From NCBI GenBank assembly GCA_026874595.1, contig CM049313.1:14939508-15003507 (forward strand): DNA of 64,000 nt, written 5' to 3'. The position numbers and the translations under genes are program-made. The notes under the pieces are model-generated. The model did no database searches and was not told the DNA's origin. It saw nothing but the letters and a program-made list of their open reading frames with translations. This document shows positions 1-64,000 of this stretch, in pieces. The stretch is from Sipunculus nudus (Eukaryota; Annelida; Sipuncula; Golfingiida; Sipunculidae). Numbering within the stretch: the stretch's first letter is position 1; each line of letters begins with the position of its first letter.

Positions 1-75
1 CGATGAATAATAAATTACAAACAAAGCCTTGCCATGGATCCTTTAAAAAAAAAACAATAATTTTGTTCTCATCAG

Positions 76-269
76 AACAGGCCACACTTTGACATAAACT
101 GCCAGAACCACCTTGGTCACACCGGCCTCACCATGGCGGTCCAGAACGAGGACGAGGACATGGTGGAATATCTGATGAACTTTAAATCAATCGAGGTCAA
201 GAGCGCGGTGCTGCATGCCGTCTCAACAGGGAACGAATATATTGTTAGCATGCTACTTGACAAACTAAG
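76..269 (+). CDS. TRPC exon 1 of window: ankyrin repeat
   Basis: Encodes [20 protein letters not shown] and the following helix pair, an ankyrin repeat of the TRPC N-terminal domain. The exon ends CTAAG|gtaaga in phase 2. The acceptor could be the AG at 74-75 or the one at 79-80. The previous exon is outside the window, so the incoming phase cannot be checked. Confidence 0.8.
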
Positions 270-2585
270 GTAAGAACGATAGTCCGTCAACCCTTTCTTC
301 CGACAACCCATTGTTCCTACAGCCTATTAGTCTGAAGAAATGTTGAAAATCCTGATGCAAGATTTTTATGTAGCCTAGAGTAAATATATACCAATACGAA
401 AGCCCTCAGCAAGGTTCGCTAACAAACAATATCAGTTTGTATGTGTGCTCTGGCGACTTTCCTGTGGACTGGTTTCTCTAGTTTTCTGTGAAGTATACTT
501 GATGACAGGAAACTCTATCACTACTAAATTTCTTTTGGTTTGGTGGAAAGTCTACGGTGGCTCGTGTGGGACACACAGCATTTTATTTTTATCTCGTTCC
601 GTAGCAACAGTGTTTCGTTCCCCCGAGATAGTAAAAGTCTGAATAATTGAAGTAATTGTCTTGAATATCAATATTCATGATTCGATTTTGAGTGTAATTC
701 TTTATTATGGTATTCCAACTGCGTAATACATGTTTCACATATACGGGCTGCCTATTAATCCCAATTTATTGTTTTCTATAAATTTTACTGAAAAACACAC
801 GACCACATCAAATAAAATATCATAATCTCCACTTTAATCACGGTTTGATTTAGTACAGGTATTCACTCGCTTAAGGTTTTTTGATATTGTATAATTCATA
901 TATTAGTGCACAGAAGGTTTTTATTTTTTAAATGACAATGGTGCATGAATGACCAGCCTTTGTATTTTCCTTTTCAGTGAAACAGAGGACGTGGAAACTG
1001 CCTTTGAACCAACTGACGAGAGCGCCATGTATGAAGTAACTCCGCTTGTGCTGGCAGCCCAGTTAGACATTTTCGAACTGGTCAAACTTTTCCTGTCCAA
1101 GGGGCATTTTATCATACGGCCCCATCATCCACACTGTGAGCAGACATGTTTTACCATAAACTGTAGCCAAGTTTAAAGCCAGCTATGCACGGGCCTTATT
1201 TGTAGGAATTATGTGATTTCCGGTTATCTCTGCGTACATATTAATGAAATTTAGGTAAATCCTCCTAAAAAAATGTTCTCATAATGCCTCATTGATGGAT
1301 GTATGACTTTGTTCATCTACAAGCTGTAGTAAATACTATAGATGCAGCCATAGTGACAAACAGATGGACTATGTAACTGAAGGTGGTTGGTTACATTTGT
1401 GTGGGAGTTGAAAGGTCACTAGTTGCCAAACGCCCTTTGCAAAACGTTGGTTAGTCAGACTTGCTGTCAGATATCCTTGTTTAATGTGTTTGAATTATTT
1501 TTGCAGTTTCCCTTTATGTTAAAAACGTGTGGGTACGAACAATATAAACAGCCTGTGTACCATGGAAACGGCGTTTTCTGGACTGTTTCTATGAACGGTT
1601 CAAGGGATTAGATCTACTTACTCTGCATCATATATCGAAATAGGTCACTTCAATAAAAAACACCCGAAGAAAAACTTGGAAATAAATTGAAACGGCTACC
1701 GTACTTTCGTGATGCACAGAGAGTCATCAATTCAGTCATACCGTTTGATTTATGAACCATCAGACAAATGTACTTATCCATTTGAACAGCTTACCGAACA
1801 TATTTCAAAGATACGTTCAATATCCAATAATATGTATTTTAGAGTTTGAAAAGAAATCCACGATAAAAATAATTATTTTAATGTGTCGTTTTTTATGTTT
1901 TATGAAGCGTGCCCATAATGTTTTCAGTGATAAATGAATAACTAACCTCGATAGAAATCTCTTAACAAAATACAGAAACCTAGGAGTCGCACAGTAAGAA
2001 TAATGAGTAATGTTTTCAATCATGAGAGAAGTACCAGTGATCTACGAACTGTTCTTGAAACAAGCTAGGAATAGAGAGACGAGCTGACATGACTTGCATC
2101 TTGTTATATAAAAGCATTTACAGCCAGTGCCCATCTTATTTGTTAAAGCGCTTGAGCACAGATATGCACGGTTACGCAACATGGGAAAACGCAACTGGAG
2201 CATTTGTCTGTGCCTAAAGCACGAATAGAATATTTTAGAAACTCTGCCATATATCATGGCCCCCTACTATGGAATAGGTTACCAGCTGATGTGAAGAATG
2301 TGCCCCCTCTTAACAGTTTTATGAAAAGCATAAAAGAATATGTCATATCTTTAAACACGGGATTAATGAGGTTTCTAACTTAATTCTAAAATGTCACCAT
2401 TGTATTTTTATTGCATTGTATTTTTTTATATCAGGGGCTTGTGGAAGACCAGACACAGTGTGAGCAAGTCACCCTGAATAAAGATTTCTTAATAAATAAA
2501 TAAATAAGTCTTCACACAGACAGCTGCTTTCCTTAGGTAAATGAGGGAAGTATGAAACCCCCCCCCCCCCCCACCCCCCACCCTC

Positions 2586-2616
<31 letters not shown>

Positions 2617-5600
2617 CATGCTATATGCTGCTTTTTTCATATTTCTATCCATTAGGTACATGTAAACTAGTGTGCATGAAGAAGAAGAATCCTGAGTGTT
2701 TAGAGGTGTCACGTGGTAGACTGAACTTGTACCGCGCCCTGAGTGGTCCCTCTTACATCGCCCAGTCATCCGGCGACCCCATCTTGACCTGCTTCATGCT
2801 CAGCCAGGAACTGAAGGACTGTGCGGAGTCCGAAAGAGAATTCCAGGTTGGCCAGAGTTTTTGTTACCTTAAGTCAGGAGGGTATGCGTTCACTCCCGTT
2901 TGTGTGTTTGTTCAAACATACCTCATGCATGCAACTATGAACAGAATCTCATGAAATTTTCGAGGAAAGATTAAGGGAAAGGGACAAGGAAGAATCGAAT
3001 AGATTTTGGTGTGGATCATCCTCATGATCGGGCCCAGGGAGACTTCCAGGAATAATGAACCTTGTAATAGATGCCGAATAGGTGGATGCAAACATGGGTT
3101 AGGGAACTTCTGCACAAAAGATTCTGGGAGTATGGGCCGAATATGAGAATGCAAACACGTTTCTGGCAGGATCCCAGACCAGAAGGAATCATTCCTGAGA
3201 ATGCACATTTTGGTTATTTTTTAGATTGCTTAAGGTTTAATTTCAAATTGTACTATTAAATATTTATATTATATAGATTGATTGTACACACTCTTATATA
3301 TCCTTTGTTTATTACATATTTCTTGAGTTTTAATGACGACCATGATGTTGTGACCTTTGTTGTCATATATATGTGTGTGTAGGTATGTGTCTGTGTAGGG
3401 GTGGATGTGTATTTGAAGCTAAACTCTATCACTCATTTTGTTATAGACATTGGTCATAAAGTATAATATACACATTATCGTACACTGAATAATGCAGAGA
3501 TCGCTGTTCCTTTGTAGAAAGAATACCTAGAACTGTCAAAGAAAACGTCACAATTCGCCACCGAGCTGCTTGAACAATGCCATACGAGTGAAGAGGTCGA
3601 GTGTCTCCTGGAGCAAAGGAAAGGCAAGGGAGGAAAACAGACTGGTGACGGGACATATCCCAGGGTCCTCCTGGCGTTAGAGACGGAGCAAAAAAAGGTG
3701 CGAATATTTTCAGTCCACATGGGCACTGTTGCTTGAATTCTTACATCAGGGGAATCGTCGAAGCAATCTAGAGCATAGGACACGTCCTTTGTGATACACA
3801 CCAATAGGTATCTACTTACGAAGTACTATCTAAAGGCACGACCGTACATCCTTTTTCAAATTATGGGCTTTAAGTTTAACATATTTTATCCTGGCAGCGT
3901 TTACTAGAATTCTTGAGATGAATGAAATTAATTATTTACCCATCATGTGACCGCGCAAGCTGTGTTACCCATGCCCGTCGAGAGTTGAATGGTGTTAAGT
4001 TCTTGCGAACATTCGAATATCGTTTCCCCCGTATGACCCGTGACGTGAGCAAAGACACATACGAGATGCTCAGAGAATATTGTACTGCCCTTATTGCTGT
4101 TTTTTTCACCCACAGTTTATGGCTCACTGCTGGTTTGTTTCACCCACACTTTGTGGCCAACTGTTGATTTGTTTCACCCACAGTTTATGGCTTACTGCTT
4201 GTTTGTTTCATCTACATTTTGTGACTCACTGCTTGTTTGTTTCATCCAAATTTTTTGGCTAACGGTTTGTTTTGTCCACAGTTTGTGGCCAACTGTTGGT
4301 TTGTTTTGTCCATAGTTTGTGGCTAACTGTTGGTTTGTTTTGTCCATAGTTTGTTGCTCATCCAAACGTCCAGCAGGTCCTACGGTCTGCCTGGCTCCAG
4401 GACTGGCACAACTGGAAACGGCTGAACCTCTTGGAGAAGCTGGTCCTGGTGGTCCCGCGGATCCTATTCCTGCCTGTCATAGCGTTCTTGTACCTGGTGC
4501 TACCGGGTATCAAGTTCACGGAGACATGGCGGACACCCATCAACAAGTTCATGAGTTTTGCTGCGTCCTATGTGACTTTTCTAGTGTTGCTCTTTGTCGA
4601 GAACCAACTGGACTCCAAGCGATCAGTTAGAGGTCCGCCACGGACAGGTAAGAAGAATTGTCTATGTCATGTACAAACATTGTAATTTCTTTATTTTCAA
4701 ATTTAAAAATTGAATATCAGAATGGCTAATTCGCTATTTGATTTGCATATCCCTGTTATCTCTTCACAGGTCTTGAGTGGGTGATCATCTTGTACATCGC
4801 CGGTTATACGTGGCAGGAGATGAAGCAAGTCTGGGCTGATGGGTTTACGTCTTATCTCAGACAAGGCTGGAACAAGTAAGTATACCGGGCAGTGATTTGG
4901 TTTAGTATCTTATCTCAGACAAGGCTTGAACAAGTAAGTAATCCGGGCAGTGATATGGTTTAATATCTTATCTCAGACACGGCTGGAACAAGTAAGTATA
5001 CCAGGCAGTGATATGGTTTAATATCATATCTCAGACAAGGCTGGAACAAGTCAGTAATCCGGACAGTGATATGGTTTGATATCATATCTCAGACAAGGCT
5101 GGAACAAGTAAGTATACCGGACAGTGATATGGTTGATATTATATCTCAGACACGGCTGGAACAAGTAAGTATACCGGGCAGTGATATGGTTGATATTATG
5201 TCTCAGACACGGCTGGAACAAGTAAGTAACCCGGCCAGTGATATGGTTTAATATCATATCTCAGACAAGGCTGGAACAAGTAAGTAATCCGGCCAGTGAT
5301 ATGGTTTAATATCATATCTCATACAGGTTGGAACAAGTAAGTAATCCGGGCATTGATATGGTTTAATACCATATCTCAGACAAGGCTGGAAAAAGTAAGA
5401 ATACAGGGGCGATGCAAGATTTATGAAAAGAAGGGGTCAAACCCAGGAGGACATGGCAAAACCTAAAAAAAGGTATGCAATAAGGGGGGTCTAGGCCGCA
5501 AAAAATTAGTCTGAAATCTTTAAAAAAAAGGGGGGGGGGGTTCCGACCCCCTGGACCATTCCCCTTGACCCGCTTCTGGTATACCGGGCAGTGATATGGT

Positions 5601-8600
5601 TTAATATTTTATCTGGTAATCACAGACAAGGTTGGACCAAGTGAGTATACCGGGCAGTGACATGGAATGAAAGCTCATTAGTGACGTGGTCGAGACGGAG
5701 TCAATGATCAGGGATTTTGCGGGTTTTTGAAATCTGAAAAGTCATGGAATTTATAATATAAAATTTAAGGCCTTGAAGGTCCATGAAACCTCCATAAATC
5801 TACATCTTTCTGGTATGCTTAACAGGCTTTCAATCACAAAATGGTCCCATCATTGATAATTGCGAAAACTCCTTGAAAATCCTGGAAAAGCTCTGAAATT
5901 AAATTTGGCTTGAAGTGAGGAAACCCTGTTGGATCAGAAACAGAGACAAGGACCAAGTATAATTATTGGGTCACATGTGAACTCATGCCTAAGAAAGATT
6001 GGTGATGTCAACTACAATCCTTTTCGCATATTGTCCATTTGTGCGTCTTTCTAAGCAATACTAGCATATATCTCAGGAGTGGTTCAACGTTTATGGCTTA
6101 AATTGGCATTTTCATAGATCTTGGATACTTTCGTACTTAAGACTTGTGGCGCTATCTGCGATCGTTGTCACTTGGGGTCCATCCGTGCGTTTACTTTTGG
6201 TTAAAATCACTCTTATCTTAGGAGTGGTTCAATGTATCGGCCTGAAATTTGGCGGTCGATCCATCAGGAGGCGCCACCTATTGTCACGTATTCGTAGAAT
6301 ACATCCATGCATTTGTCTCCGGAGACCGAGTGGTTCGACTGTTCGGCCTGAAAGTTTGCATGTCCCAACATCTTTTGTAGCATTCTCGTACACAAGATTT
6401 GTGGTCCAACCTACAATCACCTATTCGTACAATACATCCACGCATTTATCGCAGGAATGTTTTTGTGTGTAATCCTGAAAATTTGCAAGATCTTAGATCT
6501 TGGACTGGTTTATCCTGCATACAAGCTTTATGGCACTACTTGTAATCAATTCCATCTGGGCATCTCTGATCTCATAATTCGGAGGGGTGGCACGTCAGAA
6601 GATATTGCATCCCTCACTTTATTCAATCCTCTGTCCATCAGCGGAGACTTGTGGTCGCTTGTCGACTGCCCACATTCTAGTTAAAGCCACGCTTTTGTAA
6701 TGATTATTCACATTCATGTAATGCTGGCGGTTTTGTCATTACAGTTACGCATTTTTATTCTGATTCCCATTCTGATTTATGAACATGTTTTGTCAATGGT
6801 CTTGTAAGTTATGTTTTGCAATTAAGATCGTGTATTGTGTTCAGAAGGTAAAGAAAGGTCTACATGGCCCCTGGACTAACTCGGCAAGATCTTGTTTTGC
6901 CGGTGTTTTTTTTTTTTATGATTTATGTAATTGTTAATATCTTGAATTAAATGATATCGGTCATGTTAAATGTACAGGTACGACATCGTGATGCTGCTGG
7001 TGTTCCTCCTGACGTTCAGCTGCTGGTTCTGGGCTTACATCGACGTGCAGTTGAACGATCACGAGTATCTACCTCGGAAACTATGGCATCAGTATGACCC
7101 CGCGCTGATCGGTGAAGCCTTGTTCTCTGTGGCAACTATCCTTGCATTCGGCCGAACGATGAACTTCTTCCAGATCGGTAATAGCCTGGGGCCTCTACAG
7201 GTGAACATTGAAATATTTGTTAAATCTCCAACATAGGCCTGGCAAAGGTAAATGACCGAAAAAAAAAGATTAAGTGCTCTGAAAAAATAGAGAAGACTTC
7301 TTCGGAATAAAGAGTGAAAAAAAAAAAGTAAAATAAGCGTCCATTCCCTATTTTGTATCACGGACTGAATAAAGATGTGCTTTACATACTAAAAATGTAT
7401 ATTTATACGTGTATATCGTTCCCAAAGTCAGAAACATACAAGGGGCACATCCCCCTGCATGAAGATGAGGGCGTTTTCTTCATGTTGTGACACATGCCGG
7501 ACATTTCCACACATAAGAATTGCGATATTGTCCTATTCTTGTTCTAACTGGACTGTAAAAGCGAAGAGAAATAGTATATATCAGAATTCTGTCACTGAAA
7601 AAAAAGGAGGGAAAAGGGTGCTGTCGAAAACTATGAGTGAAAAAAGAGCAATTATTGTCATTTTTTTAGGAAATCCTAGAAAAAAAGAGTGATTTGGCAG
7701 GCCTGCAACATCGCGTTTGCTGGTGGCCTCAACTTTCCCCCACCCTCTCCACACATGCACACACACACACACACACACACGTTGTTTCCCAAGCTGTCAG
7801 GCAAAGGGAGGAGAGGAGTTTGTGAGGCCATCAATGTCCATTTCCTTTATTTCCATCTTTAAACTCTCATGGATGATGAACATCAGTGCTTTAACTATAT
7901 TGTGTCAATATTTAACATTTTCCAGTTCAAATTTCCATTGTATCGGTGTTTCGTTAGTATTCTACAAAACATTTGCCGATGTGGATCAGCATCATGTTTG
8001 TTTTTTGTGTTTTTTTTTTTTTTTTGTAAAGGGGGTATATTAATAATAAAAATATGCCAAATGCTATAGTTTTTTTTTTTTAATTTTTAAAGTAATATAA
8101 ATCAGCTATTATATCACGAAAAGTTTTGATAATAAATGCAGGTGTTCGCTGGGTACTTTTTCTGTGTCTATCTACTACATGTTCCGGGACTTGAATCCAA
8201 TTTATATTATGGTATTTAAATACAGATGTCTGTCAGTTACATGTCCCACGATATACATTATCTTATTTGTCTGCAGGTGTCGATCAGTTACATGTTCCGG
8301 GATATGGGTCGGTTCCTCATCATCTTCTTCATCGTGCTGTTTTCCTTTGCCACTGGTCTGAACAAACTTTACCACTCCTACCATGGTATGGTCCGCACAG
8401 ACTCTGAGGGCGAGGTCCGCACCATGTCAGAATCCTTCACTACGTGAGTATCTATAATCCGTGGTCTTGGGGTTGAGTGGTATGGGTGCAATGAAGACTC
8501 CATGGTAACGTGCATGCATGTTCCAAGTCGTGAGAGCATTGTGATTACCTGGATTAGCAGGGGCGGTCCAGAATTTTGGAAAGGGGAGGGGCCAGTCCAG

Positions 8601-8808
8601 GAGGACTGTAAAGAAATAAAAAAAAATGGGTGTCTGGTCCGGAAAGGACCAAAAACCCAAATTTTCAGGTGGTGATTATAGGCTGTTTACCTGTACCAAT
8701 TGAGTGCAGTCTGTCAATGTTTCACAAAAGTGGCAATTTATTGGCGATTATTTTTGTTTCTGCTGTTTTGTCAATTTTTTACAAAATCACTGGTTATATG
8801 GATAATCG

Positions 8809-8890
<82 letters not shown>

Positions 8891-11800
8891 ATCTGCCACT
8901 GGTGTGTGAGTTTATTAAATAGAATTTCACTGTTATGGCTCCCTTATTTCTGACCACTTCTAACCAAAATGAAACAATACCTAAATACTGCATATACATG
9001 GCGGTTCTGGGGATCGGAACTGAAGGTCGCGGTGTCGGGATTCATGGAGCTAGTGCACTATGTATTATGGAAATTTCAAGTACGTTAACAGTACTTTCTT
9101 TCTGTGTCATCTGTTGAAGTGCTCTCAGGACAAGTGTCAAACATTCTGCAATTTGAATATCTTTATTGTTAATCACTTTCTCAAAAGACAACTTTTCATA
9201 ATCGATGGCAAGGGTCCAAAGACCATATTCAGTTTTTTTTTTTTCTCAAAAGCAAGCAAATTTATTTATTTGATCAAATATCCTGATAATTAAGATGTTG
9301 TTCTGCACACTTTTACAGATTCCGGGAGACCATCAAGACACTTTTCTGGGCAATTTTTGCGATGGTTGATTACAATGCTACAGACATCATAATAGAGGAA
9401 CAACGGCAAACCGTCGGCAATGACACCGTGAGAGTTATCAATAAGCACCGCTTGACTCAAGGCTTGGGACACATTCTGTTTGGCATCTACCACATTGCTA
9501 CCATCGTTGTCCTCCTCAACCTGCTTATCGCTATGATGTCTACTTCATTCATGAATGTAGAGGTGTGTACATTGCTTCAGTGTTCAGTAAGAACCCTCGG
9601 GATGAGTGACAAAATGCAAGATGTTTGTGACACATTCCTGACTGATAAAAGTGATATTGCTGAGGCATGAAAAATAATTCACGTTAAGTGTATCACATTT
9701 ATGGAATTAATGCCGTATGCAAACTTTTATGAATTGTCCTATAGTATTGCTTCTTGAAACTATTTATCATTTAAGAATTTAAATAAAAAGCCGTTATTCA
9801 GTCACTGTGCTTTTAATAAATGTGTCTAAATTTCTGGAGAGATAGGCTGGCCGATTTTTTTTTTTAATCTTAGATGGTGAGAGGGGTCTTTTTCTGAGCA
9901 TCATGCACGTTATTATATATGTTATATATTTTATGAAAGATTACTGTGTATTGGCATGAACACTTTACAAGACACTTTCAAATGTCATAAAATTGGTTAA
10001 TGTAGCCCTTTATGTATGTGAAAAACAGAGTCGTTAAGGATCCGTCCTGGATGAAAAATAAAGAAAACCTGTACCTGACGTACACTGCACCATGGCAACA
10101 GCTCAGATGTCAGCTTAATATATACATAACTTTCACCAGAATTATTACAATAACTACTAAGTAAATATATTTCTAAATTAAAAGTCTTTTAGGCAATGAT
10201 GTAGGCTTCAAATTCCTATTGAAACCACCGCTAGTTATCAATATCCTGGAAATGCATGCATGTACTTCTAAGCCGTTTCCAAATGATATAATCAATTGCA
10301 GAACCAATTAGAATAAATGTATTCTTTAATATAGGGTATTTTATCTCTTGTTAATACAAACAAAGGTGTGATTCCAAGTTATATATCCTCCACCCTGTAT
10401 CCCCTTTGTGAGAGTCTGATTTAATCGGGATATGTGTTTTTGTTGTGTATTTCAGAATAATGAGGACATGGAGTGGAAATTCGTTCGAACACAGGTTTGG
10501 ATATCGTACTTTGGTAACGATGGCACCCTCCCGCCGCCCTACAACCTAATCCCCAGTCCTAAGTCCTTCTACCGTCTCATCCGGTGGATCTTCAAGTTTA
10601 TCATCGCATCCGATGAGGCCAAGTATTCACAGTCGGTAAGCTCCCGCATATGCTGTTGCAGATTAAGGAGGGGAGGGAGATACGGGAGCGTGGGGGGACT
10701 TATTAATTATGCAAATACAACATACAAGACGGAAAAATATTTTTTTATTTATTAAAATCATCTACTAAGCATTATAGGAAGTTTATTTTTGTTATTGATA
10801 GTTTTCATCAATAACAAAGTACTTCCGATATAGCTAGTATCAATCGGAGCAAAAAATCCCTGCGCATTTTGTACTTCTGTCTCTTTGATGACAAGTGTCT
10901 CTCATAACATTGGAAAGGAAAACATCTGTCTCCAACATGATCCTTACCAGCACATTTATCAAGTACAGGTACACTAGTTATTAAATATAAATTGCTATAA
11001 TATTCAACCAAAATCTGTGAAAAATTGCATTTCTTTCTAAATATTTATTTATAAGGGTCCGCAATTTATATATATAATTTAGTACACTTGCAAGCTGCAA
11101 GTGACCTAGATTTATCATTTAACTAGGGTCCCATGTGTCTCAACACTCAGCTGAATTTGATTATAAGGATATTTTAATGAGCTTTTTCAAAATGACGCAG
11201 CTGAATTTATCTATAAAGATATTTTTTTTAGCTTTTTACAAATGTCGGTCCTGTAACCTTGACCCTTGACCTTGGAACTTTAAAATCTGAAACTTTCTAT
11301 CTTTGATCTTACATCATTCTGATTTTCATAACATATGATTTGTGCCATGCTAACTGATGGCCGGACAACAAGACGGCGGGGCGGACGCGAACAAAGCGCC
11401 ATTCCTATACCTCAGTTGACTTTTAGTCAGCCGAGCTAAAAACAAACATAAAACTAGACATTTCTTGGCACCGCTGGTGCCATAGTTTCGCCAAACAAAT
11501 GAGGTTTTGTGGTATTTTGTTGATATAATGTGATGTATTTGTATTTTAGCAATGAATGTGAGAAACATTTGTACAAAATAAAGGAATTTAAAGTGAAGGC
11601 AATTGTTATGTAAAAGGTTATGTATAAATAGAAGTATATATTTAATGATGTATTGAGTTGTATATGTATATTTTTCTCCAGACTATGTCTGTCGATACTA
11701 TCAGCATGTTGGGCCAGAAGTGCCCCCCCCCCCCCCCTCCTTTTTTTACACAAAATCCAGATGTTACTTGCTGACCACTGCAAAGTACATTTAAATGTTT

Positions 11801-14512
11801 ATACCAAGCCCTAGTGCAGAAGAAAATATCTTTTCTTAAGTTAGCCAAAGCCATTTGTTTGAGCAGATATGAAATCTTATTTTATACCGGACATTTTCCT
11901 CTTTAATGTTTTATAGTATGTATTTCGTTCTCCGAAGTTGCTCTCCCTCAAATGACATATAAATAAGCTCAAGAGGATTTTGCATTGTTTTCAGCAATGC
12001 TGCTACCTGGACAATGACGATACCAAACCGAAACAGAGTATGAATTATCAGGTGAGACCATTCAAATGATTGATTTTTTTTTAAATTTTATTTGACACGT
12101 TTTACTAATTTTTATTTGGGATCACACCATATTCAAATATGCTAGTCCAGAAGTGAAATGTTGTTTTTTGAGGCGAACGTTGAAAACTAGTTGCCATGAT
12201 TTTTTTTTGCTGGTCTTATATCTTTAGAGTGTGCTGGATGATAGCAGATGCCACGCTGGCATTATATGCAAATTAAGGTGGCCATAACCAAATTTCATTT
12301 TTTGCCCTATAACTTCATTATTATACATAATAAATGAACAGATATGGTGTCTACACCTAGGTTTTAAGATCTCTGGTTCATATTCAGGCATTGCAAAAAT
12401 GTTTTTCAGGTCTTGATAAACCTCTTGGTACAGCAGTATCTGAGCTTTGTGTATTGTTCATGTTTTTCAGGTCTTGATAAACCTCTTGGTACAGCGGTAT
12501 CTGAGCTTTGTGTATTGTTCATGTGTTTCAGGTCTTGATAAACTTCTTGGTACAGCAGTATCTGAGCTTTGTGTATTGTTTATGTTTTTCAGGTCTTGAT
12601 AAACCTCTTAGTGCAGCGGTATCTGAGCTTTGTGTATTGTTCATGTTTTTCAGGTTTTGATAAACCTCTTGGTACAGCGGTATCTGAGCTTCGTGTATTG
12701 TTCATGTTTTTCAGGTCTTGATAAACCTCTTGGTACAGCAGTATCTGAGCTTTGTGTATTGTTCATGTTTTTCAGGTCTTGATAAACCTCTTGGTACAGC
12801 GGTATCTGAGCTTTGTGTATTGTTCATGTTTTTCAGGTCTAGACAAACCTCTTGGTACAGCGGTATCTGAGCTTTGGGTATTGTTTATGTTTTTCAGGTC
12901 TTGATTAACCTTTTGGTACAGCAGCATCTGAGCTTTGGGTAATGTTCATGTTTTACTGTGACAGGTCTGGATGAACCTCTTGGTACAGCGGTATCTGAAG
13001 TTTGTGTATTGTTCATGTTTTTCAGGTCTTGATAAACCTCTTGGTACATCGGTATCTGAGCTTTGTGTATTGTTCATGTTTTTCAGGTTTTGATAACCCT
13101 CTTGGTACAGCAGTATCTGAGCTTTGTGGATTGTTCATGTTTTCAGGTTTTGATAACCCTCTTGGTACAGCACTATCTGAGCTTTGTGTATTGTTCATGT
13201 TTTTCAGGTCTTGATAAACCTCTTGGTACAGCAGTATCTGAGCTTTGTGTATTGTTCATGTTTTCAAGGTCTTGATAAACCTTTTGGTACAGCGGTATCT
13301 GGGCTTTGTGTATTGTTCATGTTTTCCAGGTCTTGATAAACCTCTTGGTGCAGCGGTATCTGAGCTTTGTGTATTGTTCATGTTTTTCAGGTTTTGATAA
13401 ACCTCTTAGTTCAGCGGTATCTTCAGCAGAAATCAACAAACCGCTTCTCAGCAGGTGTTACCATTACAGAGTTTGAAGCTTTACAGCAAGAGGTGTGTCC
13501 TGACTACCTACTTCATGTTTCTTATTATGATTTTCCCGCGTTTTTCCATCTAATCAACAGTCAACCGAAAGTCAGTTGAGCTAATTATACAGTCCGGGCC
13601 GTGACAAAGCATCAAATTTTAATTAATGAGCAGGAAATTGCTGCAGTTTAATGCAGATGTTGAAATTTGATGGGGGGGGGGGGGGGGGGGGGGGAGGAGA
13701 GATAGAGTTTTGCCTAATTAATACCCACTCTGCTGATGTTATTGCCCACTTACAATAATAATCATCAAAATAAGGCAAAATTGGCTTTAGTGATAAATTT
13801 TAACAAAATTGTGAAGTCCTTATTAAATCAGGTTTGCTCATACCCTTCCCCAAATAGATGGATAATATCCCCTCCCCCCACCATTAACAGAGGATATCAT
13901 CAAAATAAGATCAAATTAGCTACTAGGGATATTTTGATGAAAGACCGTGAAGTCCTGATAAGTATCTGTAACATAATTAATTAAAATTGGATCTAATCAA
14001 TGAAGGTATGAAAACAATGAAGGATAAAAACTGCATAACTTTAGACAGTTCAAGCAAATGAAATTCCAAACATGTTGCAGGCATTCCTGTTGTTAATTTT
14101 TACCTTTTTTTCATATTTTACCTCCTACAACCAATGTAGTCTTTTACAGGTTCATGAAATGCAACAGAATATCAAGCGCATCATGAGAGCGGTGGAGGTG
14201 CCACCAAGGGGCTCTGTGACCAGTATGAGAGTGTTACCCCCTGTCCCCATCCGAAGTTTGTCACCCTATATAATAAGTCCATCATATTCCCAAGAGAGAC
14301 GCCCAAGCCCTTCACCCCAAGAGATCACGAGACGTAGAGACAAAAAGAGGCAGAGGCAGCCAAGAAATGGCACAAACAATCCCTACCAGGAGCTGTCTGG
14401 ATCAGATCGGATTATCAGGTCCAGCTCAACTCTTACCAGTGTGTTTGAAGAACCTGCGGAAACCGGCTTCTTGGAATTACCAGACGCTACTGGTCACCAT
14501 TCAGATGCATAA
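76..14512 (+). CDS. TRPC-family cation channel (5' end outside window), 13 exons
   Basis: A canonical transient receptor potential (TRPC) channel subunit: a tetrameric, Ca2+-permeable plasma-membrane cation channel, usually opened downstream of phospholipase C. I joined exons 76-269, 978-1135, 2656-2846, 3518-3697, 4350-4647, 4770-4875, 6978-7200, 8277-8443, 9319-9562, 10456-10635, 11995-12051, 13391-13492 and 14150-14512. All joins keep phase and use GT/AG sites, giving about 818 residues plus a stop. In order they encode the last ankyrin repeats, a TRPC His/Cys zinc motif (PHHPHCTCKLVC), a helical linker, membrane segments S1-S6, the pore helix with LFW, the TRP box EWKFVR followed by [14 protein letters not shown], and a C-terminal helix. 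The paralogue cannot be assigned. Oddities are the pore residues FAM where TRPCs usually have FG, and EWKFVR for EWKFAR. Four junctions are embedded in tandem repeats. The first exon(s) and start codon are missing from the window. Confidence 0.93.
270..977 (+). other. TRPC intron 1, no feature recognised
   Basis: About 700 bp of AT-rich intron. I see no repeat, RNA gene or extra exon in it. Confidence 0.6.
978..1135 (+). CDS. TRPC exon 2: last ankyrin repeat and start of zinc motif
   Basis: The acceptor is ccttttcag|TGAAAC and the donor is CACACT|gtgagc; it enters in phase 2 and leaves in phase 1. It encodes [20 protein letters not shown], a typical TRPC ankyrin helix pair, then [11 protein letters not shown], whose histidines begin the TRPC zinc-binding motif finished in the next exon. 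Confidence 0.88.
1176..1525 (+). repeat. Dispersed repeat, copy 1
   Basis: Begins AAAGCCAGCTATGCAC and shares many blocks in the same order with 52727-53065: GTACATATTAATG, CTACAAGCT/TTACAAGCT, CCATAG..GACAAACAGA, GGTGG.TGGTT, GTTGAAAGGT and GACTTGC. The two copies are clearly homologous but diverged. No tRNA boxes or inverted ends are seen, so the class is unknown. Confidence 0.65.
2040..2512 (+). pseudogene. 3' end of a LINE (reverse transcriptase C-terminus), frameshifted
   Basis: One frame reads [20 protein letters not shown] and continues as [10 protein letters not shown]. After a frameshift another frame reads [20 protein letters not shown], continuing [20 protein letters not shown]. 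These are the typical last segments of non-LTR retrotransposon polymerases ('RR..M..LYK', 'WN.LP..V....S...FK..L'). A 3' tail with AATAAA and (AAAT)n follows at 2477-2508. The fragment is 5'-truncated and dead, and sits in TRPC intron 2. Confidence 0.75.
2558..2618. repeat. Poly-C plus (CT)n tract
   Basis: A run of about 20 C followed by CA-interrupted C and then (CT)n, ending about 38 bp upstream of the acceptor of TRPC exon 3. It may act as part of an unusually long pyrimidine tract. Confidence 0.8.
2656..2846 (+). CDS. TRPC exon 3: Cys motif and linker helices
   Basis: The acceptor is ccattag|GTACATG and the donor is TTCCAG|gttggc. It completes C-T-C-K-L-V-C of the zinc motif and then encodes [20 protein letters not shown] and [16 protein letters not shown]. 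This is the most strongly conserved TRPC N-terminal stretch (RLxxYRxLxxPxYIxLSSxDP). It ends in phase 0. Confidence 0.9.
2847..3517 (+). other. TRPC intron 3, no recognised element
   Basis: About 670 bp with a short (TG)-rich patch near 3369-3400. No coding or repeat feature could be supported. Confidence 0.5.
3518..3697 (+). CDS. TRPC exon 4: linker helical domain
   Basis: Exactly 60 codons, phase 0 at both ends (ttgtag|AAAGAATAC and AAAAAG|gtgcga). It starts [20 protein letters not shown], matching the TRPC linker helix. It ends in [11 protein letters not shown], which leads into the pre-S1 segment of the next exon. Confidence 0.87.
4107..4349 (+). repeat. 34-bp minisatellite carrying the exon 5 splice acceptor
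   Basis: Seven tandem units (4107, 4141, 4175, 4209, 4243, 4273, 4307; one of 30 bp, the rest 34 bp) of the form CACCCACAGTTTATGGCTCA plus CTGCTGGTTTGTTT. They run straight into the true acceptor (gtccatag|TTTGTTGC). Each unit carries a T-rich tract and, in most copies, a CACAG or CATAG acceptor followed by the first bases of the exon (TTTGTGG against TTTGTTG). The copies nearest the exon are the most similar to it. Confidence 0.9.
4350..4647 (+). CDS. TRPC exon 5: pre-S1, S1 and S2
   Basis: The acceptor is gtccatag|TTTGTTGCT and the donor is ACAG|gtaaga, ending in phase 1. It opens with [19 protein letters not shown], the TRPC pre-S1 signature, followed by hydrophobic stretches [18 protein letters not shown] and [19 protein letters not shown]. 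The acceptor is the last of a row of near-identical acceptors in the 34-bp array just upstream. Confidence 0.9.
4770..4875 (+). CDS. TRPC exon 6: membrane segment S3 region
   Basis: The acceptor is cttcacag|GTCTTGAG and the donor is GGAACAA|gtaagt; it enters in phase 1 and leaves in phase 2. It encodes [19 protein letters not shown] and ends SYLRQGWNK, the residues before the TRPC 'WN..D' segment. The last ~20 nt and the donor are repeated about ten times downstream. Confidence 0.88.
4853..5660 (+). repeat. ~58-bp minisatellite carrying the exon 6 splice donor
   Basis: Units of 57-59 bp start TCTCAGACAAGGCTGGAACA, cross the donor (AACAA|gtaagt), and continue TACCGGGCAGTGATATGG. The first unit is the real 3' end of exon 6. 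Further donors lie near 4934, 4992, 5050 (mutated to gtcagt), 5107, 5164, 5221, 5279, 5336 and 5394, and a diverged one near 5642. A MITE-like insertion separates the last copies. Each unit has a stop (TAA) in frame directly after the donor. Confidence 0.92.
5404..5578. mobile_element. CAGGGGCG-ended MITE-like insertion in the donor array
   Basis: Starts CAGGGGCGATGC and ends GACCCGCTTCTG. The reverse complement of the end (CAGAAGCGGGTC) resembles the start, so it has short inverted ends. It interrupts the ~58-bp array. Flanks are GAATA and GTATA, a possible 5-bp target duplication with one mismatch. An internal G run faces a CCCCC block. The superfamily is not assigned. Confidence 0.5.
5707..5931. 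mobile_element. Possible CAGGG-ended MITE
   Basis: Left end CAGGGATTTTGCGGG; right end GAGGAAACCCTG, whose reverse complement is CAGGGTTTCCTC. The inner sequence has many near-repeats (AAAATCCTGGAAAAGC, CCTTGAAAATCC). No convincing target duplication was found, so the boundaries are tentative. Confidence 0.35.
6040..6680 (+). repeat. Diverged ~190-bp tandem repeat
   Basis: Recurring blocks in the same order: GAGTGGTTCAA or GAGTGGTTCGA; GGCCTGAAATTTG, GGCCTGAAAGTTTGCA or CCTGAAAATTTGCA; ACTTGTGGCGCT, GATTTGTGGTCC or ACTTGTGGTCGCT; and CATCCATGCATTTGTC or CATCCACGCATTTATC. About three to four diverged units. Open frames across it are probably chance. Confidence 0.55.
6978..7200 (+). CDS. TRPC exon 7: S3-S4 region and S4-S5 linker start
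   Basis: The acceptor is tgtacag|GTACGAC and the donor is CTACAG|gtgaac, ending in phase 0. It encodes [40 protein letters not shown] and the diagnostic TRPC motif NSLGPLQ at the start of the S4-S5 linker. Confidence 0.9.
7201..8276 (+). other. TRPC intron 7: simple repeats and partial exon 8 copies
   Basis: Holds A-runs near 7260 and 7320, a (CA)n tract at about 7756-7780, T-runs near 8010 and 8070, and, from about 8140, partial copies of the start of exon 8 (described separately). No other gene is seen. Confidence 0.55.
8140..8300 (+). repeat. Degenerate copies of the exon 8 acceptor region
   Basis: Three related segments: TCTATCTACTACATGTTCCG (about 8166), a middle one with ACAGATGTCTGTCAGTTACA at about 8222, and the real GCAGGTGTCGATCAGTTACA at 8274. 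All continue into a form of CATGTTCCGGGAtAtG. Spacings are about 63 and 52 bp. Two upstream copies keep an AG before the repeated segment (GCAGGTGTTCG near 8140 and ACAGATGTC at 8223). Confidence 0.55.
8277..8443 (+). CDS. TRPC exon 8: S4-S5 linker and S5
   Basis: The acceptor is gtctgcag|GTGTCG and the donor is ACTAC|gtgagt, ending in phase 2. It encodes [20 protein letters not shown] and [14 protein letters not shown], which fit TRPC S5. A hydrophilic outer loop rich in Glu/Ser follows. Partial copies of its first ~35 nt lie upstream. Confidence 0.9.
8444..9318 (+). other. TRPC intron 8
   Basis: Contains a MITE-like fragment beginning GCAGGGGCGGTCCAG at about 8558 (similar to ends found elsewhere in the window), a long (TA)n tract, and a T-run near 9232. 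No exon is supported here. Confidence 0.5.
8811..8887. repeat. (TA)n microsatellite
   Basis: Seventy-seven bases of uninterrupted alternating A and T. Open frames of Ile-Tyr repeats across it are artefacts. Confidence 0.97.
9319..9562 (+). CDS. TRPC exon 9: pore and S6
   Basis: The acceptor is cttttacag|ATTCCGG and the donor is GTAGAG|gtgtgt. It encodes [20 protein letters not shown] (pore helix with LFW), a loop with a possible N-glycosylation site NAT, and S6 [19 protein letters not shown], which has the TRPC S6 signature VVLLNxLIAMM. The position usually Gly after IF is Ala here. Confidence 0.92.
9563..10455 (+). other. TRPC intron 9, nothing recognised
   Basis: About 890 bp of AT-rich intron. 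No repeat or gene was identified. Confidence 0.5.
10456..10635 (+). CDS. TRPC exon 10: TRP box
   Basis: Sixty codons in phase 0, with acceptor gtatttcag|AATAAT and donor CAGTCG|gtaagc. It begins [20 protein letters not shown] and continues [19 protein letters not shown]. This is the TRPC TRP-box region, with Val in place of the usual Ala of EWKFAR. Confidence 0.92.
11125..11445 (+). mobile_element. Diverged member of the CAGCTGAGC-ended family
   Basis: Starts near AGGGTCCCATGTGTCTCAAC followed by ACTCAGCTGAATTTG. It ends ACAAGACGGCGGGGCGGACG and then CAGTTGACTTTTAGTCAGCC, with GAGCTAAA. The same start and end are seen at 18339-19403 and 46325-47431, but this copy is shorter and diverged. Confidence 0.55.
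11721..11737. repeat. Poly-C tract
   Basis: A run of 16-17 C followed by TCC and T7, in TRPC intron 10. Confidence 0.9.
11995..12051 (+). CDS. TRPC exon 11: short C-terminal linker
   Basis: Nineteen codons ([19 protein letters not shown]), phase 0 at both ends, with acceptor gttttcag|CAATGC and donor TATCAG|gtgaga. It precedes the conserved 'VxxxLVxRYL' helix, as the variable linker does in TRPC proteins. It is supported by splice sites, phase and position rather than strong sequence conservation. Confidence 0.75.
12402..13419 (+). repeat. 61-bp minisatellite carrying the exon 12 splice acceptor
   Basis: About 16 tandem units of 61 bp precede the real exon at 13391. Units start at 12410, 12471, 12532, 12593, 12654, 12715, 12776, 12837 and 12898 with a strict 61-bp step. 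A disturbed copy follows near 12965, then more to 13330. Each unit contains GTTTTTCAG|GTCTTGATAA, then ACCTCTTGGTACAGCGGTAT, the first ~29 nt of exon 12, and a short spacer GAGCTTTGTGTATTGTTCAT. Each unit thus holds a pyrimidine tract, a CAG acceptor and the exon start, but no donor. Confidence 0.95.
13391..13492 (+). CDS. TRPC exon 12: C-terminal 'LVQRYL' helix
   Basis: Thirty-four codons in phase 0, with acceptor tttttcag|GTTTTG and donor CAAGAG|gtgtgt. It encodes [20 protein letters not shown] and [10 protein letters not shown], matching the TRPC C-terminal helix (xxLVxRYxxxxxx...ExFxxLKQ). Its first ~29 nt are the core of the 61-bp array upstream. Only this last copy continues into real exon sequence with a donor. 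Confidence 0.9.
13557..13590 (+). mobile_element. Solo end of the CAGCTGAGC-ended family
   Basis: The segment CAGTCAACCGAAAGTCAGTT followed by GAGCTAAT matches the terminal hairpin of the family seen at 19380-19403 and 47399-47431. Only the end is present, just after the donor of TRPC exon 12. Confidence 0.4.
13672..13694. repeat. Poly-G tract
   Basis: Twenty-three consecutive G in TRPC intron 12. A G-quadruplex is possible. Confidence 0.95.
14150..14512 (+). CDS. TRPC exon 13: C-terminal tail and stop
   Basis: The acceptor is cttttacag|GTTCATG; 120 codons then TAA at 14510-14512. It starts [16 protein letters not shown], the expected coiled helix. A disordered tail rich in Ser, Pro, Arg and Gln follows, with a basic stretch [12 protein letters not shown], ending DATGHHSDA. 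No VTTRL-type PDZ ligand is seen at the end. Confidence 0.88.
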   Translation, partial: VHEMQQNIKRIMRAVEVPPRGSVTSMRVLPPVPIRSLSPYIISPSYSQERRPSPSPQEITRRRDKKRQRQPRNGTNNPYQELSGSDRIIRSSSTLTSVFEEPAETGFLELPDATGHHSDA

Positions 14513-14554
14513 TTTACTGTTAATCTGACCTAACTCACAGGTTTTGGTCATGAG

Positions 14555-14860
14555 AATTATGAAACATGAAAAAACGAAACATGAAATTTGTAAGCATGAA
14601 TCTATGTTTTGTATGACCAAGACATTAAGTTACAAAACATGAATTTGTAAGCATGAACCCATGTTTTGTATCATCCAACCATGAAATTACGAAACATAAA
14701 TTTGTAAACAAGGATCCATGTCTCATCTAAACCAAACATGAAATTATGAAATATGAATTTGTAAGCAAGAATCCATGTTTTATCTGAACCAAACATGAAA
14801 TTATGAAACATGAATTTGTAATCAAGAACCCATGTTTTATCTCATCCAATGCTCCGCTAT
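14555..14860 (+). repeat. ~60-bp tandem array in the TRPC 3'UTR
   Basis: About five imperfect units built from ACATGAATTTGTAAGCATGA, an ATCCATGTTTTATCTGAACC-like segment, and AAACATGAAATTATGAA. It begins about 45 bp after the stop codon. Confidence 0.8.
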
Positions 14861-15401
14861 CATACAAGTTCCCTTGTCCTCTGGAATTATAAAAAAATCC
14901 AGGAATTTATTCATTATGTCTTGGAATATACTAGTACATAAATTCATACCCTATTGTACTTAAATCATTACTGTAACTTTGAATGGCTTTTATCTTACCA
15001 TGCTATCTCTGTATATCCAGAAATTTCACATTACAGACAAATTGTGCTCCTGTAAACACACAACAGTAAATGAATTATTGGATGATTCTGAACTGATCAA
15101 CATAAAATCTGTTGAAGTTGTTGTGTTGCAATAACATCTGCTTTGACACCCTGCTTCTTAAAACAACTATAAAAAATTTAGATACCACCTTTATTTTATT
15201 CAGTTCTGTAACAGTTATATGATCCCCAGCAATCTGCAGTGAAATGGACATGTTGAGTTATCTGTCTACCAGTACGGAAGTGTAATGTTCAGATATTGTC
15301 AGTTTTTTAAGTCCTGGGGTCTGTTGCAGTAAACTGTCTTAAGTCATGTTGTGGACTTCCGTCAGGAGGCATTTGTGAGTCACTATGGTAATCATTATGA
15401 T

Positions 15402-15690
15402 TTCCCAATTGTAACTATGGTATATAGGCCTGCTCCTTGACATCCCAATTGCAACTATGGTATGTAGGCCTGCTCCTTGACATCCCAATTGTAATTATGG
15501 TATTTAGGCCTGCTCCTTGACATCCCAATTGTAACTATGGTATATAGGCCTGCTCCTTGACATCCCAATTGTAATTATGGTATTTAGGCCTGCTCCTTGA
15601 CATCCCAATTGTAATTATGGTATTTAGGCCTGTTCCTTGACATCCAAATTGTAACTATGGTATTTAAGCCTACTCCTTGACTTACAGGTA
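15402..15690 (+). repeat. 40-bp tandem array in the TRPC 3'UTR
   Basis: About seven units of 40 bp: CATCCCAATTGTAACTATGG followed by TATATAGGCCTGCTCCTTGA. Copies differ mainly at GTAACT/GTAATT and TATATAGG/TATTTAGG. Confidence 0.92.
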
Positions 15691-16641
15691 CTCTGCGATA
15701 ATGTTATTGCACTAGAAACACGTTTCCTAATTCATCCATATTTTTAACCCAGCCCCCTATCCTTTGTTGTCTAAATAAAGTTGGTGCCAAAGTTACTAAC
15801 AAAAACATGTAATCCCATTTCTTTTCAGAGCCATCTGAAATTTAGGTTAACTAATATTTAATCATGAAAACCCCTTCAATTGTACCCAGAACACATGCCA
15901 TAAAAAATGCATTTACACTAAGGCCAAAAAAATAAAAGGTATGGTTCTCATGCACTGCCTGCATCAATTTGAATCCCCTGTATCAAAAATGTTTCTTTTG
16001 ATTTTCAATAGAAACTTACAAATTTTGAGCTCCAGCCGCTTAAACATTTCTTTCATGAAGATAAAATAATACAATGTAGTGTTTTTTACGTGTTATCCAA
16101 AAATATTCTGTTATTATCATGCTTTTCCCTGATCATATGACATATTTATCAAAACAAACAAAGTGAAAAATAAATTGCCTGTCTGCATTGATTTCTGAAA
16201 AAAAGTGCCTTAGAACCAATCCATATTTTTTCTTTGGCCTAAATGCCTCAGCAAGTAGAAGTGCCAAATTGCTTAATATGTTCTCATACTTACAAACCTG
16301 TACAATGTGTGAGTCTGTCTCTATGTGCCAAAAACCTCTATTTTAATGTTTATGGTAATGATTTACAGCTGAGTAAAGATAGCATGCATGTAATGTATTC
16401 ATGTAGTTGTGACTAAAAGAAAGTATGTTTTACTGTTAAATCTGTAATTTAATATTTTGTGTTGTTCTGTATTTGATGTATTGTTACTTGTTAAAATGTA
16501 TTTTGTCTGTTGTCCTTACATATTTAATGTACAATATGTGTTTGTCCATTTCCTTGCTAATTGCTACAATGTGATACCTGAGATTCTGACAGGCTGACAT
16601 GTAAATCATGCTCCTGAATAACAACGTGAACCTATATGTTA

Positions 16642-16658
16642 AATAAATGTGTAATAAA
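16642..16658 (+). terminator. TRPC polyadenylation signals
   Basis: Two AATAAA hexamers 11 bp apart (16642-16647 and 16653-16658). A T/G-rich stretch (TTCTGTGTTGTATG) follows 10-20 bp later, as expected for a cleavage site near 16675. Confidence 0.6.
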
Positions 16659-16694
16659 GGCAGATTCTGTGTTGTATGAATATTTATGACCTAA

Positions 16695-16878
16695 TACAGT
16701 GAAACCTCATAATTTACGACCACCAACAGGACCACGATTAGGTGGTTACATTTTCAAGGTGGTCATCTACGAGAGGTCTGATATAAAGAGCAAAAAAGAA
16801 TTGGGACCGTTAAAAAGTAGTCGTTATTTTGAGGTGATCTCTATACTGATGTGGTCTTTAGACGTGGTTTTACTGTAT
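16695..16878. mobile_element. Short Tc1/mariner-like MITE
   Basis: Ends TACAGTGAAACC and GTGGTTTTACTGTA are inverted relative to each other and abut TA dinucleotides. About 184 bp, lying just past the TRPC polyadenylation site. The TA target and CAGTGRAACC ends fit a Tc1/mariner-type MITE by general rule. The same terminus occurs at 21940-22470. Confidence 0.6.
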
Positions 16879-16880
16879 TA

Positions 16881-17345
16881 ACATATGAAAAAATACAAAT
16901 ATCAAGAATGCAGTAATTTATGATTTCAATAACCTCACCTTGATTGACACTACCTCAACAGTTCTACTGATTGATTAATTAATAAAAATATCCAGATCAG
17001 GAGGTTTTGAGTGAAAGAGTGAGATATGGAAATCTTTGCTGCAAGCTGCTGTGAAAGCATGAACAGTCATGTTTGGGGTAATAATGATGTAATTACAGAT
17101 AGACTGGACTAGGGTGCATATTAACTCAGGATTCAGAGCATCTCATATGATTTGAAACATATAAAATGAATACATTAACCAAACATAACAAAGGGTAAAA
17201 GCCTGCAATGTTAATATCATCTGACTTGACACTTTTTTCTGCCTATTGTTTTCTCAGCCTTTTCTTCCTCAGCTTTTCTTGACCTCTAGGGAGCATACAC
17301 CAAACATGCTATAATACGCACAATGACTGAGGTGGTCAAGTTAAG
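16881..17345. other. Intergenic, nothing recognised
   Basis: AT-rich sequence between the MITE and the poly-C tract. No gene or repeat was identified. Confidence 0.5.
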
Positions 17346-17349
17346 TGTA

Positions 17350-17369
17350 CCCCCCCCCCCCCCCCCCCC
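17350..17369. repeat. Poly-C tract
   Basis: Nineteen to twenty consecutive C. Confidence 0.95.
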
Positions 17370-17464
17370 AGTATGCAGGGGTGGCTGCATTACAAATTTC
17401 TTGTTTTTTTTTTTCCTTTCTTTCGCATAATCCATGCCTGTGTATATTTCAAATAAGGCTGATT

Positions 17465-17885
17465 TTCAAATAGTCAGTATGGTCTCATTCCAATAACCTT
17501 ACAATTACCCACATCAATACACTACCACACTAGGAGAATGGTCAGTAATTGTCTTGTTCCAATGATTTAACAATTGCCCACACCAATACGCTACCACACT
17601 TACAGAGAAAGGTCAGTAATTGTCTTGTTCCAATAATCTTACAATCACCCAAAGCAATACACTACCACACTCAAAGAATGGTCTGTAATTTTCTCGTTCC
17701 AATAATCTTACAATCACCCAAACCAATACACTACCACACTCAGAGAATGGTCAGTAATTCTCTCGTTCCAATAATCTTACAATCACCCAAACCAATACAC
17801 TAGTGCCACACTCAGAGAATGGTCAGTATTTGTCTCGTTCCAGTAATCTTACAACCACAAGCTATGCACCCAAACCAATAAACCA
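17465..17885. repeat. ~63-bp tandem array, intergenic
   Basis: About six units built on GGTCAGTAATTGTCTCGTTC, then CAATAATCTTACAATCACCC, then AAACCAATACACTACCACAC. It lies between the convergent ends of the TRPC and scramblase genes. Confidence 0.9.
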
Positions 17886-18338
17886 CCTCAGTCCAAATAT
17901 CCTTTAAAAGTGAGAGAACATTCATTGAGTTAGACCAACATCAGGATATTATCTTATCTTTTTATTTATTTAATATCAATGAAATGTATAGCTACAAGTG
18001 ATATATGACTGACTGTTACTGAAATCTCAAGCATAACATTTCTTTCACATGAATATACCCGTCAAAATATGCATATGATTTTATCACTTGCATTTTTTTA
18101 TACTGCAGATTATTCTGAAGACTGACCTAGTAATCACAGATACATGATTCTGCATACATAATGTCACTAAAAGAAAATAAATATCCTTAGACACATACAT
18201 AAAGTATATACACTGTACATCAAACCAGCAATACTGGTGGTCATTCTACATTTAATAAGAAAATTATACGGCAAAAATAATATATTTGAAAAGATCAATT
18301 TTTATGCCCTACTCCCTATGATTTCTTACTATAAGAAC

Positions 18339-19403
18339 AAGGGACCCATGGGTCACTGTGCTCAGCTGAAGTTGACCCTGAAGGTAAAATCTAAAATAAT
18401 ATCAAATGGAGATAAAGTGTAAGAGGAATAGGTAATAAAGGCCATGGTTGGTTTATATGATTGGTTTGTATTGATGAGCAAGAAATTGTTGCAATTAATA
18501 TTTTGTGACCTGACCATGTGTTTCCTAATGTTGAAACTGAAGCATGTGAGCAGTTTGTGAACAAAATCTGTACTATTACCATGATCATTAGTTGTTTTTT
18601 TTATACATGTTGACATTTCAGTAATTTACACATTTGTTCAATTAAATATATTTTTTTTAGTATAATATAAATTATTAAATATATATGTATTTTTTAATGA
18701 AATGTATACAGTTGAAATATAACTAACTAACAACATAAAACAGGGCAAACAAAGCCTGATCTCAAATTCTGCTGAGGCAGGAAGATAATGAACAAATGTT
18801 TTTATTAAATCCTCATTTTTTTATCACATCAATTTTTTTTTATTTAAGTTTATATTTCTATACAATTCCAATATAACATATATATCTGAATATAAAAGTT
18901 GATTAATAATTCTCAATTGCATTATCATAAATCTCAAACTTGTCAGATAACACCACATCATGCATACAAATGTTTATTTTTTTTTTTTTTACCACAAAAA
19001 TATATCTTTTAAATCTGCAAAACAATAAATATCTAAAAATAATACTTGATTTAGATTTCATAATTTTTAATTGTGTCTTTATTTAACTATATAGAGGAAT
19101 ATTTATGGTAAAAATGAGGAAAAACAGATGAGTGGTTTTGATATTAGGCAGTCCTGAAGTGTGAAAATAGGTTTTAAATAAAAAATTGAGGTTTTTCCTT
19201 AATTTCTCAAAGGAACAAAGTCGCAAAGACCCAGTTTCTGGATTGGTAGGAGATCTTGGGGACATCTAACATTATGCTGAATTTTGGATTCCTAGGTCTT
19301 ACGGTTTCAAAAGGTGCCACATCTACGGACGGATAGACGGACGGACGACGGACAATGGACCACGACTATAGCTCAGATGACTTATAGTCAGCTGAGCTAA
19401 TAA
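18339..19403 (+). mobile_element. CAGCTGAGC-ended element, ~1.07 kb
   Basis: The left side has GGGACCCATGGGTCACTGTG followed by CTCAGCTGA. The right side has GACGGACGGACGACGGACAA and then TAGCTCAGATGACTTATAGT, ending CAGCTGAGCTAA. The outer GCTCAGCTGA and TCAGCTGAGC are inverted, and TAGCTCAG/CTGAGCTA can form a terminal hairpin. The right ~350 bp are nearly identical to 49630-49995. No coding capacity is seen. Treating both ends as one element is an inference. Confidence 0.55.
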
Positions 19404-20839
19404 AAAATTATCCTACATCCAGACAATTTTTTAGGGATTTTTTTTTCTGATAAGATCATTTTTCTTGCAATCAGAAAAATATATATTATCAGATAAAGAA
19501 ATGTTTCTGATGATTAGATGATATATATCCCGTCTTAAGAAAATCTAGATATATTTGCTTCATTTTAAAGGTACATAATCAAGAGCAATATTGTGCCTAT
19601 TTTTTCACACTATAGGTTCAATTTTACTAAATGGAAAGGTTTTCCAGCAAACCCATCCCAGCACACAGTCTCAGTACCTCACATACGGCTGTTTAACACC
19701 TTGTTATGGCTCTGCGTGTTTGAAAACAGTCCACGTGTGTCTTCTTACCATAACAAAGCAGCCTGACTGAAGGTCAGATTGTGAGTTGGAAAATGTGATG
19801 TTTCAGCGTGCAGGAACATGTATTACATCTTTGGGGCCAAGTCAGTCAGGGTATCATATGATTGGCAGGTGTTTTGGCTCAGTGATGCACAGTGTTCCAC
19901 ACATTGTGTTCATGTTGACATCTGATATTGCTCCCGATTGTAGTAAGAAAACGGTTTCAGGGCAATATTATTGCAGGTACAAGTTTATTTTAAATGGAAG
20001 AAGCGATTTTTATTGTTAATTCAACATGCTTTATAGGTAATAGGGCCTCTTTAAGTATGCTGCTTATAAATCAAGCAAACAGGATTTCATCAGGTCATCA
20101 GAAATATTTTCTTTAGAAATATAATCTTTTCAAGAAAATTACTGTTGACAGTACACTCACTGTTTTATCACCCTCTGTTCATCTCACATGAGGCAGATAC
20201 AGGAACCTTGAGAAAGGTAAGTTTTCAATTGATAATGAAAAAATGAAATCGATTTAATCGATTTTGATAAAAAAACAACCAATCATCAATTTTATGGATA
20301 AACTGGCACACCACTAATAAATATAAATAATCTTTTTTACATACAAGATAAAGTGAACAATATACATTTAGATTCTTTTTCCAGTTTGCATTTCATTTTC
20401 CTAATTTCTGCTAATATTTAATTAAAAAATAACTCACATTTACAAGTGTATTCCTGATGGCAGTGCTGGGAAAAATTCAATTCAAATGTAATTGATAATT
20501 GTGAGGAATCTGCTTGAAATATTCTTTACAAAATCAAATATACACAGTGACAATTATATTTCAAAATGAATGAATTGAGTAAAGTATTTTGTGGTTGGCT
20601 GCATATTTGCAGGCCCGGGTTAAAAAATTGCTATTTTCCCTTTTTCAATGTTTTGCTAGGGTTCCATTTTCATAATCTTAAAATACAAAAGCTCTATACA
20701 CAGAGTATAACCATTATCATGTGAATTAATTATATCAAATATCACATGAAAAAAAAGTAATAACGCTTGTTAATGGAAGACAATTTGGAAGATCTGATAT
20801 AATTTTAAATATCAATTTTTGGAAAAAACATGATCTATA
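19404..20839. other. Intergenic, AT-rich, nothing recognised
   Basis: No gene, RNA or clear repeat was found. Any 3'UTR of the scramblase gene longer than about 300 nt would run into this stretch from the right. Confidence 0.45.
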
Positions 20840-20845
20840 TTTATT
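20840..20845 (-). terminator. Candidate scramblase polyadenylation signal
   Basis: AATAAA on the minus strand, about 290 nt after the stop at 21131. It is the nearest such hexamer; others occur further on. Not confirmed. Confidence 0.35.
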
Positions 20846-21130
20846 CATTAGGTCAACCTTTTATTTTTCAACTTTGCCAACTAATAGACAATGAGAACTC
20901 TTATTCACGAAGGTTTACTTTTTGTGATAATTCCGATTTTCCAAAATATCACAAATTAAACTCAGTTGTTTGTGAACAAAAAAGAAACCACAGTATTTGT
21001 CACTTTACAAAAGCAGTCACTGAGTTGTGTACCATCCTGGGGTACTTTACGACTTTGAGAAGCCTGGACTGTAGGTCTGCAGGTTGACATGAAGGCAAAG
21101 CACGGTATGTGGCAGCTGACCTGTTAAATC

Positions 21131-21160
21131 CTATCGATTTCTTCCATCATACACCCAGTG
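21131..21160 (-). CDS. Scramblase exon 8: last nine residues and stop
   Basis: Acceptor cttttag|CACTGG. It encodes HWVYDGRNR followed by TAG, aligned with the short family tail after the hydrophobic helix. Splice phase 0 fits exon 7. Confidence 0.82.
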   Translation of the reverse strand, partial: HWVYDGRNR

Positions 21161-22222
21161 CTAAAAGAAGAAAATATAAAACAATAAAATATAAGAGAGT
21201 ATTAGACAGGTCAGTAATAACTACATGTATTTTGATTGCCTATAGTTTATTCAGGGGTGGTCTTAATAGGCAGGTGTTCTTATAAGTTGGTCTTTCAGCC
21301 TGGTTCTGCTGTATTATGAAAGAGTATCAGGTGAAGAGATATAAATGTAAGTTTTTTTCTTAATATTTTGTCTAGACATATTTTTATGACATATATTTGG
21401 TGACTTTAGGGTTTGGGTTGTCATTATCACAAAAGGAGCCCTAATTAAGTATAAGTTTGACCAGACCAGTTTTCAAAATTTAGAATAATTTTTCCAACCT
21501 TATCCCAGATTTCTAGTTCGAAATGTTTTCACTGTTGAATAATCTTGCAGTTAACAGTAGTTGAATGATCATGGGGAAACTAAGACACTCTGATGTTATG
21601 CATGTACTCTAACGAGAGGGATTTCTACATTAAAGTACAACAGCAGTTGATATAGTCTTTGTAACGGAGACAAAATCTACCAGGTCCTTTCTCTTTGGGA
21701 CATTCCAATTCCATGACCCTTCTCTGATTTGAAGTAAATTTGCTCATATTTACTAACTTTTCCCTAAGTAGAATAAAAGAAACTCATTTTCTATGTTTCC
21801 CTAATTTTTAAGAAAGTTGAGAATCAAATCTGCATCATAAAACAGATAATATCTGGTCCCTACATTTACATTGCTTCAAATGTCTTTGATCAGTCAACAG
21901 AAGTTAAATAGATCATCTGAAAATCATCTTTCTCATAACTACAGTGGAACCTCTCCTTACGGTCACCTCTGTACTAAAGGCACCTCTTATTTACAGCCAT
22001 TTACAGGTAGTCCCTTGAAAATTTACTATTTATTATCATATATTTATTTTCTCAATTGCGGGCACCTCTTTACTCTGAATTATGGGCAGTTATCGAGGAT
22101 CGGAGCTGTCGAATCACCTCTGTATTGTTGGCAGAGTGACAGGTAAGCCTAGGGAAAACAAAAATAACTCTGCGGTCTTTGATCTTTAGCAGCTAACCAA
22201 TCAACCGTTTAAACTTTGTGCA

Positions 22223-22283
<61 letters not shown>

Positions 22284-25200
22284 AACATATATTTTTTAAA
22301 AATAAATTTGTAATATTGGTGTTATTTTCTTGTGTTGATGCCATTCAGTGTAAGCACTTAGATTGCAAGTAAGTAGGTCCCGAAAATCATAACCTCTACT
22401 CAAGGCACCTCTCTATTGTGGGCAAAATGTCTGGTCCGGTTAGTGCCCGTAATTAGGAGGTTCCACTGTACTTAATCGCTTAGGGGTGCCTTCAGGTGAT
22501 GAGCGAGGATTGTGAGACTGTAATTTAGTATCAACAGGAGACCTCATACATGAGGGAAACAAAGTTAAACATTAAGTCTGCAAATGTTTCATGAATCCCT
22601 GTGATCAATTTAATTTTTTTAAATAACACATGCATGGTGATTTTTAGCGGAGATGAGGCAAAATCTGCTTTATTTCTGAGTTAAAAGTTGTCAGTTTGTT
22701 CACTGAATTACACTATTTTAGTTTTATGTTTCACTATTCATCTCAAGGTCCTCTAAACATCCCAATATTTGGGGACTAAAAAGTATTTTATTAGCAGTGA
22801 GCTTTTCCCTTGTTGAAGAAGGTCCAGGAGAAGGCCCCTGACTCCTTTATTTTTTTTTAACTTTTTTATGTTCCAGTTAAATTATGTAATACATGAACTT
22901 AAATTGCTAAATGACTGCTAAGTGTCAGTCCCTTTAGTGTAAAAATGTTTTGAATGTGAAACAACAGACTAAAACAATTTATATGTAAAAGAATGTGCAG
23001 AAACCCATGCTACAGCTTAGTATGACTGAAAGTCAGCCGAGCCGGTAAAACGTCAGTGATTATAACAAACATCACTTACCACACAGAATACTGAAGCTAC
23101 TAGGATGGCCTTGAATCTCACATCAAGGTCAAGTGGGACTGAAAGTATAGAAAAAGAACATCAGCTCAGATATTTCATCATGAAAGTCACGAGTAAGGAC
23201 TATTAACATATTTATCTACCTAAAGAAACATATCTTTGGTAAAGGACAAAGAAATACCTATCTGGTTTTTTCCTCAGCCTAAGATGGTGGGGGAGCTTTA
23301 TGTGACCCGTATAGTTTTTGAGTTTGTTTGTTCCCTGGGTTGTAACATTGATACATTGGGATAAAAATAAAATGTGTCTATAATCAGATGTCCTTGTATT
23401 GATATGTTGACAAAACATGACCATCAACAAAAAGTCCATGATGACATTATACATTTAATTACAGTGAGCAGTCCAGCACATGTAAAGTGGAATACCATTG
23501 GACAGAAATCAGTTAACCAGCAATTCTGACAGGCTGACCGCTGCACAATGACATTAATCAAAGCTGCTTCATTACCCATAATTCCTGAAACATGGAGGAA
23601 CTTAAACATTGAAGAGAGCTCATTGATAATACTTACATGTTAAACCATAATCCTGACGAGAGCGAGCCAGTTCAAACATGATCCCCCTCCATCTACGACC
23701 AAGACGCCCCAGTTCATTCTCAAGGTCAGACGTATAGATCTACAGCCAAACAAAAGATCAGAGTTAAAAAGTATTGCCTTGAAAAGAACACCAATTAAGT
23801 AAAATAATGTGTAAGAAACCTTGTTTATACAATAATACTCCAAAGTACAAAGATGTCTATTCAATAAAGAATATTTTAGTACAGGATTATATTAGAACAG
23901 GATAAATAGATACACATTATACAAGCCCAATGATGAACACCATGACTGGTGAGAACAAGGTGCAAGTCATATTGGAGTTCTTTTTTTTGTTGGAAGTAAC
24001 CATCTACATTTTTTTTAATGCGAGATTAACTAAGTATATGTACATATGCAGGATTCAATTACAGTTTCAGACTCTGCGACAGGGCAGTATCACACGCTTC
24101 CTCTAATTTTATATCCTAGTGTTTACCAGACCTGGTGACTACTGCACCTGCCGGCCCTGGGTGCGTAACTGTCCCCATTGCTGGGTCAAACCACTGAGAT
24201 ACCCCCAAAAAGTGTACTTGTTTGTGAGTAAAACTTGGCAGTTGGGCATGGCCTTCCCATTAAGCCTGCAGAGAGCTCACCCTGGGCGGGGGCCAACTGT
24301 GAAAAATCTCACTGCCTTGGCTGAGATTCTAACTCACAATCTCCCAGCTTTGAGTCCTGTGCTCTACCCCTGAGCCACAAAAACCAGTTGGAGATAGTTG
24401 TCCTAAAACAAAGGAAGTAAAACCTGTTCTGGAATGTAAAAGTGTGGACAATAGGGATCACGTCAAAATATGCAATGCTGATGATGAAATTACAATATGG
24501 TTGTGGGGCTGTATTGATCTGGACTCCTCCAACAACTCTTCAAAATACCCGTTACACGCTGGTGGCTGGACAGACTCTCTGCTTGGCTAGATAGCATCTT
24601 TGTTTAAAGGCTCTATCAAAATTCACACCTAGGGAACGCCCAGGGCAAGGATCCCAGATCCTACCAAATGGAGCACTCAGAGGGCTCTTACAACTTCAGT
24701 TCAGTTATAAATATACAAGATAACACTAAAGATAAAATACTATTTTTATTTTGTGATGGTAAGTTAACATGGGGTGGATTAGCCCTGCCTGGGATTTAGT
24801 ATTTGAGTTTACTAATAAAATGCTTAAAATAAAACGTGATTCCATGTACCGATAGACTTAACTCAGTGCCAGCTCTTATCACTAAAGCCCTGTAAAGTCT
24901 GTATGGTGAATCCCTGATATTTGCATATTAAGGTTTCACAAGGCTCTTTGAGGACCTGATGATTCCCCCATATTTGCATATAAGGCCTTCACACCTCATG
25001 TGAGTGGCATCGTTGCTATGAGAACACCAACAGCGGTCCCACAGCTCAACCCACTTGGTAAAACTCGCACTGAAATCATGTATTCAGGTAGTCCACACAT
25101 GGACCTTCGTGTCCTTTGATATATCTCTGCTGAAAGAAAATTACGGTCCATGGGCCAAATATAAGTGCATATTGTAGACACTATCGCAATTATTTTGTAC

Positions 25201-28200
25201 CGACAGGTCCAGTAAAATTCCCTCTGCCAAGATAACAAGAGCGGTTGGCAGCATTTGTCTGAACCCGTGTATTAACTGTCAAATTGTGACTCGCGAATCG
25301 TAATTGTTTCAGTCAGTCAGTACATTTTGACTGCGCTCATCGCATGTGCACCTGAATATCTCGGGCTGATTGGCTAAGCGAGAGTTTGTTAGGCCTACTT
25401 TCAAGAGTGGTGGTCAGATAAAACATTAACACTGAGGCTGAGGGTTATAGTGTTTTAAAGTCTCGCCGAACTCAACATAAGCGAAGGCCTAAAAATATTA
25501 AGACAAATTAAATGGGAAAATTAGTAGCCAAGTGGAAGCCCAGAATAGGCGATGACTGGATGAACCATGTTGGTTTTGAAAAAGATTCTGGGAAAGACCA
25601 CTGCTTAATGTCACTGGAAAAGACCTTAGTTCAGCCAGGCGGTGATGTGTGGGGCTGACCATCCGGGAACTGGCCAAGATTACCAGTCCATGAAATAAGA
25701 GGGTCAGATATTGGAAAATTAGTTATATGAGTTGCCGCAAGATTGCGGTAACAATACTTAGTGCGATACAACCCGGAAACGTTTGATTTCATTGTCAGAA
25801 GCAACAATTAAGTCATAACTATTTCATGGTCTGGGCCATTCTAGGGGTGGATGGATTGTTAGATTCACCATGTATTGCTTAAAAATATGATGTGGTAAAG
25901 AGAAATCATGTGAAGTATTTTTTCATCAACAAATTTGCATTTCATATTTTTGTATTCTCCAAGATTTCAAAATTAACAGTCAACATATCTCTGACATCAG
26001 TGCAAAAAGGCACTAAATTTTGTGATTATAAACACACATATAAAAATGAGAAAAATATAATCACAAACTATACTCATTTACCTCTAGGTCTTGTGGAGCC
26101 CCTCTCATAGTTAGTATTTCATTTTCTTGTGCATCAAGGACCTGGAATTCCTGAACAAAGAAGGTATGTCTGAAACAAGAAAAGTAACAATTGAATGAGG
26201 GACTTTTATATTATTTTAAGCAAAAAAACCTCATCATCACACCATGTTTTTTATCTTAGACACAGCTGCAGCATGAGTTGTAATTATTATGTTTAAGTGA
26301 AAAGCTAAAATGTACCAGACGGATCTACAAATACAATGTACAGCATGCTGTATTAGACTATTGTATATGAGACGAGGTAATATTTTGGCCTTAAAATTAT
26401 GTTAATCTTTTTCCTTTAAGTACATATAATGGCTTAATGAAGAATCAATGTAATCAGTGCAATAACCAATTAAAATCTAAAAACCTCACAAAATTATAAA
26501 ATATTAATTCCTTGTACAAAATTATATTTGGAATAATCAAATATTTGGTTATGAAATGTATGCACAGTGAACAAATTGAAAATGAGAGCTAAAACTAGCT
26601 ACACTGATTATTCACATATAATGGATGATATCATGATAACATGCTGACCTTGCTTGAAAGCTTTCTAACAAAATATCATTTCAGAAAGAGGTTAGTGTTC
26701 TAGTTTTCTGAGAACAGAATTGGTAACATTAATATGAAACAAAAATCTCACAGAGATACTGATGGACTCACTTTCGTTTTACAAAACCCAAAATGCATCC
26801 TACAGGTGCATAGACCACAGCCTGGAAATGGCATCGCTTGCACCAGTGCCAGTTGATGCCACAGCACATACAGAGGGCGCCACCAGGATTATAAACCTGC
26901 ATCACTTCCTGTTTGTGTTTGTTGTATATTCTGTAAAGGAACGAGTCCTCACCCAAAGGAGGGGGTTCTGAAATAAACGAAGAAGGCTGTTCATTACTTA
27001 TAATGAAATATGTTTGTATTGTTATTTATGCAGTGGTTTTATCATCTCTATTGTCATAAATTCATGGCCAAACAACATACTATGGCTGATACATGTACAT
27101 TACATGTCTACCGGTTAATGATACAGAGGTGCACTGCATCATTAAATACAAACATGTATATCATCCCAGATGGGACTTTTAATGTAAGATCACAAGTTTG
27201 AATATGACCTTAATTACCTTGTTCAGCATGGACTACCACTCTTTTGGTGACATCAATAACTTCCCTCCTGGCCACAGCAGTATCAGAGAACTCTACAAAT
27301 AAATAACACACAAACAGTTATAAATATACAAAGATGATATACTTATATTAAAAAAAAGTATGAGAACAACTCTACTCCACACTGTATGTATGATATATGA
27401 CTCATAGCTGTCAATGTCATCAAGCAAAAGACACATAATGGACATGTAGAATGTAGGACTGTTCTGACTGGGGCTTGAAAAATTCACTGGTTCACTGATA
27501 CATCATGACACAAAGTAAAATATCATATTGGTATCATCAGCATCATATTGGTATCATCAGTATCATATTGGTATCATCAGCATTATATTGGTGTCATCAG
27601 CATCATATTGGTATCATAGCATCATATTGGTATCATCAGCATCATATTGGTATCATCAGTATCATATTGGTATCATCAGATATCCCTGTATTGATACTTT
27701 GACAATACATCACCATACAGCAGAAGGCCTGAAAATTATATGTTGACCTCCTACATTTTATATATCAAAATCCTGGGAGTTATCTCGGTTTATTCCAGGA
27801 TTTGCAGGGATTTTTATTCAAGAAAAAATTAAGTAAATCATCAATATAAATTGATCAAAGCTGCATATGAAAGGTGTTCCTTTGCACCTGCCATATCCAA
27901 TATGGAGTAAATAGTGCAAGTGCCCAATTGGACAGCAACTAAATAGTGTAAGCTCTCCGTTGGACAGCAACTAAATAGTGTAGGTGGCCTAGTGTAAGTG
28001 TTCATTGGACAGCAACTAAATAGTGTAGGTGGCCTAGTGTAAGTGTTCCATTGGACAGCAACTAAATAGTGTAAGTGGCCTAGTGTAAGTGTTCATTGGA
28101 CAGCAACTAAATAGTGCAGGTGGCCCAGTGTAAGTGTTCATTGGACAGCAAGTAAATAGTGTAAGCTCTCCGTTGGACAGCAACTAAATAGTGTAGGTGG

Positions 28201-31200
28201 CCTAGTGTAAGTGTTCCATTGGACAGCAACTAAATAGTGTAGGTGGCCTAGTGTAAGTGTTCCATTGGACAGCAACTAAATAGTGTAGGTGGCCTAGTGT
28301 AAGTGTTCCATTGGACAGCAACTAAATAGTGTAGGTGGCCTAGTGTAAGTGTTCCATTGAACAACTAAATAGTGTAGGTTGCCCAGTGTAAGTGTTCCAT
28401 TCAACAATTAAATAGTGTAGGTGGCCCAGTGTAAGTCTTCCATTGGACAGCAAATAAATAGTGTAGGTGGCCCAGTGTAAGTGTTCCATTGGACAGCAAC
28501 TAAATAGTGTAAGTGGCCCAGTGTAAGTGTTCCATTGGACAGCAACTAAATAGTAAAGGTGGCCCAGTGTAAGTGTTCCATTGGACAGCAACTAAATAGT
28601 GTTAGTGGCCCAGTGTAAGTGTTCCATTGGACAGCAACTAAATAGTGTAAGTGGCCCAGTGTAAGTGTTCCATTGGATAGTAACTAAATAGTGTAAGTGG
28701 CCCAGTGTAAGTGTTCCATTGGACAACTAAATAGTGTAGGTGGCCTAGTGTAAGTGTTCCATTGAACAACTAAATAGTGTAGGTGACCCAGTGTAAGTGT
28801 TCCATTGGACAGCAACTAAATAGTGTAGGTGGCCCAGTGTAAGTGTTCCATTGGACAGCAACTAAATAGTGTAGGTGGCCCAGTGTAAGTGTTCCATTGA
28901 ACAACTAAATAGTATAGGTGGCCCAGTGTAAGTGTTCCATTGGACAGCAACTAAATAGTGTAGGTGGCCCAGTGTAAGTGTTCCATTGGACAGCAACTAA
29001 ATAGTGTAGGTGGCCCAGTGTAAGAGTTCCATTGGACAGCAACTAAATAGTGTAGGTGGCCCAGTGTAAGGGCCCTTTTCCATGCGCGTGTTTCCGCGTG
29101 AGGAAAAGTCGCACAAGTGTTAATCATGTGTCCCTTTTCCATGCACGCGGAAACGCGCGCGGGTGAGTCTTCTTGTGGAGTTCAAGGACGCGAATGCAGT
29201 CTGTTTGTAGCCGCCTCAGTATAAATCATTGTGACAAATCATACTTAATTGCTGCTCTACTTTTCCACAAATCATACTTAATTGCTGCTCTACTTTTCCA
29301 CTTTACAAATTATATATATATATATAGCCCGTCCGCATGTAAATAGTAATAAAAACTATACATTCATGAAAATATTACGAAAGTTTTAAAAGCATGCATG
29401 AATACAGTAAACTGTAAATAATAGATACATGTGCAACATATGTTACCGGGAACGCTTGAGGATGGGGAATCCCTTGTAAAAAGCACGTCATGCGAAGGGG
29501 GGGATTCGGCGGAAACGCGCACATGGAAAAGCTCAATTCAGCGCGTTTTTTTTCAGCGCGCGGACATGCGCGCGTTTCCGCTCGCATGGAAAAGGGGCCT
29601 AAGTGTTCCATTGGACAGCAACTAAATAGTGTAAGTGGCCTAGTGTAAGTGTTCCATTGGACAGCAACTAAATAGTATAGGTGGCCCAGTGTAAGTGTTC
29701 CATTGGACAGCAACTAAATAGTGTAATTTAAGTGGCCCAGTGTAAGTGTTCAACTGGATAGCAACTAAATAGTGTAAGTGGCCCAGTGTAAGTGTTCAAC
29801 TGGACAGCAACTAAATAGTGTAGGTAGCCCAGTGTAAGTGTTCCATTGCAGGGTTCTTGCGCCTTTTCAATTTTAAAAAGTAAGACCTTTTCCAGACTTT
29901 GTAAGACTCTTTTTTCGAGAAAAATAAGACCATTTTTGCATGGTTATTAGAAACCTTGTATATATAGGTCTTAATTATTACGTTTTTATACCCATCTAAA
30001 TTACAAATGACACATAAATAATTAAATAGGGCTTCATTTGCATGCCCGTATATTTTCTTCTCCTTTGCCTGCTGTTATATATACATCATATACTTATACA
30101 GTTATGTCGTTACGATCGGAGTTCATTCCCGTAGGCTTATATTATACATGGCAAAGCATGCATCTCTTTGTCCATAAATCTGTCAATTAGGTTTACCGTA
30201 TCTATACACAGCGTTAGCCGTAGAACGATAATGTTGTAACTTGATAGCTGCAGCCCCACGATCGCCAGGCCCCACTTCTTCCTTAGCAAATTCATTTTCC
30301 CGCCGAAATCAAAGAACACGGGCAAGCCAGTCCTCGGGTACAAACATTTTCATGGACATGTTCGGATAACTTCCTTTACTGGAAATCACAGAATATCCGC
30401 AACAAAAAAATGCAGCGGTAAATTTGGTACGATGACATATTCGCTGACGCATTACCGTGGGGTGTAAGCCGCGAGAGTGACCAGTTTCCACTTAGAAAAC
30501 CTTGGATATCCTGCTGTATTAGCGCAATCTACTGAAAAACCGCAGATATCCCCGCCAAAGAGTGAGGCATTTGTAAAGAGAGCAAGCGGGCTTGGACGTT
30601 CCAAAATTCACGGAGATACGTGTGGGAAAATGCAGCTGGAACACACTGACATCGTTTACATCGGGCAAACCGTAATATGTGGGCAAAACATGTTCTAAAA
30701 TGCGAGAGCAATACGATAAAAATCAATTTACAACAACAAATATATAGATTTCTTAATGTTCATTTATATTTTCACAATACCTCTATATTAACACGATCTA
30801 CTGCAAAAACCACGTGTCCCCTCCAAGAAAGAGACATTTGTAAAGAGAGCAGATGTGCCTGGACGTTCAAAAATTTACGGGGAAACGTTTGGAAAATGTA
30901 GTTTGACGACACTGACATCGGCACACCGTATAATCCGTTGGCAAAATGAGTTCTGATATGCGAGAGCAATATGATAAAAACAAAATATTTTACGATAAAA
31001 TATAGATTTCTTGATGGGCATCATATTCATGAAATACCGAGTTTGTGATACATGCAGTATTTGGTGATATAGCCTATAGGCCAGTCTTTGCTGACACCGA
31101 TATATGCTCCTTTTTTTCGTTGCATACGTGGGCACAATAATTAAAAATGTTCTAATCTGAATGCATTTTTGGCATACAAAAATTAGATGAGCGTCTGCGG

Positions 31201-34200
31201 AGCAATTATAGCCCGTTATTTCAATGCTCAAATATTTCAAACATATTTTACAGCGCTGACTTATAACTTGCTAGATATATGCAGTGTAAGCTCCCCGATC
31301 TAGACCTATACACACAAAATGGTAACACATTTGAACTTTCCCGCGCTCCTCTTTTTCGAAGCAGCCCGAACTAGCTCATGCTTTAATGCCGTAAATTTGA
31401 CAAAATATAATTCATTGTTACTGATTTTAACAGTCATCCATAAATTAATTTAATTATGAATTATACAATGGCCATAATGCATATGTGCCCGAAAATATGT
31501 CCTTGACCACAAAGGAGGTAAATATGTGAACGTAATACTTCACAAGACCATGGGCGTAAATATTCAAATGTATAAACTTCTATTGGGACAAACTTTCAAA
31601 ACGCATCGATATTGTTCCTGGAAAAATTCAGCTCACAGGTATGTCGGCGAGCAGGACGAGCCTAAATCATGCAGAGTTACAGAAAACGCACGTCAGTTCA
31701 TGCCGTGTTCTGGTAAACAGGGTTATATAAATGCTGGCTTGTTTAGAAATCACTGAAGCATCTTCTGTACACCAACTCACACGCAAATATTTATTTCAAA
31801 TTCCAGTTTCAAGCACGTGTCCAAATATACCTATCGCATTTTCAACAACTTTTATTGGTACGAGCCCTGTAATCCTTGTGTGCCTGAGTCAAGCCAAACA
31901 ATTATCTTTTTACATGCTGTCAATATTCATATACATAAATATACATGAACCTGCATAGCAAACATGAAACTGAAAAAAAAGATGCTAGAGTATTATATTA
32001 GGACCAAACTCTTTCATGATTAAGTCATTGTTTTACGGAATTTCTTCTACTTTATATGCATTGTCGACAAACACTGCGCGTCGTTACTTTCAGTTTCCAA
32101 CAAAGTCAATGCGCATCCACCCACATGCAGAAACTGCAGAGATTTACATGATTTAGGGAAAGTGTACAGCAAAGGAAAATACCATAAAATTGGTGATTAA
32201 CTGGAGCGCAACTTTTGAGTCCCCTTTCACACCACCGAAACTTGTGAACGTGTGTCTTCTGATTCAGATTTATTTTGTTTCCCCCAGTGAAATACACCGC
32301 AGGTGCCCCCATGATCATGAGACCAATGGTAGTCTGAACATGCTGATGATGTGTGAAATGCAGTTAAATACGGAAACAAGCTTTGAAAAATTTAGCTACT
32401 TTCAGGTTTATGGTATCCATTTATTTGCCTCCTTCACGATTCAAAATTTTGTTAAGTTTCTGTGAAACAAAAAGTAAGCCTTTGTAAGACCTATACTCTA
32501 AAATGTAAGAAAAGTAGGACTTTTTAAGGCCTTATTTTTGCAAAATGAAAAGTAAGACTTTGTAAGACTTCGTAAGACCGCGCACGAACCCTGCATTGGA
32601 CAGCAACTAAATAGTGTAGGTGCCTTTTTGTACTGCATGACGAATAAAACATGTAGCTGGATGCAGCTGGCATCCGATGTTGTTATTAATCTCCTAAATT
32701 CATATCAAGTAAGATATTTTTTTAGAAGTTTATTTCACATTTTCCTTTTTCTGCCCTTGTAACAAAAAAGGTCTGTTTTTCCTTCCCAATAGGAATCACA
32801 AAAACCTGGTGGACAGGGATATTAGGGAGAACTTTCATTTTAAAAAAGATGAAAAGATCACAATGAAATTTGGTAAAAAAAATAACCACATGTGTGACAT
32901 ATAGGTAATTTTTTTAGATATTTTTATTGATACTGAATATGCACATGTAAATCACATAATACAGGCATCAATGGGGTTGAGTGCAAGCTACTTAAAGCTT
33001 ACCTTGACTCTTTCCCAAATTTTTTCCACTAACAATATACAATGGCAGTATTCAGAGTGTTTGGATGAGATTGAGCTTAGGTGAGGTAGGGTGGTATGGA
33101 TGTTGGGTAAATGAAGGCAATTTGTAAATTTTCTCAGTAATAATGGAAGAAATCGTTCATTTGTATTTTTTTAATTGATAAGTTGGAAGACAAATATTTA
33201 AAATTGTTTTTGTGTCATCTATGTTTCAGGTCCTAGTATATAAGGTATTCATGAATTATGAATATCACTTTTATGGGGAAAATATGGTGGGGAATATTAT
33301 ATTTTGAACCTATTTGTGCCTCCTATGTATTAAGATACTGATTAAAAATTTCTTCATTTCTGGTGTGGTTTGCATAGGGATTTCCATAAAAAAGTTCTTC
33401 TACAGGTATATTTGGGGGGAGATGTTTACTTCTAAGAGTTGACATGGAGGTGACACTGCAGTAGGTAATGTTCTGCGTTTTCTGTTTTGAATCCACATTG
33501 GCATTTTGAGTCATTTGATAGGTGGGTTCTAAATAAATCATGGTTTAGATTACTGCACTGTGTTCTTAGCCATGTGTGAATTATCTGGGCTCTTCTTAAT
33601 AATATTTAATTATGTATATGTATATGAAATTTAACAACCTTGGTTGTAGCGGAGATTGTCAAAATGAAATATGAGCTGGTCAGCCTCAAGGAAACACTCC
33701 AGTCCAGGTACACAAAAAGATGGGTAGGCAAGCAGTCCCTGGTTCTCCTGGTGGAAGTGGTTATCTGAGTGATACACAATGAAAAACCTGTAAAACTGAA
33801 AGAAATACAATAATCACATCATCCTTTATTGACTACAGAACTTAGTTCTGAAAAGTAATGACACAGAAAACTAGTAAAATGGGGGTTATGGTCTTAAAAC
33901 ATCTAAGACTGATTATATATTAGTAACAGCCCTAGAACATCATCTCGTATTTATTCATTTACACCACTGAATGGCCCTTACCATGCTGTCAAACAGAAAA
34001 TTTTAGATATCGTACATACATAAAAAAAGTAATATTTAGTTTTATTTTGTTTTTCCCCAGCTGAAACAACTTACAGTCTGTCTAGGGTAAGCCTCACCTG
34101 CATTTAAATCATTTGCTGCAGTCTGAGTTGCGTCTGTCTGTGCTGTGTCTGTACAAGCAGAATCTGAATGCTCATCATGTGATGTATCATGTGACAGTTC

Positions 34201-34656
34201 ATGTGACTTATCAGCACCTTTAGTTACAGCATGAAAACAGATCTTTTTCTCTGAAGAGTGCAAGCTATTCTGGTTCTTTTGTTCTGTTTGAACACCAGTC
34301 CTGGCAACTGATTCTGTTGTCATAACAACAGTTCCTGCAGCATCCTGTCCAGGGCTTGGATTGACCCCATTACATTTTGTTTCCATTCCAGTCTTCTGAA
34401 TATTCTCAGCATCAGACTGCCCAGTGCTGTCAACCAGTAAAGCACTGTCATAGTTGGACTCTGTTTGTTCAGTTTCATTAACAGTATTTTCCATGAGATG
34501 GGCTGTTTCCAGGTGAGTTTCCAGAGATTTTTGTGTACCTGGCTGATCTGGACTATTAGTTTCACTGACTCCATTTTCAATCAGACACACCGTGTCAGTA
34601 TCATCAGCCTTCTCGCTACTTGCTCTGACAGCCTGTCCCTTGTTGCAGTTACTCAT
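21131..34656 (-). CDS. Phospholipid scramblase-family protein, 8 coding exons, 429 aa
   Basis: A protein of the scramblase (PLSCR, Tubby-like beta-barrel) family. Members move phospholipids between membrane leaflets in response to Ca2+ or act in signalling; the role here is inferred from family only. Exons, 5' to 3': 34656-34075, 33795-33639, 27292-27218, 26967-26772, 26169-26082, 23739-23637, 23138-23080, 21160-21131. All phases match. Residues 1-194 are acidic, polar and probably disordered. The barrel starts around CVPGLECFLEADQLIF (like PPGLEYLxxIDQ), includes a Cys cluster CMCCGINWHWCKRC, and ends FPLDLDVRFKAILVASVFCV then HWVYDGRNR, matching the family's Ca2+ segment and C-terminal helix. 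The second Cys cluster of vertebrate PLSCRs is missing and the Ca2+ motif is altered (SRQDYGLTFPLD). The body of the family is recognised; the paralogue is not. Confidence 0.88.
21940..22470. mobile_element. Tc1/mariner-like MITE, ~530 bp
   Basis: Ends TACAGTGGAACCTCTCC and, inverted, TACAGTGGAACCTCCTAA. Inner blocks such as GGCACCTCT recur in both halves. It contains a (TA)n tract of about 54 bp (22226-22279). The termini match the ~184-bp element at 16695-16878. Confidence 0.7.
22226..22279. repeat. (TA)n microsatellite
   Basis: About 27 TA units inside the MITE. Confidence 0.95.
23080..23138 (-). CDS. Scramblase exon 7: conserved FPLDLDV and hydrophobic helix
   Basis: Acceptor ctttcag|TCCCACTT, donor TGTGTG|gtaagt. 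It encodes FPLDLDVRFKAILVASVFCV, the most conserved C-terminal stretch of scramblases (FPLDLDVxxKAxxxGAxFLIDxxxFE). Confidence 0.92.
23637..23739 (-). CDS. Scramblase exon 6
   Basis: Acceptor gctgtag|ATCTATACG, donor ACAT|gtaagt (phase 1). It encodes IYTSDLENELGRLGRRWRGI and MFELARSRQDYGLT, corresponding to the family's 'VGxIxKxWxGxxxExFTDADxFGxxF' segment. Confidence 0.85.
23975..24388 (-). mobile_element. tRNA-headed SINE, minus-strand copy
   Basis: Read on the minus strand it begins TTTTTGTGGCTCAGGGGTAG (box A) with box B near GTTAGAATCTCAGCC. It then follows the copy at 57061 throughout (ATGGGAAGGC, TGGGTGCGTAACTG, TTATATCCTAG, GCATTAAAAAAAATG) to an A-rich tail at 23975-23990. Flanks share TTGGAG, a possible short target duplication. 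Box B has a base change (GGTTCGAATC to AGTTAGAATC), so it is probably an old copy. Confidence 0.8.
24389..26081 (-). other. Scramblase intron 5, remainder
   Basis: Includes a two-copy ~60-bp repeat around 24905-24995 with ATTTGCATAT in each copy. The stretch at about 25000-25400 is less AT-rich, and I could not recognise it. Confidence 0.45.
26082..26169 (-). CDS. Scramblase exon 5
   Basis: Acceptor gtttcag|ACATACC, donor CTAGAG|gtaaat (phase 0). It encodes HTFFVQEFQVLDAQENEILT and MRGAPQDLE, like the family strand pair FxIQNxxxxxVLKIxGP. The following Cys-rich segment of the family is absent. Confidence 0.82.
26772..26967 (-). CDS. Scramblase exon 4: barrel core with Cys cluster
   Basis: Acceptor atttcag|AACCCC, donor CGAAA|gtgagt (phase 2). 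It encodes FLYRIYNKHKQEVMQVYNPG, GALCMCCGINWHWCKRCHFQ and APVGCILGFV. This matches the scramblase pattern LxIxDxxxQEVxxxxRP...CC...xVxAPPGxxIGxV. The Cys cluster is the counterpart of the palmitoylated cluster in vertebrate PLSCR1. Confidence 0.88.
27218..27292 (-). CDS. Scramblase exon 3
   Basis: Acceptor tttgtag|AGTTC, donor CAAG|gtaatt. It encodes EFSDTAVARREVIDVTKRVV and VHAEQ. Placed by phase (1 in, 1 out) and by order. This part of the family is variable. Confidence 0.75.
27525..27682. repeat. 20-bp tandem array
   Basis: Eight units of CATCATATTGGTATCATCAG with small changes, in scramblase intron 2. Open frames across it are repeat artefacts. Confidence 0.95.
27885..29069. repeat. 46-bp minisatellite, left block
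   Basis: About 25 units based on CCATTGGACAGCAACTAAAT, AGTGTAGGTGGCCCAGTGTA and AGTGTT. Shorter units lacking GGACAG- or -GC occur near 28360, 28400, 28725, 28770 and 28900. The array continues at 29600-29848 and 32594-32625 after two insertions. Confidence 0.95.
29070..29599. mobile_element. PIF/Harbinger-like MITE, 530 bp, nested in minisatellite
   Basis: Left end GGGCCCTTTTCCATGCG; right end inverted GGCCCCTTTTCCATGCG (16 of 17 match). Flanked by TAA at 29067-29069 and 29600-29602. The surrounding array shows the empty site (AGTGTAAGTGTT), so the TAA duplication is exact. A 3-bp TAA/TWA duplication with G-rich ends is the rule for PIF/Harbinger elements. Inside are a second copy of the end (CCCTTTTCCATGCACGCGG), a ~37-bp direct duplication near 29235-29300 and a short (TA)n. 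No transposase is seen. Confidence 0.75.
29600..29848. repeat. 46-bp minisatellite, middle block
   Basis: About five further units of the same array between the two insertions. One carries an extra TTTAAG near 29728. Confidence 0.95.
29849..32593. mobile_element. CAGGG-ended DNA transposon, 2745 bp, nested in minisatellite
   Basis: Left end CAGGGTTCTTGCGC, right end inverted CAGGGTTCGTGCGC. Subterminal regions on both sides contain repeated (A)GTAAGAC motifs in inverted orientation. The array gives the empty site (TTCCATTGGACAGC), so the duplication CATTG (29844-29848 and 32594-32598) is exact and 5 bp long. Inside, about 30500-30740 and 30780-31015 are diverged copies of each other. The longest frames are 60-121 codons without recognisable transposase motifs, so it looks non-autonomous or decayed. 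The ends resemble hAT elements, but the usual hAT duplication is 8 bp. Confidence 0.75.
32594..32625. repeat. 46-bp minisatellite, right edge
   Basis: The remaining partial unit CATTGGACAGCAACTAAATA, then GTGTAGGTGCC, after which unique intron sequence begins. Confidence 0.9.
32626..33638 (-). other. Scramblase intron 2, right part
   Basis: About 1 kb of AT-rich DNA. A G/T-rich block of normal composition lies near 33060-33100. No gene feature is recognised. Confidence 0.45.
33639..33795 (-). CDS. Scramblase exon 2: start of barrel domain
   Basis: The acceptor is ctttcag|TTTTACAGG. It encodes FYRFFIVYHSDNHFHQENQG and then FCVPGLECFLEADQLIFHFD, the family's GLxxxxxxDxxxI start. The donor is CCAAG|gttgtt, a weak GT site, but the phase (1) fits exon 3. 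Confidence 0.85.
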
Positions 34657-34670
34657 CTTTTATTCTCCTG
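34075..34670 (-). CDS. Scramblase exon 1: acidic N-terminal extension
   Basis: The acceptor ttccag precedes GAGAATAAAAG and the ATG at 34656. It encodes 194 residues rich in Ser, Thr, Asp, Glu, Gln and Asn (MSNCNKGQAVRASSEKADDT at the start), with no recognisable domain. An open frame runs on to 34042, but I end the exon at 34075 (CAGACT|gtaagt) because this gives the phase 0 needed by the next exon. The stronger-looking donor at 34099/34098 (GCAG|gtgagg) gives phase 1 and breaks the join. The bases before the ATG are 5'UTR. Confidence 0.75.
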
Positions 34671-37600
34671 GAAAATAATAATACAAAATAAATGGTTATA
34701 AATGCAAATCGCCACCTAGAAGCACTATTGCTCTTAGGCATAAAAAGAGTATAACAAGATATATATTATATTGCTTCACATGCAAAAATGAAATTGGTAA
34801 ATAATTTTTTACAAAGCTTTACCTTTGACAGGTATAATGTCACTTGTATTACACCAGACCAGTTGTTATAGGATTTTTTACTCTCTTGCATTATTAACCA
34901 TGTGCAGTTGAAAGATTCTGTTATAGTTTCAATTTTCTTATGTTCCTCACACTGCAGTTATACACTGTTGTCAACCCAGATATCTTTTCATGGAACTGCT
35001 ACTTGGTATAACAAGATTTTCTGGGGTTCTCTACAGTAAAAACTCACCTAACAACCATCTGAGTTAAGTGACTACTACAAAATAACGACCATTTTTTCAT
35101 GGTCCCTATTCTCTTTTGCTGTGTATATCAGACCTTGCTTAGACAACCACCTCGAAAATGTTACCACTTTAGCAAGGTCCAATAGGTGGTCATAATTTTA
35201 AGGATTCACTCTTTATTTTGCTTTTCAAAATTCAGACCAATTTCTGAACACACTCAAACATTTATCAAGAGAATGCCTCTTTTGAAATGTGTTTTCTGTA
35301 GGTTTTTTGTGGGCCTGTTGTGGAACAGAATGCACTAACATTACACATTTGCAGTCATGATTCTACAACAGACATAGGCTTATAGTAAAAGATAGAAGTA
35401 AAAGGCAGTAATTCAATTACTTTTCATCAGTTAATAGGCAATAATAGATAATAGGCAGTCCATAAATGTTGAATAATAGTAAAAGTAATAGTAATAGGCA
35501 GATAAGTAATAGATTTAATACTTAAAACTATTACCAGCCTGTGTGGGGTCTGAGTGCAAGTCAGCAGCAACACTGATAGGGCCGAGGCTGAGGTGTACTG
35601 GCATGCTTTCATGCTTTTCATACACTTAAAGTGGCACAGGCACATCCTGGGGCATGATGTTCTCACTAACAACAATAGCACAGGACGACTGCATTGTTGG
35701 TACATCACTGTAGCTGTTTTCCCTGGATACTCATACCGGTAGCTCCTTACAATCTAAGTACAGTACAACCATGCCCTTGGATGTTTGTATATTTATAAGC
35801 AACTGAAAGTCCGGTCAGAACCCAGTCAGGCAGAAACCAAAGGTTAACTCATACCTGGGGATTGTTTCCAAACTAAAAATTGTTGCTAAAACTGTAACTG
35901 TTTCTTTTTACACAAATCTGTGACTATTTCTTATACAAACTTGTGCAATTCTTCTGTGACTTTTTTCCCACCCAAAAATTGTGACTATATTTCCTTCCTG
36001 TGACATATTTCTTGGAATCATATTGTCACCAGTCAAAAAGGAACACTCAATGGAAACCTTGTTTGCCTTGTTTTATAAACATAACTCACCTTCCAGATGA
36101 AACTAGATGACAACTGTGAAACATCCTTAATAATGCTGAAGTACATTTGATTTTTGGCAGAAAATTAAAGTTAAATGTAATCGAAGTTAGTGTTTCTTTC
36201 AAAGTAGTTTCTGCAACTGCATTCAGTTGTAATTTAAATTTTGTTAAATTACAAATGATTTTCAGTTATGTGAAACAGATAAATAATAATAATCAAAGAA
36301 ATTCAATACAAAATATTTTTGTTCATTTTTTTGTGTATTTTACCTGTTTTTATTGAACCTGTAATAGTTAAAAGTAAAAGGAGTAAAGTATTAGTAAAAG
36401 TCACCTTCTATTTCTGGTTCATAATCAGCAGAGCCTCTCATAAAGTTATACTGCTGGGGAGGGGGGGGGGGGTTTGTTTGCTCTATATGCACCCAGACTA
36501 GTTATCTTTCTTGTGTGCTGGGGGCCTGTTCTTGAATGTGTCCAATTCGATACAAGGGGTAATTTCTACTGGTAAGTTGTTCCACTGTTTAATTGCCTTG
36601 GATAGAATGAGTTTTTCTACTATTCTGTTTCTGCTGGTAGGATTTTTAATTTATTTTTGGCTTGGCTTGTTTGGCTGTCAGCGTTAGTTATTATGCCTTT
36701 GATGGGAATGGCTACCAGGTCATGTAGCCCCCTGCAGCAACCAAACATCTAGCACTGTTAACGGACGACTGTTTTGTCGCCTCCCAATATATAGAGATAA
36801 GTGGTATTTGAACATGATACAGTCATATTTTTTTGGAAAAGGCAGTATTATCAGTTTCACAGATAGGGTAACATTAAAACTTCTTCAACATGGCAAAAGT
36901 ATCTTATTTTAAATACAACTGCAATATATTGAGAACTGTCAGTGCATTTTACTTTAGTTATTATGTATTTTGGTCCAAAAAAGACACAGGTTGACTGCTC
37001 ATAACCACCATGGCAGAAGCAGTAAGAATGCATACGTGGCAGTGACAATGCTTATGAACTGGTCCCATTTTATAAGGGTTATAGACATATTTAAATAGGA
37101 ATTTATACAATAAGCTTATCATAGCAGAATTCTGTCCTTTAAAAAATGAGATACCCAAGATACTGATGGGTTATCTCCCTTTTATAGACACAGATCATAC
37201 CGAGTTTAGAATCCTTCCCAAGTTCATACAGGGGGCAGTGACTAAAATGTACTCTCAGATATATTTATCAGTTTAGTCACCGCTGGTGGCAACAGGTCAT
37301 GTAGTACTTGAAATAACAGTACAAGTCTGAGGTCTTGGTGTCTTGACTCCAGTGAGTTCCATTTGATATCCTGTAGTACTGATGTAGCACTGCTGTATTT
37401 GGAATAGTTGTGGGATATGAACTGTGCTGCTTTGCGTTGTATCCTCTCTAATTTTTCTTTTTGTTTTACCAGATGAAGGATCCCTCAAAGGTAGGGCTGA
37501 AACGGGTACATAATTTTGGACTCGAGTACCCGATAGGCATTACCAAACCCGGACTTGAGTACTTGTTACCATTACACGCTGTAAAGTTAAACAGACATCT

Positions 37601-38405
37601 GTTTATCAAAATATACATAAATTTGACTTCGTGACAGCTTGACTTTATCCAAACAATATAGATACTAATATTTATCAGAGTGGAAAAATCCATTTATTCG
37701 AAAGCATATAACTAATAAATGTAAGTCTCTTCGAAATAAACTGTACAGTATGGTTATTACTTCGATAATGAATAAATAGGCCGAGACTGCCAGTAAATAT
37801 GCAGTTATAATTATAATGCATGTACATACACGAGTACTCGAGTCCGAATTTTGGACTCAAGTACTCGGTAAGAGATACCCGGACTCGAGTACTCCTTTCA
37901 GCCCTACTCAAAGGATACTTGAGCAGCATATTCTAATGTAGTTCTAATGAAAAGTATGATATTTCTTTCAGCTGTTTTGGACAACCAGTAAGGTTACTTC
38001 TCAAAAAACCTTTTACTTTTAGGTGAAACATTGAAAATAATAGTTGATAATAATACTATTAATTAATAGGCAAACACCCAAAGAAATAGTAGTATAGACC
38101 CTATTCTTGGAACCAGTAACAGGCCCCACCCAATGTCTGTTCTACAATCATTGATATAAGGTGTGACAGGACCCTTGCCTTGGCCTTACTGTGGAATCCA
38201 CAGCTGTGATACTCCAGCTGAGCGAATAGGAATAAAGAATCATGGGACGAGCCAAGGCTTGGTCTAACTTTTCTGTTTTCAAAACAATTGTTTTAACAAC
38301 AGGTGTAGATCGGTTAACAAAAATATATCATCAGCTCGCCCATGTCAACACATTAAAGCAGAAACATGCCTGGTGACATGACAGGTGACCAGGGTTCATA
38401 TTTAC
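34671..38405 (-). other. Scramblase 5'UTR intron (inferred)
   Basis: Between the acceptor at 34671 and the candidate donor at 38405. It contains a MITE-type fragment starting CTACAGTAAAAACTCACC near 35031, a poly-G run at about 36458-36472 and the hAT-type MITE at 37492. The rest shows nothing I can name. Confidence 0.4.
37492..37906. mobile_element. hAT-type MITE with exact 8-bp target duplication
   Basis: The left end TAGGGCTGAAACGGGTAC mirrors the right end, whose reverse complement is TAGGGCTGAAAGGAGTAC. Both continue into GGACTCGAGTA-type repeats. Flanked by CTCAAAGG at 37484-37491 and 37907-37914. An 8-bp duplication with TAGGG ends is characteristic of the hAT superfamily. 415 bp, no coding capacity. 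Confidence 0.88.
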
Positions 38406-38525
38406 CTACTCCAAGTAACATCCCTATCAGTGACGATCTTCTGTCCGGGTGAGATCCATTTTTGTTGTTGACATCTATCACACACACGTGAGCGATAATG
38501 CAGCGCCAGGAAGATGTGCACTGCC
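38406..38525 (-). other. Candidate 5'UTR exon / start region of the scramblase gene
   Basis: On the minus strand a donor GGAGTAG|gtaaat ends at 38406. Just before it is a short upstream frame (ATGGATCTCACCCGG..., 10 codons then TGA). The sequence is less AT-rich than its surroundings. The right limit is a guess. Based only on the donor and on the need for an upstream exon. Confidence 0.3.
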
Positions 38526-38570
38526 ACCTTGTTGTAAGAACGAGTACTACAACAGTGTTGATGGAAAGAA

Positions 38571-38695
38571 GGGGGGGGGGGGGGAAATGACTTCTGCGCT
38601 GATTTTATATATATCAGATATACATTTATTCTATCAAAATTCCCCCCCCCCCCCCACAGGTGAACTTTCAATAAATATACACCCCCCCCCCCCCC
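38571..38695. repeat. G14 run facing two C14 runs
   Basis: G14 at 38571-38584, C14 at 38642-38655 and C14 at 38682-38695. The G run can pair with either C run, giving alternative hairpins with loops of 57 or 97 bases. Confidence 0.9.
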
Positions 38696-38768
38696 GACTC
38701 CCATCCTGCTACCCGGGCGACATGACTAATTATACGTTTTGTCTGTTGGAGACCTTTAAAAATGTTAC

Positions 38769-38777
38769 TATATATAT

Positions 38778-38811
<34 letters not shown>
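38769..38811. repeat. (TA)n microsatellite
   Basis: About 42 bases of TA with one AA interruption. Confidence 0.95.
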
Positions 38812-38819
38812 TTTAGAAC

Positions 38820-40445
38820 AAGTTGTGGTTATGTTGAAACGCAGAATCTGTGTTCACAACAGAGGCACAACTGGGTCTTAGGCCTTGTATGCTTTTTATT
38901 TCTCTTATTTTTATTATTTCTCTCAATTATGGTTTTCTGTCTATCAGTTCTTTTTATTTCATTCTTTGCTTTTATACTATTTTTTTATTTTTTTTTCAAA
39001 TTGAGAAGACGTGACTATATGAAGAACTACGGACGCTTTGTTTAGATTCATTTTAGCGACTGTATTATAACGACTGTGTACTGTGTGACTGCGCACCCAC
39101 ACACCATACAATTCAAATGGAGTCAAAGTGGGGCTTCAGAGATCCGCGCCTTTATAGGTGAAACGCACATTCCGTTTTATCTCCCATACAACATAGTACT
39201 ATTCAAGTACATACAACACAATGAAGAAGACAGCACTAGTTTTGTCATGTCTCTTTAATGTTTCATGAACAAACTGGCTACAGCCGGCTGTTGACGCAAG
39301 TGATGAGATAACAGCACAACCAGGGCAGTTCCGTAAAAACGTCTACATCAAAGCACTCCCTAATCTACAAACCACAACCTGGTGTACTACGCCTACAGTG
39401 TCGCCATCTGGTGGGGGACAGGCTACTATTAAACACACAAAAAGAGTTTGACAGTATACTCTGCAGACACAAGGTGACGCCCCATGTCCAACTGATGAGC
39501 TCAGTGTCATATCAAGAAGAACGTGAATTTAATTTTATCCCCAGCTAAGTCCTGAATGACAAATTGTTAATAAAAAGTATAAGAAGCCACTGGGGCTCAA
39601 ATCAGAGAAGCACAGAGCCACAGGTGGGTATACAAATATGTGTGATAACATTCAAATACAAGTGTCGCACAGCAACTGATGTGACGGATAATTCGTAAAA
39701 TAATACATGTCAATCAAAAACAATCCGGCCCATACTCTCTTTCTTCTGTACTCTGTGTCATTTGAAAAACTGTGCCTGATGTGTCACAAGGTATGTTCAA
39801 ATGAATCACATAAACCTTGGCATGTTTGTGTATGCTTGCGTTACATTTACTGCTCCGTTGTGGTCACTATGGGTTCAAAATATAAATTATAAAATTACGA
39901 TGGAAAAATGTACTTGCTTGGAATAAGGCTACATTAGACTAAAAATTGTTTTAAAATTAAATTTTATGTCCCAAATGCAATAAATATATATTTATATACA
40001 ATTGTCGCAGGTGATTAAATGGGAAACTACCACCATGGATTTGTACAAAATTTTGTCTCATATTCTTGACGGTTTGGGCAATAGCTGTAATCTGACAATG
40101 CATCAACGTTTTAGTCTAGATGGCTCATAAAGCTGCAGCACTATCCTAAATTACTTTTAATGCCACGTATTCAAATCTCTGGCTTTGATTTCCTGCTTTA
40201 ATCCCATTACACATGTCGCGGTAATCTTAATCAAGTGCCGTGTCACAAAGCCTGGCAGACTAAATGGCCTGGGATAACGATCAATGATTTTTCCTCAACA
40301 ATGCCGTGGATAATGATCAATATTGCAGCCCGGTCCACATAAAGGTCACCTCGTCCCTACCTGTAAGCCAGCCACAGCTTCAGAAAATACATCAAAGCTT
40401 TGGTTTCCATGTACTGAAAGCAGCGTCTTTCTATTGACTTCATTA
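38820..40445. other. Intergenic, nothing recognised
   Basis: Between the presumed 5' end of the scramblase gene and the 3' end of p66. A T-rich stretch lies at about 38885-39000. No supported gene. Confidence 0.4.
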
Positions 40446-40446
40446 A

Positions 40447-40449
<3 letters not shown>

Positions 40450-40510
<61 letters not shown>
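40450..40510. repeat. (TA)n microsatellite
   Basis: Sixty bases of uninterrupted TA. Confidence 0.97.
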
Positions 40511-40515
<5 letters not shown>

Positions 40516-41560
40516 CTATTAACCACAAATGCATCAAAACATCAAAGACCTGAGAAAAATATTTTAAAACTTTTTTTTTAAATTCCTGAATTCCTAATAT
40601 TGTTTTGGTTCCAAATTATACGATTTACCAATCCCAGGAGAGCCAAAGTAAAGCAAGATCTACATATTTCAATCTAAGTTAATATATGAAAGAAAGATTA
40701 GGACATGGCTCAAAATTATATTTGATGCAAGATTACACTGATATATAAAACAGTGGTTTCATGTATAACACAGTTGCCCCCTATATCAGAATTAATCGCA
40801 ATTTGAGTTTTAATTAGCCTGTCCACCCACCAGTGGTTTAAAGCACAGATCTACCACTTGATTATATACATTATACACAATATTGTAGTACATCTGTAAA
40901 AATATAAATAGTCAAAGTCCTCTTCCACTTAACTATAGTCAGATATACGACAATCACTGTTGTCAACCATACAGAGGTTATATACAGGAATAAATACATC
41001 AATTTTCCTTTCCACAGTTTTATCATGATACAAATACAATGTTTCTCTTTCTAGTATTCAATCTCAATGAAAATTACAGGAAATAATTACTTTTGTTTAC
41101 CTCTAAACACACAGAGAACAAATCCAAGGGGAGCTGCTTGTCAGAACTGTGCCTTATCAGAAGTTCTGTGAAGGGAATCTGAACATTATATAACTTTATT
41201 GCATGTCCTGGACTGATTTATGGTTTATCACACTGGAACCTTTTCTATGACCACCCCTCTGAAGCAGACACCAGTATATTTAGTTGAAGCCCATGCAGAT
41301 GTCAGGAAAGTTGGTAAAAACATGGCCAACAGATCCATCATGACACCCAACAGATTGAATCAAAAAGGACAAGGGCAAGTTTCACCTCGGACAAACATAC
41401 ATTTATATAGGATTTAATTTGTACACACTCAGATGAGAAACCCCACTCATTGCTACCATGCATATTCAAGAGGCCTGAAGTAAAGGTGTGGAGACATGGA
41501 AATAGCGGTATCCTCATCTGTGTTTGTTTATCTAAAGGTTCAATTCTTTCACACCCCATA

Positions 41561-41924
41561 ACCCTTTCACACGTCAAATGCAAGCTGGTTTCAAATCGTT
41601 TTGAATCTGAATTGAGCAGTTACATGTCAATCCAAAGCGTTTTGGCCAAAATGGTTTGAATCTAGCTCGAGGTGGTGTCAAACAGTTTTGAATGTGAATC
41701 ATTTTATCCGCAATGCTAGTGTCATGTGAATGCTCCAGTTCTAGATTTCAAGCAGCAGCCATGTGACAGCGCAAGCCATATGCTTGTCGTTACATTGTTC
41801 CCCATGTGGACGTACACTTCATACATTGTTGCTAGATGTCGGTGTTAACGCACAGATTCAAACCAATTTTGGCAAAGCAATTTGACCGAAACGTTTTGAA
41901 AACGTTTTGTGTGTGAAAGAGGTA
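41561..41924. mobile_element. MITE-like element with CCYTTTCACAC ends
   Basis: Left ACCCTTTCACACGTCAAATG, right inverted ACCTCTTTCACACACAAAAC. Inside, GGTTTCAAATCGTTTTGAAT and AATTTTGGCAAAGCAATTTG are related inverted blocks (CGTTTTGGCCAAAATGG, CAAACAGTTTTGAA). Flanks are CATA and ATTA, so the target duplication is unclear. Confidence 0.5.
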
Positions 41925-42517
41925 TTATGGTAAGAAAAGAGGACCTATTATTAACCCTTTTATCAAGTGTTCTTTAACTGTAACCAGTAATATTTGTACT
42001 TTTGTATCCAGAAAAAAAATATTTGTGGGTTTTGGATCAGGGACAAGGGGGAATCCCATAGCCCTCTTTTGCCTTCGCAGAGATTTGTGATTTACGGAGT
42101 GCTCTATGGTTATAACCAGATTACTAGGCATCTCAGTGCCATATCTACAAGAATAAATTCAGTCCTATCCATCGTCCCGTTCTTATTCCTCTTCCAGCCT
42201 TGCAGATGGCAAATTAAAAGGTTTTTCACTGGATAGTTACTTGGTTTATCCTTATGCAACTTTACCCCTAAGTTATCACCTAAGTGCATGTGATTGCGAA
42301 GTGAACACTGGCAGCTTCCCCCCCTCCCATAGCCGAAGAGCAAAAACAGGGAATTACCTATGGGGTGTATGACCTTGGGAACAAGGTAAAAAATAAATAT
42401 CAGGTGCAAATCTGGGACCTAGGACTAATATCCTGCCTATATTTCAGCTTTTAAAAATTCAGACAGAAATAAACTTATCAATGTTTATAAGACTCCCCTG
42501 AAATTAACAATGGATGG

Positions 42518-42531
42518 GGGGGGGGGGGAGG
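42518..42531. repeat. Poly-G tract
   Basis: A run of about 12 G followed by AGGG, between genes. Confidence 0.85.
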
Positions 42532-43009
42532 GTACTTATTTGTGATGAATATTTGTGGATGATCCGAGAACATCCAAGGAATAATCCCCAAAGCTAGAGA
42601 GTTAACCTGGGTCATTAAGTTTTTAATTAAAAGGATTCCTTTTCATTGTAAGTAAGGACAATTTCTTTATCCCAGGTATGGGTTAGGGTCATTCAATGGT
42701 ATAATTTTTGTTCTAGAGCTGGCCCAGCTGTGATCTAACCAAGTCTTAGTGAATTATGAAACATTTTCTGTGTAGAAAATAAAATTTTCTTATTCAGAAC
42801 CCTGTCAGGGTATACTAGTCTTTGATCAGCTTGAACATCAAATTGACTACAATTTACACAACCAGTTACCTGTCCTACTTAATGCAAATTGTCATTGTAG
42901 ACCTCTAACATGAACACATGGGTACAAAATACAACATTACAAAAAGGTGAAATAATATTTTTTAAGAGAGAAAAGTAAATATGAAAGAGGGGTGTCCATA
43001 ACTAAGGTT

Positions 43010-44268
43010 CCTTTGAGATTTTATATAATTTATTTAGCAACAGCTTCATCAGCTGCTGGGATAAGACAGAACCTTCAAAGAATGCTGCTACGTATGTCCT
43101 GTTCTTGAAAACGAATTATGATCACCCTAATTCACGTTAATCATGACATAATTACAAATCAAATGAATCAAGTGACTTATTTGGAGTATGCAGCAACATC
43201 TTTGGTCTTTCTTATATGATTCAGAAATACATCTCACTCTTATTAAAATTCCATCTTTTCCTTCTAAAGTCTATCAGATCAGATGGCAGTGCCATATTCT
43301 GAACCTCTCAAGACCGGTTTGCAAATAAAAAGTTAAATATTTTCTGCTAATTGTGAATAAATTATGTAAATGATGTCTACCGGGCACAGAACCTGATTTA
43401 AAATACAATGGATACCCATAGAATTCGTAATAATATCCAAGTTTGTATCTGAAGAGCTTTAAAAGAAACCAGTGTATTACAATTGGACTACCAAAAGCTC
43501 AGCGGTGCAAGCAGAAATAGTATGATTACCAAGAATGTGTGAAAGTATGTAGTTATTGATAATCAATAATTTATGCTTTGTAAAAAAACAAAGGTGAAGG
43601 ATAGTCCAACACAGGCAATTCAATGTTCAATATTCCTTGAACTACACCTGTTGAAGATTATACGGCTTGCAATTCAATTACATGTATCTGATCTACAGCA
43701 TAAACACCAAACATGAATCATTCGGAGCAGGGAGAACTTGGTAAATTACTGAAATAAAAATATGAACATTTTTTTTAATTCCCAGCATTATTAAGAAAGT
43801 GTGCTGGAACAATGTATGCAGTGTATGTGTTATAAGCTCAGGATATTATTCTTCAAGGATCCCTCACCGATTCATGAGACAAACGTATCGTTAATTACAT
43901 CCCCTGTACTGCACTAATTGCCATTTACGTTATAGCCTGAGCGTGAAGTACCCCTTCGTTATTTGTTGATGATGTTTGCATGTGATGTGGCTGAGATCCT
44001 TAGGTATACACCAGGCAGTGTGCTATACATAAACATATGGGTGGGACTCAATTTGTAGGTATAATACAATAAACAATACATATGCAAATAATAGATGTAT
44101 ATTATGGCCCATTCTGCTCTGTAAATATGGACTACAATACATAAATACTCAAGAGTAGAAGGCTAGCAGCATAATGTAGACCCAGCCTGTATGGTTTTAT
44201 CATTGCCTACAAATCTGTGAGCTTTTAACACCTGCCCGTGCTGGCTTTGACTAGAAACTCTGTATACA
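43010..44268 (-). other. p66 3' untranslated region (inferred)
   Basis: About 1.25 kb from the stop at 44269 to the first AATAAA on the minus strand (43034-43029). Unique, AT-rich, no repeats seen. The true cleavage site is not known. Confidence 0.4.
43029..43034 (-). terminator. Candidate p66 polyadenylation signal
   Basis: AATAAA on the minus strand, the first after the stop codon. A weaker ATTAAA lies near 43780. Confidence 0.35.
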
Positions 44269-46267
44269 TTATTTCTTCCACATGTTGGGAGGCATGGATC
44301 GAGGAATCATGTCCAAGAGATACTGTCTGTGTAGATCTGTCATACTCTTAGGCGGCTGACCATACGGAAACATGGCCCGAGGGTTAAAGGGCTGGAGACC
44401 GATGTGAGGCCCCCTCAGTGACGCCTGATGAGCCTGGATTAGATTTTGGTGTGCACGGTACGGTTCCGGGGGTGTTTTGTACACATTTGACATGGTTGGT
44501 ACCCCCATTGACGTGTGGGCTGTTGGTGGCTGGTGAGCAGCCGGGGCGGTGGTAGAAGGCTGCTGCGACTGCTGTGGTTGCTGTTGTATTTTCTGTTGCT
44601 GTTGTTGCTGTTGTTGCTGTTGTTGTTGCTGCTGTTGCTGCTGTTGTTGTTGCTGTTGTATTTTCTGCTCGATCTCCTGTTCCTGTTGGAGGGCCTTTAC
44701 AAATGCGCTCTTCAGTCTGTTTGTGTGTTCCTGTTTCAGTGCCTTTTTCTGATTAGATGTCACACAGTTCTCACATATGACATTTTTGGAGCCTGGTTTT
44801 TCTCGCTTCCAAACTGGTGTGAAATCAGTCTTGCACTGAACACAAACAAACGGGTTGAACACATACTTGACATCTGGGGCAGCCTCACCCCGTGCACGTG
44901 AGTCTGCTTCCTTTATGAACCCCACCACTTCCTCCAGCCCACACAACAGAATAAACTCATTGCTGGCCAGACTGGGGATAAAATTCATCTCTGGCGGAGG
45001 CGGCTTGGGAGGTGGGATTTGGAGGAGTGTCTTTTCAAGCTGTTTGCGGAGAGCGAGTTTGGCAGCAGCTTGCCTCTGAGCAGGAGTCTGCTCCGGCTGT
45101 TGAGGAAGCTGGGGCTGTGGAGGAGGAGCGGAGGGACGATATCCCTGAATGACGCTGGCCTGAGTCGACCCTGACTGTAAGTTGCGCATGCTCTGATGCA
45201 TCATCTGATGTGAACGTCCATGAGGACCCATCACAAGCGGAGGTGGGGCGTGGCTTTGAGACTGCCCGTGTTGAGAGCTACTACTTGAGCGACCGGGATG
45301 TATGGGCACTTGTTGAGATCTGCCGTGCATGGTCCGAATGTTTTGCGACCCTCTCACCAGAGGTGGAGGTGTGTTGTGAGTGGGTCGTGGCGCAGGGGGC
45401 TTCGGTGGGTGGTGAGTTGTTCCGTTTTCCTGGATATGACTGATCATCTGACTCTGTCTCAATTTCTTCAGCAGCACCAGTTTGGCCTCTTCATTCCTCA
45501 GTTCCTCTTGCAGCCTTTTAATTAAACGTTGCCTCTCTTTCAGCTGCTCTGGGGTCATCTCTACAAATCCATTCACCATTCCTTTCACCTCTGTGTCCTC
45601 CTCCTCGTCTGATAACATTATTATATCAGATCCACCGTTGGCACTTTTTGTGGCTCTACTTAAGTCCATTGGAGCGTCATTTAATGTATTCACGTTTTCT
45701 TTATTATCCTCAACCTGACCATTTCCTGATGCTGCAGCAGGCTTATCAGATGCAGCTGTATCAGAGGCAGCAGATGTGTTATCGCTTGTAGCTGTATCAG
45801 TGGTTGCAGCTATGTTATCACTTGCAACTGTGTTATCAGCTGCAGTATCGTTATCAGATGCAGTGGACTTATCAGCTGCAGATGAGTCATCAGTTGCAGC
45901 TGGGTTACCTGATTCAGCTGTATCATCAGATACAGATGAACTTTCAGAACTTTCTGAAGGTTTAGTATCTTCATCTTTTACTGCATCCACCTCCATTTTT
46001 TCTGGAGCATCTTTAATAGACTCGCTTTCAGCACCATTTTTATCATTCTGGCTTACTTCAACAGTTTTGCCATTTTGACCATCATTACTACCGTCCTCTT
46101 CAGCTGGTGTGTCATGGCTGGCTTCCTCACTAGTTTTAATATCAGCTGTCATCTCTTTTTTTCTGGTTAATTCCAAAGCAGCTGATTCATCTTTGGGTTC
46201 ACTTGGAACATCATCGAGATGCTCTACAGTTTTCTCATCCTCATCTTCCTCATCTCCCATTCTCTGC
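44269..46267 (-). CDS. GATAD2: p66 exon 3: CR1, linker, GATA finger, poly-Q, C-terminus
   Basis: A single 2-kb exon. The acceptor is acttgcag|GCAGAGA at 46267 and the stop is TAA at 44269. It encodes both conserved regions of p66. The ATG at 46260 gives a long open frame by itself, but the upstream exons join in phase and add the conserved MKRAS segment, so it is probably not the start. The C-terminus reads LHRQYLLDMIPRSMPPNMWK. Confidence 0.95.
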
Positions 46268-49200
46268 CTGCAAGTACCAAAAACATCTATCTATCATCTA
46301 TCAATGTCCTGTCTGTATCACTGAACAAGTGACCCATGGGTCATGACGCTCAGCTGACTGGGAAGAGGTTTACAAAGGGAAATTTTATCATCTGAATGGT
46401 AGTATATACCCATTCAACTGAAGCATCAAACAGATTAACCAACAGGCCAAGATTGTGTCTGTATTTATATATCTCAAAATTAGAGAAAAAAAGCGCAAGC
46501 TTTTCTATCAAATTTTCCATTATTCTGAGGGATACTTCGGAGTCCTATAGCTTGAAGGATATGGGAAACAGAGACCTAATTTCAGGTTTCCACAGACCCT
46601 TTTCATGGGCCTCCTTGCATGACAAGAATGAAGATTCTAGGTCAAGTTGTTATGATTTGTACCCTGCTGACAGGTAACCACATCTTTAAAGGTCTCAAAA
46701 ATAGAGAAAAAATTAGTAAAAATTTGAAAAAAATTGAGGTGGCGCACCAAGTCTGCAGAAACTGATGGAACAGCTCATGATCAATATGTATGCCAAAAAT
46801 CATGACCATTTGTGTTGTAGTTATTGAGATACTGCAGTTTTTGTATCAAATTTTTCATTATTCTGGGGGGTATTTTGGAGCCATACAGCTAGAAGGATAT
46901 GGGTAACAGCGACCTAATTTCTGGTTTCCATGGAGACTTCATAGGTCTCTCAGTATGTCAAGAATTAAGATTCTAGGTCCAGTTTTAACAATTTGTGCCC
47001 TGTTAACAGATGTTCACATTTTTAAAGGTCTCAAAAATAGAGAAAAACATTTGTAAAAAATCGAAAAATACAGGTGGCGCCACCAGTCTGCAGAAACTGA
47101 TGGAACATCTCATGATCAATATGTATGCCAAAAAATCATGACCATCAGTGATGTAGTTAATGAGATATTGAAGTTTTTGTATGGAATTTTTGACTATTCT
47201 AGGGGGTATTGTGTGGCCCCATAGCTCGAAGGATATGGGTAACAGAGACCTAATTTCTGGTTTCCAAGGAGATTTTTCATGGACCTTTCAGAATGTCAAG
47301 TTACAAGTTTCTAGGTCCAGCGGTTACGATTTGTGCCAGGTTAACGGACAGACGGACAGACAGACAGACAGAAGGACGACGGACAAAGGGTGATCGCTAT
47401 AGCTCAGACGACTTACAGTCAGCTGAGCTAAAAATGTCATCAAAAAGGCCTTACAATTAAAATGAGAAAAAGTAGAGTGTTAAAGTAAACTTCATCTTAC
47501 AAAAAGCTACACTTTTCTGATTAACGTCCTCTAATTCTTAAAATGAACACCATTAGGCCTATAAATACAACATAAATATTATAAATATTTTTATGTGATA
47601 ACACTACTACCAAGATATAAAATGTGGCAATAATAACTTCATAAAATAAAGGAGTTAAATTTGCTATTTATTTAAACAATTCGCTCAGCTGAATTTTGGA
47701 AAATATTAGTAATTGCAAAATATTTTTGTTTCTTATGGTTTTTCCATGTATATTACCATTTGAAAAGCTAGGAGAAAATGGCCCAGCTTATATGAAACTC
47801 TGTAAATTATAGAATAATGGACATGAGCTAAAGCATATGGACTGTGTAATAAATGAAACCTTTGGCCTGAAACCATTTAGTGATGCACCGAGGGAAAAAA
47901 TGGGCTTACGGTAAGTGTCATATAAAAGTTCCATTTCATAAACAAATAATGTGTGAAGGTAATTAATTTTTCAAAAGTTAAATTTATGGCCATATGAGTT
48001 AAAAATTAATCCCACAAAGTTTGACCAATATTTCTTATTGTAAAAACTAGATAAGTAGGCCCCACCAACTTTAAGAGATATGACCGAAATGCTACAAAGT
48101 ATTTATATCTTCTTAAATCTTGTCAGTTAACACTTTCATTAGGTCCTAATATTTTACCATATATGAATATTAGGATTAAATTCCTGAACATTTTTTTCTT
48201 TAAAAAAAATCAAAACTGTCCAAGTCTCAACAAAAAGAATTTTTTAACATTAAAATTATCAGCTTTGTCTTGTATATTAGTCCTGTGTATCAAAGCGGTG
48301 GGTTCAGTGAGGGGTCTGTTGTTACTGTTCATCGCTGAAATTATAAGATTCTTCTTGTTTAGAGTACAGGTCTGTCAACAGAATGGGGTGGGGGGGGGGG
48401 GGGGGGGGGGAGAGAAAGGCTCCCTGTGGTATTTATGCTGGCAGCCTGATCAAGCTCAACAAGAGAGAGGGCTTGCTGGAGTGATGGGATTACATAACAG
48501 CCTGGGGAGCATAGAGAGTTGCATTGAATGACCTAGAGTGACCTCAGTGGACTGCTTGACAATGTAAGGGAATACAACAAGAGCCCCCAAACAAATTCAA
48601 TAACTAGCCTCATTTTGCAGCTTTTATTTTTTTCCATATTTAAGATTTTAACAGATTTAATCCTTATGTGTACATGCTGTGAAAATAACATCCACAGTAC
48701 TTACAGGAAAAAATTGTGCCTTGGCCAAACTGAGGCAAAATTTAAGGTACTGATTTTATATTTATGCTAATAACTTAAAAAAATTGCAAATTTCAGATCT
48801 AATTTTCCGTATACAACTGAATTTTGATCTAATTTTGATTAATAAAAGATATATTACTGGAAAAAAGTCCATAGCTTTAAAATGTTTTGTGTTAAGTGAT
48901 CAAATATCTTTCCTGATTTTTTACAAAATGCATTATGTTTGAGCCCATAACTTTTTTTAAATCATATAATACAGACCTAATTTCTGGCATGTACATGGGA
49001 ACAATATAGAGGAATATTTATGGTAAATATGAGGAAAAACAGGTGAGTGGTTTCGTAGTTAGGCTGTCCTGAAATGTGAAAATAGGTTTTTAATAAAAAG
49101 TTGAGGTTTATCCTTAATTTCTCAAAGGAACAGAGTCGCAAAGACCCAGTTTTTGGCTTGGTAGGAGATCTTGGGGACATCTAACATTATGCCAACAACC

Positions 49201-52200
49201 TTGGGAGCATACAGAGCTGCACTGAATGACCAACAGTGACCACGGTGGACTGCTTGACAATGTAACGGAATACAACAAGAGCCTCCAAAAAAATTCAATA
49301 ACTAGCCTAATTTTGCAGCTTTTATTTTCAAATTTCAGATTTAAACAGATTAAATCCTTATTTGTACATGCTGTGAAAATTAGATCAACAGTACTTACAG
49401 GAATAAAACGTGCCATGGTCAAAACTGGGCAAAATTTAAGGTACCAATTTTTTATTTTTGTTAATATTTTTAAAAATTTAAAAGATTTTGATCTAATTTT
49501 GGGTATACAATTTAATTTTGATTAATTAAAGTTATATTACTGGAAAAAAAGTCCATAGCTTTAACATGTTTTGTGTTAAGTGTTCAAATATCTTTCATGA
49601 TTTCTTACAAAATGCATTATGTTTGGGCCCATAACTTTTTTAAATTATATAATACAGACCTAATTTCTGGCATGTACATAGGAACTATATAGAGGAATAT
49701 TTATGGTAAATATGAGGAAAAACAGATGAGTGGTTTTGATATTAGGCAGTCCTGAAGTGTGAAAATAGGTTTTTAATAAAAAATTGAGGTTTTTCCTTAA
49801 TTTCTCGAAGGAACGAAGTTGCTAAGACCTAGTTTTCGGCTTGGTAGGAGATCTTGGGGACATCTAACATTATGCCGAATTTTGGATTCCTAGGTCTTAC
49901 GGTTTCAAAACGTGCCACATCTACAGACGGACGAAAGGACGACGGACAATGGACCACGAGTATAGCTCAGATGACTTATAGTCAGCTGAGCTAAAAAAAG
50001 AAACCTCTCATCATTGAAAATACATGTATTTCCTCTACTTGCTCCTGAGCGCAGAGCAATTTTTCATGGAGGAGGGAGATAACTAAGACATGTTATTACC
50101 TTTTAGAGGTTGGGAGTTCTGTGTCTGATGTTTCTTGTTCATCGCTGGCTCTTTTCATACCAGAAGAGGATTCCTCACTGCAAAACAAATAAATAAATAA
50201 CATTAATTACCAAGATAAAGCTGTATTTGCATTTATTTACATGAAGTGCCCCATGGTCACATAATTTCAGGAAATCATATCAAGATGAGCCTAAAACCAC
50301 TTTTTGATGATATTTAGTCATTGGTGAAAATGCAAAAGTGCTAATAAATTGCACAAATATGGGTCAAGGTCAACTTAAAGTTGACCAGTTTGAAAGATAC
50401 ATCAATCGATGCCTTCCACTAAATTAGTGCAAATCCAATCAAAACCCTTGGTGCTACTGCGCTAAAAAACAAAATGATATCCAAAGTCTACTGTGACTTG
50501 ACCTTGAAGTTTAAAATGGGTACTATTACAGAAACTGATCAATGAATAATGCATGGTTTGGTCCAATTCTGATGAATAATACTAATTAACAGAGGAGCCA
50601 AAACCATTGATAAAGGTATCCTGTCTGACTAATTGTTCTGGCTAAATTAGGTCAGAATGACCTCATTTTAGAAAACTATGAAATCAGAATGCTGCAATAC
50701 TGATACACAAGAATATTTGACAATTTGCCAAAGACATGCCTAAAGCCACCAAAAATTAAAGTACTACATTGATGCCTTCCACTAAATTAGAACAAAATCC
50801 AATCAAAACCCTTGGTGCTATCATGCTTACATACAAATGATGCCAAAAGTCTACTGTGACTTGACCTTCAGAGCAGAGTGAAAATTTTTTTTGCCTCAGT
50901 AATACAGAATTATGATATTATACTGAGAGATGCCAGCATGTAGGAGATGTAAGCATTTCAAAAGTGCGGACACACACAGACCCAGACACCCACCTTAATT
51001 AACAATAACCTCCCAGATGGGGTGTTGAATGATAATTTATCAAGAGAGTATAAATTACAGAGACCTCTGTGTATACATCATATCCATAGTGTAATACAAA
51101 TAAAACCAAGACAAACATTTGCCCTAATTTTCTTTTTAGTTAGGGGAGTTATATTCAATATAGCAAACTGCTGATATTATATTCGAACCATTCATAAACA
51201 TATAGACTGGCTTGGACTTACAAGTAATTAAAAATATTAAGGAATACATTCTTTATCTGTTTCTTATTTAAATGTCAATTGGGTTTTCTTGCAGTAAGGC
51301 AGGGTAGCCAAGAAATATACAGTTCACATTAAAGGTAAACAGCCTTGTCCTAATTACAGACTAATTACAGACAAAAATAGTGCAGGGTCGCTGATGGAGG
51401 TCAGTCAACAGGAAGTTGGCATTTCTTTCAGCCTGTTCCCGTATCCTGGAACACTCAACAACCACAATGACTCATTTGTCAGAGCTCTTCTTTTTGTAAT
51501 TTAATGATAACAGAATGCTTTGAGGTTTGAAAAAGGGAATGCGTCCATGGATGTATCAACAATCCAGGACACTGGTTCTCAGCTTCTATGAGCATATATT
51601 TTATATATTCAGTGGTCTACCAGTTTAAACCAACACCAGGAATGTCCTATATGTGAGAGATTTTAAATGTGTTAATGTTCATTTGAATCTCCTGCTACTC
51701 TTACTAATGATGCACAGGAAATAAAAATGACATGGGGTAAGTCTGCATTGTAAAATAAAAACTAGCAACACATATTTTTATATATATCATGCATACCAAC
51801 CAGCACCATTTCGGCCCTATGACATAAGAGTGTCTACAACCAGCTTACTGGTTGTCAGTGCTGTTACATCCTTCAGCAAGCAATGTACTTTTAACTTTTA
51901 AGGTGCTATGAAGATGCAAATATTGTTATCATTTTTCCCACAACGCCTCATGGCCTGTAATTACACTGTCACTTGACATAAATAATACCAATTTTGAGCT
52001 TTTTTAGTATACTTTCTAACAACTCCTTAGATGAGCAAGAAAAATACCATTTTAACTCAGACTATTGGTCAATCCCTCTGTATATTTGATGAATTTCTGA
52101 CCTCATGAATACAAGCATGGCATGACTGGTGACCAGATGCAACCAACTTGTACGAAATACAGGAAATTACCAAAGAGACAGTTTCAGTTTGGGTTGTGAG

Positions 52201-55200
52201 TTCACACATATTCTTTTGTGTTAATTCTTCATTTATAGCCTAGTGTTAAGATTATGGACTGTTTACTACTATATGAATGCAACATGATGGAAGACCACTG
52301 TGATGCATTCCTCAATATGACTTGTATCACAACTCAAAGTTAGGCTTACCAGCCCAATATAAATGCCTATACCGAGTCGTGTTGTCATGGCTATATACTC
52401 ACAAGAGCTCATACATAGTCATATTTGATCTAAGAATCACATGCACCTCACAAAATATATGATTTGTGTTACATGTATTACCTTACATTAACAGGAACTT
52501 AAATTGAAACTCTGAATTTCTTTTTGTTTATGTTAGGACAACCTTATTTTCTGTTAGTCTATTATAATATTACTGAGACATTGATATTTACAGCTGGTGG
52601 CTTGGACTACAAACACAGGTATTGATTTGTAACTTACAATCATGTTACTGTGAAAAACCAATGGTGATGGTCTGAACTGAACCAAAGGTAGCATTTCTGG
52701 AAAATGCAAATTGAATAAAAAATTAAAGCCAGCTATTCACCTAACTATTCTGTAAATTTAATGTGATGTCTGGCTTACTCTGTGTACATATTAATGGACT
52801 GCAGGTAATTCCTTTGTTATGAAAAGTTCTTACAACACTTCTGTGACAGATGTAAGAGCTTGTTTATTTACAAGCTAAAGTTAACCAGGTACATGCGCCA
52901 TAGTTGACAAACAGAAAATTCATTTTAACTAAGGTGGCTGGTTGTGTAAAGTTGAAAGGTAACTAACTAGTTTTAAACACTTCGCAAAACTGGTTTGTCT
53001 GACTTGCCACAAAATGTCCTTGTGGAATGTGTTAGGAAAATTTTGGCAGGAAGTCAAATGCTGTTGAAATATGATGTAGATATTTAAAAATAGCCTGGAT
53101 GTGGTTGGATCGGCATTTTGTTGCCAATTTTATAAAAAGTTAATGGGATTATCTTTAAGTGAACAGATGTCAGATATCGGAATAGACCCCTTTAAACTGC
53201 ACGACATGACATTTGTGAAAACTGAGATGCACTGCAGCCTGCTGCCACAAATCCAGTGTAATATATATGTAACTTAACATGAATTTATATATAGATACAT
53301 GTTATTCCATAATGTATTCATAAAGTAAATTTGTATTACATTGAATAGTGAATAATAAAAGGGAATTGTCAGATCACTCATGAACAAAGGTCTATAGATA
53401 AATTGACAGCACAGAAATCAATTGATGAAAGATTTTTATAACTACTGCATACCATAATTATATGTTACCCTATGCTGAACACTGAACCCCCCCCCCCCCC
53501 ACCACCTTCCCTATACAGCTTTCATAAAACCATTCAGATCAAACCATTATGACTCAACCAATATAACAACATTATGAAACGAGTTGTAAACACATGATAA
53601 AAAAGGCTTAAGCCCAGGTTGCTCGATTTATATCGATCTTAAAAAAGGTCAGCAGAAATTGATGACAACATATCTAAAGGATTAAAGGGATGCAAAACAG
53701 CAATTATAAAACAGAATACCATTCACACTCCTGATAAACGTGGAGGAACATGGGCTGAAGCCCGCCACAACACTGGCATTACTCAATAAAACAGGTGTTT
53801 ACATTAAACTTGAGATTGACTGAGACCTCTAAACAACATTACTAGCAGGGGGAATGTAATTAACTTTATATTCAGTACGATTCTAGATGTCTAAAATCAG
53901 ACTGTTACGGTTATTTTATATATGATTAGATGAGATGTTTAGGTCAGAGAATGGGATCACAGCCAACTTAAACAGAGCTGATGTAGATATTTATAAATAT
54001 TTGAGGTTGAACTTGAAGACTACCACTATATTTAGAAAATCCACCAACCTCTGTACACGAGAGGCAGTAATCACAGTTAAATATTTCAAAAGACTGTGTT
54101 CAGCTTAAAGCTTAGGCCTGACATGTAACCTGTACTATAGGCTGTAGGGCTCTTTGTTAATTGTGGACTAAGGAGAGTATTAGTGGGTTTCCCATGGCAG
54201 ACACAGAACACCGTCACGATCAATTATCATTTTACTCCAGACCGCTCCTCCTGTACATATACCCTGAACAAATGAATATATTATACAAATACATGAAAGC
54301 CGATGGGCATCATGTCTGGACCTGTCTGGCAAATAACCCTTTATAAGGCTGATTAATTTGAACCTCGTGTATATGTCAAATAGTGGAACATGCTTCAATG
54401 GTTCCCAATTACCAGTATACAAGAAATGAAGCACAACCAAGTTACAGCAAAGCATTGTATGTGTATACTTTGTGTGTTTATTTATGAAACACAAGAATTT
54501 TTTTGGGTGGCTGCACTTTATAATCAATATCAGACCTTTAGATCACCACTAAACAATCTACTTAAAATTTACTGCATGAAAATGCACACTTCATCACGTG
54601 AAGGCAACAAAATCAAGGCAAGCTGACAAGTAGTACATTACAAAGACTGCAGATATGTGGCTATTTAATGTTCCTATTTCACCAAGTGTACATTTAACAC
54701 CAGTCTGAGTCATAACATTTGAAGTCTTTGTGCCAGGCAGTAGCAGTTAATGTATGGAAACAGATTGTAACATCAAATTGAAGGGTGGGGGGCCTGGCAG
54801 TCAATAAAAGGGACCATCCTATCAACTCCATCCGATTTCCATTGTAAACTAGTAAACCAGTAGGTTGTCACAAATGACAGGAAAGACATGCAAACAGTTC
54901 TGTAATGAAAGAATGTTTTAATGTATGGCCAGGTTATTCTCACACATCTCTTTGCTGACCTACTTAGGGCCAACCTAATGTAATTAGGGTTAGAGAATTT
55001 ACATTTCCATGGCACTGTATTTTAAGTTATTTAACCTTGTATGTGGCAAGCACAAAATGAAACCCATGTGAGATCCAGAGAGTTCAATGAGAATTTTTCA
55101 ATAATGAAGTACATGACAGACCATTAAAGTAATTTATAGGAATTGAATGGATGGGTACTAGTTTGAGACATTTATTATGTAGGGATTGTAGTCCTCTGCA

Positions 55201-58200
55201 GCATAGAATTGAAAAATGACTGCCTTTTGGCATTAAGTCCAGCACCAATGGGGGGAAAAAACTGCAAACATTTCCTAGATTTTTGTCAACTGGAAAATGT
55301 TAAGTGTTGACTAAGTAAGCTGGTTAGGCTCAGCTGCTTGCTGTTAGCAGATATAAACTGATATAAATGAAGCCACATTTATTATATCATCGATTCATGC
55401 TGCAAAAGCCATCATAAATTTGTTTACATTTGCCAGACCACTCATTCACATTTTCACAAGACAAAATGACTGCTCAAAATTCAACATCACCAGCCAACTT
55501 AACAACAAACTCTGTCAGTTCATTTTAACATGTATCACATTCAATCTCATTCAGGCTGGCACAATGTAGACATATTGATGCAATTTGATCAATATATGGC
55601 TCAAACAAGAATAACAAAGTACAAAAAAAGAATTGTACAAAGGAAGTTGTTTCCTGACTCTGTCAAGGGTCATATTAAAATAAATGACATTTTCAGACAA
55701 TGATTTTCATTTTTATTAAAATTACTGAGTCACAGGCCGACAGGTCCTAAACAAACTGGTAAAGGCTGAGAGATTTTGCTGAAAATTGATTATAGTATCC
55801 TAAAGGCTTTGATGTGAGAATCTTTGTCATTCACCATAAATGAACTTAATTTATCATTCTTAATCTGCAGCTGATATAATCAACTGTATCAAAGCAAATT
55901 AGTCCAGTTAAGTATGCAACCTTAGGCTTTTCATTTGGTGTCACCAAAAGAATGTTTGAACTATCTAATAATGTATGTCAAAATTTAACAAAATTTCTGT
56001 CAGTCACGGTTGTTTACACAGTTTTTAAAGACTCATCATACAGAAAACACTGCTATTTTACTGATAATCTTGGGATAAAAATTGATATGAACACTGCCCA
56101 AATCCAAAGTACTAACTTTTAATATTGAGAATTGATCACTGAACCCAGGCTGACAACTGATAGTAAGGCTGTGTATCTTCAGACAACCCACAAGAAGAAT
56201 CAATTCATGATACAGCATGGCAATATATAAATTGGTTTGTGAACCTTTTTGTTTTATAATTTAAAATTGGTTAAGAACCAATGTATAGCTTATGTACACA
56301 GTATCAATGAGGACAGCAAATATTGCATATTAGATAAAGTTTTGACAAGTAACAGATTTTTATATTAGTTCTTTGCAATTTCTGTTCATGTCTTTAAGCT
56401 TATATAATTCAAAAAATGTTTAAACAGATTCGAGAACTGCCAGTAATGTAGTAGGCAAATAAATGTAAGCACTGTGATATCTTGCACAGGACACAGACTC
56501 AGGTTTGAATATTTGTTACAGCCCTAAACTGATCAGTGATGTCATATTAAAATTTCTCACAACACTCAAAGAAGCGTAATTAATTTGATTTACATGCTAC
56601 ATACAGAAGTAGGACCAGGAATTTTACACAGATTTAAGTTTATCTATGTCCCACAAACTCTGAACACCCCATCACTGATGACAAGCACATTATATTTCAC
56701 ATCACCGGTACATTTCACAGAGTCTGTCAAGACCAGCCAATACCAGACCAAGACCAACACTGAGGGTTTTATTACAGAGACCAAGGAATCCAAGAACTTG
56801 AGACCATAGATGATACCAATCAGTCGTCTACTCCCTTATGTCAATATTCAATAAGTGAACCCACCAGTGATGTCATACTGCAATCAGACCAACTGATCAA
56901 TAAGTACAGGTAGTGCACATATATAAATCCTAGACTAATGAGCAGAAAAAAATATTAAACAAGAGTAAAACAAACATGATATATCAGTATGCACAGTATG
57001 GTGCATACATGTTTGATAAAACCAAAATTCCTGTTAGGTCCCAACCATTAACAACATACAGACCGGCTTCTGTGGCTCAGGGATAGAGCGCAGGACTCAA
57101 AGCCGGGAGATCGAGGGTTCGAATCTCAGCCGAGGCGGTGAGGTTTTTCATGGTCGGCCCCCACCCAGGGTGAGCACTCTGCAGGCTTAATGGGAAGGCT
57201 GTGCCCTACAGCCGTGTATCACTCACATATGAATGCGTCTTTGGGGGGTTCCTCGGTGTTATGACCCAGCAATGGGGCTGATTACACACCCAGGACCCGC
57301 AGGTGGGGTAGACATCGGGCCTGGGTGACACAAGGATATAAAAATGATAGGAAGCTAGTGCTACCGCCCTGTCAAGTAGTCCCAAACCGAAATGGAAACT
57401 CTGCAGATCTACATACTTAGTTAAGACTTAGTTAAGTCAGCATTAAAAAAAATGAAGGCGGTTACCTCCACCAAAAAAAAACAACAACATACAAGACCAA
57501 CTTAAAGCATGAACCACAAAAATTGGCCTTGACCCTGGAGACCACAAAATTTTACTGGTACTTTTGTTTTCATTACATGAAGTACACAAGGTGATAATCC
57601 TGTTTAACCTTGACCTGGTAAAAACAAATTTGAAGTGCTCTAATTTTATTTTCCTTCAAAATTTAAACCAATACTATTGGGTAGTGTTGGGACTGATGAA
57701 CGATTATAATCAATTGGCCAGCTGATGCAGACCATCTGGTGACCAATCTTGCATTGCCATAATCGATGACAGTTTTCTACCAAGGTTAGGCTTTATAATG
57801 ACGGAAGGTACATTGTCATAAAATTTATGTGAACTTTAGAACAATCTTTGAGTACAAATAAATTCACACCTAGGTTTACTAAATACAAATGTAGGCTGTA
57901 CTATAGAGTTATGAGAGATATATATTTATATCTATATAAGCCAATATAGCAGCTGATATATCAACTGAAAGGATTGACAGGTTTATATATCTGATTAGAA
58001 ATTTCATACTCCAAAAGGTCAACCAATTTTCACTGATGAATTATCATAAAATTATAACTGTTTCCCAACACTTCACAAAAGCCACAAATAAACAATCAAC
58101 AGCTGCTGACAGGCTGTCCATGATCGATAATGAAGAAGGAAGGGACTCCCAACATTACTATTGGGACCCTCCTAGGGTTCTGCTGCCTGGAAAATATGCC

Positions 58201-59688
58201 AGGTCTACAACCAGATATAAAGAAAAGTGACAAGAACTTATCACTAGTGTGCTGGATACCAACATAGTAACAGGCTGTGATGCTGAACAAATAATGCATA
58301 TACACTGCAACTGTTTTTCTGGTACATATGTGTTAAATAAATGATGCTCATAACAGCCAGTTACTGCTGGGTCAAAAGTGCAGTCTGATCAATGTATGCA
58401 CAAGCAATATTGATTAAAATTTACTTTCACTTTGAAACTGAGGCACCATAATACAGAAGAACACAAGAATACAGACACTACAACTGTTCAATTCAGAGAT
58501 ATTTATTAGAACAGGTAACCAGTGTTAGAATCAGATCAGATTATCTTAGAATGTTATTAACAACTTCTAGTGTGCTAATCACAGACAAAATTTTAAACCT
58601 GGAAGGTATTAAATCACAGATGAGCAAACATTTTCTCCTGAGGGGCAGGGGAGTTCCTGTATGAGCCATCTGTATCTAATAATTGTATTGGACCACACCA
58701 TGTTGATAAATCATGTTAAACCTTTCATACAATGTCAATCAAGCATTACAGTGGAAATTCCACAACAATTCTCTGATTCACATCAGAGAGAGGACTGGCA
58801 ATGTATTTTAATGTTAAAGAGGAAAACTGGGATTATCAATGACTTTAGGGCATTTTTAAACCTAACAGTTTGTACCCTGTGACAAAATTTCCTTCGAGTC
58901 TCTCATGATTTACATTTAAAATCCTGATTTCTCTCACAATCAGCCATGTGCACATTTTTCTTGTACAGTAACAAAAGCAAAAGTTCTGAGAGTAATTATT
59001 TCAGCTTCAAACAAATGCTTTCTACTGATAAACCACAACCTCTTTTTCCCACATTAACCATGACAAGTATTTCATAATGACGGTTTTGGAATAATACTAA
59101 CAGAGGCTGAAATTTGTGATATTTAATCTGTTGATATCCTGCATAGTTTCAATTCTTTATCTCACCAGAAACCATTGAATAGATATTCTGAAAATATTTA
59201 CAAATTAATATAACCCAATATTTTTCCCCATTTACATGCTAAGATGCAGTGACTAAAAAGAATCTACCTGACCCCATAATTTACTTCATGATTTGAGTTT
59301 GACTGTGATCATACTGATATTAATCCTTGCTATTCTGGGCTGGTCCCAGAGCCATGCATATATGCAGGATGCTGAGGAGAAAATGCCTTTGTACAGCTTG
59401 CCTGACATGGCAGAAGTGAGAACTCTTGTGGTCATTGTATAAATGACAGCTCAGCTGTGCTGACAGGTTTCTTCATAATTTATTATCTTTTCCTGATTTA
59501 AAACCCTTCCATGAATATTTTGAATAAATTTTTAAAAATAATAAATTAAAAACAAAAATCATTATACTACATGCCATGCTTTGTTATAATCTTTGTATGT
59601 CGCTGGATATGACATGGGGAATTACTACTCACCAAAGTGGGGTACTCTCCTCAGGCACTGTATCCGAGACAGGCACAGATTCTGACAT
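44269..59688 (-). CDS. GATAD2: p66/GATAD2, NuRD-complex transcriptional repressor subunit, 710 aa
   Basis: A p66-type subunit of the Mi-2/NuRD chromatin-remodelling and deacetylase complex, a nuclear protein that joins MBD2/3 to the CHD4 side of the complex. Exons, 5' to 3': 59688-59633, 50177-50100, 46267-44269, all in phase. Residues 20-50 contain MKRASDEQ, like the start of vertebrate GATAD2 proteins (KRAxE). An acidic Ser/Asp/Ala-rich stretch (~150-230) follows, with DIIMLSDEEED (~260-270), a SUMO-interacting type of motif. The MBD-binding coiled coil CR1 is at ~282-319 (MTPEQLKERQRLIKRLQEEL). A Pro/Gln/His-rich linker precedes the GATA-type zinc finger CR2 with Cys 520, 523, 543 and 546 (CVQC...CENC). 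A tract of about 22 Gln follows. Length is in the normal GATAD2 range (about 590-710). Confidence 0.95.
44596..44672 (-). repeat. Poly-glutamine tract in p66
   Basis: About 22 Gln codons, mixed CAA and CAG, framed by KIQQ on both sides. Antisense frames of Leu or Cys runs here are artefacts. Confidence 0.95.
46325..47431 (+). mobile_element. CAGCTGAGC-ended element with internal ~300-bp repeats
   Basis: Starts AAGTGACCCATGGGTCATGA with CGCTCAGCTGAC; ends GACGACGGACAAAGGGTGAT and CGCTATAGCTCAGACGACTT, then ACAGTCAGCTGAGCTA. The outer GCTCAGCTGAC/GTCAGCTGAGC form inverted ends of 11 bp, and TAGCTCAG/CTGAGCTA forms a terminal hairpin. Inside, three diverged units of about 300 bp repeat blocks such as GAAGGATATGGG, AGACCTAATTTCTGGTTTCC, GTCTGCAGAAACTGATGGAA and ATCAATATGTATGCC. 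No coding capacity. Confidence 0.7.
48385..48410. repeat. Poly-G tract
   Basis: GGGGTG followed by about 20 G, in p66 intron 2. Confidence 0.9.
48495..49192. repeat. Segmental tandem duplication, left copy
   Basis: Begins GGGAGCATAGAGAGTTGCAT and matches 49204-49885 in order: GGACTGCTTGACAATGTAA, AATACAACAAGAGCC, GTACATGCTGTGAAAAT, CAGTACTTACAGGA, GGCATGTACAT, TATAGAGGAATATTTATGG, GGTAGGAGATCTTGGGGACA and CTAACATTATGCC. It ends where the right copy begins. Confidence 0.85.
49199..49995 (+). mobile_element. Segmental duplication, right copy, with CAGCTGAGC terminus
   Basis: Right copy of the ~700-bp duplication. It continues into the full terminus GGACGACGGACAATGGACCA and TAGCTCAGATGACTTATAGT, then CAGCTGAGCTAA. 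The last ~340 bp are nearly identical to 19060-19403. The duplication is therefore probably a repeat of part of this mobile element's body. Confidence 0.75.
50100..50177 (-). CDS. GATAD2: p66 exon 2
   Basis: Acceptor tttgcag|TGAGGAATCC, donor CTAAAAG|gtaata. It encodes EESSSGMKRASDEQETSDTE and LPTSK. The MKRA segment aligns with the conserved N-terminal KRA of vertebrate GATAD2. Phases (2 in, 2 out) fit both neighbours. Confidence 0.88.
50405..50885. repeat. Two-copy repeat, ~360 bp apart
   Basis: GATGCCTTCCACTAAATTAG, then CCAATCAAAACCCTTGGTGC and AAGTCTACTGTGACTTGACC occur in the same order near 50409-50508 and 50771-50867. Confidence 0.8.
52727..53065 (+). repeat. Dispersed repeat, copy 2
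   Basis: Starts AAAGCCAGCTATTCACCTAA and follows the copy at 1176-1525 in block order (GTACATATTAATG, TACAAGCT, GACAAACAGA, GTTGAAAGGT, ACTTGCCA). Same orientation on the + strand. Confidence 0.65.
57061..57483 (+). mobile_element. tRNA-headed SINE, plus-strand copy
   Basis: Pol III promoter boxes are intact: box A TGGCTCAGGGATAGAGCG (57073-57090) and box B GGTTCGAATCT (57117-57127). A body of about 340 bp follows, with an A-rich end (CACCAAAAAAAAA). It is flanked by ACAACATACA at 57051-57060 and 57484-57493, an exact 10-bp target duplication. It shares its full length with the minus copy at 23975-24388. The head is derived from a tRNA, but the whole is not a working tRNA gene. Confidence 0.92.
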
Positions 59689-59703
59689 GGTTTAACATTT
59701 ACC
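59633..59703 (-). CDS. GATAD2: p66 exon 1 (first coding exon)
   Basis: Acceptor tgttacag|GGTAAATG with 15 nt of 5'UTR, then ATG at 59688 and MSESVPVSDTVPEESTPL, ending CTTTG|gtgagt in phase 2. The ATG is chosen because it is the first in the exon and the frame continues in phase through all exons. An acceptor before it means that a further 5'UTR exon exists upstream. Confidence 0.85.
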
Positions 59704-62518
59704 CTGTAACACATAAGCATTTTACATTAGCATCTATGTCACACTGCTAAACTTACAATTGCAAACTTCATCATATTCCTTACAACAGCAATTCAAACTG
59801 ATCAGGCCAAACAAAAAAAAGTTCTTTGTTTCGGTTACATAGCAAAAATATTGGCAGTGAGGGCGAACAATTTTTTAAGGAATTTTTTTCTGTCAATATG
59901 TTGAGTATTTTAGGTTTTTCTTTATGGGAATGTGAACATGTTTATTCTATATAAGAATACAACACATTCATTTCTAATAATAAAAATAATAATAATTTTT
60001 TATTATTTAATAAAAAAAATAAAATAATTGCAAATATCTGAGAAGAAAAATACAAATTTATATAATGAATGACAACTTCCGTTACCAATGTTATCAGTTT
60101 GTATGACTGGACGCATAAGCCTTCAGTTTCTAAATCTATAATACATGTACATATATATGGCATTTCAGTTGGAGAAACTGAAGATACAGAAGTTCTTAAA
60201 CTTTGATAATTAATGGGGAGGCGGAGATCTGAAAAACAATTTCTATGAGCCATAAAACACAGCTTTGTGTAAGATTTTATGTGCAAATAAAGACAACAAA
60301 ACATTCATAATCCCTACCAAATCTCTTCATATTTGCAGGTAAAAACATATCTATAACTGTCCTGTCCATTCAAATGAAACCCTCTGGGTCTTCTCTGCAT
60401 CTCTGCCAATTTTCCAATTTTAGAAAATGAATGACCTTGTATCAGGCGCATGTGAACAGCCAATTGCACAGCCAAAAATTGACTTTTTAAAAACAATTAT
60501 GAATTATAATAATTTATATCACATTATCAGGTATAAGTGAAAGTATTTGTTCATACTGAATGATACTCAATTCCTTTGTTATTTAATGGTTGGGAGCGAT
60601 TATATATCATAGATTGTGGATCGAACAGTCAATGCTTATCTGTTTTTGCTGGTTTTGGCAAGTGAATCTTTCAATAAAATTTTGGGGTTGCCGTTTTTTT
60701 AGGGTCAGTTGTATAACCAGAAACAAAGCCTTTTTTCTTGGCCTCACTTAATCACATCATCCACTGCAAACAAAATAAAGTTAGAATACCAAATTAAAAT
60801 CTGCATTAATGCCAGTATGACTTAACAGTCACATTAATGTTCCTGTACAGTTATGTAAAATATCTGGTTAAAAGAATCCCTGCCTTTGATAATATCTTGC
60901 AAAATAAGAAACTTCCATTTATACAATTCATATTACAACACTTGCCTCTCGGACAGTGCTAGAACCAGTATTAACACTTTATGAGTAACACATTTTGCTT
61001 TAACACCAACAGATCACAAGTGCAATGCGTTATTGAGTAAAGCCATAAATGTATTCCAGTCTGGCTGTAGGCAGGACATGGCGATGATAAAATGGCCTAA
61101 ATGTCATATGTAGCAAGAACAAAGTGGAACTAAAATATGACCTATTATTTAATAAGAGAAGAACACCCCTAAATACAGATCTCACATTCTGTTCATTATC
61201 ACCTGTTAATAAACAAAAGGAAATTCATATAGAAAACAACCTGACAATTTTTCCTGAAATGAACATGTATCTGTTTCAAAGAAATATTTTTTATGAATAA
61301 AAAAACAGCGATTCGTTGTACACCATCGTAATAAATCTGCACATCACGTTCAGTAACAAGTGTTTCTAAATTGAAATAATTTAACTTTATATTTTTTAAC
61401 ATTAGTGTTCTTGTCAAAATTTTATGGATGGTTAACAAAGGATACAATAAAGATTTTGTTATTTTTTATCAATACCAAAACTATTTTTAACAGGCAATCA
61501 ATGAACCATTGGGTTTGTCTGAAGTCTAAAAAATATCCAATAAAAATATTTTTTTTACCACTAAATGTACAAAATATTAATTATTTTGCATATATATAAT
61601 CTCATTTTTGGGATTTACAAGAAACAAAAAGTAACAGATCACTTAGAAACAAGCAACATATTCATATATTTACATGTGGGGCCAAAAAGGCCCATGGGAC
61701 CCGTGTTTTAGACACTGCCCCAGTGCAAGCTGCTTTGTACAACAATGACGCCAACAGGAATGCTTAGCCAGCCAAGAAACAGCCGAAATAAACATATAAG
61801 GCGTCCATAAATACATCATTTAAGCCCAGATCCATCAAATAATTACTTAATAAAATAAATTCTGCGAAAACCGCAAGGAAAAAGCTCAAGTACAACTTAT
61901 TTGGGGCCTGGAAACACACTGGTGTCAATTTAGTTTCAGACGGTCGCACCTGATTGCAGCGTCCTTGACCTTGGTTATAGGCCGATAAAAGGGGAAGCCA
62001 CATTTTTTTGTCCAACCCCAGCTACTTCCAGCGATTAATCTACAGACGTGGTCGCCATTTGTGGCTTGTACATACTTCGGAACACCCAATCAATACCTTT
62101 TAATTGCATTAGAAATCCCCAATATATCAAAAATTACTATTTTAACTGAAATTTGAGAACTTGGAATTTTTAATACTCTGCCCCTTGCTGTGACCATTTC
62201 GTCATGAAGTTGACCCGACTTTGCTGTAATCTTATCTTCATTCAAAGCTTCCTAGATGTCCATATACTTGTCTAAAATCCTGTTAATCCACTTAAACAGC
62301 AGTGTGTATCCTACAAACGGTTCAAAATGCTAAAATAAGCCGGCCGCAGGCCCATATCGACAAGATCAAACGGGCCGCCGAAAGCAAGCTCCTCAAACAT
62401 CCCGTAGTCAAAAGGTGCGCTCCAACTATCCCATTGGCTATTTCTCAAAATATTTTCTATTCAAACCATTTTTAATTAATTTTGTAAAATTATCATCTTT
62501 TTCAAAAAAATCCACTTA
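59704..62518 (-). other. Presumed p66 5'UTR intron
   Basis: AT-rich, with no coding feature. A possible tiny exon (tttgcag|TGGATGATG...TTAA|gtgagg at about 60765-60750) has both splice sites but is too short to trust. Confidence 0.3.
62340..62415. other. CpG-rich patch
   Basis: AGCCGGCCGCAGGCCCATAT and ACGGGCCGCCGAAAGC give an unusual local density of CpG in an AT-rich window. Close to the presumed p66 start region. Confidence 0.5.
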
Positions 62519-62519
62519 C

Positions 62520-62720
62520 GAATAAATGTGTCTGGTTTGGGTAGCTATCCTTGCGTTTCATGAGATGCTATACATATTCCCAGGACACACGTCAACTGTC
62601 ATTGCTAGAAGCCTCTCTAGAAAATGGCCGCTCTATAATCTTTATTGCATCAGGGGGCCACACATTTCACGCCATGGTCGCTGTAAACAAATTGTTTACT
62701 GTAAACACCTTTACAGGATG
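62520..62720 (-). other. Candidate p66 5'UTR exon
   Basis: A donor CATTTATTC|gtaagtgg ends at 62520 on the minus strand. Upstream of it, GAGCGGCCATTTTC and GCGACCATGGCG are less AT-rich than the surroundings. No acceptor is required if this is the first exon. The upstream limit is a guess. Confidence 0.3.
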
Positions 62721-62790
62721 TGATTGGATTGAACAACCCATGTGACCCATATTGTTCGCTGATGTGAATGATATGGGGTCACGTGACTGC
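62670..62790 (-). promoter_or_regulatory. Candidate p66 promoter: forkhead-type cluster and E-box
   Basis: Within 62685-62710, GTAAACA, GTTTAC and GTAAACA lie within 25 bp. A perfect palindrome GTCACGTGAC sits at 62778-62787, a USF/MITF/TFE-type E-box. Both are upstream of the candidate first p66 exon on the minus strand. Function is inferred from motif shape only. Confidence 0.3.
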
Positions 62791-63656
62791 AGGTTCCCCC
62801 TGGCAACTGTTTACTAAATAAATGACAGCTGCCTGTCAGACGTCTTAGTGGATGGTCAAGATACATGGCTATACTAATTAACGGGTCATGTTATCAATAA
62901 AGAATTTTGATCAAAAATAACATTTGCCCCTGGCTATTAAAAAAAGGAGTGAATTTGGGTTGCAATCATTATTTTTTTTCTCTCAGACATATAAAGGTCA
63001 TTCTTAGAGCATGCTTTTTAATGGATCTGAGCACAAAAATATGAGCAGATTCGCCAGACTCGATCAATAATACAAATTATACCACCAGAGAGTACACAAA
63101 CGTTTTTTATTAGTAGCTTTATTAGAACATAGGGATGGAGTGACGCTAGGATTATGTAAGAGATGCAAGAAATAACTACCAGGCCTGGCCGGGTTTGGTA
63201 ATAAATTAAACTGCTTTTTACTATTATGTCTACTATTGCAAATATTGCTATAGGAGCATCCAGTTCTCTAATTGCTTCTCTATTAGGTCAGCTTGTCATC
63301 ACTCATGGAATAAAGATGATAATCTTTAGCTCAGATCTATTCACTGGCCGGTTAAATACATCTATTAATATTATTGGAACCCATTTCCATATCAACTATT
63401 CAATTTGTTGTTGATAAATAAAGCATAGAAAATTTTCTAGCCATTGCTTGTAGCTTGGATGTTTTAGGCACACGGTGTATTAACAGTATAAACTCGGATA
63501 TCCATTACTGGAAAGACCAGCCGCTTGTATTATATTTGCAAGCCAGCTAAAAGCACACTTTAAATGAAACCCCATCAGTGAAATATATGAGTATGTAGGT
63601 CTTTCTATTTCATATCAAAAGTTTATTTTCATCAAAGTTCTTTGTAAATGGGATAT

Positions 63657-63660
<4 letters not shown>
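62790..63660. other. Upstream of p66, nothing recognised
   Basis: AT-rich sequence without supported genes or repeats. Confidence 0.45.

Positions 63661-63724
<64 letters not shown>
63661..63724. repeat. (TA)n microsatellite
   Basis: Sixty-four bases of uninterrupted alternating A and T. Confidence 0.97.
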
Positions 63725-63727
<3 letters not shown>

Positions 63728-64000
63728 AGACCACAATGGTCCATGTTACTGAATACATGCCTACAGTTATGAGATTATAGATATTCATTATGTATAAATC
63801 ACCGGTTTGAAGCCGGGGAAAGGTGTTACTGCAAAGGTGATGTTGTTAATAAAGTGAGTACATCTGTGTCAGACGGAGATTTGAATGATAACAGTACAAA
63901 AGTCAATTTCAATAAGTAACATTTTATACAGGTTCACATGGCTCTGTATGATTCAGGACCAATCAGTCTCACATTCAGCTGTGGTGGTGTCAGAAGCTTC
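63725..64000. other. Window end, nothing recognised
   Basis: No gene or repeat was identified in the last 275 bp. Confidence 0.5.

What the first reader, a model, noticed from the sequence alone, without database searches (positions are those of the whole stretch)
4107..13391. One channel gene with several independently amplified splice junctions
Within a single TRPC gene, three unrelated minisatellites (34-bp, ~58-bp and 61-bp units) and a weaker triplication each start at an exon/intron boundary and copy the splice site plus 6-30 nt of exon. Intronic minisatellites are common, but four in one gene that all contain the junction itself is hard to put down to chance. It suggests a local mechanism that duplicates junctions, or selection on splice-site multiplicity. 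One possible effect is tuning of the amount of productive channel mRNA through rows of decoy sites.
Basis: partly seen in the sequence, partly recalled or inferred. Interest (0 to 1): 0.85.

Follow-up and report, generated by a model that had tools for sequence, protein, structure and literature searches.

The report
Minisatellites that repeat splice junctions
In the peanut worm genome, short repeated DNA blocks often contain the exact place where a gene's coding piece meets an intron, so the cell faces rows of look-alike cutting sites; this was known as an oddity of lancelet genes and seems here to be a recurring habit of an unrelated animal.

Summary
A TRPC4/5-like gene (12 GT-AG introns in the window) carries three minisatellites that contain a splice junction: 34 bp x 7.9 at 4095-4358, 58 bp x 9.5 at 4853-5399, 61 bp x 16.7 at 12399-13422. 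A fourth junction (acceptor 8277) has two degenerate copies. The arrays straddle the junction (9, 23 and 32 nt of exon inside) rather than start at it. The genome is Sipunculus nudus (HiFi assembly), so misassembly is unlikely.

It is not special to the channel. Junction-spanning arrays also occur in 3 of 8 TRPC paralogues and 2 of 5 myosin fragments, none chosen for arrays. Without the index gene, an objective exon set has 4 of 107-130 junctions in arrays, against 0.32-0.39 expected from array density (P about 5e-4). By plain base coverage junctions are no more repeated than introns, and a strict subset gives P=0.17.

The structures match lancelet "mirages". In this gene decoy sites score like the real ones, and every decoy tested leads to a premature stop. 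Selection on decoys is not shown. Most likely these are tolerated mirage minisatellites born preferentially at junctions; tuning of channel mRNA is unsupported.

The parts
4095..4358 (+). 34-bp x 7.9 minisatellite containing the acceptor of exon 4350-4647; last copy is the functional one, 9 nt of exon included; AG kept in 4 of 7 decoy copies
   Evidence: TRF; unit table; counts
4853..5399 (+). 58-bp x 9.5 minisatellite containing the donor of exon 4770-4875; first copy functional, 23 nt of exon included; GT kept in 9 of 9 decoy copies
12399..13422 (+). 61-bp x 16.7 minisatellite containing the acceptor of exon 13391-13492; last copy functional, 32 nt of exon included; AG kept in 16 of 16 decoy copies
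8157..8276 (+). two degenerate upstream copies (about 8157-8189 and 8214-8254) of the acceptor region of exon 8277-8443
   Evidence: local alignment score above all 500 shuffles for each copy
77..14512 (+). TRPC4/5-like channel gene, 13 exons in window: 77-269, 978-1135, 2656-2846, 3518-3697, 4350-4647, 4770-4875, 6978-7200, 8277-8443, 9319-9562, 10456-10635, 11995-12051, 13391-13492, 14150-14512; the 5' end of the coding region is not in the window
   Evidence: (model), (TRPC4 chain 8wpl_B, E=4.2e-135)
11148..11244 (+). 50-bp x 1.9 purely intronic repeat (counter-example)

Best explanation
These are 'mirage' minisatellites: a local tandem duplication (units of 34-87 bp in the cases seen) happened to span an exon-intron junction and then grew and shrank by slippage or unequal exchange. 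Because one complete junction always remains next to the intact exon, the extra copies lie on the intron side and can be removed with the intron: the 5'-most donor or the 3'-most acceptor is the one that keeps the protein. In Sipunculus nudus such arrays occur in unrelated genes, and array births seem concentrated at junctions. Shown: anatomy, occurrence in unrelated genes, an excess over array density in a small sample, decoys of similar strength. Inferred: use of the exon-proximal copy (from the reading frame; probably by exon definition), near-neutrality, and a birth bias rather than selection as the cause of the excess. The molecular cause of the bias is not known.
For: Arrays and junctions. 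Same structure in 3 of 8 TRPC paralogues: 58 bp x 4.4 donor, 39 bp x 41 donor, 87 bp x 2.9 acceptor, and in 2 of 5 myosin fragments picked by exon density (the fifth also for its small size): 82 bp x 5.8 acceptor, 35/61 bp x 3 donor. Excess: (4 of 107-130 junctions, expected 0.32-0.39, background 19 arrays in 286 kb). Genome-wide exact triplets of the donor word AGGTAAGT at period 36-40: 18 distinct arrays (89 matches) vs 7 for the word reversed (43 matches), although the two words are about equally common once (9 and 10 in 286 kb); 18 vs 7 has one-sided P=0.02. In this gene decoys score like the functional site (medians 6.3 vs 5.8, 8.6 vs 8.6, 11.6 vs 11.6). The exon part varies from 9 to 54 nt over eight arrays, as expected for breakpoints anywhere around a junction. 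In the 61-bp array, units 1-2 and 6-7 are identical, as expected from unequal exchange.
Against: Base coverage shows no excess at junctions (8 of 125 junctions vs 258 of 2013 intron windows). The excess rests on 4-5 arrays outside the index gene; with both-ends-trusted introns only it is not significant without this gene (P=0.17). The wider pattern scan differs little in raw match counts (820 vs 640 for the reversed word). Two further control words at the narrow spacing did not complete. No RNA data, no population data, no second species.
Confidence: 0.6

Rival explanations
1. Chance only: a genome rich in minisatellites, many junctions, and a reader who picked the most striking gene. Junctions are repeated no more than any intron position.
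For: Coverage is not higher at junctions (6.4% vs 7.6% of intron bases). Three hits in this gene have P=0.10 at the rate seen elsewhere. Strict two-sided set without this gene P=0.17.
Against: Coverage counts every copy of an intronic array but each junction once, so it hides an excess of births. Per array, 4 vs 0.32-0.39 expected with an objective exon set that excludes this gene.
Confidence: 0.22
2. Selection keeps rows of splice sites, either as spares against mutation or as decoys that divert some transcripts into dead-end isoforms and so set the amount of channel mRNA.
For: Splice dinucleotides in decoys are kept somewhat more than other columns (4 of 164 vs 206 of 3883 mismatches); decoys in this gene score like real sites; use of any of the 9 donor and 16 + 4 acceptor decoys tested gives a premature stop.
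Against: P=0.15, and copies are not independent. The 34-bp array has lost AG in 3 of 7 decoys. Arrays lie at different exons in the different paralogues and also in myosins, so no gene-specific role. RT-PCR in lancelet mirages suggested regular splicing (PMC3087553, passage).
Confidence: 0.13
3. Assembly artefact: copies inserted or multiplied during assembly.
For: A draft lancelet mirage was said to be aberrantly assembled (PMC3087553, passage).
Against: HiFi assembly (PMC10212961, passages); the arrays of this gene are 0.26-1.02 kb with diverged copies, far shorter than such reads (recalled). Copy number may still be off by a few.
Confidence: 0.03

Closest known systems
'Mirages' of amphioxus Adh3, troponin C, globins BflGb6 and BflGb9, PGBD5 (PMC3087553 passages; PMC3902484 passages; the original Adh3 paper is not held)
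   Same: Tandem repeats (10-160 bp units in the passages) that contain an exon-intron boundary; donor or acceptor side; many but not all copies keep AG/GT; several loci in one genome.
   Different: Sipunculan worm, not a cephalochordate; three clear and one degenerate array in one gene; about 41 copies in a paralogue; a rough estimate of how often arrays fall on junctions.
Variable internal tandem repeats at exon-intron boundaries of human segmental duplications (PMC2812944, passages)
   Same: Minisatellites that touch exon-intron boundaries and may shift splicing or create introns.
   Different: There the exon or intron is lengthened in recent paralogues; here the exon is unchanged and the extra copies lie in the intron.
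Dual-specific AGGT splice sites in the polyubiquitin gene UBC (PMC10809524, abstract)
   Same: A tandem array in which every unit carries a splice site.
   Different: UBC units are coding monomers spliced in variable number; the units here are 1 mod 3 in this gene and would give premature stops.

Membership tests
mirage (junction-spanning minisatellite) | Tandem repeats whose unit contains an exon-intron boundary | tested here: met
mirage (junction-spanning minisatellite) | Occurs at 5' and at 3' boundaries of exons | tested here: met
   donor 4875; acceptors 4350, 13391
mirage (junction-spanning minisatellite) | Many but not all copies keep the AG/GT signal | tested here: met
   AG 4 of 7, GT 9 of 9, AG 16 of 16 decoys in this gene
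mirage (junction-spanning minisatellite) | Repeat turnover with homogenisation among copies | tested here: inconclusive
   61-bp array only: identical copies five units apart, but no distance trend (Spearman -0.07, P=0.41), and the functional copy is not an outlier
mirage (junction-spanning minisatellite) | Regular splicing despite the copies | not testable with these tools
   no RNA data held
mirage (junction-spanning minisatellite) | Length polymorphism, somatic instability | not testable with these tools
   one assembly only
TRPC channel, TRPC4/5-like | Alignment to TRPC over ankyrin region and channel core; TRP_2 domain | tested here: met
   TRPC4 over residues 4-714, E=4.2e-135; TRP_2 match at window 2661-2843, over the cut-off

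The most novel reading that the evidence does not exclude
In some animal genomes tandem duplication is actively focused on exon-intron junctions, for example by a process coupled to transcription or splicing (RNA-DNA hybrids, or repair templated by unspliced RNA). Mirages would then be a mutational signature of splicing on DNA, seen independently in cephalochordates and sipunculans, and a standing source of new splice sites and introns.
Probability: 0.2. Interest if true: 0.85.

Novelty: new member of a known kind. Interest (0 to 1): 0.55.

Why it matters
In the papers I could see, mirages were a curiosity of lancelets. A distant animal with several of them in a small sample suggests the phenomenon is not a quirk of one lineage. 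It makes two questions testable in one published genome: why minisatellites arise at splice junctions, and how the spliceosome picks the exon-proximal site among as many as about 41 similar ones. It also offers raw material for models of intron gain by duplication of splice signals.

Tried and rejected
A kinesin search did not complete. The N-terminal exon of the channel was sought by one motif on the + strand of 20 kb upstream and not found. The broad donor-word scan (N16-46) could not be reduced to distinct arrays for the reversed control, because long arrays filled the list of 100 rows; a narrower scan replaced it. The words GATGAAGT and TAAGGTGA at N28-32 did not complete. A GC explanation finds no support: array GC 0.33-0.41, introns 0.35, exon ends 0.45. 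Paralogue T3 was dropped from the hand-made junction counts because its exons could not be fixed (a 72-bp satellite follows); T2 and T7 gave only two and one junctions. Two junction coordinates were off by one or two bases and were mended from then on. In the hand-made set three one-sided junctions (T4 10990, T5 12578, L037 1198) may have been kept partly because of their arrays; that is why the objective set was made. L037 is not among its hits, and the exact donor of that exon is uncertain. In one search hits were allowed up to period 170 while the background is for 25-100; all four hits also have a TRF row within 25-100.

Full report
What it is. The window is C8:14939508-15003507 of a 1.4265 Gb genome. 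The length of C8, 80,869,746, equals the scaffold N50 printed for the Sipunculus nudus HiFi/Hi-C assembly (PMC10212961, passages); that paper gives 1,426,776,655 bp in all, slightly more than held here. The gene is a TRPC4/5-like channel (best solved relative TRPC4, E=4.2e-135) with 13 exons in the window and 12 GT-AG introns.

The arrays. TRF gives 34 bp x 7.9, 58 bp x 9.5 and 61 bp x 16.7. Aligned copy by copy, the real junction is the last copy for the two acceptor arrays and the first copy for the donor array, so the extra copies lie in the intron. The exon part is 9, 23 and 32 nt. A fourth acceptor (8277) has two old copies that TRF misses.

Consequences. All three units are 1 mod 3. Using any of the nine downstream donors gives a stop at codon 376 of the 819 in the window; the 16 upstream acceptors of the 61-bp array and the 4 of the 34-bp array that keep AG also give early stops. 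A splice-site matrix built from 61 donors and 59 acceptors outside arrays scores decoys of this gene like the real sites: 3 of 4, 7 of 9 and 11 of 15 decoys score at least as high. The exception among the eight arrays is paralogue T5, where 1 of 39 does, though 38 of 39 stay above the lower quartile of real sites. So site strength does not explain correct choice in this gene. Exon definition (exons of 102-298 nt) is the likely reason; this is inference.

Not one gene. The genome has nine TRP_2 matches including this gene. I fetched 20-30 kb at each of the eight others and placed exons by a spliced alignment script; coverage is uneven, with few exons placed in T2 and T7 and none trusted in T3. 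Three of the eight have clear junction arrays: T1 58 bp x 4.4 at a donor, T5 39 bp x 41 at a donor, T4 87 bp x 2.9 at an acceptor. T4 also has a degenerate acceptor-like array that ends about 12 nt before another exon, not counted. Of five myosin fragments (L034-L038, chosen from the 75 exon matches by how densely the exons lay, the last also for its size), two have them: L034 82 bp x 5.8 at an acceptor, and L037 35/61 bp x 3 at a donor, with a second 31-bp x 12 array of related sequence about 0.7 kb past the exon end. L035, L036 and L038 have none at junctions.

Is it more than chance? Two measures disagree and both are reported. By coverage, 8 of 125 hand-trusted junctions lie in arrays (6.4%) against 7.6% of 52,404 intron bases for periods 20-200 and 12.3% for 20-500, and 8 of 125 against 258 of 2013 intron windows: no excess. 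But an intronic array counts as many bases as it has copies, while a junction counts once. Counting each array as one birth in collapsed sequence (129 junctions, periods 20-200), 8 arrays contain a junction and 11 do not, with 1.04 expected (P=1e-4). Without the index gene it is 5 and 10, 0.95 expected (P=0.007); with periods 20-500 it is 5 and 11 (P=0.025); with periods 25-100 and at least 2.3 copies it is 5 and 4, 0.23 expected. For introns with both ends trusted it is 5 and 6 (P=0.004), and without the index gene 2 and 5 (P=0.17). With an objective exon score instead of my choice, and without the index gene, 4 of 107-130 junctions are in arrays against 0.32-0.39 expected (P=3e-4 to 7e-4). 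The background there is 19 arrays in 286 kb: 29 rows, less 8 junction arrays, with three rows of one satellite counted once. A genome-wide exact scan gives the donor word AGGTAAGT in 18 distinct arrays of period 36-40 (89 matches) against 7 for the reversed word (43 matches), though the two words are about equally common as single copies (9 and 10). I counted distinct arrays by eye from the complete lists. At the wider spacing, match counts were 820 for the donor word and 640 for its reverse, 428 for GATGAAGT and 474 for its reverse, and long arrays dominate them. This points to a real but still roughly measured bias.

Selection? Splice dinucleotides in non-functional copies differ from the consensus in 4 of 164 cells, other columns in 206 of 3883 (odds 0.45, P=0.15); exonic columns 99 of 2100, intronic 107 of 1783 (P=0.08) (seven arrays; L037 was left out). 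Copies are not independent, so this is at most a hint. The 34-bp array has lost AG in 3 of 7 decoys.

Known kind. [quoted passage not shown] PMC3902484 (passages) adds PGBD5 and troponin C. My searches (without a lancelet term as a must; with one) listed nothing like it in sipunculans or annelids. I saw listings only, capped at 8-25 rows of up to 1,508 papers, in an open-licence library, and none of the rows shown names sipunculans; so this is weak evidence of absence. Human minisatellites at exon-intron boundaries in recent paralogues (PMC2812944, passages) and dual-specific sites in UBC (PMC10809524, abstract) are related but different.

Verdict. Observation confirmed; 'not chance' moderately supported, as a property of the genome; 'tuning of channel mRNA' unsupported. 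Best filed as mirages in a lineage where I found no earlier report.

Noticed in passing
window 44272-46290 (-): Large open coding stretch of a p66/GATAD2-type NuRD subunit (P66_CC E=2.5e-16, GATA E=7.4e-7), with 36-bp repeats inside.
   Followed up: partly
window 27944-29070 and 29600-29848: Two arrays of the same 46-bp unit (about 20 and 5 copies) carrying donor-like GTAAGTG; I did not find an exon beside them, but looked only at open frames.
   Followed up: partly
window 14562-14849 and 15403-15681: Two more minisatellites (57 bp x 5, 40 bp x 7) after the channel's stop codon, with no junction of this gene in them.
   Followed up: no
L018, L019, L032 (C10:56.88-56.91 Mb): A 72-bp satellite (339 copies in the joined stretch, over 24 kb) starts about 0.6 kb after a 5' coding match of TRPC paralogue T3.
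   Followed up: no
L037 1176-2312: A myosin exon end followed by two arrays, 35/61 bp and 31 bp, both with CACAG|GT; the second lies about 0.7 kb into the intron, as if an older copy had been displaced and re-amplified.
   Followed up: partly
L036 3294-5776 and T1 (L014) 1809-2773: A 337-bp tandem family (GTTAAC..GGCACAAATCGTAAC) occurs near exons of unrelated genes, perhaps a dispersed satellite.
   Followed up: no
   Followed up: no
G000 C2:37218464-37222893: A long array of period about 53 carrying AGGTAAGT in many units, found in the pattern scan; sequence not read.
   Followed up: no
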